Below, piece by piece: positions 1 to 64,000 of a stretch of 64,000 nt of DNA. Position 1 is the stretch's first letter. Each line of letters begins with the position of its first letter. The DNA lies in NCBI GenBank assembly GCA_021413865.1, contig JAIOPN010000049.1:1-64000 (forward strand). The letters are read 5' to 3'. Under the pieces are notes generated by a model. That model worked only from the letters and a program-made list of their open reading frames with translations. It was not told the DNA's origin and did no database searches. The DNA comes from Planctomycetota bacterium. Its GTDB lineage: Bacteria > Planctomycetota > Phycisphaerae > Phycisphaerales > Phycisphaeraceae. A program made the translations under genes and the position numbers.

Positions 1-193
1 ATTGCCGTAAAACGCGTCAGAATAGATGGGGAGGTCTTATGTATTGCCGGGTTGCCGCCGCTGCCCCCACGCCCCGCACACGCAGCGCCGCCGCCTTACG
101 CAACCCACCTCTTCCCCACCGCGGAGCGGTTTAGTCCAATGCGTGTGTTCGGTCGAATGTACGAGACGTCTCCGTGAGGTCACGCACAACAAA
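1..193. other. Unassigned left edge
   Basis: I see no credible gene here. Short open frames exist on both strands but have the arginine-, cysteine- and serine-rich composition of chance frames in GC-rich DNA. The methylase fragment that begins at 694 on the minus strand stops at 194, so this stretch lies beyond its broken end and may belong to an older insertion. Confidence 0.5.
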
Positions 194-694
194 TCAAATC
201 GTTTCGCCAGGGGTATGGAACACGAATGGGTAAGAAGCACTCACCCTCGCCGGTGAATGCTGGCCAATGACCGGCAACTCTTTCGCCAGGACGAGAGTGA
301 CTTTTGCGAGTTCGACACTTAGCAGGTTCTTTTCAATGCCAAAGAATCGCTTGATGCTGATTCCACTTCGCGTACCGATCAACGCCTTGGCCTTCGCGCC
401 AAATGCCTCGTGAATGCGGGTCGTTAGCTTGAATCCAAGGCGCACGAGTTCGCGATATGCGATATAGAGGAAATTTCCGCTACCGCAAGCCGGGTCGAGA
501 ACCGTGACGGCGCGAAGCTCCGCGAGCAACGAGTTCAGTTCCTTCAGGGTCTTCGCCGCTTCGATCCGGGCCTCCCACGGCCGGTCGATCGTCGGGAGAA
601 CGACCTTCTGAATGTCCGCCTCTGATGTGTAATGGGCGCCTTGTGCATGGCGGTCATCGGAAACGATCCGTTCATTAAGAGAGTGCATACTCAT
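194..694 (-). pseudogene. MmeI-like DNA methylase fragment (type IIL R-M), truncated
   Basis: A 166-residue frame carries the junction and N6-adenine methylase motif I typical of MmeI-like restriction-modification enzymes: a GAHYTSE segment near residue 19, then LDPACGSGNFLYIAYREL near residues 64-81, followed by FFGIEKN and the helix with ELAKVTLVLAKEL. Complete enzymes of this family are about 900 residues or more, with an N-terminal nuclease, a catalytic NPPY motif and a target-recognition domain. All of those are missing, as homology ends near residue 140. The start codon overlaps the stop of the subtilase fragment (691-1359), which looks like a deletion junction. I infer a dead remnant of a defence locus; it cannot methylate DNA without NPPY. 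Confidence 0.65.
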
Positions 695-1359
695 CGCGCG
701 CGAATGCGCGCGGCCGTACGCACCGTGAGGTTCTGCGACTGAAACCGGTTTCGGATGATCTGAGCCATTTCGTCGTAGACCCGTGCTTTGTTCTTCGGAT
801 CTGCGATGGTGATGATGAGAGAGAACGGCTGCGGCTTGAACGCCTGTTCATTTTCGTGTTCGTGACGAGTCAGAAGCTGGAGCTTCAACCGCCAACGGTC
901 GCCGCGCGCTCCGCCTTCCCCCAGGTGTCCATAGTACGTCCGCACAGGAGCCCACTTGCGAAGCCGTTCGACCTGGTAGGACTCGTAAAGCTGCCCAGGA
1001 TTCTTGTGCTCTGGCGGGACGAGGCCAACAAACACCGGCTTGGGCTTCCAGGTTCCGGTCTCGCGTGACTTCTGGCGCTGGTAGACGCCGAAGTGAGCAT
1101 CGATATGGGTCTCGCAGTACTCGGTGCCCCAGCGCCTGCCGCGTGTTGGTGCAAAGGCGACCGTCATCCAAATATCGCCGAAATACCTGTCACCTTGCCT
1201 TAATGACGAAGGATATGGAAAGTCGTCCCACTCAAGGAAATACCCCGGGCGGAGCGCATCGTCGAACACCAGCGTTGATGAGTGCGGCGTGCACTCCAGG
1301 CAGTAGGGCAGCTTCACGCATCCGATTGAGCCGTTTCCGCACCCACTCCGCGTCATCAC
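691..1359 (-). pseudogene. C-terminal piece of an S8 (subtilisin-like) peptidase
   Basis: The 222-residue frame resembles the C-terminal accessory region of S8 peptidases that are usually encoded beside an AAA ATPase in defence-type loci. Recognisable blocks are FPYPSSLRQG, DIWMTVAF, EYCETHIDAHFG, and the terminal stretch with YDEMAQIIRNR. The catalytic Asp/His/Ser domain and the ATPase partner are absent. The frame opens without a convincing ribosome site, so the start given is only the first ATG. It abuts the methylase fragment by a 4-nt overlap. The assignment rests on pattern memory of the family tail and is moderate. Alternatively it is an uncharacterised protein, but its length and context favour a truncated gene. 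Confidence 0.5.
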
Positions 1360-1417
1360 TGGTCAAAAAGATGTATCGACGCTGGGTCACAATGGACCGG
1401 AAGAGTCCCGGCGGGTT

Positions 1418-1867
1418 GTGTTTCCCGACCCTGACCGTGTGCTTTGCCGCGGCGAAGAAGACAAGCTTATCCGCTTCGCATCGCTTCGGAAAGGGCCTTT
1501 GGATGGCAAGGGGCCTGTAGACGGCCTCGTCGCAACTTCAAGTCCCACCGCCGATCCGGCCGTAGACGCCGAGGACCTGAAGATCCTCCGCGTTATGGCG
1601 CAGAAGCCAAGTCTGCTTTGGCGGCAGGAGCAGATCGAGTCATTTGCCCGAGCGCGGCGCCAGCCCATCTCACGCAAGACCATCTCGAATCGCTGGCCAA
1701 TTCTCGAGGAGGGCCGGCTTATCGAGAAGGTGAAAGGGAAGAAGGGCCGTCGCATACTCCCTGCGGGATTGGAAATCGTCCGTTTGCACGAAGAGGCCTC
1801 GCCCGATCCCGGTAACGCCTCGTCTGTTCCGGTGCGCAAGAAGGCGCGCCCGCCGTCCCAGGAGTGA
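1418..1867 (+). CDS. Winged-helix-type DNA-binding protein, hypothetical
   Basis: A 149-residue frame with a GTG start and no clear ribosome site; the open frame continues upstream, so the true start is uncertain. Residues about 50-120 (ILRVMAQKPSLL... SRKTISNRWPILEEGRLIEKVKGKKGRR) read like a winged helix-turn-helix: a first helix, a recognition helix with SRKT, and a basic wing. It is the first gene of the cluster running to the integrase, with the same orientation. A role in control or replication of the integrative element is an inference from position. No family name is assigned. Confidence 0.5.
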   Translation: MFPDPDRVLCRGEEDKLIRFASLRKGPLDGKGPVDGLVATSSPTADPAVDAEDLKILRVMAQKPSLLWRQEQIESFARARRQPISRKTISNRWPILEEGRLIEKVKGKKGRRILPAGLEIVRLHEEASPDPGNASSVPVRKKARPPSQE

Positions 1868-1936
1868 GCGCACAACTTACTCATAAGTTACGCGCAAGGT
1901 TCCCACTCGACGCCATCGTGCCCGACAGAATTGGGC

Positions 1937-2137
1937 ATGATGAAAAACCAACCCCTCCTCAACCTGTCCGCCATGGCTCGCCTCTTGGGAGTCAAGACCA
2001 AGTGGCTCCGTGAAGAAGCGGGCGCCGGGCGTATCCCCTCTGTCGCGGCCGGCGATACCTTCTTATTCGACCCCGACACCGTGGAAGCGGTGCTGCGTCA
2101 GCGCGCCAGCGGCAAGCCGCAGGGGAGGGCGTTATGA
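1937..2137 (+). CDS. Small HTH (excisionase/AlpA-like) protein
   Basis: About 66 residues. LSAMARLLGVKTKWLREEAGAGRIPSV is a helix-turn-helix of the MerR/excisionase sort, and the tail with FDPDTVEAVLRQRA matches the usual end of such proteins, which read a column value and place the helix on DNA. ATG at 1937 is chosen; a second ATG follows immediately and a TTG lies 6 nt upstream. Its stop overlaps the start of the DUF3102 gene (ATGA), implying translational coupling. Likely a directionality factor or repressor of the element; which one cannot be told from the sequence. Confidence 0.65.
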   Translation: MMKNQPLLNLSAMARLLGVKTKWLREEAGAGRIPSVAAGDTFLFDPDTVEAVLRQRASGKPQGRAL

Positions 2138-2880
2138 CCAGTCGCCAGCACACCGATCTCAAAGACGGCGAGCTTATTCCCCGCGATGCCTATCCCGACA
2201 TCGCGGCACCCATTAATGAGGCCCATCGCCTCTGGGAAGTAAAAGGCAAAGAGGCCTTCAATCACGCGATTGAGGCCGGGAACCTGTTGCTGGCCGCCAA
2301 AGCCAAGATCGGCCACGGCGGGTTCGGTGACTTTCTGCGGCGGCACTTCGACGGCTCGGAGACAACCGCACAGACCTATATGAGGCTCGCCAGGGACCAG
2401 AAGGTGCTCGGCGATGCAAAAACCCGGCGCGTTGGGGATTTGAGCATCCGGGCCGCGATGAGGTCGATTGCTTCTGCAACCCGTCAGGTAACCCGGGTTC
2501 CTGAGGAACTGCGAGCGAAGGTCATCGGTACGGTGCTAGCCGACAAGTCGCGCACCGTCGCATTGGCCCAGGCTCGGGTAGAGCGGGATCTTCGTCGCGA
2601 CGCATATCTGGTCCGGTTGGCTTCCCAGCCGGCGCTGCCGCCCCAGGCATTCGTGAAGGTCGACTACGACGCGGCGATAGCCGCTTCCCCCGAATTGAGC
2701 GGGCGACTCGAAATGATCACCGCGATGGAGGCCGAGCGCGACCGGCTCGACGCCGAATACAACGCCTTGGCCGAGCGGCTGACGGCTTTGCAATCGCGCA
2801 TCGACCACGACATGGCCATCCTGCGGCGGGATGTCGCACGCCTGGTCCAACCAGCCGATGCGGTAGGGGGTGCGGCGTGA
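2134..2880 (+). CDS. DUF3102 domain protein
   Basis: A 248-residue protein. Residues about 27-90 (INEAHRLW... FNHAIEAGNLLLAAKAKIGHGGFGDFLRRHF... AQTYMRLAR) match DUF3102, a domain of phage and plasmid proteins that resembles a ParB/KorB-type DNA-binding region. A charged, probably coiled-coil segment lies near the C-terminus (MEAERDRLDAEYNALAERLTALQSR). It overlaps both neighbours by 4 nt (ATGA before, GTGA after), so the cluster is one operon. The role in replication or partition of the element is inferred from context and is not demonstrated for the domain. Confidence 0.75.
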   Translation: MTSRQHTDLKDGELIPRDAYPDIAAPINEAHRLWEVKGKEAFNHAIEAGNLLLAAKAKIGHGGFGDFLRRHFDGSETTAQTYMRLARDQKVLGDAKTRRVGDLSIRAAMRSIASATRQVTRVPEELRAKVIGTVLADKSRTVALAQARVERDLRRDAYLVRLASQPALPPQAFVKVDYDAAIAASPELSGRLEMITAMEAERDRLDAEYNALAERLTALQSRIDHDMAILRRDVARLVQPADAVGGAA

Positions 2881-4559
2881 GCCAATCGACCCCCCAACCC
2901 GCCGCGCCGGAGGCCGAGGCCGCCGTTCTGGGTTCGATGATCCTCGACCATAAGGTCATCGACGACGTGATGCGTGTACTGCGCGGGCCCGAGGACTTCC
3001 ACAAGCCGGCTCACGTAGTTCTGTGCAACGCGATCGTCGCTCTGCACGGCCTCAATATCCCCGTCAACATGGTTTCTCTGAACCAGCACCTGAGAGACCG
3101 GGGCCAGATCAAGCAGGTCGGCGGTCTCGACTACCTCATCATGCTCGGTGAGTCTGTCCCGTCGGTGGCATTGGCTGTCCATCACGCGCAGATCGTGAGG
3201 AAGAAGGCGAACCGCCGGGACGCACTTGCCGCCATCAAGATGCTGCAGAAACAGGTCGTTGATGAGTCCATGGACCTCCCCGAGATCCTGGCCACGGGCG
3301 CTGCAGGCATTCAGGACATCATCCAATCCTGCGCCGAGGTGACGGATGGCTCCGCCGCGTTGAACAGCCCGGTGATCGTCCGCCTGTCCGACGTGGTCAG
3401 GGAACACGTCCGCTGGCTCTGGCCCGGCGTAATCCCGCGCGGGAAGGTCAGCTTCATTGTCGGCGACCCCGGCCTCGGGAAGTCCACGGTCACGGGCGAC
3501 ATCACCAGCCGGACCACCACGGGTCATGGTTGGCCCAATCAGGTGGGGCATTTTGAGCCGGGCGGCGTGGTGATGATGAACGTGGAGGACGACCCTGCCG
3601 ACACAATCGGGCCTCGGCTCGACGCCGCCGGCGCCGACACCTCCCGCGTAACCATCTTGAAGGGGGTGTGGACGAAGGACCGGCGCACCGGGAAGCCGGA
3701 AATCTCGCCCCTCACGCTGGACCGCAATATCGATGCGATTGAGGCCGCGGTGGGGCAGACCGAGAACTGCATGGTCGTCATCATCGACCCGGTCTCCGCC
3801 TGTCTCGGCGACATCGACTCCCACAACAACAGCCAAGTGCGGAGCGTGCTGGCCCGGCTGTCCGAGCTGGCCGGTCGTACCGGCGTCGCCATCATCCTCG
3901 TGAGTCACCTGAATAAGGGATCTGGCCCCGCCATCCACAGGACCACTGGGAGCGTGGGTTTTGTGGCGGCGGCACGGGCGGTGTACGCGGTGGGGCGCGA
4001 CCCCAAAGACCCGACGGGGAAGCGGCGGCTCTTCCTGCCCGTCAAAAACAACATCGCCAAAGACCTCGAGGGCCTGGCCTTCGAACTACGGGACGCTGGT
4101 GGGGTTGCCTCGGTGGCGTGGGAATCCGAGCCGGTGCACATGACCGCCGAGGCGATGTTGGCCCAGCATGACCGGCCGGGGCCGGCCCAGGAAGAACGCA
4201 CTGACGCCATCGGGTGGTTGCGCGACACCTTGGCTGCTGGACCAAGGCTCGCCAATGAGGTCATGGACGAGGCCAAGAACGGCCATGACATCTCCATCGG
4301 CACCCTGAGGCGTGCCAAGAAGGATTTGGGTGTCGAGAGCTCCCAGCCCGAGAGCATGGGCCCGTGGTACTGGAGGCTCCCAGCCTCTCCAGATGGTCAG
4401 GTGCGCACCACATGCGCACCTGGGCACCCACCCCAACAACCTGCGCATCTTGAGCATCTTGCGCACCTAACTGGTTCTGTAGGGGATTCGGTGGGGGATG
4501 TCTGTCCAGATGCGCAAGATGCGCAGGTTGCCGATGGGCGGGTTGGGGGCAGCCCATGA
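2877..4559 (+). CDS. Replicative helicase: DnaB N-terminal domain plus RepA-like AAA_25 ATPase
   Basis: 560 residues, GTG start overlapping the previous stop. Residues about 8-150 form a DnaB N-terminal domain (EAEAAVLGSMILDHKVIDDV... GGLDYLIMLGESVPS). Residues about 185-400 are a RecA-fold AAA_25 domain like RepA of plasmid RSF1010: Walker A at GDPGLGKST, Walker B at VVIIDPV, then SHLNKG and an arginine-containing strand. The C-terminal part (about 440-500) looks like a small helical DNA-binding region. This is the replication initiator or helicase of the integrative element or phage. It differs from chromosomal DnaB, whose C-terminal domain is DnaB_C. No primase domain is visible. Its stop overlaps the start of the CsrA-like gene. 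Confidence 0.85.
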   Translation: MSQSTPQPAAPEAEAAVLGSMILDHKVIDDVMRVLRGPEDFHKPAHVVLCNAIVALHGLNIPVNMVSLNQHLRDRGQIKQVGGLDYLIMLGESVPSVALAVHHAQIVRKKANRRDALAAIKMLQKQVVDESMDLPEILATGAAGIQDIIQSCAEVTDGSAALNSPVIVRLSDVVREHVRWLWPGVIPRGKVSFIVGDPGLGKSTVTGDITSRTTTGHGWPNQVGHFEPGGVVMMNVEDDPADTIGPRLDAAGADTSRVTILKGVWTKDRRTGKPEISPLTLDRNIDAIEAAVGQTENCMVVIIDPVSACLGDIDSHNNSQVRSVLARLSELAGRTGVAIILVSHLNKGSGPAIHRTTGSVGFVAAARAVYAVGRDPKDPTGKRRLFLPVKNNIAKDLEGLAFELRDAGGVASVAWESEPVHMTAEAMLAQHDRPGPAQEERTDAIGWLRDTLAAGPRLANEVMDEAKNGHDISIGTLRRAKKDLGVESSQPESMGPWYWRLPASPDGQVRTTCAPGHPPQQPAHLEHLAHLTGSVGDSVGDVCPDAQDAQVADGRVGGSP

Positions 4560-4735
4560 CCTGGCACACCGACAAGAAGATCGGCGAGGTCGTAGTCCTG
4601 CCCAACGGCACGAAGGTCAAGATCGTGTCCATCCGCGGACGGCGGGTCAGGCTCGAGTATTTGAATCCCGAGCCGGGCACCGCGACCCACAGCACAGTGG
4701 CTGGGGGAACTGGCAAGGAGGCAACTCATGCGTGA
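4556..4735 (+). CDS. CsrA-like small RNA-binding protein
   Basis: A 59-residue protein, with ATG at 4556 overlapping the helicase stop (ATGA). Residues 7-41 follow the CsrA pattern: K-IGE-VVV, then a turn with PNGTKVKIVSI, then RGRRVRLEY and NPEP, corresponding to the family's RK.GE...I...I.V.V..I.G..VRLGI.AP. CsrA dimers bind GGA in the leaders of mRNAs and change translation. The C-terminal tail is unusual and lacks the R.E segment common in CsrA. It sits inside a replication/integration operon, so it may act on element or host transcripts; that is inference. A different small beta-barrel fold remains possible. Confidence 0.6.
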   Translation: MTWHTDKKIGEVVVLPNGTKVKIVSIRGRRVRLEYLNPEPGTATHSTVAGGTGKEATHA

Positions 4736-4967
4736 TGACGCCACCCAGGTCGAGGCAGTGCTGATCTCGATGCAGCAGGTCGCCCAACGGCTCGCATGCA
4801 GCTTGCGCCATGTTCAGCGCCTGCGCGACGCCGGCAAGATGCCGCCGCCGGTGCGGCTGGGCACTCTGACGCGGTGGAACAGGGCGGTCATCGACCAGTG
4901 GATCGCGGACGGCTGCCCCGACCTCCGCAAGCATTCCGCCCTCAAAAACAGGGCAAATACGCCTTGA
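4728..4967 (+). CDS. Excisionase-like HTH protein
   Basis: 79 residues, overlapping the CsrA-like gene by 8 nt. ISMQQVAQRLACSLRHVQRLRDAGKMPPPVRLG (residues about 13-45) is a MerR/AlpA-type helix-turn-helix, and RWNRAVIDQWIADGCP is the typical continuation. Genes of this type directly precede tyrosine integrases and act as excisionase or transcriptional regulator. Here the integrase starts about 60 nt downstream, which supports the assignment. Confidence 0.75.
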   Translation: MRDDATQVEAVLISMQQVAQRLACSLRHVQRLRDAGKMPPPVRLGTLTRWNRAVIDQWIADGCPDLRKHSALKNRANTP

Positions 4968-5028
4968 TCTTCGTGGCCACTTGCCCCTCACTGTGAGGGA
5001 TTCGAGGCCCCGATGCGAGAAACGCCCA

Positions 5029-5739
5029 ATGGCGAATGTTTACCGAAAAAGTTACACGCAGCCTTTGCCGAAGCAATGCGAAATCATCGAGCGGCAGGGT
5101 CGGCAGATGGCCATGTGGATCGACCGCAGGGGTGCGAAGCAATACGACGAGGTCACCATCGGCGAGCGCGGTCAATTCAAGATCGTCCGCCAGAGCCCGA
5201 CGTTCGTCGCGCGATACCGCGACGCCGATGGGCTCGAAATCATCCGCTCCACGGGCTGCCGGGATGAGCAGTCCGCGAAGCAGGTCCTGGCCGACCTCGT
5301 CCGGCGCGTCGAGCACGTCCGGGCCGGAATCCTGACCAACGACGAGAGCCGCCAGGCCGACCACGCCAGCACGCGCATGGACGAGCACGTCGCTGCCTAC
5401 CTCTCGCACCTCCAAGCCAAGACGACGCGGGGCAAGAAGATTTCGACGCATCACCGCGTGAATGTTGAGCATCAGGTCACGCGTGTGGTCCGGGAGTGCG
5501 GGTTCCGCCGCCTCGGCGACATCTCGCGCGAATCGCTTGAAAAATGGATGAACGCACGCGAGGCAGAGGGAATGGGCGGTCGGACGCGCAACTGCCACCG
5601 CGGCTCGATCGTCGCCTTCTGCAACTGGTGCGTCGAGTCGGGACGGTTGGGGTTCAACCCTCTGATCAACCTGAGCAAGGCGGACGAGATCTCCGATCGG
5701 CGCCGGGTCCGAACCCCAGATCCCGGGAGTACGAGTTGA
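5029..5739 (+). pseudogene. Tyrosine integrase, N-terminal part (catalytic domain lost)
   Basis: About 236 residues from ATG 5029 (a TTG at 4981 would add 16). It contains an Arm-type start (MANVYRKSYTQPLP... FVARYRDADG), a linker, and a SAM-like core-binding domain (MDEHVAAYLSHL... ESLEKWMNAREAEGMGGRTRNCHRGSIVAFCNWCVESGRLGFNPL). Homology ends near SDRRRVR, about position 5710, where the dispersed repeat begins, and the frame closes at 5739. None of the catalytic Arg/Lys/His/Tyr boxes remain on this piece; the last box reappears at 5827-5994. I infer a formerly intact integrase broken by repeat-associated rearrangement. Confidence 0.85.
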
Positions 5740-5822
5740 GCGCTTGTTACGAGTCCTTGCACGTCCTAACCGCCAACTGGTACGAAAGCCCGCACGGGTG
5801 CCAGTCCGTCGTAGTCGTTCCC
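5712..5822 (+). repeat. Island repeat, copy A
   Basis: Shares the core beginning GAGTCCTTGCACGTCC and ending CGGGTGCCAGTCCGTCGTAG with five other copies in the window (near 8990, 9690, 29008, 30350 and 32230). The left part (AGATCC.GGGAGTACGAGTTGAGCG) is shared only with copy C at 9657. It lies exactly between the integrase N-terminal and C-terminal pieces. Confidence 0.85.
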
Positions 5823-5826
5823 GCGC

Positions 5827-5994
5827 GTGGCCAGGGCGGCGATGAGGCACAGCACGATCGACTTGACCATGTCGGTTTACACCGACCCCGCGCTGCTCGA
5901 TGTGGCGGGGGCGGTGGAGGCGCTGCCGTCGTTCACGCCGAAGGTCGCACTTGGCGCCCACAAGGCCGCCCCGGCGACTGCCGATGCAGGCTAA
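5827..5994 (+). pseudogene. Integrase C-terminal fragment
   Basis: Reads RAAMRHSTIDLTMSVYTDPALLDVAG and then ALPSF before a TAA at 5992. RHS and the VYTDP tyrosine match the last catalytic box of tyrosine recombinases, which supplies the nucleophilic Tyr. The same sequence appears at 30458-30661. About 100 or more residues of catalytic domain between this piece and the N-terminal part are absent, so the gene is not simply interrupted: material was also deleted. Confidence 0.8.
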
Positions 5995-6059
5995 GTGCTT
6001 GTCCGAATCCTTGTTGCTGCCAAACGGGTGAGTTCACCCGCGGTCTTGCGTCGAAACCA

Positions 6060-8708
6060 TCAGCGTGTCTCATACTCATGTTCGATGGCGATCTCTTCGC
6101 CCGGCTTCAACGTGCGGGTCGGGGACCACAACTCCAGCGTCAGTTGCCGCAGGGCGTAGTTCACGCTGACGAAGTATTGGCCAACCTCTCCCGCGATCAG
6201 GCGGTGAATCAGCTGCTCGTGGGTCGCGTCGTCAGCAACGCTCCACCAACCCGCGGGGCGGTTGGGGCCCTCGAGATAGCAATCGGCGGTAGGCTCTTGG
6301 GTATTTGTGGATTTGGGCAAATCCAAAGGGCGGTCTTCGCCCGCCGCGTTCCGCACGATTAGGTGCGTTGACGCTGGATGAACCATATTGATAACGGGGT
6401 GAATCCTCAACGTCGCCTCGCGCGGCTGGCTGGATGTGTTGCGGATCGAATCACGGCAGCGGACTATCGAGGCCCTTGTGCCCTCGGGCAGCGTGAGCCG
6501 CCGTTCCAATTCCAGCCCGTTGTCGAGCGTCGCGTGCATGACGATGTGGTTTTCGTCGATCTCGGTGACTTGGAATGGCGTAGCCCAGCCCGAGGATCGC
6601 CACGGCCGCTCGCTGTAGAGTTCGCTGCCGCTCTCGTCGATGAGGGTGTAGCCGTTGGGATGGTTTCCCTTAAGCCAGTCTCGCCCTGTGTGGCGGTTGA
6701 TCAGGGCGTGAATCCGCCCGCCGAAGCCGGGGATGCACTCGACCTCGACGTCTCGGTTGTGCAAACGTTGGATCGTCAATTCGCCCGGCGAGGGTATACC
6801 CCCGAAAACGATCGGGTTCTGTCCGCCAGCCGAAACGTGTGTCTTTTTGATCGCTTCGATCCCTAGCCCTTCCTGATGACTGGTGATCTTTTCGATCGCC
6901 ACGACATCCCAGAACTCGCTCCACGCGTCGATACCTTCCGGCGGTCTGGCACGCCAGATCAGGCGATCGCCGCGGCGCTCGTAGATCGGCGTCTCGAAGA
7001 GCGTCATGTAGATCGCGCCCAAGTGCGCCAGCCGCACCCGCCGCAAGCGGGCCGGGTCGTCGCGCACAGCCTCCCTCGCCTGCGCAAAAAGGGCATGGGC
7101 ATGGGGGAGGAACTCGCCGTCCAGGTAGTTCCAGGGGTCGCTCAGCCAAATGGTGATGTGCGGTCCCTTGCCGTTGCGGAAGGGCCGGTGCAGCAGGTCG
7201 ATGTACTGCCGCAGGTACGGTGCCGCCGCGCCGTAGTAGGCCGGCAGGAACTCGTCGATGGCACGGTCGGTGTCGTAGGTTGGATCCCACAATGCCTTGG
7301 CCATGATGTAAGTGCGCAGCGGCGCCATCTCGCCGCCCGGAGAGAAGTAGTTGGACTCCTCGTAAACGCTGGTGGCCCCGTGATCCACGAAGGTTTTGAT
7401 GTTGGGCTGGAGCACATACAGATTAGGCCAGGGCGCCAGTGTATTCCTGTAGCTGATCACGTAGTCCCAGATGCTCAGTCGCCGGCAAATTCGTGACCAG
7501 CCCCGGAGGTCCTCCATGAAGGAGCCGTTCTCCGTGGAGCCCTCGATGGGGTGGGAGAAGCAGCACTCGATACTGCACAGGCGGATGGTGACGTTCGGGG
7601 CCGGCTGAACGTGCAGGGGCGGCTTGCGCGTGTACATGTAGGCCAGCGTGTCGATGATCTTGTCCGGGTAATCACGGGCGATGTCCGCCGCGATGGCGTT
7701 GACAAAGTGCAGAAGCGGCCCGGCCTGGCTGCCTTCTTCTTTAGCCAAGGCGGTGCACTTGTCGCACTGGCAATAGCGTTGGTTGTCATTCTGCGACACG
7801 GAGATGATCTGCGCTTCGGGGTGCTCCTTGATCCACCGCCGCACGGTCGCCTTGGCGATCGTCAGCACCTCGGGGTTGGTGAGGCAGAGCTGGCCATCGG
7901 CGGTGCGTTTGCCGTCATTAAGGGAGTAGTAATCCGGATGCTGAGCAAAATACTTCGCAGGCGAAACCAACTCGGCGAAGCTGTGAACGAACGGGTAGTA
8001 GTCAATCCGCCCACCGTGCGCCCCGCCGAGATCGGCGCCGGCGCTGGTCAGTCGATTCCGCATGGCGAAGAGGGTGCCGCGGTGTTCGGGGTAGTCCAGC
8101 GCGCGGTTCATCAGCGGCGGAACGTACCGCCGGTCGATGGCCCCCAGCGAGATTTCGCCGCCCGTGGGCACACGCATGCAATCAGCGGCGAACCAGCGGC
8201 AGCCCAAGCACTCATCGAGAAAGACCGACACCGCGTAAAGGACGCCGCGTTTGTTGCCCATCAGTTGCAGGTCAGCCCCGTGTGAGCGGATGATCAGACC
8301 ATCCGCACCCAGCGACGTGAAGTCCGCCTCTGGCAGGGAGTAGGTCCGGCAACGGCCGATGAAGAAACCGTGGCGGTCACCGCGCTGCGTCTCGGGCAGG
8401 ACCGCGAACTCATGGCCCGTGATTAGACGCAGGTGCAGTTCCAACTCCTGGGCCGCGGTGCGTTCCGTGGGCGTGGGCTGCGCGGGCAGAAAGATGGCGT
8501 AGCTGTCGGGCCGGATGACACAGCCGGCAAGACGAATCGTGACCGTGCCGCGGCAGGGCTGGTCAGGCGCGATGACAGTCATCTGCAACGACGATGTGCT
8601 CGATTGGCAACCGCCAGTCGTCGCGAGGAAAATCGCAAGCGCCAGAATGTGAAAAAGGCGATTCGCGCGCCGCCCGTGGATGCAGCAACAAGCAGTTGGA
8701 ACCAGCAT
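6060..8708 (-). CDS. DUF4838 domain lipoprotein
   Basis: About 882 residues from ATG 8708; the open frame extends to 9011 only by reading through repeat copy B. The N-terminus has a basic stretch, a hydrophobic segment and a lipobox (LATTGGC), so it is a predicted lipoprotein. The middle (YAIFLPAQPTPTERTAAQELELHL... GCRWF... YYPFVHSFAELV... SVSQNDNQRYCQCDKC) is the DUF4838 region, related to glycoside-hydrolase-like alpha-glucuronidase folds. The last 200 residues (PGFGGRIHALINRHTGRDWL) resemble a galactose-mutarotase-type beta sandwich. It is probably involved in polysaccharide degradation. A second, smaller DUF4838 gene lies at 23166-25562 in the same island. Confidence 0.8.
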   Translation of the reverse strand: MLVPTACCCIHGRRANRLFHILALAIFLATTGGCQSSTSSLQMTVIAPDQPCRGTVTIRLAGCVIRPDSYAIFLPAQPTPTERTAAQELELHLRLITGHEFAVLPETQRGDRHGFFIGRCRTYSLPEADFTSLGADGLIIRSHGADLQLMGNKRGVLYAVSVFLDECLGCRWFAADCMRVPTGGEISLGAIDRRYVPPLMNRALDYPEHRGTLFAMRNRLTSAGADLGGAHGGRIDYYPFVHSFAELVSPAKYFAQHPDYYSLNDGKRTADGQLCLTNPEVLTIAKATVRRWIKEHPEAQIISVSQNDNQRYCQCDKCTALAKEEGSQAGPLLHFVNAIAADIARDYPDKIIDTLAYMYTRKPPLHVQPAPNVTIRLCSIECCFSHPIEGSTENGSFMEDLRGWSRICRRLSIWDYVISYRNTLAPWPNLYVLQPNIKTFVDHGATSVYEESNYFSPGGEMAPLRTYIMAKALWDPTYDTDRAIDEFLPAYYGAAAPYLRQYIDLLHRPFRNGKGPHITIWLSDPWNYLDGEFLPHAHALFAQAREAVRDDPARLRRVRLAHLGAIYMTLFETPIYERRGDRLIWRARPPEGIDAWSEFWDVVAIEKITSHQEGLGIEAIKKTHVSAGGQNPIVFGGIPSPGELTIQRLHNRDVEVECIPGFGGRIHALINRHTGRDWLKGNHPNGYTLIDESGSELYSERPWRSSGWATPFQVTEIDENHIVMHATLDNGLELERRLTLPEGTRASIVRCRDSIRNTSSQPREATLRIHPVINMVHPASTHLIVRNAAGEDRPLDLPKSTNTQEPTADCYLEGPNRPAGWWSVADDATHEQLIHRLIAGEVGQYFVSVNYALRQLTLELWSPTRTLKPGEEIAIEHEYETR

Positions 8709-8987
8709 CCGGTGTCTCCGTGCCCGAGCCGCAACTGGGACAACGACGATACAAGAGCGAACTGTCGCTTCGGGCAGTGTACCCACATCTTCAGTCTGAA
8801 GGATGGAATCACGCTGGGCCGGCCTTCCGAACCTATACCGCCGACCGTCCGTTCTATTCGCCGTGACCGACAAGGAAATGCATTCGCGATGAGTGATTAC
8901 GAGTATCCGGGGGGCCGATGGGGCGTCGGCAAGGCGGTGGTGGGCATCGACCCGGTTGCATGGCTGGCTGAATGGGACGGCCACGTC

Positions 8988-9066
8988 GAGCGCTTGTACG
9001 AGTCCTTGCACGTCCGAACCGACAACTGGTACGAAAGCCCGAACGGGTGCCAGTCCGTCGCAGTCG
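8988..9066 (+). repeat. Island repeat, copy B
   Basis: A slightly divergent copy of the repeat core (GAGTCCTTGCACGTCCGAAC ... GGGTGCCAGTCCGTCGCAG), the most diverged of the six. It is not followed by tRNA or integrase sequence. It lies about 280 bp upstream of the DUF4838 start. Confidence 0.8.
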
Positions 9067-9131
9067 TCTTCTCATTTCCGTCGAACATTCAACCTTGTTT
9101 CCGTGGCTCTGGCTCCTATGATCAATAGTGA

Positions 9132-9264
9132 AGCCGGAGCGAGCAGATCCGCTCCGTGTCGGATGACTAGTTGAAGGGCAGCCCAGTCGTAGATAGGAGG
9201 CCCGTCCACGAGTAAGACGACGTGCGTGAATGCCTTAGGGCGTTTTCGCACGTCGGTTTTTTTT
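9132..9264 (+). ncRNA. Candidate small RNA ending in a strong intrinsic terminator
   Basis: GGAGCG/CGCTCC forms a hairpin at 9132-9151. CGACGTGCG (9218-9226) pairs perfectly with CGCACGTCG (9247-9255) and is followed by eight Ts (9257-9264), an excellent Rho-independent terminator on the plus strand. No credible plus-strand gene ends just before it, so a short RNA, or an unrecognised leader of the CsbD gene at 9310, is possible. A 70-residue minus-strand frame covers the same bases but has no recognisable domain. Confidence 0.45.
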
Positions 9265-9309
9265 ACGTTCGGTTCTTTCAGCAACCTCTAACAACGGGAG
9301 TAACGCATC

Positions 9310-9486
9310 ATGAGTGGCAAAACAGATGTGGTGAAAGGGCGAGTTAAGGAAGCCGCCGGGGCTTTGACCGGCAACGACAAGCTTCGCGCGGAGGGAAAGA
9401 CCGACCAAGCGATCGGCAAGGTCAAGCAGGTCGCCGAGAAGGTCGTCGACCAGGTCGGACGAGCCGCGAAAAAAGTACGAAAGTGA
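9310..9486 (+). CDS. CsbD family stress protein
   Basis: 58 residues, preceded by a purine-rich site (ACGGGAG). It has the CsbD hallmark: V-KGRVKEAAGALTGNDKLRAEGK-DQA-GKVKQ. CsbD proteins are small, highly charged and helical; they are induced by general stress in Bacillus and common in many phyla, and their biochemical role is unknown. The short tail (VVDQVGRAAKKVRK) is basic. A 27-residue membrane peptide follows about 80 nt downstream, a pairing often seen in stress gene sets. Confidence 0.9.
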   Translation: MSGKTDVVKGRVKEAAGALTGNDKLRAEGKTDQAIGKVKQVAEKVVDQVGRAAKKVRK

Positions 9487-9567
9487 AGTTGACGCAGCGT
9501 GTAAACGGGTACGTTTATGTTTCGGGCCGAAGACGGCTCGGTTCAGCCGCAGCGAAAGGAAAAGGCC

Positions 9568-9651
9568 ATGGGATTGATCCTCTTAATCGTCGTGTTAGTC
9601 GTGCTGTTTGGCGGAGGTGGTGGTTACTACTGGAACCGTAGAAGACGGTAA
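9568..9651 (+). CDS. 27-residue glycine-rich single-pass membrane peptide
   Basis: ATG at 9568 with an upstream AAAGGA. The peptide is one hydrophobic helix (GLILLIVVLVVLF) followed by five glycines, YYWN and four basic residues, including the RRRR end. It resembles the small DUF3309-type membrane proteins found beside CsbD genes, although it is shorter than most of them. It is too short for database-independent proof; a clear start site and well-formed membrane/basic pattern support a real gene. Confidence 0.6.
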   Translation: MGLILLIVVLVVLFGGGGGYYWNRRRR

Positions 9652-9656
9652 GGAGA

Positions 9657-9900
9657 CCCCAAGATCCGGGGAGTACGAGTTGAGCGCTTGTACGAGTCCT
9701 TGCACGTCCGAACCGCCAACTGGTACGAAAACCCGCACGGGTGCCAGTCCGTTGTAGTCACCCCCAGTCACCTGTAGTCACATCGACCCCGCGCGGGGCT
9801 CGGGGCGGGGTCGTCGTAAGTCTTGATTGGGTGGGGAGACAGTCGCTTCCTGTCGCCTCCAGTCGCCTGTAGTCACTTGCTGACGTGCCGGGCAAGAAAA
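9657..9900 (+). repeat. Island repeat, copy C, with tRNA-flanking extension
   Basis: Contains the repeat core plus a long extension (GTAAGTCTTGATTGGGTGGG ... TGACGTGCCGGGC) that leads directly into the duplicated tRNA-Gly half at 9901. The same core, extension and tRNA order is present at 32225-32518, so C and F are long direct repeats bracketing 22 kb. Confidence 0.9.
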
Positions 9901-9941
9901 GCGGGTGAGGGGACTCGAACCCCTAACATTCAGATTGGAAA
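9901..9941 (-). repeat. Attachment site: duplicated 3' half of tRNA-Gly
   Basis: These 41 bases are identical to the 3' half of the tRNA-Gly(TCC) gene at 32447-32518, from the acceptor stem through the T arm to the anticodon loop, and identity stops at the loop (GGAAA then CC instead of TC). That is the expected scar when a tyrosine integrase recombines into a tRNA 3' end and rebuilds the tRNA at the far side. It therefore marks the left end of the element lying between here and 32447. Confidence 0.9.
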
Positions 9942-10066
9942 CCTGAGGGGTAGAGGATGTATCGCTTGACTCAAACAAGACTTGTGGGTTGCCCACCCTT
10001 TGCAAGCACGAATCCTTGCAGGTTGGTTACGTTAGGGTGAGGCCCAACGAATAGCAATGATTTCTC

Positions 10067-10094
10067 TTGACTACGGACTCTTGAGTCTTATTAT
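10067..10094 (+). promoter_or_regulatory. Sigma-70-like promoter candidate
   Basis: TTGACT at 10067-10072, then 16 nt, then TATTAT at 10089-10094 (an alternative -10, TTATAA, begins 2 nt later). The match to the -35/-10 consensus is good and the surroundings are unusually AT-rich for this DNA. It points at the structured region 10100-10382. Confidence 0.5.
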
Positions 10095-10099
10095 AAAAA

Positions 10100-10382
10100 T
10101 GGAGCCGCAGAGCAGAGGGTGAGATGTCTGAAGGCGGCTGGCAGGATTTCGGGGGCGAAGCACGGGGCCAATTGACACGGCCCACATCAGAAGGTGCTTC
10201 GGGAAGCAGTAGGGCCGACCGTTTTACGGCTGGGTGTTCGACCCGGGCCGCAACTGACGGTCGGCCATCTTTATGGGTGATTCCCGTCGTCGGTGCAATG
10301 AAAGAAAGGCGATGTCACCGCCGACCGTTATTCCCCTGCCCAGATGGATTGAGTCTCATGATGACTCCAAGCACGCTTTTTT
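10100..10382 (+). ncRNA. Structured RNA candidate (three nested hairpins), possible leader of the nitrate operon
   Basis: Hairpin 1: CGAAGCAC (10156-10163) pairs with GTGCTTCG (10194-10201), with an inner GGGCC/GGCCC. Hairpin 2: GGCCGACCGT (10213-10222) pairs perfectly with ACGGTCGGCC (10257-10266), with inner CGGC/GCCG and GGGT/ACCC. Hairpin 3: GTCGTCGGTG (10286-10295) pairs with CACCGCCGAC (10316-10325) with one mismatch. A short GAGTC/GACTC stem and six Ts close the region at 10382, where the transposon begins. A 97-residue frame (10124-10417) spans it with a fair ribosome site, but it runs into the transposon end and has no recognisable domain. It matches no RNA family I know. Confidence 0.5.
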
Positions 10383-10413
10383 GGGCAATAATATACTTGA
10401 CTCCGGTAGCCGA
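10383..10413 (+). repeat. Left terminal inverted repeat of the transposon
   Basis: Starts GGGCAATAATATAC and continues TTGACTCCGG. It agrees with the reverse complement of 14585-14615 at 26 of 31 positions by eye. The transposase ATG lies about 20 bp inside. Confidence 0.85.
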
Positions 10414-10431
10414 CTAGGGTAAGATTTAGGC

Positions 10432-11382
10432 ATGGAAACGAAGAACACCATGCCCGAGACGCTAATCCAAGCCGTTCGCACCTTTTCCGATCTGGACTAC
10501 GCAACGGCTTTCTTCGCTCAAATCCGCTGGCCCAAGGGTGTCCGCTGCCCGCACTGCGGCTCGGATCAGGTCGATTACATGGCCGCGCGGCGTCTCTGGC
10601 AGTGCCGCGCCAAGCATGCCCGCAATCAGTTCTCGGTCAAGGTCGGCACGATCTTTGAAGAGTGCAAGCTGACGATCGACAAGTGCCTCATCGCAATCTG
10701 GCTGGAGGTCAACGCCAAGAACAGCATCAGCAGCTATGAGGTTGCCCGGCACCTTGGCGTCACGCAAAAGACGGCTTGGTTCCTCCAGCAGCGCATCCGG
10801 CTCGCCATGCAGGTCGGGACGTTCGACAAGATGCTCAAGGGTGAGGTCGAAGTCGATGAGACGTTCATCGGCGGCAAGGCCCGCAACATGCACCCCGGCA
10901 AGCGCAAGGCCAAAGGGCGCGGTGCAACGGGCAAGGCGGTCGTCATGGGGCTGTTGGAGCGGCACGGTGAGGTTCGCACCCTTGTGGTCGACAACACGAA
11001 GCGCCGCACGCTCAAGCCCCACATTCACGCCCACGTCGAGAAGGGGACGCAAGTGTTCACCGACGCGCTCGCCTCTTACGCGGGCCTGAATCCCGAATAC
11101 GTCCATCAGGTGATCGACCATGCCGAGTGCTACGCCAAGGGCAACATTCACACGAACGGGCTGGAGAATTATTGGAGCCTGTTCAAGCGGTGCATCAAGG
11201 GCACGCACGTTTCGGTTGAGCCGTTCCATCTTTTTCGGTACTTGGATGCCGAGGCTTTCCGATACAATAACCGCAAGACGACGGACGGCGAGCGGTTCCT
11301 GGGCGTGCTCAAAGGCGCGGCGGGCAAGCGCCTGACGTACAAGGGTCTGATCGGTGAGGCGTTGCAGGTGTCGGCAGCATAA
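10432..11382 (+). CDS. IS1595 family (ISXO2-like) transposase
   Basis: 316 residues, complete. The N-terminus has the family's zinc ribbon (RCPHCGSDQV ... LWQCRAKH), then an HTH-like helix (SSYEVARHLGVTQKTAWFLQQRIR), then the ISXO2-like DDE domain: D in EVDETFIGG near residue 142, D in VFTDALASY near 210, and the final acidic position in NGLENYWSLFKR near 245. It catalyses cut-and-paste or copy-type movement of the element. Nothing suggests inactivation. Alternative upstream starts are possible but MET at 10432 is sound; the second Met (10450) would shorten it by six residues. Confidence 0.95.
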   Translation: METKNTMPETLIQAVRTFSDLDYATAFFAQIRWPKGVRCPHCGSDQVDYMAARRLWQCRAKHARNQFSVKVGTIFEECKLTIDKCLIAIWLEVNAKNSISSYEVARHLGVTQKTAWFLQQRIRLAMQVGTFDKMLKGEVEVDETFIGGKARNMHPGKRKAKGRGATGKAVVMGLLERHGEVRTLVVDNTKRRTLKPHIHAHVEKGTQVFTDALASYAGLNPEYVHQVIDHAECYAKGNIHTNGLENYWSLFKRCIKGTHVSVEPFHLFRYLDAEAFRYNNRKTTDGERFLGVLKGAAGKRLTYKGLIGEALQVSAA

Positions 11383-11411
11383 GCCGCGTCAGCGGCGCGG
11401 GAAGCGTCGCA

Positions 11412-12164
11412 ATGGCCAAAAACCTAAAGATTGAGCTTTCGGGTGAAGGCGAAAAGCTCACGGTCAAGACGCTAATTGAACGTCTTGAGGGAGCGCTTGC
11501 GATGCTGCGCTCGCTTGCTCCCGACGGCGAGTGGGAAGTCGTCATGGTTCGGATGAATAGCCCACTCCAAATAGCGATCAGGAATCCCCGCGCGGATCGG
11601 GCCGTTCGCCAGCATTTTACTGCCCTGCGCAAAATCAAAACAAGTTCTGTGCGCCCGCCGCATCTTACCGATACGGCGATTGACAGCACCCTACAGCTCG
11701 CCGAATCGGTAGAGGCGTATGGGCATCAACCGCTTCGCATGTCCTACGGAAGAGCCCGCGTCGAGATTACGCCGGAAGCCAAGTCAAATCTTGAAACGAT
11801 GGCGGCTACTGCGCGCCATTATTATTACGAAATGACGACTATTCGCGGAATGCTTTATGAAGTCGTCTCTGGGCTTGGTATTTATAGATTCAGAATTGAA
11901 GACCCCGTTACCAAAAAGCATATTCAATGTAATTTTCAGCCCGATCGCCTGAAGGAAGTCAAGGACGCGCTTCAAGAGAAGGCGCAACGGGTGGAGGTTT
12001 ATGGTCGCGCGAAATGCTCCAGTTCTGGCGAAATCAAGTCCATAGATGTGCGCGATATTCGGCCGCTTGTGGACGACGGCGCGCTTATAAGTGAAGCTCC
12101 CGGCATCGACATAACTGGCGGCGCTGATTCTGTAGAACACGTCGAAAGGATAAGGGGGCGTTGA
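11412..12164 (+). CDS. Unknown protein, partner of the PIN gene in the transposon
   Basis: A 250-residue protein I do not recognise. It has no signal peptide or membrane helix. The N-terminal 60 residues hold a leucine-rich helical segment (TLIERLEGALAMLRSLAP); the middle contains QHFTALRKIKTSS; the C-terminal half is predicted beta-rich (YRFRIEDPVTKKHIQCNFQPDRLKEVKDALQEKAQRVEVYGRAK), like a small nucleic-acid-binding or OB-like region. It overlaps the PIN gene by 4 nt (TTGA), so the two are co-translated. The arrangement recalls toxin-antitoxin pairs, but the protein is much larger than usual antitoxins. Confidence 0.7.
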   Translation: MAKNLKIELSGEGEKLTVKTLIERLEGALAMLRSLAPDGEWEVVMVRMNSPLQIAIRNPRADRAVRQHFTALRKIKTSSVRPPHLTDTAIDSTLQLAESVEAYGHQPLRMSYGRARVEITPEAKSNLETMAATARHYYYEMTTIRGMLYEVVSGLGIYRFRIEDPVTKKHIQCNFQPDRLKEVKDALQEKAQRVEVYGRAKCSSSGEIKSIDVRDIRPLVDDGALISEAPGIDITGGADSVEHVERIRGR

Positions 12165-12709
12165 GCACTCCACTTACAAAAATCGCGTGGGACTCCAATA
12201 TCGTTATCGACTGCCTTCAAAAAAAGGAGCCTCGATATAAATGGATTGCGCCCATGTTGAAGGAGGCCGAAGCGGGCAGTCTCCTAATCGTGCTTTCCTC
12301 TCTTTCAATTATGGAGACAACCCGGATCGACGGCAAGGCAATCCATGAGCACGACGGTATCATAAAAGCGTTCTTTGATAAGCCATATATTGATCTACAC
12401 GCATGCGATCGAAAAATCGCCGAGGCCGCTCGCGGTATTCGTATCAAGCATGATGTGGATGGTGCGGATTCTATTCATTTGGCAACGGCCTCCCTTACGG
12501 AGACGACGATTTTCTTGACGAATGACGGGGACGCGCTGCGGCAAAGGAATAAAGGGAAAAACCCCACCCCGCTCTTGCCCCACGACGGAAAGATCAAAAC
12601 GCCGTCCGGCATTCTTCGGATCATGACCCCTGAATCTTACGACAAGATGTGCCAAACCGCCGCCCATCCGATTTACGCGGACGTTATAAATAAACCGTCT
12701 GGCGGTTGA
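12161..12709 (+). CDS. PIN-domain nuclease-like protein
   Basis: 182 residues from a TTG start (GGGGGCG upstream) overlapping the previous stop. PIN-domain landmarks: D in AWDSNIVIDCL near residue 11; the mid-domain METTR near residue 50; the GADSIHLATASL block near residue 102; and TNDGDALR near residue 122. These supply the acidic metal-binding site of PIN ribonucleases. The C-terminal 40 residues are not part of the standard fold. PIN proteins are typically VapC-like toxins or RNA-processing nucleases. Here it lies between an unknown protein and a methyltransferase inside a transposon, so a defence or addiction role is inferred. Confidence 0.85.
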   Translation: MSTPLTKIAWDSNIVIDCLQKKEPRYKWIAPMLKEAEAGSLLIVLSSLSIMETTRIDGKAIHEHDGIIKAFFDKPYIDLHACDRKIAEAARGIRIKHDVDGADSIHLATASLTETTIFLTNDGDALRQRNKGKNPTPLLPHDGKIKTPSGILRIMTPESYDKMCQTAAHPIYADVINKPSGG

Positions 12710-12712
12710 GGT

Positions 12713-14386
12713 ATGACCGACAACATCCTTTATTATGGCGACAATCTGAAAGTGCTCCGTGAGCACGTAGCCGACGAGTCGGTTGATCTTGTGTACCTTG
12801 ACCCGCCGTTCAACTCCAACGCCGATTACAACGTGTTGTTTGCAGAGAAGGACGGCACGCAAGCCGCCTCGCAAATCAAAGCGTTTGGCGATACATGGCA
12901 CTGGGATCAATCGGCGGCAATGGCGTTTCAGGAAGTGGTGGAGGCGGGAGGGAAGGTCTCACAAGTCATGCAGGCGTTTCGCGCATTCCTTGGCGAGAAT
13001 GACATGCTTGCGTATTTGTCGATGATGGCCCCGCGATTGGCAGACCTACGCCGCGTACTCAAGCCAACCGGAAGCATCTATCTTCATTGCGATCCTACCG
13101 CCAGCCACTACCTCAAGCTGTTACTCGATGCGGTGTTCGGTCCGGAGAACTTTTGCAATGAGGTCATTTGGAAAAGAACGCACGCGCATGGTTCAGCAAA
13201 ACGGTTCGGACCAGTGCATGATTCTCTTTTGTTTTATGGGCGCAGCAAAAATTATCTTTGGACGAATCCGCGATCAGCGCATGACCCCGGCTACATTGAA
13301 AAACATTTTCACGCCGACAAGAGCGGGAGATTGTTCTCGCCCATCACGCTAACCGGATCAGGAACCAGAACAGGGGAGAGTGGCAAGCCGTGGAAAGGGG
13401 TTGACCCTACAGACTCGGGTCGCCATTGGGCGATTCCGGGAAGGGTGATGGCAAGACTCGGTCTTTCCGGAGATACGGTTCAAGAGTGTCTTGATAAATT
13501 AGATGCGGCGGGCCGCATCTATTGGCCCGAAAAAGAAGATGGTAAGCCTCGACTGAAATGGTACGCGGATGAACTGGAAGGTGTAGCGTTACCGGATATG
13601 TGGAGCGACATTGCGCCTATATCCGCACAAGCGGCGGAACGGTTGGGATACCCAACCCAAAAACCCGAGGCGTTGCTAGAACGAATCATTCAAGCCAGCA
13701 GCAATGAGGGCGATGTTATACTTGATCCGTTTTGCGGCTGTGGAACATCCATAGCGGCAGCACAAAAGATGAACCGCCGATGGATTGGAATTGACATTAC
13801 GCATCTGTCCATCACCCTCATCAAACACCGTCTCTATTCGGCGTTCGGCGAAAACATCAGGAAATCTTACAAGGTCGTCGGCGAGCCAGAGGACGCGAGT
13901 GGCGCGGCACAGCTTGCCACCGACGACCCCTATCAGTTTCAGTGGTGGGCGCTGTCGCTGGTTCACGCCCGACCCGCAGAACAGAAAAAAGGCGCGGACC
14001 AAGGTGTTGATGGTCGGTTGTATTTCCACGACGAAGCGGAGGGCGGGCAAACCAAGCAAGTCATCTTCTCGGTCAAGGCGGGACACACCGGCCCGGCGCA
14101 CGTCCGTGACCTGGGGCACGTCGTCACGCGCGAGAAGGCGCAGATTGGCGTATTGCTCACGATGGAAGAGCCGACGCGACCTATGCGGACGGAAGCGGCG
14201 TCGGCTGGGTTTTACAAGTCGGCTGGCGCTCAATTCCCACAGTTGCAAATCCTGACGGTCACGGAGTTGCTTCAAGGAAAGAAGATCGACATGCCCGCGT
14301 GGCATGACCGGCGCACGTTCAAATCCGCGCCGAAGGTCAAGGGAAAAGATCAAACACCGCAGAACGATTTGTTCAAACCCGAGTAG
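12713..14386 (+). CDS. DNA methyltransferase (beta class) fused to a restriction-endonuclease-like domain
   Basis: 557 residues, starting 3 nt after the PIN stop. Motif IV DPPFNSN lies at residues 30-36 and motif [10 protein letters not shown] near 338-346, the order of beta-class N4/N6 methyltransferases; a [14 protein letters not shown] block precedes motif I. Residues about 420-500 ([17 protein letters not shown]... [13 protein letters not shown] ... [14 protein letters not shown]) fit a PD-(D/E)XK fold of the Mrr type, with D near 432 and the V-K motif near 454. The protein could modify and cleave DNA, or the C-terminal domain could serve only in target contact. Both domains appear intact. 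Confidence 0.9.
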
Positions 14387-14395
14387 GATGAATCC

Positions 14396-14557
14396 ATGAC
14401 ACCGACACGCGAGACAAAGGGCAAGGGCGAGCTTAGCGAAGGCCCAGACGCGGCGGCACGCTTCCGCGCGGCCGTGGCCCATTTGGCATCAGTGCCGCCC
14501 TCAGCGGCCCCACGGCCCCAGCCGCACCACCGGGCCAAGCCGCGCAGGAAGCGGTAA
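14396..14557 (+). CDS. Small basic proline-rich protein following the methyltransferase
   Basis: 53 residues, ATG 10 nt after the methyltransferase stop. It has an acidic/lysine N-terminus, an alanine helix (DAAARFRAAVAHLASV), then a proline-rich basic tail ending AKPRRKR. I do not recognise a family. Its position before the right inverted repeat and its uninterrupted frame suggest a genuine last gene of the passenger operon, though chance is not excluded. Confidence 0.45.
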   Translation: MTPTRETKGKGELSEGPDAAARFRAAVAHLASVPPSAAPRPQPHHRAKPRRKR

Positions 14558-14584
14558 GCGGCGCGGTGGGGGTTTAGGGGGATT

Positions 14585-14615
14585 GACGGCCTCCGGAGTC
14601 AGGTATATTATTACC
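14585..14615 (-). repeat. Right terminal inverted repeat of the transposon
   Basis: Reads CCGGAGTCAGGTATATTATTACCC toward the outside on the plus strand, matching the left end in inverted orientation. Directly beyond it is TTTTTTGA, matching the T-run before the left repeat. Confidence 0.85.
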
Positions 14616-14664
14616 CTTTTTTGAAGGACCGCATGCACACTTTTGGCGGCAGGCGCCGCAGGAG

Positions 14665-15387
14665 ATGACTATGACAGCGATCAGCACCGACTCGACCGTT
14701 GGCCAGCTTGTCGTTCAACGCCCCTCCCGCTCAAGGGTGTTTCAGCGGCTGGGGATCGACTTCTGCTGTGGCGGGAAGAAGCGGCTGTTGGACGCGTGCC
14801 GCGACAAGGGGCTGGACACGGATGAAGTCGTGCAGGCTCTTGCCGCCGACGAGGCCATCTCCGGCCAGGGCGGCGTGGACGTTGCCGGGATGGGGCTCTC
14901 GCAGTTGTGTGACCATATCGAGCAGACGCACCACGCCTATCTACACACCGAGCTGCCTCGCGTGGGCGCGATGGCGAAGAAAGTGGCGGCGGTGCATGGA
15001 GCAAACCACCCGTGGACAGTCGAGCTTGCGTCGGTGTTCGCGGGCTTTTCCGCCGAACTCGATACGCACATGGTCAAAGAGGAGCGGGTGCTGTTCCCTT
15101 GGATCCGCACCCTGGAGAAATCCGGCCGGTGTGATGAGGGGCATTGCAGCGGTTCGATCGCCAACCCGATCCGCATGATGGAGCACGAGCACGATAACGC
15201 GGGGCGGGCGATGGAGCGCATGCGCGAACTGAGCCACGGCTACACGCCGCCACCGGGCGCTTGTAACACGTTCATTGCGATGCTCGACGGTTTGGCGCGT
15301 ATCGAATCCGACATGCACCAGCACGTTCACAAAGAGAACAACATCCTCTTCCCCAAGGCCGCACTGCGCGAGGAATCGACGGCGTAA
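14665..15387 (+). CDS. ytfE: Iron-sulfur cluster repair di-iron protein (RIC/YtfE/ScdA)
   Basis: 240 residues; GCAGGAG precedes ATG 14665 (a second ATG at 14671 is possible). The ScdA N-terminal domain with the paired cysteines (IDFCCGGKK) is at residues about 30-38. The C-terminal hemerythrin-like bundle supplies His/Glu ligands in HIEQTHHAYL, ELDTHMVKEE, MMEHEHDNAG and DMHQHVHKENNILFP. RIC proteins repair Fe-S clusters damaged by nitric oxide or oxidants. It heads the nitrate-reduction operon, fitting protection of the Fe-S rich proteins downstream from reactive nitrogen species. A 4.2 kb transposon sits just 50 bp upstream and has probably separated the gene from its original promoter. Confidence 0.9.
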   Translation: MTMTAISTDSTVGQLVVQRPSRSRVFQRLGIDFCCGGKKRLLDACRDKGLDTDEVVQALAADEAISGQGGVDVAGMGLSQLCDHIEQTHHAYLHTELPRVGAMAKKVAAVHGANHPWTVELASVFAGFSAELDTHMVKEERVLFPWIRTLEKSGRCDEGHCSGSIANPIRMMEHEHDNAGRAMERMRELSHGYTPPPGACNTFIAMLDGLARIESDMHQHVHKENNILFPKAALREESTA

Positions 15388-15624
15388 ATGGGAACTTTTC
15401 CCCTTGATCGAGCGGTCCGTTGGCGAGATCAACTGGAGACAATTGAGCATGAGGTAGAGGCGATAGAGTGCAAGACGGCGGTGCGTCAAGAAGGATAAAT
15501 GAATAGTGCGGGACCGAGCCTGAGTGCCTGATAAGAGATAACATGGCTGAGGCTTCATTGACGCGGTGTATGCCAATGGTCAATGGCCTGTAAGTTTCAG
15601 CGGTGTACGGGCACAGGGGCCGCG

Positions 15625-16686
15625 ATGCGACGAGATAAAATAATCGCTACAGCCATGGGAGCTCTGGCCACGCTGGTGCTTGCCGGGTTGATCGTGATCG
15701 GTTCGCGGAATCTGGCGCACTTCGACGCGGCACTGGTCGGATACACTTTTGCGACGGTGTTCGCTGTCTTCGGCATTGTGTACCGCTATGCGATGTGGTT
15801 GCAGCGGCCGCCTACAAAGATGTACTGGCGGCGCGGGTGGCAGGTCTTTTTCCTCCAACCCCGATATCTCCTGAGCAACATGGTCGAACTGGCGCGACGC
15901 TTCGCCGTCGAGTTCGTGGCCAACCGTTTCATCTGGCGGCGCGGCAAGGCGCGTTGGGGCGCTCATTGGCTCATCATGTGGGGCTGTCTCCTCGCGGCCG
16001 CCATCACATTCCCCCTAGTATTCGGGTGGATCCACTTTGAGACCGTGCCGGGCAACCTCGACTGGTACCGCGCCTATCTCTTCGGCTTCCCGACGGTGGC
16101 GTTTCCCGTTCATTCGCTGTTTGGCTTCATGGTTTTCCACGGGCTGGTGTGGGCGTCTTTCCTCGTGATCGCCGGCGTGATGCTCGCGATGCGCCGACGG
16201 ATGACCGACCACGGCGCCGCCGCGGTGCAGCAGTTCGGGGAAGACTTCCTGCCCCTGATCCTGCTCTTTGCTATCAGCGTCACGGGCCTGATGCTCACCG
16301 CGAGCTACACGTGGATGAAGGGTTACGCCTACGACTTCCTCGCGATTCTCCATGCGATCACGGTCATCTTCACGCTGTTGTGGCTCCCATTCGGGAAGTT
16401 TTTCCACATCTTCCAGCGGCCGGCGCAGCTCGGGGTGAGTTTTTACAAGGACGTTGGGCGACAGACCGAACAAGCGGCGTGCCGCCGGTGCGGGCGGGCG
16501 TTCGCTTCAAAGATGATGGTGCAGGACTTGATTACCGTCGAGCGGGAATTGGGCTTCCAATACGAAGTGGATCGCGACGATACGGAGCACTTCCAGTGGG
16601 TCTGCCCCAAGTGCCGCAGGGCGCTGTTCGGTCTGGCGCAGGGCGCGATGTGGGCGGCACAACACGAAATCGAGGCACGACCATGA
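15625..16686 (+). CDS. Cytochrome b-like membrane protein with C-terminal CxxC pairs, nitrate reductase-associated
   Basis: 353 residues from ATG 15625 (AGGGG upstream; ATG 15583 would add 14). About six hydrophobic segments are visible, with histidines in or beside them ([40 protein letters not shown]), like the NarI/HdrE group of di-heme quinol dehydrogenases. The cytoplasmic tail holds CRRCGR and CPKCRR, a likely rubredoxin- or zinc-type site. It probably passes electrons between quinol and the Fe-S proteins encoded downstream. Its stop overlaps the start of the cupin gene. The heme assignment is inferred from histidine spacing; it is not shown. Confidence 0.65.
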
Positions 16687-17084
16687 ACGAGCAAGAAGAA
16701 CGGCTTCGACAACACCCGGACGAGCGGTTCCTGGCCCCGCTACATCACATCGATCTGGGTGAGATCGCGGCCCAGCTCCTTGGCGAAGCGCTGCCGAGCC
16801 AGCGCAAACACCGGCAAGAAACGCTGTACCGGCATGGGCCGGTCACCGTCGCCCTTTTTCTTTTCGACAGCGGCGCGCACATGGCCCAGCACGTCGCCGA
16901 GGGCGTGGTGACCGTTCATGTGCTCGAAGGCCGGTTGAGGATGACCGCCGAGGGGAAATCGCATGATCTATCGGCCGGGCAACTTTTGGTCATGGCCCCG
17001 GGGGTGCGGCACGACGTCCATGCCGAAGAAGCCACGCGGATGTTGCTGACGGTGTGCCTGAATGTTTCCAAGACCAGTCTCTAA
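16683..17084 (+). CDS. Cupin-domain protein
   Basis: 133 residues; ATG 16683 overlaps the previous stop (ATGA). A single cupin barrel: [22 protein letters not shown] then [22 protein letters not shown] give the two conserved motifs with His ligands. Small cupins of this sort sit beside nitrite/nitrate genes and may bind a metal or small regulator; no enzymatic role can be assigned. It is followed, 11 nt after its stop, by the molybdoenzyme gene. Confidence 0.8.
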
Positions 17085-17095
17085 CGGGAGCAGCC

Positions 17096-19363
<2,268 letters not shown>

Positions 19364-19387
19364 TCGCTATCCATTGAGCAACTAAGA

Positions 19388-20032
19388 ATGCCCGTACCCG
19401 ACCACCTCAATTTCTATATCGACCCGAGCCGCTGCATCGGATGCCAGGCGTGCGTCCAGGCGTGCACCGAGTGCGATACGCACAAGGGCGAGTCGATGAT
19501 TCATCTGGAGTACGTGGACCGCGGCGAGTCCGTCCAGACTGTGCCGGTCGTCTGCATGCACTGCGACCAGCCGACCTGCGCCGAGGTCTGCCCCGCCGAC
19601 GCGATCAAGCGAACCGACGATGGCATCGTGCAGTCCGCTCTCAAGCCCCGGTGCATCGCCTGCGGCAACTGCGTCGTCGGATGCCCCTTCGGCGTGCCCG
19701 AGGTCAAGATCGAGCAGCAGCTCATGAAGAAGTGCGACATGTGCTACGACCGCTCGTCGGTCGGTAAGAAGCCCATGTGTACCACCGTGTGCCCGAGCCA
19801 GGCGTTGTTCTTTGGCACCCGTGAACAGATCGAGCAACTCCGCCCGCGATCCCGACCGGTCAACGAGTTTCACTTCGGCCGCCAGACCATCACCACGCGG
19901 GTCGGCATGATGGTTCCCAAAGAAGCCCAGGCACACTATGTGGATGTGACGGCCGCGATGGACGAACGAGCGGCTGCACGCCACATTTCTTTGAACGTAA
20001 TAGACGACCCCTTCGCCGAGGTGAAAGCGTGA
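19388..20032 (+). CDS. Four-cluster ferredoxin-type electron-transfer subunit (DmsB/NrfC-like)
   Basis: 214 residues with four cysteine clusters: [39 protein letters not shown] and CDMCYDRSS ... CTTVCP. This is the arrangement of the iron-sulfur subunits of DMSO, thiosulfate and nitrate-type molybdoenzymes. No leader peptide, so it is cytoplasmic and can pair with the cytoplasmic catalytic subunit. The last 60 residues have no cysteines and may bind the Rieske or membrane partner. Its stop overlaps the start of the Rieske gene. Confidence 0.9.
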
Positions 20033-20691
20033 TGGCGACCGACGGGCCCGACAACCACGAACCCCGCCGCGCAGAACCGATGGCACCCCGTGTCCAGCCA
20101 TCGAGCGACGGTCTGACCGGCGTTCCCCCGGTGACAACCTATAAGCCCGCTTCCGAACGCGAACAGCACACGCTCGCCCCGGACGGCCGACCGCCCGAAC
20201 AACAACCCGCCTGGCGCCGCGACTTCCCCATTGACTGGCCGCAGAACCACTATGTTGCGCGGCGTGACTTCACCAAGTTCATGGTCCTCACCAGCCTGGC
20301 CTTCACGGTCGGGCAGTTCTGGATCGGCGTCCAGAATTACCTCCGGCGCCGACGCGGCCAACCGCAGGTCGTCAAGATCGTATCACTGGCAGTGCTCCCC
20401 GTGGGTGGCACGGTCGCATTTGAGTACCCAGAGCGTCACGACGATTGCATCCTGGTCCGCACCGGTGAAAACTCTCTGCTGGCTTACAGCCAGAAATGCA
20501 CGCACCTGGCCTGCGCAGTTGTCCCGCGCCCGGAGAAGGGTGACATCCACTGCCCGTGTCACGAGGGGTACTTCGATCTGGCCACCGGCCGACCGATCGC
20601 CGGGCCGCCGCGAAGGCCGTTGCCTCGCGTCACGCTGAGAATCCGTGGCGGCGACGTGTACGCCACCGGCGTGGAGGTGAGCACGGTATGA
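20032..20691 (+). CDS. Rieske [2Fe-2S] protein with membrane anchor
   Basis: 219 residues from ATG 20032 (a GTG at 20029 is equally placed). A disordered 70-residue N-terminus precedes a twin-arginine-like motif and hydrophobic helix ([19 protein letters not shown]), which would anchor it and may direct Tat export. The Rieske motifs are CTHLAC near residue 160 and CPCHEGYFD near 180, with both Cys/His pairs intact, followed by the usual PLPR loop. Rieske proteins take electrons from quinol beside cytochrome b; here a b-like protein lies three genes upstream. If exported it would be on the opposite side of the membrane from the molybdoenzyme. Confidence 0.9.
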
Positions 20692-20912
20692 AACGCCCGT
20701 TCGCCCGCCAGCAGCGGATGACCGTGATCAACGGCATGCTCTGTGTCGTGCTGACCATCGTCGTCCTGCAATTGTGGTTGCTGACTGCCACGATGAACGC
20801 CTATTTGGGCGGCGACGAAACCGTCATCTGGCCGGCCGCGGCCGCGAGCACCGTTTGTCTGCTGCTGAACGCCGGCCTGCTGCGTTATCTTTACAGAATG
20901 GAGCGGTCATGA
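20688..20912 (+). CDS. Small two-helix membrane protein (DUF6755-like)
   Basis: 74 residues; ATG overlaps the Rieske stop (ATGA). Two hydrophobic segments: [21 protein letters not shown] and [20 protein letters not shown], each with a basic flank. It matches my recollection of the DUF6755 small membrane proteins encoded after Rieske genes. Probably a membrane subunit or assembly aid of the complex; function unknown. Confidence 0.7.
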
Positions 20913-21967
20913 CCGTTCCGACCAGCCCGCCGCCCGCGCAACCGTGGTTGGCGGACCTTCCGCCCAACTACTTCGCGATGGTGATGGCGACGGGGATCGT
21001 CTCGCTGGCCTGCCATTTGACGGGTTTCGAGTTCCTCGCAAAAGCCCTGTTCGGGCTCAACACCGCGTTTTTCATCATCCTCTGGGCGCTCCTGTTCACG
21101 CGGCTGGTGCGCTACCCGGCACGCGTGGCGGCGGACATGATGAGCCACGGGCGGTGCGTCGGCTTTTTCACCACCGTCGTCGCCACGTGCGTGCTGGGCA
21201 GCCAGTTCCTGATCATCGCCCACAGGCCGGGCATTGCAGTGGCCCTATGGGTGATCGGGATCGTGCTCTGGGCCGGGCTCACCTACACCATCTTCACGGC
21301 GCTAACGGTCAAAGCGACGAAGCCGACTCTGCCGGAGGGGATCAATGGTGGTTGGCTCCTCGGCGTTGTGGCGGCGCAATCCGTTGCCGTCTTAGGCGCG
21401 CAGCTCGCCGACCCCATGGATTGGACGCAAGGCCCCGCGTTGTTCTTCTGCCTGACGGTCTGGCTTGGCGGCGGGATGCTCTACATCTGGATCATCTCGC
21501 TGATCTTCTACCGCTACACCTTTTTCGTCCTCAGCCCCTCCGACCTCAGCCCCCCGTACTGGATCAACATGGGCGCAGTCGCGATCTCCACCTTGGCCGG
21601 CGTCATGTTGGCGGGCAATGCGCCGCATTCCACGATCGTCGCGGACCTCCTGCCGTTCATCAAGGGCTTTACGCTCCTGTTCTGGGCCACCGCGACGTGG
21701 TGGATTCCGATGCTCGTCATCCTCGGGGTGTGGCGTCACGTCTTCCAGAAGTTCCCGCTCCGTTACGATCCGCAATACTGGGGTGCGGTGTTTCCCTTGG
21801 GCATGTACACAGTGGCAACCTTCCGCCTGGCTCACCTCTTGGACCTCCCGTTCCTCGCCGTCATCCCGGGGGTGTTCATTTACGTGGCGCTCGGAGCGTG
21901 GTGCGTCGTGTTCGTAGGCTTGGTATGGCATCTCGCGGCCCGTGCCGTGCCACGCTCGTCAACATAA
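20909..21967 (+). CDS. TDT/SLAC1-family anion channel-like transporter
   Basis: 352 residues; ATG overlaps the previous stop. About ten hydrophobic helices. The opening [24 protein letters not shown] and the C-terminal [14 protein letters not shown] are hallmarks of the tellurite-resistance/dicarboxylate transporter (TDT) family that includes bacterial TehA and plant SLAC1. Plant members conduct nitrate and chloride. As the final gene of an operon with no NarK or NRT transporter visible, it is a plausible nitrate or nitrite channel; that substrate is an inference. Confidence 0.85.
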
Positions 21968-22025
21968 AATAATGATGGGGAGGGTTTGAGGTCCGCAGTG
22001 GTGTGGCAGGAAAGGCAGGCCACAA

Positions 22026-22856
22026 TTGGCCCCGAAGACAAAAATCTCCAACATGCCGCCGGGCACGCCTCTGTTGCCGCAATCCCTCTGGACCATCGGT
22101 CACTCAACCCGAACGATCAATGAGTTCATCGACCTCCTGCGTCTGAACCAGATCGAGACCCTGGTTGATGTGCGACACTACCCCGGCTCACGCCGTTTCC
22201 CTCACTTCAACAAGCCCGCACTGCAACACTCGCTGGAAACCGTGGGCATCCGCTACGAGCACCTGGTCGAACTCGGCGGGCGACGGCCTGTTCGACCCGA
22301 CTCGCACAACCTCATCTGGCGCAACGCCTCATTCCGCGGCTATGCCGATTACATGGAGACCCAGCCGTTCCGAGACGGCGTTGCCCGGCTGCTGGAAATC
22401 GCGCGCTCCGGCCGAACGGCCATCATGTGCTCTGAGGCGGTCTGGTGGCGCTGCCATCGTTCAATGATCGCTGATTATCTCAAGGCCACGGGCACGCATG
22501 TTTTTCACATCATGGGCCCCAACGCGATACAGGAGCATCCGTACACCTCCGCGGCGCATCTGGTCAATGACCGGCTCTCCTACGAAAGCACGAATCTCTT
22601 TGCCGCATCGCATTTACAGGAGGTCAAACCGATGACAACCAGCTACAAAGTAGGTGACCACGTTGAATGGAACTCAGAGGCCGGCCGCGTCCGTGGGACG
22701 ATCAAGAAAAAAATCACCTCCGAAATCACGTTCAAGGGATATACAGTTCGCGCGTCGGAGGAAGAGCCCCAATATCTAATCAAGAGCGACAAAACGGATC
22801 ACATGGCCATGCACAAAGGCTCGGCGCTCAAAAAAATCAGAGCCAAACGAGTGTGA
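22026..22856 (+). CDS. DUF488 protein fused to a DUF2945 (tudor-like) domain
   Basis: 276 residues from TTG 22026 (AGGAAAGGCAGG upstream); ATG 22053 is an alternative. Residues about 20-170 are DUF488 (TIGHSTRTINEFIDLL... DVRHYPGSRRFPHFN... MCSEAVWWRCHRSMIADYL). Residues about 203-275 are DUF2945 (YKVGDHVEWNSEAGRVRGTIKKK ... QYLIKSDKTDHMAMHKGSALKKI). These are usually separate genes. A perfect AGGAGG lies 8 nt before an in-frame ATG at 22632, exactly at the domain boundary, so the second domain may also be made alone. The biochemical roles of both are unknown; DUF488 is often near stress genes. Confidence 0.85.
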   Translation: MAPKTKISNMPPGTPLLPQSLWTIGHSTRTINEFIDLLRLNQIETLVDVRHYPGSRRFPHFNKPALQHSLETVGIRYEHLVELGGRRPVRPDSHNLIWRNASFRGYADYMETQPFRDGVARLLEIARSGRTAIMCSEAVWWRCHRSMIADYLKATGTHVFHIMGPNAIQEHPYTSAAHLVNDRLSYESTNLFAASHLQEVKPMTTSYKVGDHVEWNSEAGRVRGTIKKKITSEITFKGYTVRASEEEPQYLIKSDKTDHMAMHKGSALKKIRAKRV

Positions 22857-22952
22857 TACGGATTCGGATTCAAACGCGCACTAATACTGACGCGAGGTCG
22901 CTACGCAGCGGTACATGATCATGAAGCCGTAGACATTGGCTGTCGCAGCAAT

Positions 22953-23075
22953 TGGTCATCCGCTTCTTCATAGATATACTTAGGTCGTTGCAGCTCAATA
23001 GCCACCCGTCCATCAGGCAGTAGCCCACGCACGGCAGTAGCCACTCGCGAAGGGCTTCTGCCATGAACGGATAAC
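22953..23075 (+). repeat. Direct repeat left of the DUF4838 gene
   Basis: Shares TATACTTAGGTCGTTGC, CAGTAGCCCACGCACGGCAG and GCGAAGGGCTTCTGCCATG with 25706-25830 in the same orientation, with about 25 variable bases in the middle. Read on the minus strand both copies encode a short similar peptide beginning MAEALR.WLLPCVGYC, so the pair may be the remains of a duplicated coding segment. The remainder of 22857-23165 holds nothing I recognise. Confidence 0.8.
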
Positions 23076-23165
23076 ATCCATGCTAAATGACAACGGCGCT
23101 TGTGAAGCTGCACACGAATTGTCGGCATCGTGTCACACGCAACGCGGGCGCTTAGGAATATGTTC

Positions 23166-25562
23166 TTAGTGTTTGGGGGTCCACAATATCGGCCGACCCA
23201 GCAGCCCTCGGCGGTGGATGCGATCCGGTGAGCCGATCATGCGGAAGGTGAAGGAGTTCTCCTGTCCCGGCTTGATCCAGCGGGTTACGTCGACATCAAG
23301 GTCGGAGGTCTTGGGGTTGTCGGTGGGTGAGTGGACCAATTGGCCGTTGCACCAGACCCAGAGCTGGTCCGCGAGCACGGCTGGAACGTAGAGGAACATG
23401 TTGTCGTCCGCCTTCAACGGTTCTGGCGCTTCGGGTTTCACCGTGAACCGATACCACGCGAAGCCATCGTAAGGATAGCCGTCCGGCTCGCGGTAGCCGG
23501 CGTCGGAAATGTCCACGCCGATGGGGATCACGTCCCACGCCACGCCGCGGGCGACCTCGTCGCGCTGCCACTGGGCGTAGAGGCCTTGGTTGCGGCGGTC
23601 GATCTTGAACTGGGCCTTCTCCGGCGCAATCGCCAGGCGTCGCCCCTTCTCGCCGCCGTCGCGGTCGATCATGGCCTGAAGCTGTGCACGGACGAAACCC
23701 GTGCCGCGCTTCTCGTTGACGACCCACTGCGGGTCGGGCGGGAAAAGCCCCGGCTGGATGGCTTGAACAACCTTGATTGGCTCGTTGAGGCGATCGAGCA
23801 GTGCGAGGGCTCCGCGATACTCGCCGGCGCGCTCCGCCGCGACCAACTCTTGCCACAGGAACATGTATTGATGCACAGCCCGATAGGCGCGGATGCGGGT
23901 GCGGAACGGCTCCTGATCACCCGCCGCCCGCTCGGCCGCGTCGAGGTGCTTCGCCAGGCCACGCGTCGGCTCGGACGGGAAGATCGGCATCCAGTCGCCC
24001 AACTGCCCGGTCCAGGTCATATGCGCATGCGACACCGCGGGCATTGCTTCGATGCCCTCGATGAACCGCTTCATCGCGCCGGCGGCCGGACCGAAGAACC
24101 GCGTGTAGAAATCCGCCAGCAGCGCCTCTACGTCCGCATCGGCGTCCCACATCAGTTTGCAGCGGAGGTAGTAATTCAGCCCGGTGCGCAGGAACGCGTT
24201 GTGCCCCTCGGTCGTGAAGCCGGCCACGCCATGCTTCTTGTAGTACGGCAGGTTCACGCGGATCGAGTGCACGTTCCAGAACGGCATGCGGATCAGGTCG
24301 GCGTGCGGGTCGTAGTCGTAGATCAACAGCGGCGACCCTAGGCGCTCCCAGGCCTCGATCGTGCGCCGCTGCCGGCCGGCAAAAAGACAGATTCCCGAAT
24401 CGAGCGGGTGGATCGAGCAGACACGCAGCTGCGCCAGGTTGATCACCACATTGCGGTTCCACGGCCGCTCCAACCCCTCGGGGGGCGAGACGCGGTTGGC
24501 GTAGGCCAGCACCACGATCTGCCGGTCGGGGAACTCCTTTTTGACCTCGTGGCAGAGGTTGTTGACGAAGTTGAAGTAGGAATCGGAGATCGAGTCGCGC
24601 AGGCCGCTGTCGAGCCGGAAGGCGTGGTCCGCCGCGCGGGTGGCGGGGTCGTGGCTCATCACGTCGGCGTCGGGCGCGGAGAAGGCAAAGCTCATCTCGC
24701 CGGGATTGGCGCGGAAATAATCGCAGACTTCCTTGGCGGCGATCTCCAGCGTCTTGGGATTGCTCAGGGCGAGCATCGTCATGTGCGTGCCCTCGTTCTT
24801 GAACCCGCGCGGGTAGTGCTTGCCGTCGGGGCCCTGTGCGTAGATCTCCGGGAATTGTGCGAAGTACTTGTCTGGGGGCGCGAGGCGGAAAATCGTTCCG
24901 TCACCGGGGAAAGCGTACACACCGCGGTCGGTGCCCTTGTTACGGCGCAGCCACGGCTCAAAGCCCTCAGTGCGGTCGGCCCATCCCGACAGCCAGATGT
25001 TGCGAATGCGGAACGAAGGCCGCTGCTCGACATTCAGATCGGGGATTTCGACCGTCCTTGCGGATGGGATGACCAGGCCGAAATCGCCCGGGAAGTACCA
25101 ACGGACGCCCATGCGTTCGAGCAGGTCGCACGCGGCGTAATACGTGCCGCGATAGGGTCCATCCTCATTGCCGATAACCGCTACATCTTGTCCCTTGGTG
25201 CGCAGGAGGAAGGCTTCTTTCGTGCCGTCGCGGTCTTGGCCCGCGGGGGCCTCAATGCCCAGAGCTGCCAGGGCCTTGGACCGGCCGACGAGGATGCGCG
25301 GGCCACGATGTCGCCCGGCCGCCGGGTCCGATTCCTTGAGGATCGGCACGGTCGCGCCGGATATGCGATAGAGATACGTCTGCAACTCCGTCGCTGCCTC
25401 GTGCGCTGTCGAGGCCGGCTGGTCGGCGATGAGGAGGATGGCTCTGGGCTGGCCCTGGTCGATGACGACGACACCGGCTACCGCCGCGACGCAGTGGGTC
25501 AGGAAGGCCACGGCGAGAGCGATCAAGGCAACAGGCGACACGCGGTACAAGTGATGTGGCAT
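23166..25562 (-). CDS. Secreted DUF4838 domain protein
   Basis: 798 residues with a signal peptide (VALIALAVAFLTHCVAAVAG). DUF4838 region: ILLIADQPASTAHEAATELQTYL, a YRGTYYAACDLLERMGVRWYFPGDFG block (residues about 130-160), and LAYANRVSPPEGLERPWNRN. The C-terminal 150 residues (RYREPDGYPYDGFAWYRF-type region with DNMFLYVPAVLADQLWVWCNGQLV) look like a galactose-binding/jelly-roll domain of glycoside hydrolases. Likely a secreted polysaccharide-degrading or binding protein. It is set between 120 bp direct repeats. It is a paralogue in architecture, not a close copy, of the gene at 6060-8708. Confidence 0.8.
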   Translation of the reverse strand: MPHHLYRVSPVALIALAVAFLTHCVAAVAGVVVIDQGQPRAILLIADQPASTAHEAATELQTYLYRISGATVPILKESDPAAGRHRGPRILVGRSKALAALGIEAPAGQDRDGTKEAFLLRTKGQDVAVIGNEDGPYRGTYYAACDLLERMGVRWYFPGDFGLVIPSARTVEIPDLNVEQRPSFRIRNIWLSGWADRTEGFEPWLRRNKGTDRGVYAFPGDGTIFRLAPPDKYFAQFPEIYAQGPDGKHYPRGFKNEGTHMTMLALSNPKTLEIAAKEVCDYFRANPGEMSFAFSAPDADVMSHDPATRAADHAFRLDSGLRDSISDSYFNFVNNLCHEVKKEFPDRQIVVLAYANRVSPPEGLERPWNRNVVINLAQLRVCSIHPLDSGICLFAGRQRRTIEAWERLGSPLLIYDYDPHADLIRMPFWNVHSIRVNLPYYKKHGVAGFTTEGHNAFLRTGLNYYLRCKLMWDADADVEALLADFYTRFFGPAAGAMKRFIEGIEAMPAVSHAHMTWTGQLGDWMPIFPSEPTRGLAKHLDAAERAAGDQEPFRTRIRAYRAVHQYMFLWQELVAAERAGEYRGALALLDRLNEPIKVVQAIQPGLFPPDPQWVVNEKRGTGFVRAQLQAMIDRDGGEKGRRLAIAPEKAQFKIDRRNQGLYAQWQRDEVARGVAWDVIPIGVDISDAGYREPDGYPYDGFAWYRFTVKPEAPEPLKADDNMFLYVPAVLADQLWVWCNGQLVHSPTDNPKTSDLDVDVTRWIKPGQENSFTFRMIGSPDRIHRRGLLGRPILWTPKH

Positions 25563-25705
25563 TGGCGAGTCTCCGTGAATGAAAGAGCCGGGGCTGCAGC
25601 GTACCTTTCTTCCCGCGCTCGCGCAGGGCCACGGCGTGCGGAGGTGTCCCTATGAAAAGATGGTTGTGGGCGCGAGCGCGAAGAGCGCATCGCGTCGTAA
25701 ACTGG

Positions 25706-25830
25706 TCATCCAGATTTTCAGTTGTATACTTAGGTCGTTGCGGCTCGGATGCCGCTCATTCATCCGGCAGTAGCCCACGCACGGCAGTAGCCACTTGCGA
25801 AGGGCTTCTGCCATGCACCGACAACACATT
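25706..25830 (+). repeat. Direct repeat right of the DUF4838 gene
   Basis: Second copy of the 22953-23075 repeat, same orientation. The rest of 25563-25970 has no credible gene. Confidence 0.8.
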
Positions 25831-25971
25831 CTTTCAACGGCTGCGGCGCTCATGAAGCGGCGGGTCGTTGTTGAGATGAAGCGGTGTGGTGGGATTGAAG
25901 TGTTCAAGTTTGGGGTCAGCGTTCATCCTGCGTCCTCCATGACACGAACAATCATATCCCTGCGACGTTTA

Positions 25972-26283
25972 ACGCGATGAGCAGGTTCGGTGATCGCCAA
26001 CATAAACCGCCCGCGCCGTCGGAAACTCCTCCCACCGCGTCGTGTACCGCGGTGACCGCCGCTCGCACCGGCCCTTCCACGCCACGGTCCTGCCGGGCAT
26101 TAACTCAAACGCCGCCGCTGCGCCGATACGGATGGCTCCCCGCCCCTGGTCGTGGTTGATGCGGTCCATCACCTGCATGAGCCGGTGGGTCCGGGCGTGG
26201 TCGCGTGGGTCAAACAGGTTCGGGTGGATGTGGCTGCGTGGGATCAACCGGTAAAGCATGACGCCCGCCTTTTCGTAGGCGTG
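25972..26283 (-). pseudogene. UmuC C-terminal (DUF4113) remnant
   Basis: The frame reads YEKAGVMLYRLIP, then NLFDPRDHARTHRLMQVMDRINHDQGRGAIRIGAA and PRYTTRWEEFPTARA, the characteristic ending of DNA polymerase V subunit UmuC. The polymerase, finger and little-finger domains are missing; only about 90 residues survive. It lies 10 bp beyond the stop of the MFS gene. I infer a remnant of a mobile-element-borne umuDC operon. Confidence 0.75.
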
Positions 26284-26292
26284 CTGCGGTCA

Positions 26293-27510
26293 TCACGACT
26301 TCGCCCTTCGCGGTGAAATGCTTCCTTGTACTTCACGGCTTGCTCGCGCCGCGAGCACGAAGAACGGCACCGACGCGAGTTGTACCGCGACAGAGAACAC
26401 AATGAGGGCTGTCCGCGAGTGCTCGTAGAGCAACCCTACGGCCACGCTGCCGACCAGCCAGCCGCCCCCGTAGCCCAGGTAGAAGAGTCCGAAGGCTAGG
26501 TTCCGGCGCCCTTCGGGAAGGACGCTCGCAATCGAGGCTTTGAGCAACGTGTCCTGAGTGGCGTACCCGATCCCCCACAGGAACATCCCGACGAGCGCCA
26601 CCCAAAATCCGCCGAGGAAGACCAGCGGTGAGAAGAGTGCCGAAAGACACACGGCGGCAACGACGACTCCGATGCCGATCCGGTCGTAGAGCCTGCCCAT
26701 GACGAGGCTGGCCACGACGCCCATCCCCGTGGAGAGCGCGAGGAAAAGCGGGATCCAGTGCTCGGTGACAATCTTGGTGTTGGACAGGTGGTAAGAGATG
26801 AACTCGAAGCTCATCAGGCCCGCCGCGAAGCATGTCCCCGCAACCATGTACAGCCAGTACCCGCTCGTGAAACCCTTCGCCCGTGCTGTCTTCTGCCCGC
26901 CCTCCTCCAGACGGGACGGGACCGGAAAGATGACCCGCGCGGCGACAAGCGAGGCCAGTGCCAATAGTGAGGAAATTAGAAGCAGTGCGAATCCGGTTCG
27001 GTAGCTGCCTTTGAGGAAGAGGACGAGCGCCATCAGGAGTGGGCCAATCGTTGCGCCGGTCTCGTCCATTGCGGTGTTCACCGCGTAGACCCATCCCTTC
27101 CCGTGCTTGCCGGTCGAATACGAGAGCATCGCCTCGACGGTCGGCTTGCGAATGGCCCGGCCAATGCGCTCGGCGAGGATAAACGCTGCCGCCGACTGCC
27201 AGGAAGGAGCAAGGGCCATCGCGGGAACAGCAAGCAGGTTGATGCTGTAACCGATGAACGTGATCGGCCAGTGTTTGCCCGTCCGGTCGGCGATGTACCC
27301 GGAGACTGATCGCAGGCTGTACCCGAGGAACTCACCCAGCCCAGCGATGATGCTAATCGCCGCGGCGCTGGCCCCGAGCGTGCCCAGGAACGTCCCATTG
27401 AGGCTCGCGCCACCCTCATACGTGGTGTCGGCGAACAGATTCACGGCGCCCATCATCAGGACGAATCTGAACGCGGGGGAATCGCTAAGTGCGAGACCTT
27501 TCTTCTTCAT
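26293..27510 (-). CDS. Major facilitator superfamily transporter
   Basis: 405 residues with about twelve hydrophobic helices. MFS signatures: GYIADRTGKHWPITFIGY between helices 2 and 3, and the matching LVMGRLYDRIGIG in the second half. It resembles the group of MFS proteins found beside heavy-metal or antibiotic resistance genes, but the substrate cannot be stated. A hemerythrin-type lipoprotein gene lies 34 bp upstream on the same strand, so the two may be co-transcribed. Confidence 0.85.
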   Translation of the reverse strand: MKKKGLALSDSPAFRFVLMMGAVNLFADTTYEGGASLNGTFLGTLGASAAAISIIAGLGEFLGYSLRSVSGYIADRTGKHWPITFIGYSINLLAVPAMALAPSWQSAAAFILAERIGRAIRKPTVEAMLSYSTGKHGKGWVYAVNTAMDETGATIGPLLMALVLFLKGSYRTGFALLLISSLLALASLVAARVIFPVPSRLEEGGQKTARAKGFTSGYWLYMVAGTCFAAGLMSFEFISYHLSNTKIVTEHWIPLFLALSTGMGVVASLVMGRLYDRIGIGVVVAAVCLSALFSPLVFLGGFWVALVGMFLWGIGYATQDTLLKASIASVLPEGRRNLAFGLFYLGYGGGWLVGSVAVGLLYEHSRTALIVFSVAVQLASVPFFVLAARASREVQGSISPRRAKS

Positions 27511-27543
27511 CGTGCCTCCGCGACCGGTTTCCTGGCGATCCGC

Positions 27544-28269
27544 CTACGGGTGCGGAGTGAATTGCGCGAGCTCGTAGATGCCCAACTCCTTCTCGATCGC
27601 AGCAACGCGATCAACCGCCCGTGGGAAACCCTCCTCGCCGAGCTGTTTATGCTCGATGCGTTCAAAATCCTCACCCAGTGCGTCGTACTCATTGCGGCTG
27701 ACAATCTGGTGAAGCACCGGAAAGAGGATCGTGTCCTCGCGGGCCTCGTGCGGACGGTACATGCGGATGAACTGGCGGATGCGCAGGACCAGTTCACGTG
27801 ATTCGTCCCGATCGCGGAGGCTCTGCGCCGTCGCCAGCGCCTCGATTCGCTCGGTCGTCCGACGGCCCTCCTTGTGCTGGACCGTGAGCACATCGAGTAG
27901 ATCGACGAGTTTGCCCGCGGTGCGGTAGCGGGGGAACAGATGATCCTCCTCAAGCTTCTCGTGATAGTCCTCGATAAGCGTGCGGACAAGGCGGGCGGAA
28001 TCCGCCAGCGGTTCTGGGGACAGGTCCTGCTTGGCCTCGACGCGTCGCGCGCACTCCTCGTAGACCAGCAGCACGCGGTTGAGCAAGCCGTGTTCGCGCA
28101 TCAGGTCCTCCGCCGGAGAAACCTCTTCCTCGCCCTTGGGCTTCTCGTCTTTATGCTTGGCCGTGCTTTCTCCGCCCCTGGAGGCGCAACCGGACGCGAC
28201 AATGCCCACGCCCAGCGCCGCTGACGCCTGCAGAAATCCGCGACGCGTCGGACCAGAGTCCTTGCACAT
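27544..28269 (-). CDS. Hemerythrin-domain protein with Tat/lipoprotein leader
   Basis: 241 residues. The leader has a twin-arginine motif (TRRGFLQASAALGVGIVASGC) ending in a cysteine, so it is a Tat-exported, probably lipid-anchored protein. The rest is a hemerythrin-like four-helix bundle: LMREHGLLNRVLLVYEE, DYHEKLEEDHLFPRY, LTVQHKEGRRTTERIE and YRPHEAREDTILFP supply His/Glu iron ligands. It may sense or bind O2 or NO outside the cytoplasm, matching the cytoplasmic RIC protein at 14665. The stop lies 34 bp before the MFS gene. Confidence 0.85.
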   Translation of the reverse strand: MCKDSGPTRRGFLQASAALGVGIVASGCASRGGESTAKHKDEKPKGEEEVSPAEDLMREHGLLNRVLLVYEECARRVEAKQDLSPEPLADSARLVRTLIEDYHEKLEEDHLFPRYRTAGKLVDLLDVLTVQHKEGRRTTERIEALATAQSLRDRDESRELVLRIRQFIRMYRPHEAREDTILFPVLHQIVSRNEYDALGEDFERIEHKQLGEEGFPRAVDRVAAIEKELGIYELAQFTPHP

Positions 28270-28454
28270 GGTTTGCTCCTTTGCAGGGGCTCAATTCACA
28301 GTTCATTATCCACATTCGATAAAGTAAACCTAGGGAATCCCGTTGATGAGCCCGCCGACGTCCGCCACCTCAGGCCGTTCCTGACGAACGGATATATCCC
28401 ACGCAGGAAGGCCGGCGGTGTTCGTCAGCCAAAGTCCAACCGGGAAATGGCGGC

Positions 28455-28880
28455 TTGAGCAACCCATTGGTGTTGAGGTGGCGCTCCCGCGTTTTCCGTT
28501 ACCACCTTGATGCGGACGCGTGCTTCAACTTCTTCGTCACGGCGGAGCACATGGCGGACTGGCTCCTGCCCGGAGAACAGAACAAGGCGCAGCGGAGGAC
28601 TCTAAAAAACGACCCCGTCTTGAAGATCTGCTCCCAAGTCGCGAACGGCGCGAAGCATTTTCAGACCGAGGACAAGCGGCACAGCTCGATCTCCGGTGTG
28701 GCGTATTCCGTCATGATTGGCGAGCCCAGTCGCCGTGATGGGTACGAGTTCGTGATCCACGTAAACCCGCCCGACGCTGAGGCGTTGGGCTGCCCGTCAC
28801 TCACCGTGCGCGAGCTGGTCAAACGGGTCCTCGACTTCTGGGAGCCCCGCGTAAAACACTTGCCAATGTTCGGCGAATAA
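28455..28880 (+). CDS. Hypothetical protein
   Basis: 141 residues from a TTG start without a strong ribosome site. No domain is recognised. It contains AEHMADWLLPGEQNKAQRRTLKNDP, an aromatic N-terminus (RWRSRVFRYHLDADACFNFFVTA) and a C-terminal LTVRELVKRVLDFWEP helix. No leader or membrane helix. Its sequence is not that of a chance frame, and its length and composition are normal for a soluble protein. It stands alone between the hemerythrin gene (divergent) and repeat copy D. Confidence 0.6.
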   Translation: MSNPLVLRWRSRVFRYHLDADACFNFFVTAEHMADWLLPGEQNKAQRRTLKNDPVLKICSQVANGAKHFQTEDKRHSSISGVAYSVMIGEPSRRDGYEFVIHVNPPDAEALGCPSLTVRELVKRVLDFWEPRVKHLPMFGE

Positions 28881-28904
28881 TCCCGCGACCTGGTGTCGGT
28901 CGGG

Positions 28905-29105
28905 GCCGTCGCATAACCCGCCGCACAACGACATTAGGTTAGGCGGCTTGCTCCGCCGGGCCTGGCCTGCGGGTCTTTCATCACCGACAACCCCGGTTGT
29001 TCGATCGCTTGTACGAGTCCTTGCACGTCCTAACCGCCAACTGGTACGAAAACCCGCACGGGTGCCAGTCCGTCGTAGTCACCTCCAGTCACCTGTAGTC
29101 ACATC
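28905..29105 (+). repeat. Island repeat, copy D, with upstream extension
   Basis: Core copy at about 29008-29080. Its upstream part (CATAACCCGCCGC ... GGCGGCTTGC, then GCCGGGCCTGGCCTGCGGGTCT) is shared with copy E at 30165-30345. It continues CAGTCACCTGTAGTCACATC as in copies C and F. From here to 29250 there is nothing else I can assign. Confidence 0.85.
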
Positions 29106-29250
29106 AACCCCGCGCGGGGCTCGGGGCGGGGTGATGTCGCTGCGACCAACGCCGACGCGGAAGGTCTGGGACTTTGGGTTTCTCCTTCCCAAACATAGCC
29201 AAACGCGGTGTAGATCACGGTGACGCGGCGCTCTGGCGCTGGCGATTGAA

Positions 29251-30081
29251 TCAGTTCAACTCGATCTCAGCGCCGATCTCGGGGAGAACCACCCGACCGC
29301 TGCCGCCGAGCTTGCGGTAGGTGTCAGCGAAGAGCTGCGGGTCAAGAGTAGCCTCGTCTCCGCCGATATTGCGGTCCCACAGGATGTGGTGCATGGGAAT
29401 GACGGTTTGGGCGCCCAATTGCCACGCCAGCAGGGCCGCTTCGTGCGCGTTCATATTGCCCCCCGCACCGTTGATGCAGAGGATAGCCACGTCGGGCTTG
29501 CGGGTGCGCAGGTGGCGCAGGCGCAGGTCGTACTCGGTATCGCCGGTGTGGTAGATCGTAAAACCCGGCTCCGGGCTGTTTCCCGCGATACGGATGAAGA
29601 GCCCCATGGCATCGGGCGTCTCCCATCCGGGGATGCCCGCATCGTGACGCGCGGGGGCGTGCGAGAGCGTGGCATTGGCGATGGTGAACTCGCTGCCGGC
29701 GGAAAACGCGGTGACCTGTTGCCGGGGCAGGCCCCAGCCCAAGGCCCGGGAGGTGGCGCTGGGCGGCATGATGAAGCGCGTGGCGGGGTGGGCCGCAGCG
29801 ATCTGCGGGATGGAGCCCGGGTCCAGGTGGTCCTCGTGGGCGTGGGTGGCGACGACAACGTGGACGTCGAGTTCCTGCGGGGTGATGGGGGCGGGGAACC
29901 CGCGGGCGATGCCGAAGATGTCGTTGACGATGTTGGAGAGATAGGGGTCGATGCAGACCCGGGTGCCGTCGGGCAGCTTGAAGATGAAGCCGGTGCCACC
30001 GAGCCACCAGGCGACGACCTTCCCCCGTGGAACCACACGGCCGGAGATGCGGGTGGCAAGATTGGCGGCGTGCTGCGGCAT
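29251..30081 (-). CDS. Metallo-beta-lactamase-fold hydrolase (UlaG-like)
   Basis: 276 residues from ATG 30081 (an ATG at 30120 would add 13). The metal motif THAHEDHLDPGSI lies near residue 80, with later ligands in YHTGDTEYD and PMHHILWDRN. The opening WWLGGTGFIFKLPDG is typical of the UlaG/ L-ascorbate-6-phosphate lactonase-like group. No leader, so cytoplasmic. The substrate is unknown. It lies between repeat copies D and E, as a cargo gene. Confidence 0.85.
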   Translation of the reverse strand: MPQHAANLATRISGRVVPRGKVVAWWLGGTGFIFKLPDGTRVCIDPYLSNIVNDIFGIARGFPAPITPQELDVHVVVATHAHEDHLDPGSIPQIAAAHPATRFIMPPSATSRALGWGLPRQQVTAFSAGSEFTIANATLSHAPARHDAGIPGWETPDAMGLFIRIAGNSPEPGFTIYHTGDTEYDLRLRHLRTRKPDVAILCINGAGGNMNAHEAALLAWQLGAQTVIPMHHILWDRNIGGDEATLDPQLFADTYRKLGGSGRVVLPEIGAEIELN

Positions 30082-30164
30082 GTTAGCGGTGCTCAGCCAG
30101 GGGCAACGCGTGGAGTACATCCTATGTGCTGCAATCAGCTATGAGTAGCGGGGCGTCTCGGCTT

Positions 30165-30445
30165 GCGACATAACCCGCCGCTTAACGGCATTACGTTATC
30201 CGCACATGGTCGACACATACGGCGACAACCCGATTCGCACGATCGACGACATGCCGTCGCAGTTCGACGTCGTTCGCTTTGATAGGCGGCCTGCGCCGCC
30301 GGGCCTGGCCTGCGGGTCTTCATCGCAGACAACTCCGGGTCGCGTCCGGCGCTTGTACGAGTCCTTGCACGTCCCAACCGCCAACTGGTACGAAAACCCG
30401 CACGGGTGCCAGTCCGTTGTAGTCGTCCCCAGTCACCTGTAGTCA
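30165..30445 (+). repeat. Island repeat, copy E, with upstream extension
   Basis: The core is at 30351-30425, the extension upstream is shared with copy D. It is followed at once by an integrase 3' fragment, the same order as copy A. Confidence 0.85.
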
Positions 30446-30457
30446 CAGTGACCCGTC

Positions 30458-30661
30458 CATGCGCTGCGGCACACCTTCGGTACTCACCTCGCCAAGGCCG
30501 GGGTCACGCCCCGGGTGGCGATGGCGGCGATGCGGCACAGCACGATTGACCTGACGATGAATGTTTACACCGACCCCGCGCTGCTCGACGTGGCGGGGGC
30601 GGTCGAGGCACTGCCGTCGTTCACGGCCAAGGCCGCACGCACTACCGACCACGCCTTTTGA
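30458..30661 (+). pseudogene. Integrase C-terminal fragment with catalytic boxes
   Basis: Reads HALRHTFGTHLAKAGV, then AAMRHSTIDLTMNVYTDPALLDVAG, ending in TGA at 30659. H-x-LRHTF carries the second catalytic Arg and RHS/VYTDP the catalytic His and Tyr of tyrosine recombinases. No start codon or N-terminal part exists upstream. Nearly identical to the 5827-5994 piece, so both descend from related integrases. The following 110 bp hold nothing recognised. Confidence 0.85.
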
Positions 30662-30770
30662 CATAGCCCGTTCACCGCTTTGAGCCCGGTTTACGGAATG
30701 CAGCCCTGGACCGGCTCGGGGGGAGCGGGTCTGTTGTCGGTTGAACTAAATCTGATCGGGTGGAGATGAA

Positions 30771-31814
30771 TCAGGCTCCCTTGCGCCGGCGGCCCATCAG
30801 AAGCACGCCGCCCAAGCCCAAGACGCTCATGCTCGCGGGTTCGGGGATAATGCTGACGTAGTTGTCGCCCCAGTCAAAGTCGGTGAAGGTAACGGACCCG
30901 CCGCTGTTATTGTTGGTATAGGCGAAGCCGACGACGCCGACCTCAACCTGCCGAAAGTCGAATGCACCCTGGCCGGTGTCCACGAACGCTGTGCTGGCCC
31001 ATTTGTATTCGGTGCCGCCGTTATTGACATAGAACTCAATGGTGCCGTCAACGAGTTTTCCGATCTGCAGCGTGACGGTGTTGCCGTTCACGCGCTGGGC
31101 GCGGATGGCGGGAGCGATGCCCCAGTCACTCTGGTTGGCGTCGGCCATTTCGCCGCCACCGCCCACCGTGGCAAAGCCGATGACCTGTTTGTTGTTCGAG
31201 CCCCATCCGCCGTAGGTGGTTTCGCTCAAAAAACTGGTGTTGTTGCGTGTGGTGCCCGAGTCGTTCGCAAAGCCTGTACCACCGGGATCGTTGTATGGGC
31301 CGACCTGATTGCCCGCGGGCAGCAACGTGCCGGCCTCATCCGCCCAGCCGCCGGTCGCGGAGTTGGTGTTGTTCTGCTGAACCGCCCCCGCAACCAGGAC
31401 GATCTGCTGGCCGTTATCCCAAGCTGCGGGGCCGTTGATGAAGAGTTGGAAACGGGGCAGGCTGCCGTTTTGATTCGTGACATCAATGAACGTGGTGCGG
31501 ACCCAGGGGGTGCCGTTAGCATTGATTGTGCCGGCACCGGCATTGACGGGGCTGTACAGACCCGGGCCGGCGAAACTGCTAACCGGCGGGTCCGCCGGCG
31601 CGACGGTCATCACGAAACTTTCGTTGACGCCGGCGTTCGTCGTGACGCCGGCAATCGCGGGGCCGAAACCCGCGGTGTTGTCGAGCCAGTTGGCATCGGT
31701 GCCAGACGGGGGGATCCACGGCAGATCGTCGGTTGATGCCCCGACGCTCGTTGCGACGCTCAGTCCCCCGAGAACCGCTAACAGCGCCATTCTTGTCTTT
31801 GTCGCGATATGCAT
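30771..31814 (-). CDS. PEP-CTERM sorted surface protein
   Basis: 347 residues from ATG 31814, chosen because GAAGGAG lies 8 nt upstream. A signal peptide (RMALLAVLGGLSVATSVGA) is followed by a beta-rich, glycine/asparagine-rich ectodomain, and it ends IPEPASMSVLGLGGVLLMGRRRK: the PEP motif, a transmembrane helix and a basic tail that mark export and processing by an exosortase. Probably exposed or secreted. The ectodomain shows no family I recognise. Between it and repeat F (31815-32224) there is no credible gene. Confidence 0.9.
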   Translation of the reverse strand: MHIATKTRMALLAVLGGLSVATSVGASTDDLPWIPPSGTDANWLDNTAGFGPAIAGVTTNAGVNESFVMTVAPADPPVSSFAGPGLYSPVNAGAGTINANGTPWVRTTFIDVTNQNGSLPRFQLFINGPAAWDNGQQIVLVAGAVQQNNTNSATGGWADEAGTLLPAGNQVGPYNDPGGTGFANDSGTTRNNTSFLSETTYGGWGSNNKQVIGFATVGGGGEMADANQSDWGIAPAIRAQRVNGNTVTLQIGKLVDGTIEFYVNNGGTEYKWASTAFVDTGQGAFDFRQVEVGVVGFAYTNNNSGGSVTFTDFDWGDNYVSIIPEPASMSVLGLGGVLLMGRRRKGA

Positions 31815-32224
31815 CGAATTTTCTCCTTCCGAGATATGTTGGAGCAACCGAACGCCGACAGCTTTGCGAGACGCGAGATGCGGAAATGCCTACGACAGAC
31901 TAAATCGTCTTGGAGCGTTGTCTCGACCTAGAGGTCAACGGGCACCGGGAGAAACTTTCCTAAGCCGGGATTTCCCGCTTGGACTCCATTCCACGACTAT
32001 CGCGGTCCAACCTTGAACCAAGATACCCGACAGGTTGCTCCCATTCAAGTGATTTTTTAGGCCGCTCGGGCGATATTATTCATAGTGGCTGGCGACCGCA
32101 ACCGTCGTAATGCTTGGGGCGAGGCGGCTGCGAGGCTCAATGCACAGGGCTAAACAACCGCCGCAACGGACCTGATCCACGGGAACGTTTCTGGCGTTCT
32201 GGGTGTTGCCAGGTTGACGGTGCA

Positions 32225-32446
32225 TCGTCGAACGCTTGCACGAATCCTTGCACGTCCCAACCGACAACTGGTACGAAAACCCGCACGGGTGCCAGTCCGT
32301 CGTAGTCACCCCCAGTCACCTGTAGTCACATCGACCGCCCGGAAGGCTCGCGGTAGCCTCGTCGTAAGTCTTGATTGGGTGGGGAGACAGTCGCTTCCTG
32401 TCACCTCCAGTCGTCCGTAGTCACTCGCTGACGTGCCGGGCGGAAA
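32225..32446 (+). repeat. Island repeat, copy F, adjoining tRNA-Gly
   Basis: Core plus the long extension shared with copy C (GTAAGTCTTGATTGGGTGGG ... GACGTGCCGGGCGG). It runs directly into the 3' end of the intact tRNA-Gly gene, so this is the tRNA-proximal boundary of the inserted elements. Confidence 0.9.
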
Positions 32447-32518
32447 AGCGGGTGAGGGGACTCGAACCCCTAACATTCAGATTGGAAATCTGATGCTCTA
32501 CCGTTGAGCTACACCCGC
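32447..32518 (-). tRNA. tRNA-Gly(TCC)
   Basis: The minus strand folds as a cloverleaf: acceptor GCGGGTG/CACCCGC, D arm with AGCTCAACGGTAGAGC, anticodon stem TCAGA/TCTGA with loop TTTCCAA (anticodon TCC), T arm GGGG-TTCGAGT-CCCC, and U as discriminator. CCA is not encoded. Its 3' half is duplicated at 9901-9941, showing use as an integration target. Confidence 0.97.
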
Positions 32519-32537
32519 AAGGGCGTGGCATTGTAGC

Positions 32538-33776
32538 ATGGGGGGTGTGAGCACTGCGGCGACGCACAACGATCTCGCTCCCGCGCCGGCGGCCAGGGCT
32601 GTGTCGCCCGGGCTGGGGTTTTCGTGCGTCCATTATCTGCCCTCGATCGCGCTGCACGAGGGGGGCCTGGTGCGGGCGGTGTTTGATCTGTGCAGGGTGC
32701 TGGCGTCGCGCGGGATGGACGTGACGCTGCTGACCTATGACACGCGGGACGCGCCCAAGGCGTGGCTGGATGGCGAGCCGGGGACGCCGCGCGTGGTGAA
32801 GATGCCCGGGCCGATCCTGCCGCGGCAGATCCTCGGCTCGCGCTCGATGAAGATCGCGGCGGAGTGGATCGAAAAGACGGATGTCGTGCACCTGCATGGG
32901 CCGTTCATTCTCAGCAGCGTGCAGATGGCCAAACTGGCGCGCCGGATGAAGAAGCCGTATGTCTTCACGGCGCACGGGATGTTGGACGATTGGTCGATGG
33001 CTCGCCGTCCGCTCCTTAAGCGGCTGTTCATGGCGATGGGCGTGCGGCGCGCGCTGCGTCGTGCGTCGCGGGTGCATTGCACGGCGGACAAAGAACTCGA
33101 GCAGGCGCAGAAATGGTTCGGCGAGGGGTGGGGCATCGTGCTGCCGTACGTGGTAGACACGCAGCCGTATGAAAATCTCCCCGGGCCGGAGGCGGCGAAG
33201 GCGAAGTTCCCCGACCTTCGGAGGCCGGAGAAGAAAGTGTTGTTCTTGGGCCGGCTGCACCCCAAGAAGGGGGTGGACATCCTGCTGCGTGCGGCGGCGT
33301 CGCCGCGGTCGGGTTATGAGCCGTTCCGGGTGGTGATCGCGGGGCCTTCGGAGCCGGAGTATCTCGACGGCCTCAGGCGATTGGCGGGGACGCTGGGCGT
33401 GCTGGAGCGCGTCGATTTTCTGGGGATGGTGGGGGGTGATCTGAAATTATCGCTGATGCAGTCGGTGGACGTTATGGCGTTGCCGACGTGGCAGGAGAAT
33501 TTCGGGCTGGTGCTTGTGGAGTCGATGGCGTGTGGGACGCCGGTGGTGACGACGTGGGGCGTGGACATCTGGCCGGAGATCGAGCAGGCGGGGGGGCTGA
33601 TCTGCGACCGGAGTTCGGAGGCGTTCGCGATGGCGTTCCGTGACGTGCTGGCGAACCCGGTGCAACTCAGGCACCGTGGGCAGATGGGTCGGCAGTGGGT
33701 GATGGAAACATTGAACCCGACGCTGGTGGTGCAGGGGTACGAGGCGATGTATCGGGAGGTGTCGAAGTTTCGGTAG
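32538..33776 (+). CDS. GT4 family glycosyltransferase
   Basis: 412 residues from ATG 32538, 20 bp after the tRNA gene (GTG at 32547 is possible). Two Rossmann domains of GT-B type: the N-terminal FSCVHYLPSIALHEGGLVRAVFDLCRVLASRG, then VLFLGRLHPKKGVDILLRAA near residue 235 and the donor-binding PTWQENFGLVLVESMACGTPVVTT near residue 318, with E in ENFGLVLVE. Makes a glycosidic bond from a nucleotide-sugar donor, likely in surface polysaccharide assembly. Convergent with the next GT4 gene. Confidence 0.9.
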   Translation: MGGVSTAATHNDLAPAPAARAVSPGLGFSCVHYLPSIALHEGGLVRAVFDLCRVLASRGMDVTLLTYDTRDAPKAWLDGEPGTPRVVKMPGPILPRQILGSRSMKIAAEWIEKTDVVHLHGPFILSSVQMAKLARRMKKPYVFTAHGMLDDWSMARRPLLKRLFMAMGVRRALRRASRVHCTADKELEQAQKWFGEGWGIVLPYVVDTQPYENLPGPEAAKAKFPDLRRPEKKVLFLGRLHPKKGVDILLRAAASPRSGYEPFRVVIAGPSEPEYLDGLRRLAGTLGVLERVDFLGMVGGDLKLSLMQSVDVMALPTWQENFGLVLVESMACGTPVVTTWGVDIWPEIEQAGGLICDRSSEAFAMAFRDVLANPVQLRHRGQMGRQWVMETLNPTLVVQGYEAMYREVSKFR

Positions 33777-33822
33777 CTGGAGAAGAGGAAGAAAGCGAAG
33801 ACCCCGATGACTCGCGGACTCG

Positions 33823-34980
33823 TCATTGGGCATGGCTGTTGAGGATGTGTTGGTAGTGGCCGACCCACGAGCGGGCGATCACGTCCCAATCGAAATTGGC
33901 GCGGACCCACGGGGCGGCCTTCGCGGCGGCGGCGCGGCGCATTTCATGGTGCGTGAGCCAATGTGTGAGCGCGGCGGCGAGGGCGTCGATGTTCAGCGGG
34001 ACGGTCGCGCCGACGCCGGCGGCGGTGGTCTGGCTGTGCAGCGCGACCTGGTCGGAGAGGACGACCGGGCAGCCCGCGGCGAGCGACTCGATAACCGAGA
34101 CGCCGAAATTCTCCTGGTAGCTGGGCAGCACGAAGAGGTCGGCGGCGGCGAGCGCCGCGACGCGGTCGCGCCCGCGCAGCATACCGGTGAAGATCACGCG
34201 GTCCTCGACCCCGGCCTCGGCGGCGAGCTTGCGCACGGCCGGCGTGTAGTTCTCGAGGTCCGGCCCGGCCACGACGAGCACGGCATCACCGGGCTGGGTC
34301 TTCGCGAAGGCGGGGATGAGCAGGTCGAACCCTTTTTTCGCGTCTACGCGGCCGAAGATGATGACCATCGGGCGCTCGCCGATCGCCGGGTGCCGCGAGC
34401 GGAAGGAGGCGCGGGTCGGCGGGTCGGCGAACTCGGAGAGGTCCACGCCGTTGGGCACGACCAGCGGGGGGGCCTTGATGTTCAGGGGTGCGACGCAATC
34501 TCGTTCGGCGTTGGTGGTGTAATGGATGGCGGCGGCGCGGTCGAGGTCGCCGCGCAGGCGGAGCTTTAGATAGATGCGCTTCTTGATCCCGCCCTGTTGG
34601 AGGGACCATGGGTCGAGCATGCCGCAGGGGCGGAAGATGTAGGGTTTCCCGTTGCACTGGGCGGTGCCGGCGGCAGCGTGCTGCACGGATTCCCAGAGTG
34701 CGTGGATATGGATCACGTCGGCCTGGGAGACGGCGCGGCGCACAGCGGGGCGGATGCGTGGGGACCAGCGCAACGGGCCCCGGCAGGGACCGACCCATTC
34801 GAGGGGGATGCCCTCGCGGCAGAGCTTGTCGGCGTCGGTGCTGGCATCATTGGGCCGGAAGGTGGAGAGGATGCGTGCATCCAACCCGGCGCGGACCTGG
34901 GCGCGAGCGAGCCCTGCGAGCGCCGCGGAAGGCCCACCCTCGGTGGCGGCCAGGAGCGAGATGACGTGCAGCACCCGCAT
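33823..34980 (-). CDS. GT4 family glycosyltransferase
   Basis: 385 residues. N-terminal LHVISLLAATEGGPSAALAGLARAQVRAG is the GT-B acceptor side; VIIFGRVDAKKGFDLLIPAF and LPSYQENFGVSVIESLAAGCPVVLSDQVA form the nucleotide-sugar site, with the EX7E acidic pair (ENFGVSVIE). It faces the previous GT4 gene and is a separate transcription unit. A role in the same glycan is inferred from location. Confidence 0.9.
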   Translation of the reverse strand: MRVLHVISLLAATEGGPSAALAGLARAQVRAGLDARILSTFRPNDASTDADKLCREGIPLEWVGPCRGPLRWSPRIRPAVRRAVSQADVIHIHALWESVQHAAAGTAQCNGKPYIFRPCGMLDPWSLQQGGIKKRIYLKLRLRGDLDRAAAIHYTTNAERDCVAPLNIKAPPLVVPNGVDLSEFADPPTRASFRSRHPAIGERPMVIIFGRVDAKKGFDLLIPAFAKTQPGDAVLVVAGPDLENYTPAVRKLAAEAGVEDRVIFTGMLRGRDRVAALAAADLFVLPSYQENFGVSVIESLAAGCPVVLSDQVALHSQTTAAGVGATVPLNIDALAAALTHWLTHHEMRRAAAAKAAPWVRANFDWDVIARSWVGHYQHILNSHAQ

Positions 34981-35174
34981 TGGTGGCGATCATAACGCCA
35001 GACTCACGGTCCGGGTTGCCGCATCGTTGCAGGGCTCATACGATTAGACCTCTTGGTTTCGACGTGGTTATCGGTTTCCGCGGTGAGATCAAATCTCCGG
35101 GCGTCGAAAGCCGATAAGTAGGGTCACGGTGTAATTCCGCCGCCGCCGCGCGGCCGACCAGGGTGCCATTCTCG

Positions 35175-36878
35175 ATGCTTGTACTCGCAATCCACGACGG
35201 CCACGACTCGGGCGTCTGTCTCGTCCGGGACGGCAAAATCGTGCTCTACAGCGCCGAGGAGCGGCGTCGGAACGTCAAGAATTACGCCGGCGTCCCCACG
35301 CTCTCCATCGCGGCGGTCTTCAAGAACTCGGGCATCGACCCCCGAGAGGTCGATCTGATCGCCCTCTCGGGAATCCTGCGCAACACAACACCGACCCTCG
35401 GCGGCAAGAAGACGATCTACTCCGTCCTCACCGTGCTGACCTGGATGGGCCGGACGCACTGGGGCACCGAGCTGGGCCGGACCGTCATGTCCAAGCTGCG
35501 CAAGGTCCAGTACCTCCTGGACGAGCTCAAGCAGTTCGGTCTCGCGGACAAACCCCTCAAGACTTACGACCACCACGCCACCCACGCCGCCTGTGCCTAC
35601 TTTCACCGGCCGTGGAAAGACGACGCCCTCATCCTCACCCTCGACGGCGCGGGCGACGGCCTGTGCGCGACGGTCAGCGTCGGCAGCGGCAACGAGATGA
35701 AGCGCATCTCGTGGACGCCCAAGTTCCACAGCCCCGCCAACTGGATGTACTCCTCCATCACCCGCTTCATGGGCCTCAAGCCCTGGGAACACGAGTACAA
35801 GGTCATGGGCATGGCGCCCTACGGCCAGGCGGAATACGTCGCCCCCACGCTGCGCGAGATGTTCGGCGTCGAGGGGCTGGAGTTCCGCAACAAGACCGGC
35901 CGGATCGCCACGCCGCTCCTTAATCATATGATCAAGAAGCTCTACTGCCCGCGGTTCGACAACACCGCCGCCGGCTGTCAGCAGGTCTTCGAGGAGTTGA
36001 TGCTCCAGTGGGTCGCCAACTGCATCAAGGCGACGGGCGTGAAAAAGATCGCCTGCGCCGGCGGCGCGTTTCTGAACGTGAAGGCCAACAAGCTGATCCG
36101 TGAGATGGAGGGCGTGGAGGCGTTCTACGCCTACCCAGCCAGCGACGACGGCGGCTCGCCGATCGGCGCGGCGATCCTGGGGTATCTCGATCTGTGCAAA
36201 GAGGCGGGCAAGCAGCCCGCGTTTGACCTGCCTCGCGACATGTACCTCGGGCTGGAGTTCACGGAGCCGGAGATGGAAGCCGCCGCGCGGGGTTCGGGCC
36301 TGCCGTGGCAGCGGATGGAGAACCCGGCGGCGCAGATCGCGCGGATGCTCGCGGACGGCAAGATCGTCGCCCGGTTCAACGGCCGGGAGGAGTGCGGCCC
36401 GCGCGCCCTGGGCAACCGCAGCATCATGGCCGATCCGCGCGACCTCAGGCAGATCCGCAAGCTCAATTTCGCCATCAAGTACCGCGACTTCTGGATGCCC
36501 TTCGCCACCAGCATGCTGGCGGAGGACGCGCAGAAGTACATCAAGAAGCTCACCGCGTGGCCGTTCTGGATGATCGAGGCGTTCGACACGCAGAACAACG
36601 CCGAGGCCGCATTCATCGCCGGCATGCACCCCTTCGATCTGACGGTCCGCCCGCAGGTGGTCAACGAGCTGAACCCGGGCTACCGTGACATCATCACTGA
36701 GTTCAAGAAGATCACCGGCATCGGCGCTGTGCTGAACACGAGCTTCAACCTGCACGGGTTCCCCATCGTGGGCACGCCGGAGATTGCCGTGGATACGCTC
36801 AAGAAGAGCGATCTGGACGGCCTGGCGCTCGGCCCGTTCCTCATCACCAAGCCCCCCAAGGCGGAGCCCGCCCGATAG
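35175..36878 (+). CDS. NodU/CmcH family carbamoyltransferase
   Basis: 567 residues from ATG 35175 (GTG 35163 would add 4). N-terminal LAIHDGHDSGVCLVRDGKIV, HHATHAACAYF near residue 135, LTLDGAGDG, and the C-terminal FNGREECGPRALGNRSIMADPR and LNTSFNLHGFPIV blocks define the family, which transfers carbamoyl from carbamoyl phosphate to hydroxyls on antibiotics or glycans. In this cluster the target is probably a sugar of the surface polysaccharide. Followed closely by a methyltransferase gene. Confidence 0.93.
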   Translation: MLVLAIHDGHDSGVCLVRDGKIVLYSAEERRRNVKNYAGVPTLSIAAVFKNSGIDPREVDLIALSGILRNTTPTLGGKKTIYSVLTVLTWMGRTHWGTELGRTVMSKLRKVQYLLDELKQFGLADKPLKTYDHHATHAACAYFHRPWKDDALILTLDGAGDGLCATVSVGSGNEMKRISWTPKFHSPANWMYSSITRFMGLKPWEHEYKVMGMAPYGQAEYVAPTLREMFGVEGLEFRNKTGRIATPLLNHMIKKLYCPRFDNTAAGCQQVFEELMLQWVANCIKATGVKKIACAGGAFLNVKANKLIREMEGVEAFYAYPASDDGGSPIGAAILGYLDLCKEAGKQPAFDLPRDMYLGLEFTEPEMEAAARGSGLPWQRMENPAAQIARMLADGKIVARFNGREECGPRALGNRSIMADPRDLRQIRKLNFAIKYRDFWMPFATSMLAEDAQKYIKKLTAWPFWMIEAFDTQNNAEAAFIAGMHPFDLTVRPQVVNELNPGYRDIITEFKKITGIGAVLNTSFNLHGFPIVGTPEIAVDTLKKSDLDGLALGPFLITKPPKAEPAR

Positions 36879-36881
36879 GAG

Positions 36882-37799
36882 TTGCTGTTGGAGCGCAGTG
36901 CCGAGCCAATCCACTGTCGGGCGTGCGGGGCCGACGGGTTTGAGAACTTGGGCCGTATCGTCCACGGTGAGCCCACGCTGGTCGCCGGGGTGCCGATCGA
37001 TCTGCACGGTGTGGAGTTTTCGCTCCGCCGCTGCAAGACCTGCGGCTTCGCCTTCAAGCACCCTCCGATCCCCGTTGAAAAACTGATGGAGTGCTACGCC
37101 AAGTCCGGCGCGGGTAACTGGGGCTTTGACCCCGACCCGTACATGCGGAGGCTCGACCAGATCACGCAGATGATTTCGCGCCACGCCAGGGGGAAGCGCG
37201 TGCTGGACATCGGCTGCAACAACGGCGCGGTGCTCAAGGCGTTCGGCGACGAGTGGGAGAAGTTCGGCGTGGAGCCCGGCCGGGAGGCCGCGGCACTGGC
37301 GCGCAAGCGAGGCGTCAACGTCATCGGCGACACGCTCCAGGCCATCCCCCCGGGCCAGAAGTTCGACGTCGCCCTGGCGATCGACGTCGTCGAGCACATC
37401 GAGGACCCCGTCCCTTTTTTCGAGAAGGTGCGTTCCTGCCTCTCGCCCGGTGGGGTGTTAGCCGTCATCACCGGCGACAGCCGCGCCCCGACGGCCCGGC
37501 TCATGGGCAGCCGCTATTGGTACTTCTGCCTCACCGAACACGTCAGCTTCTACTGTCGACGGGCGATCACCGGCATCGCCCAGCGCGTGGGGTTCGAGAC
37601 GCTCGAATACCACCGCATCAGCCACCGGCGGTCCACGCTCTGGCAGAAGGTCCGCTGCGCGGTGATGAACATGGCTTTCCTTCTGGCGGTCAAGACGCAT
37701 GGCCTGGGTCTGCCCGTTGTCCAGCGTGCCACCCGCCGCGGCGCTCCCGGATGGATCACCGCTAGGGACCACATGATCTATCTGGCCCGCGTGGTGTGA
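36882..37799 (+). CDS. Class I SAM-dependent methyltransferase with N-terminal zinc-type motif
   Basis: 305 residues; TTG start just after TAGGAG (a second TTG at 36888 has better spacing). Residues 8-55 hold CRACGADGF and CKTCGFAF, a zinc-binding module seen in sugar C-methyltransferases. Motif I VLDIGCNNGAVLKAF lies near 108, followed by DVALAIDVVEHIEDPVPFFEKV. It lies 3 bp after the carbamoyltransferase stop. Probably methylates a nucleotide sugar or glycan; the substrate is inferred. Confidence 0.85.
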   Translation: MLLERSAEPIHCRACGADGFENLGRIVHGEPTLVAGVPIDLHGVEFSLRRCKTCGFAFKHPPIPVEKLMECYAKSGAGNWGFDPDPYMRRLDQITQMISRHARGKRVLDIGCNNGAVLKAFGDEWEKFGVEPGREAAALARKRGVNVIGDTLQAIPPGQKFDVALAIDVVEHIEDPVPFFEKVRSCLSPGGVLAVITGDSRAPTARLMGSRYWYFCLTEHVSFYCRRAITGIAQRVGFETLEYHRISHRRSTLWQKVRCAVMNMAFLLAVKTHGLGLPVVQRATRRGAPGWITARDHMIYLARVV

Positions 37800-37831
37800 G
37801 TTCCAGCAATCCGTTTCGGTAGGTCGCCGAG

Positions 37832-38605
37832 GTGTTCACCATGATCCGTCGCGTTACATCCATGCTTCCCGGCTTCGCACGCGAGGCGGTCCTGCGCCTG
37901 GCCAAATCGGTGCGCACCAGGGTGTTCCTCGTGCCTGACGCCTTCGACGACCTGGTGCGGATCAGCCGGTTGATAAAGCCCGTGGCCGTGCTCGACATCG
38001 GCGCCCATGTGGGCGAGACGGTCGCCGAGTTGGCGTCGCGCATGCCCGAGACGCCGGTGTACGCCTTCGAGCCGACGCCGGCGAGCCTCGAGCAGCTCCG
38101 CAAACGCGCCGCGCCGCTGCCGCGCGTCACGGTCCACCCAGTGGCGATCGCGGATCACGCCGGCAAGATCAGTTTCTTTATTAACGAGGGCAGCCAAACC
38201 AATTCATTGCTCGACAACGCCGAGGGGAATAAGAAGTTTCTCGGCGGCGTGACGCGGCATGTGGGTAAGATCGAGGTAGAGGCGACGACACTCGACGCCT
38301 GGGCGGCGAAGAATGTTCCCACGGGCGACCTGGTGGTGAAGGTCGACGTGCAGGGAGCGGAACTGCAGGTGATCGCCGGCGGGCGCGAGGTGCTTGGCTC
38401 GCGTGTGGCGGTGTTTTACACCGAGGTCTCACTAACGCAGCTCTACCAGGGCAAGAGCAACCTGTTCACGATCCATGAGGCGTTGACGAACGGGCTGCCC
38501 TTTGTGCTGTACCAGATTTACCGCACGCGCAGCAACGCGGCGGGCCAGGCGATGTGGGCCGATGCGATGTGGGTCCGCGCCGACGTGTTGCCGCGTTTGG
38601 GTTGA
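37832..38605 (+). CDS. FkbM family methyltransferase
   Basis: 257 residues from GTG 37832 (ATG 37841 is an alternative). Motif I VLDIGAHVGETVAELASRMP near residue 50, then VYAFEPTPASLEQLRK, and the FkbM-type VKVDVQGAELQVIAGG near residue 172. FkbM enzymes O-methylate hydroxyls of polyketides and surface sugars. It sits between a methyltransferase and a GT2 gene in one direction. Confidence 0.9.
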   Translation: MFTMIRRVTSMLPGFAREAVLRLAKSVRTRVFLVPDAFDDLVRISRLIKPVAVLDIGAHVGETVAELASRMPETPVYAFEPTPASLEQLRKRAAPLPRVTVHPVAIADHAGKISFFINEGSQTNSLLDNAEGNKKFLGGVTRHVGKIEVEATTLDAWAAKNVPTGDLVVKVDVQGAELQVIAGGREVLGSRVAVFYTEVSLTQLYQGKSNLFTIHEALTNGLPFVLYQIYRTRSNAAGQAMWADAMWVRADVLPRLG

Positions 38606-38637
38606 ACGATCATCAGCGATCAGAGGAGCAGGTTCCC

Positions 38638-39537
38638 GTGCGTTTCAGTGTGCTCACCCCAAGCTTCAACCAGGGATCATTTCTCGAGCGGAACATCCGT
38701 AGCGTCCTGGAGCAGGACGTGCCGGGGACGGAGCACATCATCTGCGACGGCGGGTCGAAGGATTCGACTGTCGACGTACTGAAGAAGTATTCCGACCGCC
38801 TCGCCTACTGGGTTTCCGAGAAAGACGCCGGCCAGGCGGACGCACTCAACAAGGCGCTGGGCAAAGCGACGGGCGACATCATCGGGTGGATCAATGTCGA
38901 CGAGTATTATGAGCCCAACATCTTTGGCCTGGTGGCCCGGGCGTTCGAGGAGAATGCCATGGCCGTGCTGGTTTACGGTGATTACAACCGCGTCGACCCG
39001 AACGGCAAGCTCATCCGCGTGAACCGTCAGTACAGCTTCGACTACGACATCTGCCGCGTCGCAGCACCGATCGTTATGAACTGCGCCGCTTTTTTCCGCC
39101 GTGACCGGCTGATCGAGGTCGGTGGGTTCGACGCGAGCTACCAGTTTATGATGGACTGGGAGATGTACGTCCGGCTGATGCGCGGGAACCAGGGCTGGGT
39201 CCGTCTCAAGAAGGTGCTGGCTAACTTCACCATGCACACCGCCTCCAAGACCAGCACGCTGCAGGAGACGCTCTACCGCGAGGTCCGGCGGATGAAGACG
39301 CGCGAGTTCCCCGGCGTGCCCGAGGTCGAGATGGTCCGCAAGGTCAAACGCGCCCAGCGACACATGAAGTGGCTCATGCTCAAGGACGGTGTATTCTTTG
39401 AGAAAGTCTGGTTCAACGTATTCCGCCGCCGCCATTTCAACGCCTACTTCGGCGACGCCGCGACGTACCGCATCCCGCTCCTGACCCCGTTGCTCGACAT
39501 TATCGACCCCGTCAAGAAGATCGATGACCACCACTGA
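38638..39537 (+). CDS. GT2 family glycosyltransferase
   Basis: 299 residues from GTG 38638, chosen for GAGGAG 10 nt upstream. GT-A fold: FSVLTPSFNQGSFLERNIRSVLEQ, IICDGGSKDSTVD, DAGQADALNKAL and INVDEYYEPN, which replaces the usual DxD. MDWEMYVRL is the acceptor-side acidic motif. The last residues overlap the acyltransferase gene by 14 bp. Confidence 0.9.
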   Translation: MRFSVLTPSFNQGSFLERNIRSVLEQDVPGTEHIICDGGSKDSTVDVLKKYSDRLAYWVSEKDAGQADALNKALGKATGDIIGWINVDEYYEPNIFGLVARAFEENAMAVLVYGDYNRVDPNGKLIRVNRQYSFDYDICRVAAPIVMNCAAFFRRDRLIEVGGFDASYQFMMDWEMYVRLMRGNQGWVRLKKVLANFTMHTASKTSTLQETLYREVRRMKTREFPGVPEVEMVRKVKRAQRHMKWLMLKDGVFFEKVWFNVFRRRHFNAYFGDAATYRIPLLTPLLDIIDPVKKIDDHH

Positions 39538-40759
39538 TACAACCACGCCGCTGCCGGACCTCGCCGCCGCGCCGCGGCCGCGCCGCGCTAGCTTCGTCCA
39601 CCTGCCCGCGCTAGACGGGCTGCGCGGCCTGGCGATCCTTATGGTGATGATCTTCCACCAGACCATCCTCAAGCCCACCGGCACTCTCGATCGGCTTTTC
39701 CACGGCGCGGTCCTCCCGGGCGGTGCGGGCGTTGACCTTTTTTTCGTGCTCTCGGGCTTCCTCATCACCGGCATCCTGCTCGATGACAAGGGGGCGAGGC
39801 ACTACTTCCTCAATTTCTACGGCCGGCGCACCGTCCGTATCTTCCCGCTTTATTATGCTGTTGTCTTCGTCTCGCTGGTGGTACTGCCGCACTTCATGCC
39901 CTGGGTGGCGGAGCGGTTCGCCTCGCCGCGCGCCGCCGAGGTGATCCACAAGAAGGTCATGCGGTTCGGGTCCGCCGATCAGTACGCGCTCTGGTTCTGG
40001 TTTTACATGTCGAACTACGCCATCGCCGCCACGGGTGATTTCCTGCACGGCATCTTGGGTGTGACGTGGTCGTTGGCGATCGAGGAGCAGTTTTACCTCG
40101 TCTGGCCGATGGTGGTCTGGGTCTGCTCGCCCCGGGCGCTGGCCCGCATCTGCATTGGCATGGTCGTCGTCGCGCTGAGTGTGCGCATCATGCTCATCGC
40201 CATGCACGTGGGGCCCATCGCCGTGAGCGTGCTGACCATCTGCCGGATGGACACGCTGGCGATCGGCGCATTGATCGCGGTGATGGCGCGGCGGGGGGGG
40301 GGGCTCGCGGCGTGCCTGCCCACGGCCAAATGGGTCGCGCCGCTGCTGGGTGCCATCTCGCTAGTGGTCATCTACAACAACCGTCAGCAATGGATCGCCG
40401 GGCCGATCACGCTGACGGTCTCGCTGAGCCTGAACCCCATCGCGTTCGGCGGGCTGCTCATCCTCGCCGCGGCGGGGCCGCCAGCGGGGCTGATCGTGCG
40501 CTTCTTCAACCTGCGGTTCATGCGGCTGCTGGGAAAACTCTCCTACGCGTTGTACCTCTTTCACCTGCCTCTGCGGGCTGTGGTGCGGGATCTGATTTTG
40601 CCCGGTGGGGAACTGCCCCGCGTGGGCGGGTCGGCGATCCCGGCGCAGCTCGTGTTCTACGTGATCTGCACCACCGCGACCCTCGCCATCGCTTGGGTGA
40701 GCTGGCACGTTTACGAAAAGCAGTTCCTCACGCTTAAACGCTTCTTCCCACGCACATAA
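39524..40759 (+). CDS. OafA/YrhL-type O-acyltransferase
   Basis: 411 residues, overlapping the GT2 gene. About ten hydrophobic helices. ALDGLRGLAILMVMIFHQ carries the conserved Arg and catalytic His of acyltransferase family 3; GVDLFFVLSGFLITGILL and VTWSLAIEEQFYLVWP are further hallmarks. Adds acetyl or other acyl groups to surface glycans from the membrane. A GGGGGGGG run at about 40292 lies in a loop and is a possible site of slippage. Confidence 0.92.
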   Translation: MTTTDTTTPLPDLAAAPRPRRASFVHLPALDGLRGLAILMVMIFHQTILKPTGTLDRLFHGAVLPGGAGVDLFFVLSGFLITGILLDDKGARHYFLNFYGRRTVRIFPLYYAVVFVSLVVLPHFMPWVAERFASPRAAEVIHKKVMRFGSADQYALWFWFYMSNYAIAATGDFLHGILGVTWSLAIEEQFYLVWPMVVWVCSPRALARICIGMVVVALSVRIMLIAMHVGPIAVSVLTICRMDTLAIGALIAVMARRGGGLAACLPTAKWVAPLLGAISLVVIYNNRQQWIAGPITLTVSLSLNPIAFGGLLILAAAGPPAGLIVRFFNLRFMRLLGKLSYALYLFHLPLRAVVRDLILPGGELPRVGGSAIPAQLVFYVICTTATLAIAWVSWHVYEKQFLTLKRFFPRT

Positions 40760-40811
40760 CCGCCCACGGCTTTGCGTCTTCTCTCTAACTTCCCGGCCTA
40801 ATGTTGAACCG

Positions 40812-41750
40812 ATGACCGCCGCCGCCCCCCAACCCCTCGCCTCCGCTCCCGCCTCCACACGCGGCGTGCCGCCGGTGTCGGTCGTCATCCTCACGCTCAA
40901 CGAGGAGATGAACATCGCCGAGTGCATCCGCAGCTGCGCATGGTGGTGCGACGACATCCACCTGCTCGACAGCGGCAGCACCGATCGCACCCGCGACATC
41001 GCCGCCGCGATGGGCGTGACGGTGCACGTCCACCCGTTCACCAGCTTCGGCCAGCAGCGCAACTGGGCGATCGACAACATCCCCTGCAGGCACCGCTGGC
41101 ACTTCCACCTCGACGCGGACGAACGCTTTACGCCCGAGCTGGTCGCCGAGATGGTCAAGCAGATCGGCCCCGACGGAACCAAGAGCCCGCACGGCGCCTA
41201 CCTCGTGCCCAACAAGATCATCTTCCTGGGCAAGTGGCTCAAATACAGCGGCGGCTACCCGGCGTACCAGGTGCGGCTCTTCAGGCCCGAGGTCTGCCGG
41301 TTCATCGACTTCGGTCACGGCCAGCGCGAGCACTGCGAGGGCACCGTTGCGCGGCTCGATCAGCCCTACATCCACCTGAGCTTTTCCAAGGGGCTGGTCG
41401 AGTGGTTCAGCAAGCACAACCAATACTCGACGCGTGAGTCCGACGAGGGCATCCTCGTGCGTGCCGGGCCCAGACCGACGCCGTCGCAGTTCTTCGGGTC
41501 CGATCCCGTCGTGCGCCGCCGCGCGTTCAAGAACCTGAGCTTCTTCCTGCGCGGCCGTTCGCTGTGGCGGTTCCTGTACAACTACGTTTACCGGCTGGGG
41601 TTCCTCGACGGCGCGGTGGGGTTCCACTACTGCGCGATGATGGCGATGTATGAGTACTGGATCGAGATCAAGATCCGCGAGCACGAGGCCGAGTGGGTCG
41701 GCAAGACCGACGCGCTGTCGGAGCGGCTGGGGGCGGAGGTGGTGCGGTGA
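40812..41750 (+). CDS. GT2 family glycosyltransferase (WaaE/KdtX-like)
   Basis: 312 residues. SVVILTLNEEMNIAECIRSCAWW, LLDSGSTDRTRDIAAAMGV, QQRNWAID and HLDADERFT (DAD for metal-nucleotide binding) are typical of the lipopolysaccharide core glucosyltransferase-like group. The stop overlaps the next gene, which encodes a paralogue with the same blocks, so the pair arose by tandem duplication. Confidence 0.92.
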   Translation: MTAAAPQPLASAPASTRGVPPVSVVILTLNEEMNIAECIRSCAWWCDDIHLLDSGSTDRTRDIAAAMGVTVHVHPFTSFGQQRNWAIDNIPCRHRWHFHLDADERFTPELVAEMVKQIGPDGTKSPHGAYLVPNKIIFLGKWLKYSGGYPAYQVRLFRPEVCRFIDFGHGQREHCEGTVARLDQPYIHLSFSKGLVEWFSKHNQYSTRESDEGILVRAGPRPTPSQFFGSDPVVRRRAFKNLSFFLRGRSLWRFLYNYVYRLGFLDGAVGFHYCAMMAMYEYWIEIKIREHEAEWVGKTDALSERLGAEVVR

Positions 41751-42601
41751 GCCTCCCCAAGGTTGACGTGCTGATCCCGACGCTGAACGAGGCGGGCCAC
41801 ATCGAGCAGGCCGTGCGCAACGCGCTGTTCGTCGGCCCGGTCTTCGTGCTGGACTCGTGCAGCACCGACGGGACGCAGGAGCTGGCGCGGCGCGCCGGGG
41901 CGACGGTGGTGGAGCACCGGTTCGAGGGCTATTCGAGGCAGAAGAACTGGGGGCTGGACAACCTGCCTTTTACGGGGGAGTGGGTGTTCATCCTCGACGC
42001 CGACGAGCGCATCACGCCGGCGCTGCGTGAGGAGATGTTCCGCGAGCTGTCGAGACCCGACGCAGCGGACGGTTACTTCGTGAATCGTTTGATGATCATC
42101 CTGGGCACGGCGGTGCGGCACGGCGGGCTCTACCCGTCGTGGAACCTGCGCCTCTTCAAGCGCGGCCGGGCACGCTACGAGGACCGCTCGGTCCACGAGC
42201 ACATGGTCTGCGACGGGCCGACGCGGTACCTCAAGGACGAGATGCTGCACATCCGCCGCGAGACGATGTCGATGTATATCGCCAAGCACATCCGCTACGC
42301 CGACCTGGAGAGCGACGAGTGGGTGAAGCGCAAGCTGGGCACCAGCCAGGGGGCGGACACGGCCAGGCTGTTCCGCGACGTGCTGCGGGTGCGTCAGTGG
42401 CTGCGCCGCGAGATGTGGCCGATCATCCCGGGCCGGCCGGTGTGGCGGTTCCTTTATATGTACTTCGTGCGCTTCGGTTTTTTGGATGGTCGCGCGGGCT
42501 GGCGGCTGGCGATGCTTATGGCGAGCTACGAGTACATGATCAGCCTGCTCTACCGCGACAAGCTGGACCGGCTGCGGTCGAGCTTCCGGCCGGCGGGGTG
42601 A
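41747..42601 (+). CDS. GT2 family glycosyltransferase, tandem paralogue
   Basis: 284 residues from GTG 41747 (GTGA overlap with the previous stop). Same layout as its neighbour: VDVLIPTLNEAGHIEQAV, LDSCSTDGTQELARRAGA, SRQKNWGLDN and ILDADERIT, and the C-terminal YFVRFGFLDGRAGWRLAMLMASYEYMISL. The two proteins probably add successive or alternative sugars. It closes the glycan cluster. Confidence 0.92.
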   Translation: MSLPKVDVLIPTLNEAGHIEQAVRNALFVGPVFVLDSCSTDGTQELARRAGATVVEHRFEGYSRQKNWGLDNLPFTGEWVFILDADERITPALREEMFRELSRPDAADGYFVNRLMIILGTAVRHGGLYPSWNLRLFKRGRARYEDRSVHEHMVCDGPTRYLKDEMLHIRRETMSMYIAKHIRYADLESDEWVKRKLGTSQGADTARLFRDVLRVRQWLRREMWPIIPGRPVWRFLYMYFVRFGFLDGRAGWRLAMLMASYEYMISLLYRDKLDRLRSSFRPAG

Positions 42602-42727
42602 TCTTCCCCGCGTGGTTGGTCTTTCACACCGTGCTCCTCTATTATGAATCCCCCTCCCCGCGTGGCGGGGGCTCCCGTTTCACCGGTGAATCGGGCCGAT
42701 TTACGGCGTTTTCCCCCAAGGTAAGCC

Positions 42728-44590
42728 ATGAAGGCCTCCAAGCCAGAACCGCTCTTCAAGACCCCCGCGGACCAGCTCAACGAGGTCGAGCAGGCCAAGC
42801 TCGCCTCCGACATGGTGCGCGGCACCCTGCACGACGACTTCGCCGACCACGTCAAGCCCGACCTGGAGCACGACTCCGAGGCGCTGGCCAAGTCGCACGG
42901 CATCTACCTGGAATACAACCGCGCCAAGACCGGCAAAGAAAAAGACTGGATGTACATGGTCCGCATCACCGTCCCCGGCGGCGGTGCGTTCACGCGCGAC
43001 CAGTGGCGGGTCTTCGACGACATCTCAACGAAATACACCGCCAACGCGCAGGGCCTGCCCTCCCTCCGAGCCACCACCCGGCAGAACATCCAGTTCCACT
43101 GGGTTAAGAAGCCGCACGTCGCCGAGCTGGTGCGCGAGATCGCCCACACCGGCTTCTTCACGCTTAACGGCTGCGGCGACAACGTGCGCAACGTCATGGG
43201 CTGCCCGCTGGCGCGCTTCTCGACGATCTACGACGCCAACGCCCACGCGCGGAAGTTCGGCGAATACTTCCGCATCTCCGCCGAGGCGCACATCCAGGTC
43301 TTCGAGGTCGATACAAGCCTGATCCGCACGCCGGACTCGCATTTTGAGTACGCCCCGAACCTGCTCAACCGCAAGTTCAAGATGGCGTTCGCGGCCGTCC
43401 ACCGCGACGAGAAGAGCGGCAGGTGGGTCAATGACAACTGCGTCGAGCTGCGCACCAACGAGGTCGGCGTGGCGCCGATCGTCGATCAGAAGACTGACAA
43501 GGTCGTCGCGTTCCAGGTTTACATCGGCGGCGGGCAGGGCGAGCGCAACGGCAAACCGACCTATTCCGCGCTGGGCAAGCCGCTGGGCATCTTCACCGAG
43601 GAGAACCTGCACGTCGGGCTCGACTCGATCGTGAAGGTCCAGCAGGAGTGGGGCGATCGCAAGAACCGGCACTGGGCGCGGATGAAATACGTCGTGCAGG
43701 CGATGGGCATCTCGTGGTACCAGGAGCGCATCAAGGAACTGGGCGCGGTCTTCGAGCAGCCCGATCCTAATTTCGACATCGGGCCGCGCATGATGCACCA
43801 CGGCTGGCAGAAGCAGCCCTCCAACGGCCTGTGGGCCTACGGGGCGTACATCGAGAACGGCCGGATTATCAACGCCGCCAACGGCAACCTCAAGACCATG
43901 GTCCGCTCGGCGATGGAGAAGTTCCCCAAGATCGAACTGATGCTCACGCCGAATCAGGACCTGCTCTTCGTCAACATCCCCGAGGCCGCCAAGGCGGACT
44001 TCGAGGCCGAGCTGCGGTCGCACGGCCACGGCCAGCGCAACGGCAAGGCCTACACGAAGCTCCGCGTCCTCTCTGGCGCCTGCGTCGGGCTGGACACCTG
44101 CCGGCTCTCCTACAGCGAGTCGGAAAAATACGAGCCCGAACTTGTCGATGAGATGGACGCGCTGGGTTACGGCGCGACCAACGAATCCATCGGCATCTCC
44201 GGCTGCGAGCGGCAGTGCTTCCGCCCGGCGACCAAGACGATCGGCCTGGTCGGCTGCGGCCCGGACCTCTACTCCATCAAGCTCGGCGCGTCGGAAGACG
44301 CACGCCACCAGGGCGAGTACCTCGCCTGGCAGGGCCGGTGGTACCTCAAGCAGACCCCGCGCGAGCGCATGCCCCAGCTCATCGCCGCGCTCTTTGACCT
44401 GCATAAAAAGCAGGGGGCGAGCGATCCCGACCTGGGCGCGACCATCCGCCGCATCGGCTTCGGAGCGGTCGTCGATTACCTCAAGTCCCACCCGGTGGTC
44501 GGCGACCTGATGGTTAAGACGCACGACGCTCCGTACGTCCCCGACGAGATCGCGGTCGTCACGGGTCTCGCCGGTGCGCCGACGGCGTAA
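42728..44590 (+). CDS. Siroheme-dependent nitrite/sulfite reductase
   Basis: 620 residues. The N-terminal half has the ferredoxin-like repeats of the family (TTRQNIQFHWV, GCGDNVRNVMGCPL). The siroheme/[4Fe-4S] ligands are GACVGLDTC and ISGCERQCFRPA near residues 455-500. Reduces nitrite to ammonium or sulfite to sulfide with six electrons from ferredoxin; which substrate cannot be settled, but the nitrate reductase at 17096 would supply nitrite. Length fits the ferredoxin-dependent NirA type. A CCCCGC/GCGGGG hairpin lies in the leader at about 42657-42671. Confidence 0.88.
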   Translation: MKASKPEPLFKTPADQLNEVEQAKLASDMVRGTLHDDFADHVKPDLEHDSEALAKSHGIYLEYNRAKTGKEKDWMYMVRITVPGGGAFTRDQWRVFDDISTKYTANAQGLPSLRATTRQNIQFHWVKKPHVAELVREIAHTGFFTLNGCGDNVRNVMGCPLARFSTIYDANAHARKFGEYFRISAEAHIQVFEVDTSLIRTPDSHFEYAPNLLNRKFKMAFAAVHRDEKSGRWVNDNCVELRTNEVGVAPIVDQKTDKVVAFQVYIGGGQGERNGKPTYSALGKPLGIFTEENLHVGLDSIVKVQQEWGDRKNRHWARMKYVVQAMGISWYQERIKELGAVFEQPDPNFDIGPRMMHHGWQKQPSNGLWAYGAYIENGRIINAANGNLKTMVRSAMEKFPKIELMLTPNQDLLFVNIPEAAKADFEAELRSHGHGQRNGKAYTKLRVLSGACVGLDTCRLSYSESEKYEPELVDEMDALGYGATNESIGISGCERQCFRPATKTIGLVGCGPDLYSIKLGASEDARHQGEYLAWQGRWYLKQTPRERMPQLIAALFDLHKKQGASDPDLGATIRRIGFGAVVDYLKSHPVVGDLMVKTHDAPYVPDEIAVVTGLAGAPTA

Positions 44591-44593
44591 GCC

Positions 44594-44638
44594 CCTCTCC
44601 CCCGGGAGAGGGTGGCGAGTCCGCGAGCCGGGTGAGGG
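44594..44638 (+). repeat. Palindromic CCTCTCCCCCGGGAGAGG-type intergenic repeat
   Basis: Starts just after the reductase stop: a CCCTCTC/GAGAGGG palindrome followed by GAGCCGGGTGAGGGG. A related half appears in inverse orientation at about 52956-52979. Sequences of this design are common in intergenic DNA of many high-GC bacteria. It may also act as a weak terminator. Confidence 0.6.
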
Positions 44639-44686
44639 GATCAGCGGCCGGGAAGGTCTTGCGCATTCGCACGACCCAACCAGCCG

Positions 44687-45385
44687 GTGATTCAACCATT
44701 TTCCCTCGCCGCCTACTACAATCCCGCCGTGCCCGACATGTTCATTTCCATGCTTGCGACCGACCCGCAGTATTACTTCATGTGGGTGTTGACGGTCATC
44801 GTCAGCATCACCCTGCACGAGTTGGCGCACGGCTGGGCGGCGATCCGCGTCGGAGACAACACCCCGATCGTCACCGGGCACATGACCGGCAACCCGGTCG
44901 TGCACATGGGGCCGATCTCCCTCGCGATGGTCTTTCTCTGGGGGCTGGGCTGGGGTGCGATGCCCGTTGACTGGACGCGGATGCGCGGCCGGTACAGCCA
45001 GGCCTACGTCTCCCTCGCGGGCCCCGCGATGAATCTCTTCCTCGCCATCGTCGCCCTTACGGCCTGGAGCCTCTGGATGCGTTTCATGCCCAACAGCAGC
45101 GGCAACGCCGTCCAGAACGGCCGGACTTTTCTCCACCTCTTCGGCGCGACCAACATCGGTCTGGCGATCTTCAACCTCGCCCCCGTGCCCCCGTTGGATG
45201 GCTCATCCATCCTCGCCGACTTCCACCGGCCCTACCGTGAGTTCCGCGACAACCACGCCGACAAGGCGTGGCTCATGTTCGCGGCCTATTTCATGATCGT
45301 CTCGGGCCTGGAGGGCACCAAGTGGGGACTGTGGACCAACGCTTACCGCATCGCGCACTGGTACACCTCGCTCTGGCACGCCTGA
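44687..45385 (+). CDS. Site-2 protease family membrane metalloprotease (M50)
   Basis: 232 residues from GTG 44687; GTG or ATG 44738 are possible. Several hydrophobic helices. HELAHGW in the second helix is the zinc HExxH motif; NLAPVPPLDGS carries the third ligand aspartate. Short M50 members of this kind lack PDZ domains. They cleave within membranes to release regulatory proteins; the target is unknown. Convergent with the RRM gene, with a shared terminator between. Confidence 0.88.
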   Translation: MIQPFSLAAYYNPAVPDMFISMLATDPQYYFMWVLTVIVSITLHELAHGWAAIRVGDNTPIVTGHMTGNPVVHMGPISLAMVFLWGLGWGAMPVDWTRMRGRYSQAYVSLAGPAMNLFLAIVALTAWSLWMRFMPNSSGNAVQNGRTFLHLFGATNIGLAIFNLAPVPPLDGSSILADFHRPYREFRDNHADKAWLMFAAYFMIVSGLEGTKWGLWTNAYRIAHWYTSLWHA

Positions 45386-45397
45386 CGCGCGCAAAAA

Positions 45398-45427
45398 AAG
45401 AGGGCGAGCCTGAGCCCGCCCTCTTTC
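45398..45427. terminator. Bidirectional intrinsic terminator
   Basis: AAGAGGGCG pairs with CGCCCTCTT, with A-run before and T-rich sequence after. Lies between the convergent protease and RRM genes and would serve both. Confidence 0.8.
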
Positions 45428-45449
45428 TAGGTTTTATCGCGTCGTCGAT

Positions 45450-45791
45450 TCAATAACGGCCGCGGCCACCGCCGCCGCCGCCGCCGCCACCACCACCGCC
45501 GTAGCCACGACCACCACCACCGCCGCCGCCGCCGGAGCGGGGCTCACGCGGCTTGGCCTCGTTGACGGTCAGGGCGCGGCCCTCGTGCTCCTTGCCTGAG
45601 AGCGCGGCGATCGCAGCCTGGGCCTCCTGGTCGGAGCCCATCTCGACGAAGCCGAAGCCCTTGCTGCGGCCCGTCTCGCGGTCCATGATGATCTCGGCGG
45701 ACTGGACCTCGCCGAACTCACTGAACAGCTGCTCGAGGGTGGAGTTCGTGACTCCGTAGGAGAGATTGCCGACGTACAGTTTCTTACCCAT
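45450..45791 (-). CDS. Glycine-rich RRM RNA-binding protein
   Basis: 113 residues from ATG 45791. One RRM: KLYVGNLSYGVTN carries RNP2, and KGFGFVEM carries RNP1, both with aromatic residues intact. The tail after about residue 85 is almost all Gly with Arg/Tyr (RGYGGGG, RGRY), as in cold-induced RNA-binding proteins of cyanobacteria and planctomycetes. Likely an RNA chaperone. Its leader of at least 150 nt, running to about 45950, is unusually long and could carry cold control; no known motif is seen. Confidence 0.93.
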   Translation of the reverse strand: MGKKLYVGNLSYGVTNSTLEQLFSEFGEVQSAEIIMDRETGRSKGFGFVEMGSDQEAQAAIAALSGKEHEGRALTVNEAKPREPRSGGGGGGGGRGYGGGGGGGGGGGGRGRY

Positions 45792-46076
45792 TTCAGACAC
45801 TCCAAGACATGTTGCCCAGCCCGGGGATGCTTTCGGGGCTGCATTCGAAAGGGCCCGTAATTCCGGGCCGGGAAGGCAGCATGGTGCGAAGGAGGAGGGG
45901 CCTGGGGAAGGGCGCAGTCTCGATCGATCAATTTGCCGGCACACATAATAACATGCTTCGAGTCAGATTGGGTAGGGCGGGTTAATTTTTTACCTATCAC
46001 TTACCAAACAAAACTGACGCCCTCCGGGCCTCATTTACGTGATAGTTGGCGCCATTGCCCGTGTTTCCTGCGCTTT

Positions 46077-47897
46077 TCACGCACGGACCGTTGACTCCCA
46101 CGGGAATGCGTAGGTCGGGCGACCGGCGTGCAACCGCATCCCGAGGTTCAGGACGGCCCGGGTGCCCGGCGCGAGCCGCACCAAGAGGTGGCGGCTGTCC
46201 ATCCGGGTTGTGTTCAGGCCATCGGACACGGAGGTGAACTCGTGCTCGCCGAAGGCACCGGCCTGGACGAGCACGTCGCGGGGCTCGACCACCCCCGTGT
46301 TCACCAGCGTGAGGCGGGTGGAGTCGGGGGTGGTGCGGTCCACCAGCGCCGCCACGTCGCGCGGCAGGCCGGCGCGCCGGGCCGCCGGGTCGAAGTGGCG
46401 CACCCGCGTGTGCAGCAGCCCACCGTGGTAGATGTTGCCCGGCGTGCCCATCGTCAGCTGCGCCAGGCCCTGCGCCACCACCGGGTTGATGTCCTGCCAG
46501 TGGTGCACGTCCCACTCGGCCGGGTCGCCGTTATCGTTACGCATGACCTCCATCCGCCGCGAGAGTTCTTCGTAGGTCGCTTCGAGCACGAAGCGCGGGT
46601 AGTCGTCGTTTTCCCCATGGACGAAGGCGTGCCAAGGCGCGGCCCCGAACTGCCCGCCCTTGCCGAAGCCCGTCACTTTGCGCCACTTTTCCCGGCCTTG
46701 GAGCTTTTCCAGCCTGGCGCGGTCTTGCTCCGTTTGCGTGAGGTAGTAGAGGTGGATGTAGAAGTTGGAGTCGGGCGGGGAGTATTGGAACCAGCCCTTG
46801 TCGCCGTGCTTCTTGGGCGTAACGAAGAGGCCGCCCTCCGTTCGCCCCAAAGCCCAGAGCATGTCGAGCTGCGAGCGCGGCAGGTCGAAGTGGGACAGGT
46901 CGCCGGTCATCAGGGCGGCGTTCGACGCGGCGATGAGCTGCGATTCGATGATGTTGAAGCTGCCGTGCGGCCAGCGCCAGCCGTAGTAGCCGCCCCACCA
47001 CTTGCCGTTCATCTTCTCGCCGATCTTGCCGCCGGGCCCGACGTTGTCGGGGGTGATGCCGCCGTTCCGGGCGGTGCGTTTCTTCCACGCGTCGAGGTAT
47101 TCGAGCACCCACGTTTTGTACTTGTCATCGCCGGTGTAGAGCCATGCGTTGGTGATGAGGCTGGTGGCGGTGAGGTTGAGCGGCACGTCGCCGGGGGTCA
47201 TGCGCTCATTCATCTGGGCGAGTACCTTGGCGAACACGGCGTCGTCGTTCCAGTTCAGCGCGAAGTCCGGCGGTCCATCCTTCGGATAAAGGTCGAGGTC
47301 TTCATAGGGCGCGAGGTATTCGGCGAGCACGGGGCGGTGCGTCACCCAGTCGGTTGCGGACATGGAGGCCCGCGCGCCGCGCGAGCCGTTGATCGGCGAC
47401 TTGATCATCTTCAGCTTGGCGTCCCAGTTGTCCGCCGCAGGGTCTTCGCCCATGTACATCCCGGCGAAGCGCAACGCCCGCGCCCGGTCCTTGGCGACGT
47501 GGGGGTCCGCCAGGCCGAAGAAATAAAAATAGAGACTGCTCTCCCCGTGGTGCATCCAGTCGTAGTAGGCGTCGAACTCGTTGTGGACCTGGCCCAGGCG
47601 CATGAACTGGTTCGTGACCGCGTCCCACTGCCGGCGGGCCAGTTCATGGACGCGTTCGGAGCCACCGATGACGTAGAGCAGCGGGAAGCTGGTGAACGCC
47701 TCGTAGCCGTCGTCGGAGCCGTCCATGCCCGGCCACTGGTCGCGCCAGACGAGTTCGTGCTTCTCGTCGGTGTAGCGATCGACGTACGCCTCGGCGGCGC
47801 GGCCCATCTCGTCGATCAGGAACCGCTGCATGATCGCCCACTGCGGGGTCGCGCTCCGGTGCGTCGCGGAAAAGGTCGGGTAAGGAGGCGTTGTCAT
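46077..47897 (-). CDS. Uncharacterised 606-residue protein, probable alpha/alpha toroid
   Basis: A soluble protein with no leader. It is rich in tryptophan and aromatic residues with regularly spaced helices (GYEAFTSFPLLYVIGG, YYDWMHHGESSLYFYFFGLADP, KWWGGYYGWRWPHGSFN), as in (alpha/alpha)n-barrel glycoside hydrolases and lyases; the last 100 residues look like a beta domain (TRLTLVNTGVVEPRDVLVQ). An enzyme acting on a sugar or uronic acid is plausible, but I do not recognise a catalytic motif. It is followed on the same strand by a dehydrogenase and an amidohydrolase, suggesting a catabolic set. Confidence 0.75.
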   Translation of the reverse strand: MTTPPYPTFSATHRSATPQWAIMQRFLIDEMGRAAEAYVDRYTDEKHELVWRDQWPGMDGSDDGYEAFTSFPLLYVIGGSERVHELARRQWDAVTNQFMRLGQVHNEFDAYYDWMHHGESSLYFYFFGLADPHVAKDRARALRFAGMYMGEDPAADNWDAKLKMIKSPINGSRGARASMSATDWVTHRPVLAEYLAPYEDLDLYPKDGPPDFALNWNDDAVFAKVLAQMNERMTPGDVPLNLTATSLITNAWLYTGDDKYKTWVLEYLDAWKKRTARNGGITPDNVGPGGKIGEKMNGKWWGGYYGWRWPHGSFNIIESQLIAASNAALMTGDLSHFDLPRSQLDMLWALGRTEGGLFVTPKKHGDKGWFQYSPPDSNFYIHLYYLTQTEQDRARLEKLQGREKWRKVTGFGKGGQFGAAPWHAFVHGENDDYPRFVLEATYEELSRRMEVMRNDNGDPAEWDVHHWQDINPVVAQGLAQLTMGTPGNIYHGGLLHTRVRHFDPAARRAGLPRDVAALVDRTTPDSTRLTLVNTGVVEPRDVLVQAGAFGEHEFTSVSDGLNTTRMDSRHLLVRLAPGTRAVLNLGMRLHAGRPTYAFPWESTVRA

Positions 47898-47927
47898 AAA
47901 TGAACCTTATAGGATTGACGGGGCGGA

Positions 47928-48833
47928 TTACGCTTTGAACCTGAAATCCCCGAGGGATTCGACCACCTGGCTGATCGCCTGCGTCCCCTGCTTTCCGCCG
48001 CCGTGAGCCTGCACGCCGCGGAAATACCCCTCGGCCAGGGCGGTGGCGTTGAGCGGCAGCCGCTGGTGCCGAGCCGAGCCGGCGACGATCGCCAGGTCTT
48101 TGAGCACCAGGTCCACCATGAACCCCGGGGCCATGTCCCCCTTGGCGATGCGCGGGCCCAGGTTGGCGATCTGCCACGACCCGGCCGCGCCCGCCGACAG
48201 GACCTGGATCATTTTTTCCAAATCCAGCCCCGACTTTTTCGCCAGCGCCATCGCCTCGCACACCCCCAGCAGGTTGACCGCCACCGCCACCTGGTTGCAC
48301 GCCTTGCACACCTGGCCGAGCCCCGCATCGCCCATGTGGGTGACCGCCCGGCCGACCCGTTCAAACATCGGCATGCAGTGCGCGAACGCTTCCGCCGGCC
48401 CGCCGACCATGATGCTCAGCGTGCCGTTCTTCGCCCCGACGTCGCCGCCGGAGACGGGGGCGTCGAGCAGCGTCATGTTTTGCTTCGCCAGTTGTGCGGC
48501 GAACGCGCGCGTCGCCTCGGGGCTGATGGTCGAGTGGTCCACGATGATGAGGCCGGGCCTAGCGGCGGAGGAGATGCCGTCCGCGCCGAAGAGCACGTGC
48601 TCGACGTCCGGCGTATCGGTGACGTTGATGCAGACGACCTGCGGTCCGGCCCGGACCACCCCCGCGGGTGAATCGGCGACGGCCGCGCCGAGTTTCCGGA
48701 GCGGCTCGCACTTCGCGGCGGTGCGGTTGAAGACCGTGACCTTGAAGTCCGCCTTGAGGAGGTTGGCCGCCATCGCCGAGCCCATGATGCCCATGCCGAT
48801 GTAGCCGACGTGTTCGATGGGGGGGTAGATCAT
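47928..48833 (-). CDS. 3-hydroxyisobutyrate dehydrogenase-like NAD(P)-dependent oxidoreductase
   Basis: 301 residues from ATG 48833 (CAGGA upstream; ATG 48860 falls in the neighbouring palindrome). VGYIGMGIMGSAMAANLLK is the dinucleotide site, DAPVSGGDVGAKNGTLSIMVGG the substrate segment, and GQVCKACNQVAVAVNLLGVCEAM holds the catalytic Lys region (normally K in GxxxKxxNN), here GLGQVCKACNQ. Members reduce or oxidise beta-hydroxyacids such as tartronate semialdehyde or glyoxylate; the substrate is not determined. Confidence 0.9.
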   Translation of the reverse strand: MIYPPIEHVGYIGMGIMGSAMAANLLKADFKVTVFNRTAAKCEPLRKLGAAVADSPAGVVRAGPQVVCINVTDTPDVEHVLFGADGISSAARPGLIIVDHSTISPEATRAFAAQLAKQNMTLLDAPVSGGDVGAKNGTLSIMVGGPAEAFAHCMPMFERVGRAVTHMGDAGLGQVCKACNQVAVAVNLLGVCEAMALAKKSGLDLEKMIQVLSAGAAGSWQIANLGPRIAKGDMAPGFMVDLVLKDLAIVAGSARHQRLPLNATALAEGYFRGVQAHGGGKQGTQAISQVVESLGDFRFKA

Positions 48834-48855
48834 GTTGGTTTTCCTGTTGCCTTTT

Positions 48856-48966
48856 CCCATAGCCCCCGGCTCGGCCGGGGGTTCTTCGTTGGATCAACCT
48901 ACTCGCGGTGCGTTGCGATTGCCGGTGATCGCTTGCGGAACCCCCCGGCCGAGCCGGGGGCTATGG
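48856..48966. repeat. Long inverted repeat, class AGCCCCCGG
   Basis: CCCATAGCCCCCGGCTCGGCCGGGGG (48856-48881) is inverted at 48940-48966, with about 58 bp between. Each arm is itself a palindrome. The stop codon of the amidohydrolase lies in the right arm. A single related unit sits at about 51980-52010. Confidence 0.85.
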
Positions 48967-50241
48967 GGCGGAGGGAGCGGGGACGGGACTCAGCGTTTCA
49001 TTTCCGCGCAATACCTGCACTAACGCATCTTCATTATCCCGCGCATCGATCCGCACCGACACCAGCGACGCCGGCACCCCGGGCGTGAACGTCGCCTGCG
49101 ATTCCTCGATCCCCATCGCCTTCAGCCCGTTCACCGTCGCCATGCGGAGCAGCGTATCCGGCCGCGTTCCATCTCGTCGGTACAGCCTCCGTATCGCGGG
49201 CAGGATACCCAGCGGCTGCGCTTCACCAGCCGGTTGGCAGAGGATGGAATCCGTCCCTAGGCAGACATTGATCCCCGCCGCCAGCATCTCGCGGTAGCGA
49301 TGCCCCGTGTGGCCGAAATACTCGCTGGCGATCGGGCAATAGGCCACCGACGCCCCGCACTCGGCGAGCAGCCGGATGTGGGCGTCATCGACATAGTTGC
49401 AGTGGGCGAGCAGCCACGGCCGCGCCCGCAAGGCCGCAGCGAGGTGATCCACCGGGTGCTTCCCGCTCGGCTTGATCGACCCGTCCCACCGGCCCATCTG
49501 CTTGAACAACTCTTCGTACATCCCGCCGCCTTCGCTGAGGAATTGCAGCTCCTCGACCGTCTCGGCCAAGTGCGTCGAAAGCGCGAGGCCGTGCAGCGCA
49601 GCGAGCCGTGCCACCTCCATGAACAGGCCTGGCCCAGCCGAGTAGGGGGCGTGCGGCTGCAACCCAAGTTTCACGCGGCCGCTCTGCCCGCCCGCGCCGT
49701 GATTCACCCATGATTCCACAACGGCCCGCATCGCCTCGACCGCCTCCGCCTCCCCCGAGCCGATGCCGAACCGTTCGAGGTAGCCCACGCCCGGCAGCGC
49801 CACCTCTGCGGGGGCATTCCTGAACGCATCGAGAGCGGCGGGGGACCCCGCGATGTCGCCGATCCAACCCACGCCGGATTCCCGTGACATCCGCAGCCCC
49901 TCCCGCACCGCCGCATGGATGTCCGCCTCCTTCTGGTCGGCGCGGAACCTCATCACCCGCATGCCCCAGTCGGCGAACACACCCGCATAAGGCACCCGCC
50001 CCATCGTGGTCAGGTCGAGGTGGGCGTGGGCGTTGACGAGGGCGGGCATGACCAGCCGGTCGGGCAGGTCGAGGATGACGGGTTTGTCGGGCTGCTCCCC
50101 GGCGAGGCGCTCGATGGCCTGTGGCTCGCCCACCGCCACGATGACGCCTTCCCGGAGGAGCACCGCTCCGGGCCGGAGGTTGACGCCCACCGCGTCGCGC
50201 AGAGCGCCCGCCCGCAGCAGGATGGTTTGTGATTCAATCAT
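48961..50241 (-). CDS. Amidohydrolase (guanine/aminofutalosine deaminase-like)
   Basis: 426 residues. LVMPALVNAHAHLDLTTM supplies the HxH metal ligands, then LQPHAPYSAGP, THLAETVEELQF, LAHCNYVDDAHIRLLAE and LGTDSILCQPAGEA with the catalytic Asp, as in the COG0402 deaminase group. Possible substrates include guanine, s-triazines or 6-amino-6-deoxyfutalosine of the futalosine menaquinone route; no residue I can see decides among them. N-terminal beta-sandwich (LLREGVIVAVGEPQAIERL) is normal. Confidence 0.85.
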   Translation of the reverse strand: MIESQTILLRAGALRDAVGVNLRPGAVLLREGVIVAVGEPQAIERLAGEQPDKPVILDLPDRLVMPALVNAHAHLDLTTMGRVPYAGVFADWGMRVMRFRADQKEADIHAAVREGLRMSRESGVGWIGDIAGSPAALDAFRNAPAEVALPGVGYLERFGIGSGEAEAVEAMRAVVESWVNHGAGGQSGRVKLGLQPHAPYSAGPGLFMEVARLAALHGLALSTHLAETVEELQFLSEGGGMYEELFKQMGRWDGSIKPSGKHPVDHLAAALRARPWLLAHCNYVDDAHIRLLAECGASVAYCPIASEYFGHTGHRYREMLAAGINVCLGTDSILCQPAGEAQPLGILPAIRRLYRRDGTRPDTLLRMATVNGLKAMGIEESQATFTPGVPASLVSVRIDARDNEDALVQVLRGNETLSPVPAPSAP

Positions 50242-50379
50242 GGATCGGTGCGGGTCAGGTCGAAGGATAGGGTTCTGGGTATGCTGTGTCGGTCTTTGAT
50301 TTTCCGCGGTTACACGATAGCCTCATAGGGTCGATCCGTCAGGGCACGATCAGGGGCACGATCAGGAAAGGATGCTGAA

Positions 50380-51252
50380 GTGACTACGACATGGATGAAG
50401 ATGGCGTGTGTAGCGTTGCTGGCTCTCTCGGGCATCGGTTGCGTGGCGCAGCGCGAGGTCGATGACCTCCGCACGCTCTACCGCCGCAGCCAGGAGCAGG
50501 TGGAAGACCTGCGTGCCCGGCTCGACGAGGCCAACGCCCGCATCAAGGCGCTGCAGGAAGCGCAGAAGTCCACCGACCCGGACATGCTCGACAAGCTGAC
50601 GCGCGCCATCCAGGAACGTGACGCGTTGGCCAAGAAGCTGGCCGAGGCGGAGGAGAAGCTCCGCGGCGGCGCGGGCTTCGCCCCGATCATGCTCGAGCCC
50701 GAGTTGGACCAGGCGCTGCGCGACCTCGCGGCTCAGCACCCGGACCTCCTGAGCTACGACCCCGCGCTGGGCATGGTCCGCTTCAAGAGTGACCTGACCT
50801 TCGCCCTGGGTTCGACCGAGGTCTCCGCCAAGGGGGCCGAGGCGCTGGGCCAACTGGCGACGATCCTCGCCCGCCCGGTGGCGCAGAAGTATGAGGCCCG
50901 CATCGTCGGCCACACCGACAACGTCCGCATCGGCCGCGCCGGTACCCGCGCCGCCCACCCCACCAACTGGCACCTCTCCGTGCACCGCTCCATCGCGGTT
51001 AAGGACGTGCTGCAGAAGTCCGGCGTGCCGGGCATCCGCATGATGGTCGCGGGCTACGGCGAGTACCGCCCGATCGTGGCCAACGGCCCGCGTGGGGCCG
51101 AGGCCAACCGCCGCGTCGAGATCTACCTCGTCCCCATGAACTACAACGGCCCGGGCGGCGGTAACGAACCGCCCGCCGCGTCCGCCGAACCCGCCCCGGC
51201 TCCAGCAGCGGCGCCGGCGCATTCGCCCGAGGACGACTCTTCTTTCAAATAA
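50380..51252 (+). CDS. OmpA-family peptidoglycan-binding lipoprotein
   Basis: 290 residues, GTG start. Lipobox ALSGIGC ends the leader at about residue 22. Residues 25-105 are a coiled coil (VDDLRTLYRRSQEQVEDLRARLDEANARIKALQEA). The OmpA C-terminal domain follows (LTFALGSTEVSAKGAEALGQLATIL, IVGHTDNVRIGRAG, GYGEYRPIVAN, NRRVEIYLVP), which binds diaminopimelate of peptidoglycan. Proline/alanine tail. A terminator follows at 51287. Confidence 0.92.
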   Translation: MTTTWMKMACVALLALSGIGCVAQREVDDLRTLYRRSQEQVEDLRARLDEANARIKALQEAQKSTDPDMLDKLTRAIQERDALAKKLAEAEEKLRGGAGFAPIMLEPELDQALRDLAAQHPDLLSYDPALGMVRFKSDLTFALGSTEVSAKGAEALGQLATILARPVAQKYEARIVGHTDNVRIGRAGTRAAHPTNWHLSVHRSIAVKDVLQKSGVPGIRMMVAGYGEYRPIVANGPRGAEANRRVEIYLVPMNYNGPGGGNEPPAASAEPAPAPAAAPAHSPEDDSSFK

Positions 51253-51286
51253 GCCGACGCCTGCAAACATCTGATTGGGAACCATG

Positions 51287-51323
51287 CAACGCCCCTCCCG
51301 TCCGGGGGGGCGTTGTCTTTATT
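51287..51323 (+). terminator. Intrinsic terminator after the OmpA gene
   Basis: CAACGCCCC pairs with GGGGCGTTG, followed by TCTTTATT. Confidence 0.85.
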
Positions 51324-51432
51324 GAGCATAAAGCCCAAGCCAAGCCCGATGACGAGGCCGCGAGTCACCGGGGTCTGTATTGGTTTTGTTGAGATGAGCG
51401 GCAGCGGCCGTGCCCCGTGCCGTCAAACCAGC

Positions 51433-51855
51433 TCACGCCCGCTGGAGGGCCGGGCTTCCCGCCGTCTTCAACTCGCGCACGCTGGCGTTGATGACGTAGA
51501 TGCGTTTGTTGTTGCTCTTGGGGTCGGCGGGGAAGAGGAAGAACCCCAGGCTGCCCGGGTCGTAGTCCATCGTCGTGCCGACCATCACCTCGCCGTCGGT
51601 GAAGGTGATGCAGACCTTGCGCCCCTGCAGCGGGTGTGAGGGGTCGAACGCCTTGATCTCTTCGTATTCCGGCTTGCCGCCAAACTCGGCGACGAAGAAG
51701 ATCGCCTTGAGCTGTGACAGGGCCACTTCGACCGATCGCTGCTTGCCGCCGGCGTCGGCGACCATCAGGTGGAACGACGCCTCACCGGGGATGAAATTCT
51801 GGGTGGACCCCTTGAGCATCTTCCCGTCGCGGTATCTGACGACGATCTTGTTCAT
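51433..51855 (-). CDS. Uncharacterised DUF6982-like protein
   Basis: 140 residues, beta-rich, no leader. Opens KIVVRYRDGKMLKGSTQNFIPGEASFHLMV, and the second half repeats the pattern (KVCITFTDGEVMVGTTMDYDPGSLGFFLFP), so it is an internal duplication of a strand-turn unit like a PilZ-adjacent or Sm-like small barrel. I recall this as DUF6982, common in delta-proteobacteria and planctomycetes, without known role. Confidence 0.75.
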   Translation of the reverse strand: MNKIVVRYRDGKMLKGSTQNFIPGEASFHLMVADAGGKQRSVEVALSQLKAIFFVAEFGGKPEYEEIKAFDPSHPLQGRKVCITFTDGEVMVGTTMDYDPGSLGFFLFPADPKSNNKRIYVINASVRELKTAGSPALQRA

Positions 51856-52053
51856 GGCAATCCGTCCGGAATGAAATCACTTGTGCCTCCATTCTTATCG
51901 GCCTAATCCGGGCACGACCCAAGTGCCGACGGGCGCAAAAACACCCTATGAACCTCGGGGAATCCGGCTTCTTTACGTAGTCCCCGGCCCGGCCGGGGGC
52001 TTATGGGAAAGAAACCGTGCGTAAGATGTCGTGTCGAACCGGAGGCCCGCCGC

Positions 52054-52944
52054 ATGAAGATCAGCAAAGCCGTCCGCCCCTTCACCGTCACGCGCGGCAA
52101 GGGCTTCCGCCTTGCCGGCGTCGATCCGGGGAATACCGACGGCATCCACTCCAAGGAAGATGCCCGCGACATTCTCGCGCAGGGCATCGAACGCCTCGCC
52201 CAGATGCAGGAGAAGCTCTACGCCCAGGACCGCTGGTCCGTCCTTCTCATCTTTCAGGCGATGGACGCCGCCGGGAAAGACAGCACCATCAAGCACGTCA
52301 TGTCCGGCGTGAACCCGCAGGGCTGCGAGGTCCACTCCTTCAAGGCCCCGTCCGAGGAGGAGCTCGACCACGATTACATGTGGCGATCGACCTGCCGGCT
52401 CCCACAGCGCGGGAGGATCGGGATTTTCAATCGCTCGTATTACGAGGAGGTCCTCGTTGTCCGCGTCCACCAGGAACTGCTCGCGAAACAAAAGCTCCCG
52501 TCCTCGCTCGTCACCGGCCGAATCTGGGAGGAGCGCTACGAGGACATCCGCGCCTTCGAGCGTTACGCGACGCGCAACGGCGTGAAGATCGTGAAATTTT
52601 TCCTCCACGTCTCCAGGGAGGAGCAGCGCCAACGGTTCCTGGACCGCCTGGAGGAGCCGGAGAAGAACTGGAAGTTCTCGGCCGCCGACGTGCGCGAGCG
52701 CGACCAATGGGACCGCTACATGCACGCTTATGAAGAGATGATCCGCCACACCGCGACGCCCGATGTGCCCTGGCACGTCGTCCCCGCCGATCACAAGTGG
52801 TTCACACGGGCCGTCGTCGCGCAGACGGTGATCGACGCGCTGCAATCGCTCGAACTGCGCTACCCGAAGCTCGGGACGGGCAAGATGCGCGAGTTGAAAA
52901 AAGCGCGCCGAGAGCTGGAATCGCAGGGGCGAAAGAAACGCTGA
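52054..52944 (+). CDS. ppk2: PPK2 family polyphosphate:nucleotide phosphotransferase
   Basis: 296 residues from ATG 52054 (GGAGG upstream); ATG 52003 would add 17. LLIFQAMDAAGKDSTIKHVMSG carries Walker A; IGIFNRSYYEEVLVVRVH holds Walker B and the lid region; KFFLHVSREEQRQRFLDRLEEPEKNWKFS and DQWDRYMHAYEEMI are conserved PPK2 blocks. Uses polyphosphate to phosphorylate nucleoside mono- or diphosphates. The PPK2 class is not settled by eye. Confidence 0.93.
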   Translation: MKISKAVRPFTVTRGKGFRLAGVDPGNTDGIHSKEDARDILAQGIERLAQMQEKLYAQDRWSVLLIFQAMDAAGKDSTIKHVMSGVNPQGCEVHSFKAPSEEELDHDYMWRSTCRLPQRGRIGIFNRSYYEEVLVVRVHQELLAKQKLPSSLVTGRIWEERYEDIRAFERYATRNGVKIVKFFLHVSREEQRQRFLDRLEEPEKNWKFSAADVRERDQWDRYMHAYEEMIRHTATPDVPWHVVPADHKWFTRAVVAQTVIDALQSLELRYPKLGTGKMRELKKARRELESQGRKKR

Positions 52945-52983
52945 CGCACTTCTTGCCTCTCACCCCGGGAGAGGGGGCAGGCG

Positions 52984-54267
52984 TCACACCACCCCGCCGG
53001 CCTTCAGCACATCCACCGCCGATTCGATCACCTTTTCCATCCCCGCCGCCAGCGCCGACGGCTTGTGGTATTCCCAGAAGCTCTCCACCTCGTACCCGCC
53101 CTGGGCGATCATCGGCGTGGCGGGCAGGTACATCCCCTCGCCGTTTGTGTAGCCGATCGGGATCGTCATCCCCGACGCGTATCGCCCCTCGATGATCGGG
53201 CCGAAGTGGTGCAGCGGCTCGCCCTCGACCGCGATGATCCGCAGGTCCTTACCCAACTGCACGCCCTGGAAAAGAATTGGCGCATCCTTCGGCAGCACGT
53301 TGCGGTCGAGCTGGCACAACTGGTCGTTCGCCCACCGGCCGCGGTTCGGGTCTGTCCCTTGGGCGATGGCGTAGTACTCCTCGCGTGTGATGTTGTTGGC
53401 CAGCGGAAAGTGGGCCGTGGTGATCGCGCAGGCGAGCGCCGGCTCGACCTCGCGCAGGTTCTTCATCACCGCGATCGTTTCATCCGCCAGCAGATGTCCG
53501 GCCTCCTGAGTCTCCGCCGCGCCCGGGCCCGACGCCCAGACCTCCCCGCGCGCCAGCGTCGTCGGCCGTGAGTCGCCCGCCATCCCCTGCAGGAACATCG
53601 AGCACGTCGCCTGCATGTGTTCGTTGATCCGGAACATCGCCGCTCCCGGGTAGTCCGCCGACACCTCGTCCTTCCCGCGGTAGCAGACCGGGTGGGTCGA
53701 TGCCCCGAAGAGCAAACAGATCGGCTTGCCCGATTCGTCCTCGAAGAGGCAGACGGGCAGCCCGTCGTAGATCGGGCCGGGCGGGTTAGGGCCGTTGACG
53801 AACCTCCCGTTGTGCATCTTCCGGCGGTTCATCGGGAGCGTTGTTTTCCCCCTGCCCGCGCGCAGCCGCGCGGGCTTGCGGTGCTTGCGGGAGAGCGTGA
53901 TCGACTCCATCACCGCCGCGTCGAGCTGCCGCCGGTAGTTGTTCACCGCGGGTAGCCACATCAGGTCCATGTAGTTGCCCACCGCCGGCGCCGCGTGCGT
54001 GTGCGTGGCCGTGAAGAGCACCTGCCGGGGCTGCAACCCCATCTCTCGTGCGAGGATGCCGTGCCACCGCTCCGCGTCCTCCCTCGCCACGAAGCAGAGG
54101 TCGAAGGCGAGGATGAAGGCCTCTTCGCCCCCGTGCGAGAGCGAGAGGGCGCGGACGAAGATCGGGTCGTTGACCCCCGTGCTGTGCCGCGCCGACGGGC
54201 TCCCCCAGCCCATGAGCGGCGTGCCCTTGGGCGGGGTGATGTCGATGCGTGCGAAACCGGCTTGCAT
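52984..54267 (-). CDS. Neutral/alkaline ceramidase-like N-terminal domain protein
   Basis: 427 residues without a signal peptide. GFARIDITPPKGTPLMGWG opens the ceramidase N-terminal domain; TATHTHAAPAVG supplies the zinc His pair near residue 96; MNRR and LQGMAGDSRP (near residue 240) match later conserved blocks. The C-terminal immunoglobulin-like domain of true ceramidases is missing. Planctomycete genomes contain many of these with unknown amide substrates. Convergent with PPK2. Confidence 0.85.
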   Translation of the reverse strand: MQAGFARIDITPPKGTPLMGWGSPSARHSTGVNDPIFVRALSLSHGGEEAFILAFDLCFVAREDAERWHGILAREMGLQPRQVLFTATHTHAAPAVGNYMDLMWLPAVNNYRRQLDAAVMESITLSRKHRKPARLRAGRGKTTLPMNRRKMHNGRFVNGPNPPGPIYDGLPVCLFEDESGKPICLLFGASTHPVCYRGKDEVSADYPGAAMFRINEHMQATCSMFLQGMAGDSRPTTLARGEVWASGPGAAETQEAGHLLADETIAVMKNLREVEPALACAITTAHFPLANNITREEYYAIAQGTDPNRGRWANDQLCQLDRNVLPKDAPILFQGVQLGKDLRIIAVEGEPLHHFGPIIEGRYASGMTIPIGYTNGEGMYLPATPMIAQGGYEVESFWEYHKPSALAAGMEKVIESAVDVLKAGGVV

Positions 54268-54327
54268 GGCGGTGTTCCAAGGATGAACGATTGTTGTACC
54301 GCGCGGGGGCGGATGCGTCGTATCCGC

Positions 54328-54353
54328 AGCCCCGTCATGCCAATGCGGGGCTT
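54328..54353. repeat. Single palindromic unit, class AGCCCCG
   Basis: AGCCCCGTCATGCCAATGCG plus GGGCTT; same unit as both arms of 55571-55645. Confidence 0.8.
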
Positions 54354-54369
54354 CTTGTTGATCGTCGGA

Positions 54370-55497
54370 TCACTTCGCCCCCACCCGCAGCGTCACCGGT
54401 TTGCCCTCTCTATCCGTCAGCTTCGAGCGCAGCTCAAACCCGCCCTCCACGGCGACCTTCTCGAACGGGTCGTCGCCGTACGGGTCCTTCACCGCCTTGA
54501 ACGCTTCCTCGCCGCGGGTCTGCAACGCGATCGCGGCCGTCAACATGCGCGCGCGGGCGTCGGTGCGGAACTCCGTGCGTCGCGGCGACACCACCGAGGG
54601 CATCACGCCGCGCACCAGGATGTTCGTGGATTGATGGATTTCCGAGTCGAATTTCTGCGCCGCGGCGTCATACGCCGTCAGCGGCAGGGAGACGATCTTC
54701 TCCGCCTGGGCATACACCGCCGCCAGCTCGTCGATCAGCGCGCCCATGTTCGCCGCCAGGGCGGCGGTTTCCTCCTTGGAGAGTTCCGGTTTGCCATCCG
54801 CTTTCATTGTCTGGGCGATGGTTTTTGTGACGCCCGCCTGATCCCCCGCCTTCACGCGGGCCCGCATCCAGTCCACCGTCCACCGCTTCTCCCCACCCAT
54901 GGCCTCGGCGGTCGTGCTACGCGGCGGCACGGCCGCCAAAGCCGCGCTGAGCCGTTCCACCTTCTCACCGGGCATCGCCCCCAGGTTCGCCGCGAGCGTC
55001 TCGATAGCCATGTTCTCGATCGAATACTCGACGAGGATGTCGATCAGCAATTCATGGTTCCCCACGTGCCGGGCCATGCGGATCACGTCGGTGGTGTCGG
55101 TGATGCCCTCGTCCCATTTCTGGTCGGCGAACTCGACGCGGGCTCGTAGCAGGGCGAACCGCGCCAACTGGCGTGCCTTGGCCAGGTGCGGCAGGAGCGT
55201 GGCCGGCCCGTCCGGGTTGGGATCGATGCCCCACGCCACCGGTCCGATCGCCGCCCCCCGGTGCATCAGTCGTAGCGGGGACTCGACCGACAACATCAGC
55301 CCGCGCGCCCTGGCCAGATCGACCGTCTCGAAGTTGGCGATCGTCTCCCGCTGTTCCGCACTGTATTCGGGCATCACCGTGATCGCCTGCCAGTAGCGCA
55401 GGGCGGCGTTGTTGGCCAGCTCCTTGGACTCCTTGGCGAACGCCGAGGTGCCGAGCATCAACACACACACGCAGATCAGTAAACGCTTCATCGCCAT
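54370..55497 (-). CDS. Secreted uncharacterised helical protein
   Basis: 375 residues. Signal peptide MKRLLICVCVLMLGTSAFA. The rest is alpha-helical (ALRYWQAITVMP, ARQLARFALLRARVEFADQKWDEGITDTTDVIRMARHVGNHELLIDILVEYSIENMAIETLAANLG) with TPR-like spacing. The ending (DPFEKVAVEGGFELRSKLTDREGKPVTLRVG) resembles a closing motif shared by many planctomycete secreted proteins of unknown role. Function not assigned. Confidence 0.75.
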   Translation of the reverse strand: MAMKRLLICVCVLMLGTSAFAKESKELANNAALRYWQAITVMPEYSAEQRETIANFETVDLARARGLMLSVESPLRLMHRGAAIGPVAWGIDPNPDGPATLLPHLAKARQLARFALLRARVEFADQKWDEGITDTTDVIRMARHVGNHELLIDILVEYSIENMAIETLAANLGAMPGEKVERLSAALAAVPPRSTTAEAMGGEKRWTVDWMRARVKAGDQAGVTKTIAQTMKADGKPELSKEETAALAANMGALIDELAAVYAQAEKIVSLPLTAYDAAAQKFDSEIHQSTNILVRGVMPSVVSPRRTEFRTDARARMLTAAIALQTRGEEAFKAVKDPYGDDPFEKVAVEGGFELRSKLTDREGKPVTLRVGAK

Positions 55498-55570
55498 GCT
55501 CCTTGGTTGCCAACAGGCTGTTTCAAAGCGGCGGGGCGGGAATGAGCGGGGGGGGGCGTATCGTACCCGC

Positions 55571-55645
55571 AGCCCCGTTATGCCAATGCGGGGCTTCTGG
55601 TTGATCGCCGGATACGCAAAAGCCCCGCATTGGCATGACGGGGCT
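55571..55645. repeat. Long inverted repeat, class AGCCCCG
   Basis: AGCCCCGTTATGCCAATGCG plus GGGCTT (55571-55596) is inverted at 55620-55645. Located between two minus-strand genes. Confidence 0.85.
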
Positions 55646-55672
55646 CCCGGGGCGCGTGTGATTGTCGATCGC

Positions 55673-56158
55673 TTACTTATCCGTCGGCTGCGTCCCCGGC
55701 CCGGCGTCGGTCTCCGGCTCGGGCTGCGTCGCCACCGGCTGCGTCTCGGGCACCTCCTGCTTCATCATGGCGCGCATCTGACGGGCGCGGTCCACTAGGG
55801 CCGGTTCTTCGGCCACGGGCAGGGGGTCGAGATGGAAGTGCCACTTGAGTTCGGATTTGCCGCCGAGCGCTTCGCCGAACAGGTCGGGGCCGGGGTATTC
55901 CCAGAGCGGGGCCTTGGCTTCGTGCTTCGTCCAGAGGGGCTTGCAACCTTCGGCCTCGAGGCGGAGGTCGTACACGCCGTAGAACGTGAAGGGCACGGTC
56001 ACAGGCGTGCGGCCGACCTCCTCGTCGTTGAGATAGACCAGGGCATTGGAGGGTTCGGAGGTGACGGTGATGGTCCGCGTCGTTCCGCAGCCGGTGAGGG
56101 CGGGGAGAGTGATGGCCAACATCAACATGACCCAGGCACGCGTGCTCATGGCGGGCAT
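55673..56158 (-). CDS. PEGA-domain lipoprotein
   Basis: 161 residues from ATG 56158 (ATG 56149 also possible). Lipobox ALTGC follows a hydrophobic leader. Residues about 28-75 are a PEGA domain (TVTSEPSNALVYLNDEEVGRTPVTVPFTFYGVYDLRLEAEG), a surface beta-sandwich found in cell-wall proteins. The C-terminus is Gln/Pro/Glu-rich and disordered. Likely outer-membrane or periplasmic. Divergent from the aldolase gene, with a perfect palindrome between. Confidence 0.88.
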   Translation of the reverse strand: MPAMSTRAWVMLMLAITLPALTGCGTTRTITVTSEPSNALVYLNDEEVGRTPVTVPFTFYGVYDLRLEAEGCKPLWTKHEAKAPLWEYPGPDLFGEALGGKSELKWHFHLDPLPVAEEPALVDRARQMRAMMKQEVPETQPVATQPEPETDAGPGTQPTDK

Positions 56159-56187
56159 CTTATCGTGAACACGGGGAGGTGGGGGAG

Positions 56188-56219
56188 CAAAGCCCAGGCA
56201 TGGCCATGCCTGGGCTTTG
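56188..56219. repeat. Perfect 32-bp palindrome in a divergent promoter region
   Basis: CAAAGCCCAGGCATGG is followed directly by its exact reverse complement CCATGCCTGGGCTTTG. It lies between the divergent PEGA and aldolase genes, so it is not a terminator. Operator or mobile palindrome are both possible. Confidence 0.85.
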
Positions 56220-56295
56220 GGTTTGACGCGGCGCGACCGCGGCCCTGAAATGGCTCGTCCATTCCCGACGCCCACCCAACCCCACGAGGCCCCCG

Positions 56296-57093
56296 ATGAA
56301 ACCCGCCCGCATCCTGCGTGAGAAGATCAACAGCGGCAAGATCGTCACCGGCGCGATGGCGACGTTCCACTTCTGGCCCGGCCTGGTCGAGATCACCCGC
56401 GCCGCCGGGATGGACTACCTCATCATCGACCTGGAGCACTTGGCGCACCCGATGGCGGAGGTCGCGATTGCCTGCGACATCGGCCGGATGATCGACTTTC
56501 CCGTGCTGATCCGCCCACCGGCGGCGGAGATGGTGCCGCTGCGGCTCGCGATGGATGCCGGGCCTTGCGGGATGCTGGTGCCGTACGTCGAGGGCCCCGA
56601 GACGATGAACGTGATCCGCGACGCGGTGCTGATGAAACCGCGCGGCAAGCGCCGCCCGGGCGGGCCGGGCAACCGCTGGGTGCCGGATTACAACTACCCG
56701 ACCTGGGTGCGTGAGGTGGAGGACGACTTCATCATCCTGCCGCAGATCGAGAGCAAGCTGGGGCTGGCGAATGCGGACAAGGTGGCGGCGGACCCGCTGA
56801 CGACGGCGATCGCGATCGGGCCGTATGACCTGTCGGCCGACCTGGGGGTCTGCTGGGACCCCTCGGCCCCGCTGTTGACCGAGGCGATGGCGAAGATCAA
56901 GGCCGCCGGCAAGGCAGCGGGCAAGAACATGTGGATGATCGGCGACCCGGCCAAGCTCGTGGCCGCCGGATTTACCTTCCTCTGTGTCAGCGAGACGACC
57001 ATGGCGATGGAGGGAGCGATGAAAGGCGCGGTCGAGGCCGCCCGCGCCGGCGGAGCACAGGGGGACGTGAAGGACACCCGCCCGCTGCCTTGA
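56296..57093 (+). CDS. HpcH/HpaI family aldolase
   Basis: 265 residues. GAMATFHFWPGLVEITRAAGMDYLIIDLEH opens the TIM barrel; VLIRPPAAEMVPLRLAMDAGPCGMLVPYVEGPETM is the central conserved segment; ILPQIESKLGLANADKVAADPLTTAIAIGPYDLSADLG contains the metal-binding Glu/Asp pair. These class II aldolases cleave 2-keto-3-deoxy acids to pyruvate and an aldehyde. It is followed by a Gfo/Idh/MocA dehydrogenase in the same direction, suggesting a sugar-acid pathway. Confidence 0.92.
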   Translation: MKPARILREKINSGKIVTGAMATFHFWPGLVEITRAAGMDYLIIDLEHLAHPMAEVAIACDIGRMIDFPVLIRPPAAEMVPLRLAMDAGPCGMLVPYVEGPETMNVIRDAVLMKPRGKRRPGGPGNRWVPDYNYPTWVREVEDDFIILPQIESKLGLANADKVAADPLTTAIAIGPYDLSADLGVCWDPSAPLLTEAMAKIKAAGKAAGKNMWMIGDPAKLVAAGFTFLCVSETTMAMEGAMKGAVEAARAGGAQGDVKDTRPLP

Positions 57094-57183
57094 GCGGGTT
57101 GCATCGCCGACCTCATCCTGTACCCTGATTCCGCTTCCCGCTCCCGTAAACCCACCGTTTCACACGAGAAAGAGGACCCGATC

Positions 57184-58296
57184 ATGGATCGCGTCAGAGT
57201 CGGCATCATCGGTTGCGGCAACATCAGCAGCAGTTACCTGACCAACGCCCGTAAGTTCCCCATCCTCGAGGTCATGACCCTGGCGGACCTGGACGTGGAG
57301 CGTGCCAAGGCCCGCGCCCGCGAGTTCAGCGTCCCCAAGGCCTGCTCCGTCGCCGAGCTGCTCGCCGACGAGACGATCGAGATCGTGATCAATCTCACCA
57401 TCCCCGCCGTGCACGCCGAGGTGGCGCTGCAGTGCATCGCCGCCGGCAAGCACGTGATCAGCGAAAAGCCCCTGGCCGTGACGCGGGAGGACGGCAAGAA
57501 GGTCCTCGCCGCCGCCAAGAAGGCCAAGCTACGCGTGGGCGGTGCGCCGGACACCTTCCTGGGCGCCGGCCACCAGCTCGCCCGCAAACTCCTGGACGAT
57601 GGCGCCATCGGCCGACCCGTCGCCGCTACGGCCTACATGATGTCGCACGGCCACGAGTCCTGGCACCCCGATCCCGAGTTTTACTACAAGCCCGGCGGCG
57701 GTCCCATGTTCGACATGGGCCCGTACTACATCACCGACCTGCTCCAGATCCTCGGCCCGGCGCGGCGTGTCTCGGGCATCGCCTCCATCGCCATCCCCGA
57801 ACGCACCATTACCTCCAAGCCCAAGCACGGCACGAAGATCAAGGTCGAAACTCCCGACCACGTCACGGGCAATATCGAGTTCGAGAACGGCTGCATCGCC
57901 ACCGTCATCACCTCCTTCGCCACGTGGTACGGGCAGTACTACTCGCCCATCACGATCTTCGGCACCGAGGGCACGCTGATGGTGCCCGACCCCAACGGGT
58001 TCGACGGCGAGGTGAAGGTCTGGCGCAACGACAAGCACCAGGGCAAGGAGTTCCAGCCCGTGCCCTTCGTGCACCGGTTGGGCTACGGCCGGAGCGTCGG
58101 CGCGGCGGACATGGCCTACGCCATCCGCAGCGGTCGGCCGCACCGCGCCAGCGGCGAGCAGGCTTACGCGACGCTCGACATCATGGAAGGCTTCCTCGAC
58201 GCCTCGCGCACGGGGAAGAACCACGTCGTCAAGGCGAAATACGACCGCCCCGCGCCGCTCCCGCCGGGGTTGGCCGAGGGCGTGTTGGACGAGTGA
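57184..58296 (+). CDS. Gfo/Idh/MocA family oxidoreductase
   Basis: 370 residues; GAGGACCCGATC precedes the ATG. VGIIGCGNISSSYLTNARKFP is the Rossmann NAD(P) site; EKPLAVTREDGKKVL has the catalytic EKP; HPDPEFYYKPGGGPMFDMGPYYITDLLQILGPARRV is the GGGP-D-G-H-like substrate region, with YYITD in place of the more usual H. Oxidises sugars, inositols or similar. About 90 bp after the aldolase gene; co-transcription likely. Confidence 0.92.
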   Translation: MDRVRVGIIGCGNISSSYLTNARKFPILEVMTLADLDVERAKARAREFSVPKACSVAELLADETIEIVINLTIPAVHAEVALQCIAAGKHVISEKPLAVTREDGKKVLAAAKKAKLRVGGAPDTFLGAGHQLARKLLDDGAIGRPVAATAYMMSHGHESWHPDPEFYYKPGGGPMFDMGPYYITDLLQILGPARRVSGIASIAIPERTITSKPKHGTKIKVETPDHVTGNIEFENGCIATVITSFATWYGQYYSPITIFGTEGTLMVPDPNGFDGEVKVWRNDKHQGKEFQPVPFVHRLGYGRSVGAADMAYAIRSGRPHRASGEQAYATLDIMEGFLDASRTGKNHVVKAKYDRPAPLPPGLAEGVLDE

Positions 58297-58308
58297 GCGC
58301 GCTCTGGA

Positions 58309-58386
58309 CGAGCCGCGACCGTAAGGGAGCGGTCTTCTCAGCGAATCACGCGCATCACGGAACCGCTCCCTTACGGTCGCGGCTCG
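58309..58386. repeat. Long inverted repeat, class GAGCCGCGACC
   Basis: CGAGCCGCGACCGTAAGGGA plus GCGGT (58309-58333) is inverted at 58362-58386 with 28 bp between. It separates convergent genes and could terminate both. Confidence 0.88.
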
Positions 58387-58405
58387 TTCGGATTGGAGAT
58401 AGCCC

Positions 58406-58822
58406 CTAAATCTCAAACGCCGAGCCGTGGTCGCCCAGCGGGTTCTGCGCCAGGGCGAACTCCTCGACGGGCTTGCCGCTGATGAGGTGTTCCTGGATGA
58501 TGCGTTCGAGCACCTCCTCGTCGCACAGGCCGTACCACGTGCCCTCGGGGTACACGACCGCGATCGGTCCGGCCTTGCAGATATCGAAGCACTGCGCCTT
58601 GCTCGCCAGCACGTGGCCGTGCTTGCTCAGGCCCAGTTCCTTGAGGCGGTCGGTGAGGTAGTGCCACGACTTCTGCATACGCCTCTTGCTCGCACAGCCG
58701 GCCTCCTCCAGGTCACAGCAGAGGAAGATGTGTCGCTCTACGCGTGTGACGTCCAGCGATTGCGCCAGAGCGCGGGCCTTCTCGATCTTGCGGAGGTCTT
58801 TCTCGTCGTCGTGGTGGGGCAT
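58406..58822 (-). CDS. (2Fe-2S) ferredoxin, thioredoxin-like fold
   Basis: 138 residues. [17 protein letters not shown] and [37 protein letters not shown] match the thioredoxin-like [2Fe-2S] ferredoxins related to the NuoE C-terminal domain and Azotobacter Shethna-type ferredoxin: the four Cys come from the first and second blocks. Carries electrons in an unknown pathway. Followed on the same strand (upstream) by a second homologous gene; the pair lies 19 bp apart. Confidence 0.9.
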
Positions 58823-58841
58823 GGCGGGGCCGCGCGGGTCA

Positions 58842-59240
58842 TCAGGTCAGGGGCTTCTGCTCGATCAGGTATTCCGTCACGACCCTGCCGCCGATCAGGT
58901 GCTCCCGGATGATGCGGTCGAGCACGGGCGGGTCGCATTGGGCGTACCACGCCCCCTCGGGGTAAACGACCGCAATCGGGCCACCCTCGCAGATGCGGAG
59001 GCAGTTTGCTTTTGTGCGGGCGACGCCGCCACGGTCCGAGAGGCCGAGCTCCTTGAGGCGGGCCTTCAGGTGTTCCCACGCGACGAGCGATCGCTCCTTG
59101 TCGCAGCACTTGGGCTTGGTCTGGTCGCAGCAGAGGAAGATGTGCCGACGTATGTGCGGCACGCCGATCGACTCGGCAATGCGGCGCTGGCGCTCGAGCT
59201 CCGCGGCGTCGGACGGGGTGGTGTCGTGGGTGGTGGACAT
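58842..59240 (-). CDS. (2Fe-2S) ferredoxin, tandem paralogue
   Basis: 132 residues from ATG 59240 (frame open to 59732 without need). [27 protein letters not shown] and [40 protein letters not shown] repeat the pattern of its neighbour, with one additional Cys. Transcribed first, then 58406-58822. Duplicated ferredoxins of this kind often have different partners. Confidence 0.9.
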
Positions 59241-59318
59241 GGCGGAATACTCTAGTTTAGCGCCGCCCCGAACGGGGCGGGCTTCTTCATTTCGCCCCAA
59301 ACAACCTATCATGACTCC

Positions 59319-59705
59319 ATGACCCCCACGACCCGCGAGCAGCGCCCCAAGCACCTGGACGTCAAGAAGGACCAGGGTCTGACCGTCCACTGGCAGGACG
59401 GCACGACAAGCTTCTACCCCATCGCCTACCTCCGCAAGCTCTCCCCCTCTGCCGACGCGAAGCTGCTGCGTGAGGAGATGGCACGCAACCCGCTGACGGT
59501 GCTGCCCGCGTCGGCATCCTCGGGTCAGCCGCTCACCGCCACCGGCGCGGAACTCGTCGGCAACTACGCCATCCGCGTTCTGTTCTCGGATGGCCACGAC
59601 ACCGGCATCTACAGCTGGGACTACCTCCGCGAGATCGACCCCAACCGGGCCGAGCCTTACAAGGACAAGCCCGGGGCGAGCAAGCACGGCCTGCCGGACA
59701 TCTGA
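59319..59705 (+). CDS. DUF971 protein (gamma-butyrobetaine hydroxylase-like N-terminal domain)
   Basis: 128 residues. [28 protein letters not shown] and then [27 protein letters not shown] are the two halves of DUF971. This small fold often appears next to Fe-S or Mrp-type genes. Function is unknown. 1 bp before the thioesterase start. Confidence 0.9.
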
Positions 59706-59706
59706 A

Positions 59707-60174
59707 ATGGCGGGGCAGATTTTCACCACCACCGACGGCCGGGCGATCGCGTTCGACGATCCCGATCCCTATTTCATGGAACACACGGTCGAACCCGGCG
59801 ACATCGACGGGCAGGGCCACGTGAACAACGCGGTGTACGTTTCCTGGATGGACCGCGCCGCCTTCGCGCACTCCCGCGCGGTGGGCTACGACATGGAGGC
59901 CTACCGCCGCGCGGGCGCGTCGTTCGTCGTGCGGCGGCACGAGATCGAGTATTTCGCCCCGGCGTTTGAGGGTGAGCGGATCGTTGTCGCGACCTGGCCC
60001 TGCCGCATGGAACGGTTCACCGCCCTGCGTCGCCACCACATCGTCCGGGTCGCCGACGGCGCGACGCTGGTCAAGGCGCTGACCCGCTGGATCTACATCG
60101 ACACCGCCACGGGGCGGCCCCGGCGCATGCCGGATGAACTCATCAAGGCGTTCAGCCCGCGCGACACGGAGTGA
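59707..60174 (+). CDS. Acyl-CoA thioesterase (4-hydroxybenzoyl-CoA thioesterase-like)
   Basis: 155 residues from ATG 59707, 1 bp after the DUF971 stop. [32 protein letters not shown] is the hotdog-fold active-site helix with an Asp and the HVN pattern of YbgC/FadM enzymes; [26 protein letters not shown] is the following strand. Hydrolyses acyl-CoA; chain preference unknown. Confidence 0.9.
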
Positions 60175-60396
60175 TTTTTACAAGCCAAGCCCGATCCTGA
60201 GTCCGCGAAGGGTCGGGGTCTTTGCTTTTCTCTCTCTTTCAGTCACCCCCGCTCCACAATCCTACCCCTCAAATTCCCCGCGTTTTGACGCAAAACACAC
60301 ATCGTTCTAACCCCGCGCTAATGCGGCGCCTTTAGCCTGCGTCCGCGTTCAGGGTGGCAAATGGATTCAAGAATTTTTCCAAAAAGGAGACCGTTG

Positions 60397-61863
60397 ATGT
60401 ACTTGTCGCGATGTAAGGGTGTGGTCATGGGAGCGCTGGTTTGCAGCCTCACCGGGATGGCGTTCGCTGAGTCTGCCGACGTGGCGTCGCAGGTCGAGGC
60501 CATGAAGGCCGAGATCGCTCAGCTCCGCGCCTCCAACGCCGAGGTGCAGTCGCTGCGTGCCGAGGTCAATTCGATGAAGTCGCAGAACGGCGAGACGTGG
60601 CTCAACGAACGCCGCGCCGAAGAGGTCAAGTCGCTCGTCCGCGAGGTTCTCGCCGACGCCGACACCCGCGCCAGCCTTCAGGGTTCGGGCATGACGGCCG
60701 GTTACAACAAGGGCTTCTTCCTCGCCTCCGAGGACGGCAAGTACCTGCTCCAGATCGGTGGCCGCGTCCAGGTTCGCTACATCGCCAACTTCCGCGACCA
60801 TGAGGACGGCGCCTCCACGCCCTCCAACTACGACGATACCGAGACGGGCTTCCAGATCCGCCGCATGAAGCCGTTCTTCAAGGGCTTCATCGGTTCGCCG
60901 AAGATCAAGTACAACTTCGTGCTGGCGGCCGACCGCAACGCCACGACCCTGGGCCTCGAAGAGGCCGTTGTGGAATACCAGTTCATGGACGGCGTGTCGG
61001 TTTACGGCGGCCGCACCAAGGCCCCGTTCCTCCACGAAGAGCTGACCAGCTCCGGCAAACAGCTCACGGTCGAGCGTTCCGCGGTCAATGAGATCTTCAC
61101 CACCGGCTTCGTCGAGGGTGTGGGCCTGCGTTATGAGTCCGACATGATCCGCGCCATGGTGATGGTCAACGACGGCCAGAACTCCGGCGAGATCAGCCAG
61201 AGCAACGCCCCCTACTTCCCCGACAGCGTGCCCAACGGCGGTGGCCGCGACTTCGACTCGGATCAGTCCGACATCGCCGTCACCGCCCGCGCCGAGATGC
61301 GCCTGCTGGGTGACTGGAAGCAGTACGACGACTTCGCCGCCTGGTCCGGCGAGGAGACGCTGCTGGTCCTGGGCACCGCCCTCCACTACGAAGTGGGCGA
61401 GACCGGCAACCTGAGCACCTCCGCCGATAACGACAAGTTCCTGATGTGGACCGCCGACGCCCAGTTCGAGGTCGGCGGGTTCGGCCTCTACGGCGCGATC
61501 ATCGGCCGCCACGACAACGACGAGGAGACCGCAACCGAGGACAACCACGACGCTTTCGGCGCGGTGGTCCAGGCGAGCTACATGGTGATCCCCGACAAGT
61601 TCGAGCCGTTCGTCCGCTGGGAGTACTACGACCTGGACAACATCGTTGACGCCGACGAGAACCAGCTCGTCACCGCGGGCTTCAACTACTACCTCGACAA
61701 GCACAACGCCAAGTTCACGGTTGACGCGGTCTGGGCCTACCACGACGCGCTGTTCGCGAACTTCAAGGGTCTGGGCCTGCTGCAGGATACGGTCGTTGGC
61801 GCCGGGGCCAACGAGAGCGACAACCAGATCGCCCTGCGTGCCCAGTTCCAGCTCCAGTTCTGA
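60397..61863 (+). CDS. Phosphate-type porin (OprO/OprP family-like)
   Basis: 488 residues from ATG 60397 (AAAAGGAG upstream). Leader MGALVCSLTGMAFA, a short coiled-coil periplasmic anchor (VEAMKAEIAQLRASNAEVQSLRAEV), then outer-membrane beta barrel: LLQIGGRVQVRYIANF, FQIRRMKPFFKGFIGSPKIKYNFVLAAD, GVSVYGGRTKAPFLHEELTSSGKQLTVERS, ending in FQLQF with a terminal Phe for barrel insertion. The family includes phosphate- and pyrophosphate-selective porins; PhoU lies downstream, which agrees. Confidence 0.9.
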   Translation: MYLSRCKGVVMGALVCSLTGMAFAESADVASQVEAMKAEIAQLRASNAEVQSLRAEVNSMKSQNGETWLNERRAEEVKSLVREVLADADTRASLQGSGMTAGYNKGFFLASEDGKYLLQIGGRVQVRYIANFRDHEDGASTPSNYDDTETGFQIRRMKPFFKGFIGSPKIKYNFVLAADRNATTLGLEEAVVEYQFMDGVSVYGGRTKAPFLHEELTSSGKQLTVERSAVNEIFTTGFVEGVGLRYESDMIRAMVMVNDGQNSGEISQSNAPYFPDSVPNGGGRDFDSDQSDIAVTARAEMRLLGDWKQYDDFAAWSGEETLLVLGTALHYEVGETGNLSTSADNDKFLMWTADAQFEVGGFGLYGAIIGRHDNDEETATEDNHDAFGAVVQASYMVIPDKFEPFVRWEYYDLDNIVDADENQLVTAGFNYYLDKHNAKFTVDAVWAYHDALFANFKGLGLLQDTVVGAGANESDNQIALRAQFQLQF

Positions 61864-61909
61864 TCTCGCTTGTTCGTGAGTCCCGGACGCCGGGACAGCT
61901 ATCTCTCTC

Positions 61910-61952
61910 GCGGCGGTCCAGGAGCCACCCCCTGGACCGCCGCTCTTTTTTT
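61910..61952 (+). terminator. Strong intrinsic terminator after the porin
   Basis: GCGGCGGTCCAGG pairs with CCTGGACCGCCGC (13 bp perfect), then TCTTTTTTT. Confidence 0.95.
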
Positions 61953-62045
61953 GCCCGCGCGGCGCGTCCCCGATATGGTGTTGCAACCGACCCGCCCGGG
62001 CGGCCCGCCGTTTCCGCCGCGCCGCCCGGAGCCCGGAGCCCCAGT

Positions 62046-62723
62046 GTGTCAGTTCACCTCGAACGACAGATCGACAAGCTCAAGAAGCAGATTCTCTCGC
62101 TGGGCGCCTTGGCGGAGGAGGCCGTCCGCGGCGCCATCCGTGCCGTCGAGACCCGTGACCCGGCCCTGGCCAAGCAGGTGATCGACGGCGACAACGCCAT
62201 CGACCAGGCCGAGATCGACGTCGAGGAGGACTGCCTCCACACGCTGGCGCTCTACCAGCCGGTGGCGTTCGACCTCCGCTTCGTCGTTGCCGTCCTCAAG
62301 ATCAACAACGACCTGGAGCGCATCGCCGACCTGGCGGTCAACATCGCCGAGCAGGCGGCCTTCCTCGCCCGGGAAAAGCCCATCGACTTCTCGCACTTCG
62401 ACATCTCGACCATGGCCCGCCTCGTGCAGTCCATGCTCAAGCGCAGCCTCGACTCACTGGTGAACATCGACCCCGAGCTGGCGCTGGCGGTCCACGAAGA
62501 TGACAACGGCGTGGACGACATGCACCGCGGGATGTACCGCCTCGTCGAGGAGGGCGTCCGCGCCAACCCCGAGCAGACCGAGCAGTACATCCACATCCTC
62601 AATGTCTCCCGCCAGCTCGAGCGCATCGGCGACCACTGCGTCAACATCGCCGGCGACGTGGTGTACATGGCTCGGGGCGACATCACCCGCCACGGCGGCA
62701 AGCAGCCGCCGGCCGGCGCGTGA
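62046..62723 (+). CDS. phoU: Phosphate transport system regulatory protein PhoU
   Basis: 225 residues from GTG 62046. Two tandem PhoU helical bundles: QIDKLKKQILSLGALAEEAVRGAIRAVETRDPALAKQVIDGDNAIDQAEIDVEEDCLHTLALYQPVAFDLRFVVAVLKINNDLERIADLAVNIAE and the C-terminal NVSRQLERIGDHCVNIAGDVVY. Modulates phosphate uptake through PhoR/Pst. The Pst transporter is not in the window. Confidence 0.95.
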   Translation: MSVHLERQIDKLKKQILSLGALAEEAVRGAIRAVETRDPALAKQVIDGDNAIDQAEIDVEEDCLHTLALYQPVAFDLRFVVAVLKINNDLERIADLAVNIAEQAAFLAREKPIDFSHFDISTMARLVQSMLKRSLDSLVNIDPELALAVHEDDNGVDDMHRGMYRLVEEGVRANPEQTEQYIHILNVSRQLERIGDHCVNIAGDVVYMARGDITRHGGKQPPAGA

Positions 62724-62749
62724 GCGGGGATTCCGCTTACCATATCCCC

Positions 62750-63214
62750 ATGGCCCGAAAGCTTCGCCTCAGCCACATCGACGACCGCGGCCGTGCCCGC
62801 ATGGTGGACGTGGGCGGTAAGCCCGTTGTTCACCGCGTCGCGGTCGCCGAGGGTGACTTTGTCGCCGCGCCGGCAACACTGGATCGCCTGCTCGCGGGGA
62901 ACCTGCCCAAGGGCGAGGCGCTGGCGGTCGCACGTGTCGCCGCCATCCAGGCCGCCAAGCGCGTGGATGAGTTGATCCCGTTGTGCCACTCCCTGCCGCT
63001 TGATCACGTCGGCGTGGACTTCGAGCGTGTCGCACCGGACCGGCTGCGCGTGCGAGCCAAGGCGGGGCTGCACGCAAAAACAGGCGTTGAGATGGAGGCG
63101 CTCACCGCGGTGACGATCGCCTGCCTGACGCTTTACGACATGACCAAGGCTGTGGATAAGGCGCTGCGCATCGAGGGGGTTCACCTGGTCAGTAAGGCCA
63201 AGGGCAAACGGTGA
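62750..63214 (+). CDS. moaC: Cyclic pyranopterin monophosphate synthase MoaC
   Basis: 154 residues from ATG 62750 (GTG 62720 overlapping the PhoU stop would add 10). LSHIDDRGRARMVDVGGKPVVHRVAVAEG, ELIPLCHSLPLDHVGVDFE with the catalytic His/Cys, and GVEMEALTAVTIACLTLYDMTKAVDKALRIEGVHLVSKAKG are family hallmarks. Makes cPMP from the MoaA product, the first steps of molybdenum cofactor synthesis, required by the nitrate reductase at 17096. Confidence 0.95.
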   Translation: MARKLRLSHIDDRGRARMVDVGGKPVVHRVAVAEGDFVAAPATLDRLLAGNLPKGEALAVARVAAIQAAKRVDELIPLCHSLPLDHVGVDFERVAPDRLRVRAKAGLHAKTGVEMEALTAVTIACLTLYDMTKAVDKALRIEGVHLVSKAKGKR

Positions 63215-63224
63215 AGGCGATCTT

Positions 63225-63311
63225 CGTAGGGTGGTGCTGAGTCTTCGAAGCCCACCGTTCTTTGGCGCCAAATGAAGATGGTGGGCTTCGAAGACTCAGC
63301 ACCACCCTACG
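63225..63311. repeat. Long inverted repeat, class CGTAGGGTGG
   Basis: CGTAGGGTGGTGCTGAGTCT through AGCCCACC (63225-63256) is inverted at 63280-63311, about 32 bp per arm with 23 bp between. It separates convergent moaC and recX, and the recX stop codon lies in the right arm. Confidence 0.9.
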
Positions 63312-63969
63312 CCGACATGTAATCCGCGTCCCCCACCTCACCGATTTTTTCCATCGCCGCCCGTACGGTTTCCTCGTCAAACCCGCGCCGGGCGAGCAGG
63401 CCGAACAACCGCCGCCGCCGTGTCGCGGGGTCGAGCCCGCGCAGCGTCACGAGTTTCTTCGTCGCCAGCCGCACCGCCTCATCGACGGGGTTGTTCTGTG
63501 AGCGGTGCTCGGCGAGCGTGCCGTCGATCGTGCCCTCGCCGATGCCTTTGCGTGCCAGTTTGTCGCGCAGCATCGCCTCCCCGGTTGGGCGGCGTGTGTG
63601 CGCGAGGTCCACGATCTCCGCGGCGAGTTTCGTATCATCGATCAGGCCGAGTTCGAGCATCCGGCGTATCGCCCGATCGACGTGGGCCGGTTCGTGCCCG
63701 CGCGCGGCAAGGCGCTTGCGCACCTCGGCCTCGCTCAGCGCCCTCCGGTTGATCATCTTCATCCCCGCCTCAAGCACGCGCTCATAGGTCGCCTCGCCAC
63801 GCGTTTTTTCCTCGATCTCCGGCGTCCACTCCGTGCCGGGTGTGATTTGCAATCGTTCGATCGCGGCGGTGCTGAGCGTCGCCACCGTGCGGCCTTGTTT
63901 GCCCATTTCACCCACCCGGATTGCCGCGCGGCGGGGTTTTTTGGGTGACGGGGTGACGGCTAGGACCAC
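63307..63969 (-). CDS. recX: Regulatory protein RecX
   Basis: 220 residues from GTG 63969. A three-helix repeat protein: ALSEAEVRKRLAARGHEPAHVDRAIRRMLELGLIDDTKLAAEIVDLAHTRRPTGEAMLRDKLARKGIGEGTIDGTL and a second repeat near the C-terminus (RRRRLFGLLARRGFDEETVRAAM). RecX caps RecA filaments. A basic N-terminal extension of about 60 residues is longer than usual. The start near the window edge is not certain. Confidence 0.88.
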   Translation of the reverse strand: MVLAVTPSPKKPRRAAIRVGEMGKQGRTVATLSTAAIERLQITPGTEWTPEIEEKTRGEATYERVLEAGMKMINRRALSEAEVRKRLAARGHEPAHVDRAIRRMLELGLIDDTKLAAEIVDLAHTRRPTGEAMLRDKLARKGIGEGTIDGTLAEHRSQNNPVDEAVRLATKKLVTLRGLDPATRRRRLFGLLARRGFDEETVRAAMEKIGEVGDADYMSA

Positions 63970-64000
63970 CCGGATCGGTGAGGTTGGGCCGAAAAGCTCG

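What the first reader, a model, noticed from the sequence alone, without database searches (positions are those of the whole stretch)
14665..21967. Unusual nitrate-reductase assembly with Rieske protein, b-type membrane protein and cupin
Eight genes, most overlapping by 1-4 nt: RIC, b-like membrane protein with CxxC tail, cupin, cytoplasmic molybdoenzyme, four-cluster ferredoxin, membrane-anchored Rieske, two-helix protein, TDT channel. Rieske plus b-type protein suggests quinol oxidation on one side of the membrane linked to nitrate reduction on the other, closer to some archaeal systems than to Nar, Nap or Nas. It could conserve energy.
Basis: inference. Interest (0 to 1): 0.7.

Follow-up and report, generated by a model that had tools for sequence, protein, structure and literature searches.

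The report
Widespread membrane-anchored Nas-type nitrate reductase
A conserved five-gene block, found here and in about nine bacterial phyla, looks like a nitrate reductase in which a catalytic subunit of a kind thought to serve only nitrogen assimilation is wired to the membrane by a NarI-like cytochrome and a Rieske protein, so these bacteria may be able to respire nitrate in a way not described in the literature searched.

Summary
Window 14665-21967 encodes RIC, a six-helix membrane protein, a cupin, a cytoplasmic molybdoenzyme, a four-[4Fe-4S] protein, a Rieske protein, a DUF6755 two-helix protein and a SLAC1/TDT channel. The core is cytochrome, molybdoenzyme, four-cluster protein, Rieske, DUF6755: all five, in that order, in 64 of 80 homologous loci; 13 of the other 16 end at a contig edge. 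RIC, cupin and channel are optional.

The catalytic subunit belongs with NasC-type assimilatory nitrate reductases, not formate dehydrogenases. NarK or NirB neighbours in relatives support nitrate as substrate. The membrane subunit has four invariant histidines, best matches E. coli NarI in fold, and carries an invariant CxxC/CPxC tail. The Rieske domain resembles AioB and follows a twin-arginine motif.

Best model: electrons enter on the outer face (quinol, Rieske as relay or extra port), cross two b hemes, and reduce nitrate in the cytoplasm, conserving energy as NarGHI does. The link to archaeal Nar is not supported. A published survey states that the clade holding NasC never pairs with four-cluster or membrane-anchor subunits; this block does. 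Biochemistry, quinone use and the Rieske's role are untested.

The parts
14583..14611 (+). sigma-70-like promoter candidate (TTGACG-17-TATTAT) upstream of the RIC gene
   Evidence: one found against 1.3 expected in shuffles, so weak
14665..15387 (+). RIC/YtfE-type di-iron Fe-S repair protein (accessory; nitrosative stress)
   Evidence: TIGR03652 236 bits, cut-off 204.7; RIC homologue in 17 of 80 loci
15625..16686 (+). NarI-like diheme cytochrome b membrane subunit; invariant H114, H172, H243, H261; cytoplasmic CxxC (286/289) and CPxC (327/330) tail
   Evidence: PF02665 weakly in 17 of 55 homologues
16683..17084 (+). small cupin (accessory)
   Evidence: PF07883; same position in L018, L019, L093 only
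17159..19363 (+). NasC-clade Mo-bisPGD catalytic subunit, cytoplasmic (no RR motif), N-terminal [4Fe-4S] site; alternative GTG start at 17054
   Evidence: NF047855 773 bits against TIGR01591 559 bits; trees; motifs; no RR in 80 of 80 N-termini
19388..20032 (+). four-[4Fe-4S] electron-transfer subunit (DmsB/NarH-like)
   Evidence: PF13247; 17 Cys invariant in 75 sequences
20032..20691 (+). membrane-anchored AioB-like Rieske [2Fe-2S] subunit with RRDFTKF twin-arginine motif and long N-terminal extension
   Evidence: PF00355; RR[DE][FLY] in 74 of 77 homologues; AioB is the best relative by profile and by fold
20688..20912 (+). DUF6755 (PF20540) two-helix membrane protein, core subunit
   Evidence: PF20540 122 bits
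20909..21967 (+). SLAC1/TDT-family anion channel; interchangeable with NarK in relatives
   Evidence: PF03595; TDT 37, NarK 18, both 0 among 64 complete loci

Best explanation
The five core genes encode one membrane complex, a quinol-linked nitrate reductase. A NasC-type Mo-bisPGD subunit reduces nitrate to nitrite in the cytoplasm. Electrons reach it through the four-cluster protein from a NarI-fold membrane subunit holding two stacked b hemes: an outer pair H172/H243 and an inner pair H114/H261. Electrons enter on the outer face, from quinol, with the anchored Rieske domain sitting outside as the first acceptor, a relay, or a second port for periplasmic donors. DUF6755 is a small structural subunit. 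TDT or NarK handles nitrate/nitrite passage; RIC repairs Fe-S damage from NO. If quinol is oxidised outside and nitrate protonated inside, the enzyme is electrogenic like NarGHI. Shown here: gene conservation, catalytic clade, active-site motifs, invariant heme-type ligands and cluster cysteines, NarI-like fold, twin-arginine motif. Inferred: complex formation, heme binding and pairing, quinol as donor, outward Rieske domain, direction of flow, energy conservation.
For: Order conserved in 64 of 80 loci and across phyla. In the plasmid collection the cytochrome has hits only in four Deinococcus records; three of these were opened and show the block, and Rieske hits lie in the same four plus two arsenite-oxidase records. 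Catalytic subunit in the NasC lineage, with Cys-Met and [12 protein letters not shown] motifs, not Cys/Sec-His. NarK next to the core in many loci, NirB-NarK-core in L067 and L061. The own genome has no NarG over cut-off; its only other close molybdoenzyme scores as formate dehydrogenase; it has NirK near a qNOR-like gene and a second RIC. NarI chains fill the top VIA ranks, Z 10.3-10.9, M. smegmatis EtfD 10.2. Rieske ligands C156/H158/C174/H177 plus C161/C176 invariant; TatC present.
Against: No biochemistry. NasC-type enzymes with known function are assimilatory (PMC7331816, PMC10100899). NirK passes its cut-off in only 1 of 44 carrier genomes, and at least 9 of 44 carriers also have NarG, so a general respiratory role is unproved. 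The positive-inside rule does not favour an outward Rieske: mean net charge +1.7 after the helix and +0.4 before it. NarI Z of about 10.9 is below the level (13) that the tool calls safe for helical bundles, although NarI and EtfD stand above the unrelated rows. The outer-heme ligand H172 has no obvious counterpart in NarI.
Confidence: 0.6

Rival explanations
1. Assimilatory or redox-balancing nitrate reductase: the membrane module only supplies electrons from the quinol pool so that nitrate can feed NirB/NirA or nitrite be discarded, with no respiratory growth.
For: NasC-type catalytic subunit; NirB-NarK-core in L067 and L061; NirK rare in carriers.
Against: Four-cluster plus diheme anchor is the architecture of respiratory molybdoenzymes; the own genome shows no assimilatory nitrite reductase over cut-off, its single NIR_SIR protein scoring best as sulfite reductase but below cut-off, while it has NirK and a qNOR-like gene.
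Confidence: 0.25
2. The Rieske domain is in the cytoplasm and relays electrons between the inner heme (or the CxxC/CPxC tail) and the four-cluster protein; the RR motif is not a Tat signal.
For: More positive charge after the helix than before it.
Against: RR[DE][FLY] in 74 of 77 homologues, no charge in the following hydrophobic stretch in 78 of 78, invariant disulfide-type cysteines C161/C176, nearest relative AioB carries a similar SRRQFL motif; TatC present.
Confidence: 0.15
3. Bifurcating (bc1-like) quinol oxidation: one electron to the Rieske and an outside acceptor, one through the b hemes to nitrate.
For: Rieske and diheme-type cytochrome always together; Rieske-cytochrome proximity is the bc1 arrangement.
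Against: The cytochrome is NarI-like, without bc1 His spacing; no periplasmic acceptor gene is constant next to the block; invariant G179 and F181 replace the Ser and Tyr that raise the potential in bc1 Rieske (and general knowledge).
Confidence: 0.1
4. The molybdoenzyme acts on another substrate (formate or another oxyanion).
For: Sequence overlap with formate dehydrogenases.
Against: Tree, Cys-Met motif, NarK and NirB neighbours; the genome's formate dehydrogenase is a separate gene.
Confidence: 0.05

Closest known systems
NarGHI respiratory nitrate reductase
   Same: Cytoplasmic catalysis, four-cluster beta-type subunit, NarI-fold anchor
   Different: Catalytic subunit is NasC-type with Cys, not NarG; Rieske and DUF6755 added; one outer-heme His lies in another helix; extra CxxC/CPxC tail
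NasC assimilatory nitrate reductase (Bacillus subtilis type)
   Same: Catalytic clade and active-site motifs
   Different: NasC is soluble and served by other partners; here a membrane module; score 773 against equivalog cut-off 1100
Haloarchaeal pNar (NarGH with NarB Rieske and NarC)
   Same: Nitrate reductase genes beside a Rieske gene and a diheme b gene (PMC7754194)
   Different: NarGH faces outside; NarC is a bc1-type nine-helix protein and not a NarI homologue; NarB did not co-purify
AioAB arsenite oxidase
   Same: AioB is the nearest known Rieske relative by profile and by fold
   Different: AioA does not join the core clade; Aio is periplasmic without membrane cytochrome
EtfD (Mycobacterium smegmatis)
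   Same: NarI-like cytochrome b domain among the best fold matches
   Different: Different catalytic partners; no Rieske

Membership tests
NasC/NasA assimilatory nitrate reductase | Catalytic subunit in the NasC clade with Cys ligand and nitrate-type motifs | tested here: met
   Trees and motifs; the exact sister of the core is weakly supported
NasC/NasA assimilatory nitrate reductase | Passes the curated NasC equivalog cut-off | tested here: not met
   773 bits against 1100
NasC/NasA assimilatory nitrate reductase | Soluble enzyme without four-cluster or membrane-anchor subunits (as stated in PMC7331816) | tested here: not met
   Both subunit types present in the conserved block
NarGHI | NarG-type catalytic subunit (TIGR01580) | tested here: not met
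   Only 20-23 bit local matches in this gene
NarGHI | Four-cluster beta subunit | tested here: met
   Fer4_11 and 17 invariant Cys; NarH itself has one [3Fe-4S]
NarGHI | NarI-type diheme anchor | tested here: inconclusive
   Four invariant His and best fold match NarI, Z 10.9, rmsd 5.1 A over 176 residues; PF02665 only weak, in 17 of 55; heme not shown
Cytochrome bc1/b6f | Rieske [2Fe-2S] subunit | tested here: met
   PF00355
Cytochrome bc1/b6f | Cytochrome b with two His pairs about 14 residues apart in two helices | tested here: not met
   Invariant His at 114, 172, 243, 261
Formate dehydrogenase | Sec/Cys followed by His at the Mo ligand; clusters with FDH | tested here: not met
   Cys-Met; FDH references form a separate clade
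AioAB arsenite oxidase | AioA-type catalytic subunit | tested here: not met
   AioA groups away from the core
Tat-exported Rieske protein | Twin-arginine signal and outward domain | tested here: inconclusive
   Motif nearly invariant, TatC present; charge balance ambiguous; localisation not measured
Quinol-linked enzyme | Quinol oxidation activity | not testable with these tools
   Needs biochemistry

The most novel reading that the evidence does not exclude
A third architecture of energy-conserving nitrate reductase, beside Nar and Nap, is spread over many phyla under misleading names ('MFS transporter', 'molybdopterin oxidoreductase'): NasC-type catalysis inside, a NarI-like diheme conduit, and a Rieske protein outside that takes part in quinol or cytochrome electron entry.
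Probability: 0.4. Interest if true: 0.85.

Novelty: new variant of a known kind. Interest (0 to 1): 0.7.

Why it matters
A published DMSO-reductase phylogeny (PMC7331816) states that no member of the clade holding NasC, NapA, AioA and cytoplasmic FDH pairs with the canonical four-cluster or membrane-anchor subunits, and that NasA/NasC serve only assimilation. This block contradicts the first point by gene content and puts the second in question. It gives a candidate nitrate reductase to Planctomycetota, Acidobacteriota, Chloroflexota and others; 35 of 44 carriers tested show no NarG over cut-off. Surveys that count NasC hits as assimilation could misread nitrate respiration.

Tried and rejected
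Formate dehydrogenase identity: rejected by motif and tree. AioA relationship of the catalytic subunit: rejected. bc1-type cytochrome b: rejected by His pattern; absence from the fold list is not used as proof. GPCR-like rows in the raw Foldseek list are a common helical arrangement, TM-score about 0.2. Sequence profile of the cytochrome against PDB found nothing. NirK/qNOR as constant neighbours: not found in the loci. NosZ search uninformative, since no control rang. Literature: no paper found describes the block or DUF6755; the library lacks most subscription journals and all bioRxiv.
Full report
WHAT IS THERE. The window lies in a 4.37-Mb draft genome of 67 contigs; the closest loci come from records titled Phycisphaerales, so it is very likely a planctomycete (inference). 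On the + strand, 14665-21967 holds eight genes. Family assignments: RIC (TIGR03652 over cut-off), a membrane protein without a Pfam family, a cupin, a molybdopterin oxidoreductase, a four-cluster ferredoxin-type protein, a Rieske protein, DUF6755 (PF20540) and SLAC1/TDT. Four of seven junctions overlap by 1-4 nt; gaps of 237, 74 and 24 nt separate RIC/cytochrome, cupin/molybdoenzyme and molybdoenzyme/four-cluster protein (taking ATG starts).

CONSERVED CORE. A scan of 84,980 species genomes with the membrane protein found 330 relatives; the best 80 were kept. Record titles name Planctomycetota, Acidobacteria, Chloroflexi, Armatimonadetes, Myxococcales, Gemmatimonadetes, Verrucomicrobiota, a Hyphomicrobiaceae MAG and a Cyanobacteria MAG (the last possibly mis-binned); Deinococcus plasmids add another phylum. 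In 64 of 80 loci the five genes cytochrome, molybdoenzyme, four-cluster protein, Rieske, DUF6755 stand in that order on one strand; 13 of the 16 others end at a contig edge, and L059 has the block split on two strands. Median pairwise identity among 69 loci is 75% for the molybdoenzyme, 69% four-cluster protein, 64% cytochrome, 52% Rieske, and the pairwise distances of the four proteins correlate (Spearman 0.49-0.66), as expected if the block travels together. The cupin sits between cytochrome and molybdoenzyme in only three others; RIC occurs in 17 loci.

CATALYTIC SUBUNIT. It scores 773 bits for NasC and 559 for FDH alpha, both under the curated cut-offs. In maximum-likelihood trees the core forms one clade (support 100) in the NasC region with Paenibacillus and Mycobacterium enzymes that lie beside nirB; FDH references, including the genome's own FDH on contig 27 (over cut-off for TIGR01591), form another, and Nap, NasA and AioA a third. 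The exact sister of the core is not resolved (support 70 and 51). The ligand motif is NGRLCM and the second motif [12 protein letters not shown], as in NasC and unlike the Cys/Sec-His and Cys-Gln of the FDH references. No twin-arginine pair occurs in the first 45 residues of 80 of 80 homologues, so it is taken as cytoplasmic.

SUBSTRATE. Immediately after DUF6755 stands either TDT or a NarK-type transporter. Among 64 complete loci 37 have TDT within reach, 18 have NarK and none has both; relatives are not independent, so this is a pattern and not a p-value. The NarK assignment rests on TIGR00886 as best hit below its cut-off and on PGAP names in L119 and other loci. L067 has a NirB with a fused NirD domain, then NarK, then the core; L061 the same with a NirB cut by the contig end. 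MoaA follows the block in several loci. Nitrate is thus the best-supported substrate; activity is untested.

MEMBRANE SUBUNIT. Hydropathy and charge give six helices with both ends inside. Across 55 sequences H114, H172, H243 and H261 and four tail cysteines are invariant. By topology H114 and H261 lie at the inner side and H172 and H243 at the outer side, which would place two hemes across the membrane; H243-H261 has the 18-residue spacing of NarI H187-H205 (NarI numbering from general knowledge). The AlphaFold model has mean pLDDT 90.7. Foldseek alone gives no significant match; re-alignment puts eight NarI entries first (Z 10.3-10.9, rmsd 4.7-5.4 A, 168-185 residues) and EtfD ninth. PF02665 matches 17 of 55 members weakly, best 4e-5. 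NCBI names the Deinococcus homologues 'MFS transporter', which is wrong by this evidence.

RIESKE SUBUNIT. C156, H158, C174, H177 (cluster) and C161, C176 (disulfide type) are invariant. The sequence before the single anchor helix is (A/S/T)RR(D/E)F(T/A)KF; RR[DE][FLY] occurs in 74 of 77 homologues and no charged residue lies in the next 18 positions in 78 of 78. The profile and the model (mean pLDDT 86.9) match arsenite-oxidase Rieske subunits best. The genome has TatC. Against export: the segment after the helix is on average more positive than the one before. The conserved residues G179 and F181 replace the Ser and Tyr of bc1 Rieske proteins, so a lower potential is expected (inference from general knowledge).

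PHYSIOLOGY. This genome has no NarG over cut-off, a NirK over cut-off, and on the same contig a 765-residue COX1-family protein that looks like qNOR by sequence (no NCBIfam hit), a second RIC and an Rrf2 regulator. Nitrite made inside would have to leave to reach NirK if that enzyme is periplasmic as usual; TDT is the natural candidate. In 44 carrier genomes, 9 have NarG over cut-off (two more look split across contigs), and only one has NirK over cut-off; completeness of those genomes is not stated. So denitrification is not the general setting, and assimilation or nitrite release remain open for many carriers.

COMPARISON WITH WHAT IS KNOWN. [quoted passage not shown] The block found here has a NasC-type subunit with exactly such partners. 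Haloarchaeal pNar also has Rieske and b-type genes beside narGH, but its NarC is bc1-type and not a NarI homologue and its catalytic subunits face outside (PMC7754194, PMC8301774). Caldithrix pairs Rieske/cyt b with Nap (PMC5317091). No paper in the searched library describes this block.

VERDICT. Real, conserved, and best read as a membrane-bound nitrate reductase of mixed parentage. The parts are known kinds; the assembly is not described in what I could search. The step from gene content to quinol-driven, energy-conserving nitrate reduction, and the Rieske's role, are inference.

Noticed in passing
window 1-14400: Lower-GC stretch (0.53-0.60 in places) with a DnaB/RepA-like ATPase (2877-4559), an integrase-like ORF (4981-5739), an IS1595-like transposase (10432-11382), a PIN-like ORF (12161-12709) and a DNA methylase with an Mrr-type endonuclease match (12713-14386): looks like a mobile or defence island ending just before the nitrate block. 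Names other than the methylase are from reading the sequence.
   Followed up: no
window 6060-9011 and 23166-25562: Two large ORFs that resemble each other (DUF4838-like, by eye) on the - strand, on either side of the block.
   Followed up: no
window 22026-22856: DUF488 protein fused to a Hva1_TUDOR domain directly after the channel gene.
   Followed up: no
window 42728-44590: Only NIR_SIR protein found in the genome; best match is assimilatory sulfite reductase hemoprotein but below cut-off.
   Followed up: partly
L113 (G000:C37) 3188-8906: Second RIC, qNOR-like protein, Rrf2 regulator and NirK in one cluster: NO-handling module of the same genome.
   Followed up: yes
L067:5614-8706: NirB with a NirD domain fused at its C-terminus, just upstream of NarK and the core.
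   Followed up: partly
L059: Core split onto two strands: cytochrome-molybdoenzyme on +, four-cluster protein, Rieske, DUF6755 and TDT on -, about 2 kb apart.
   Followed up: no
L013, L014, L119: Deinococcus plasmid blocks lie near an FmdE-family gene and NarK-type MFS genes.
   Followed up: no
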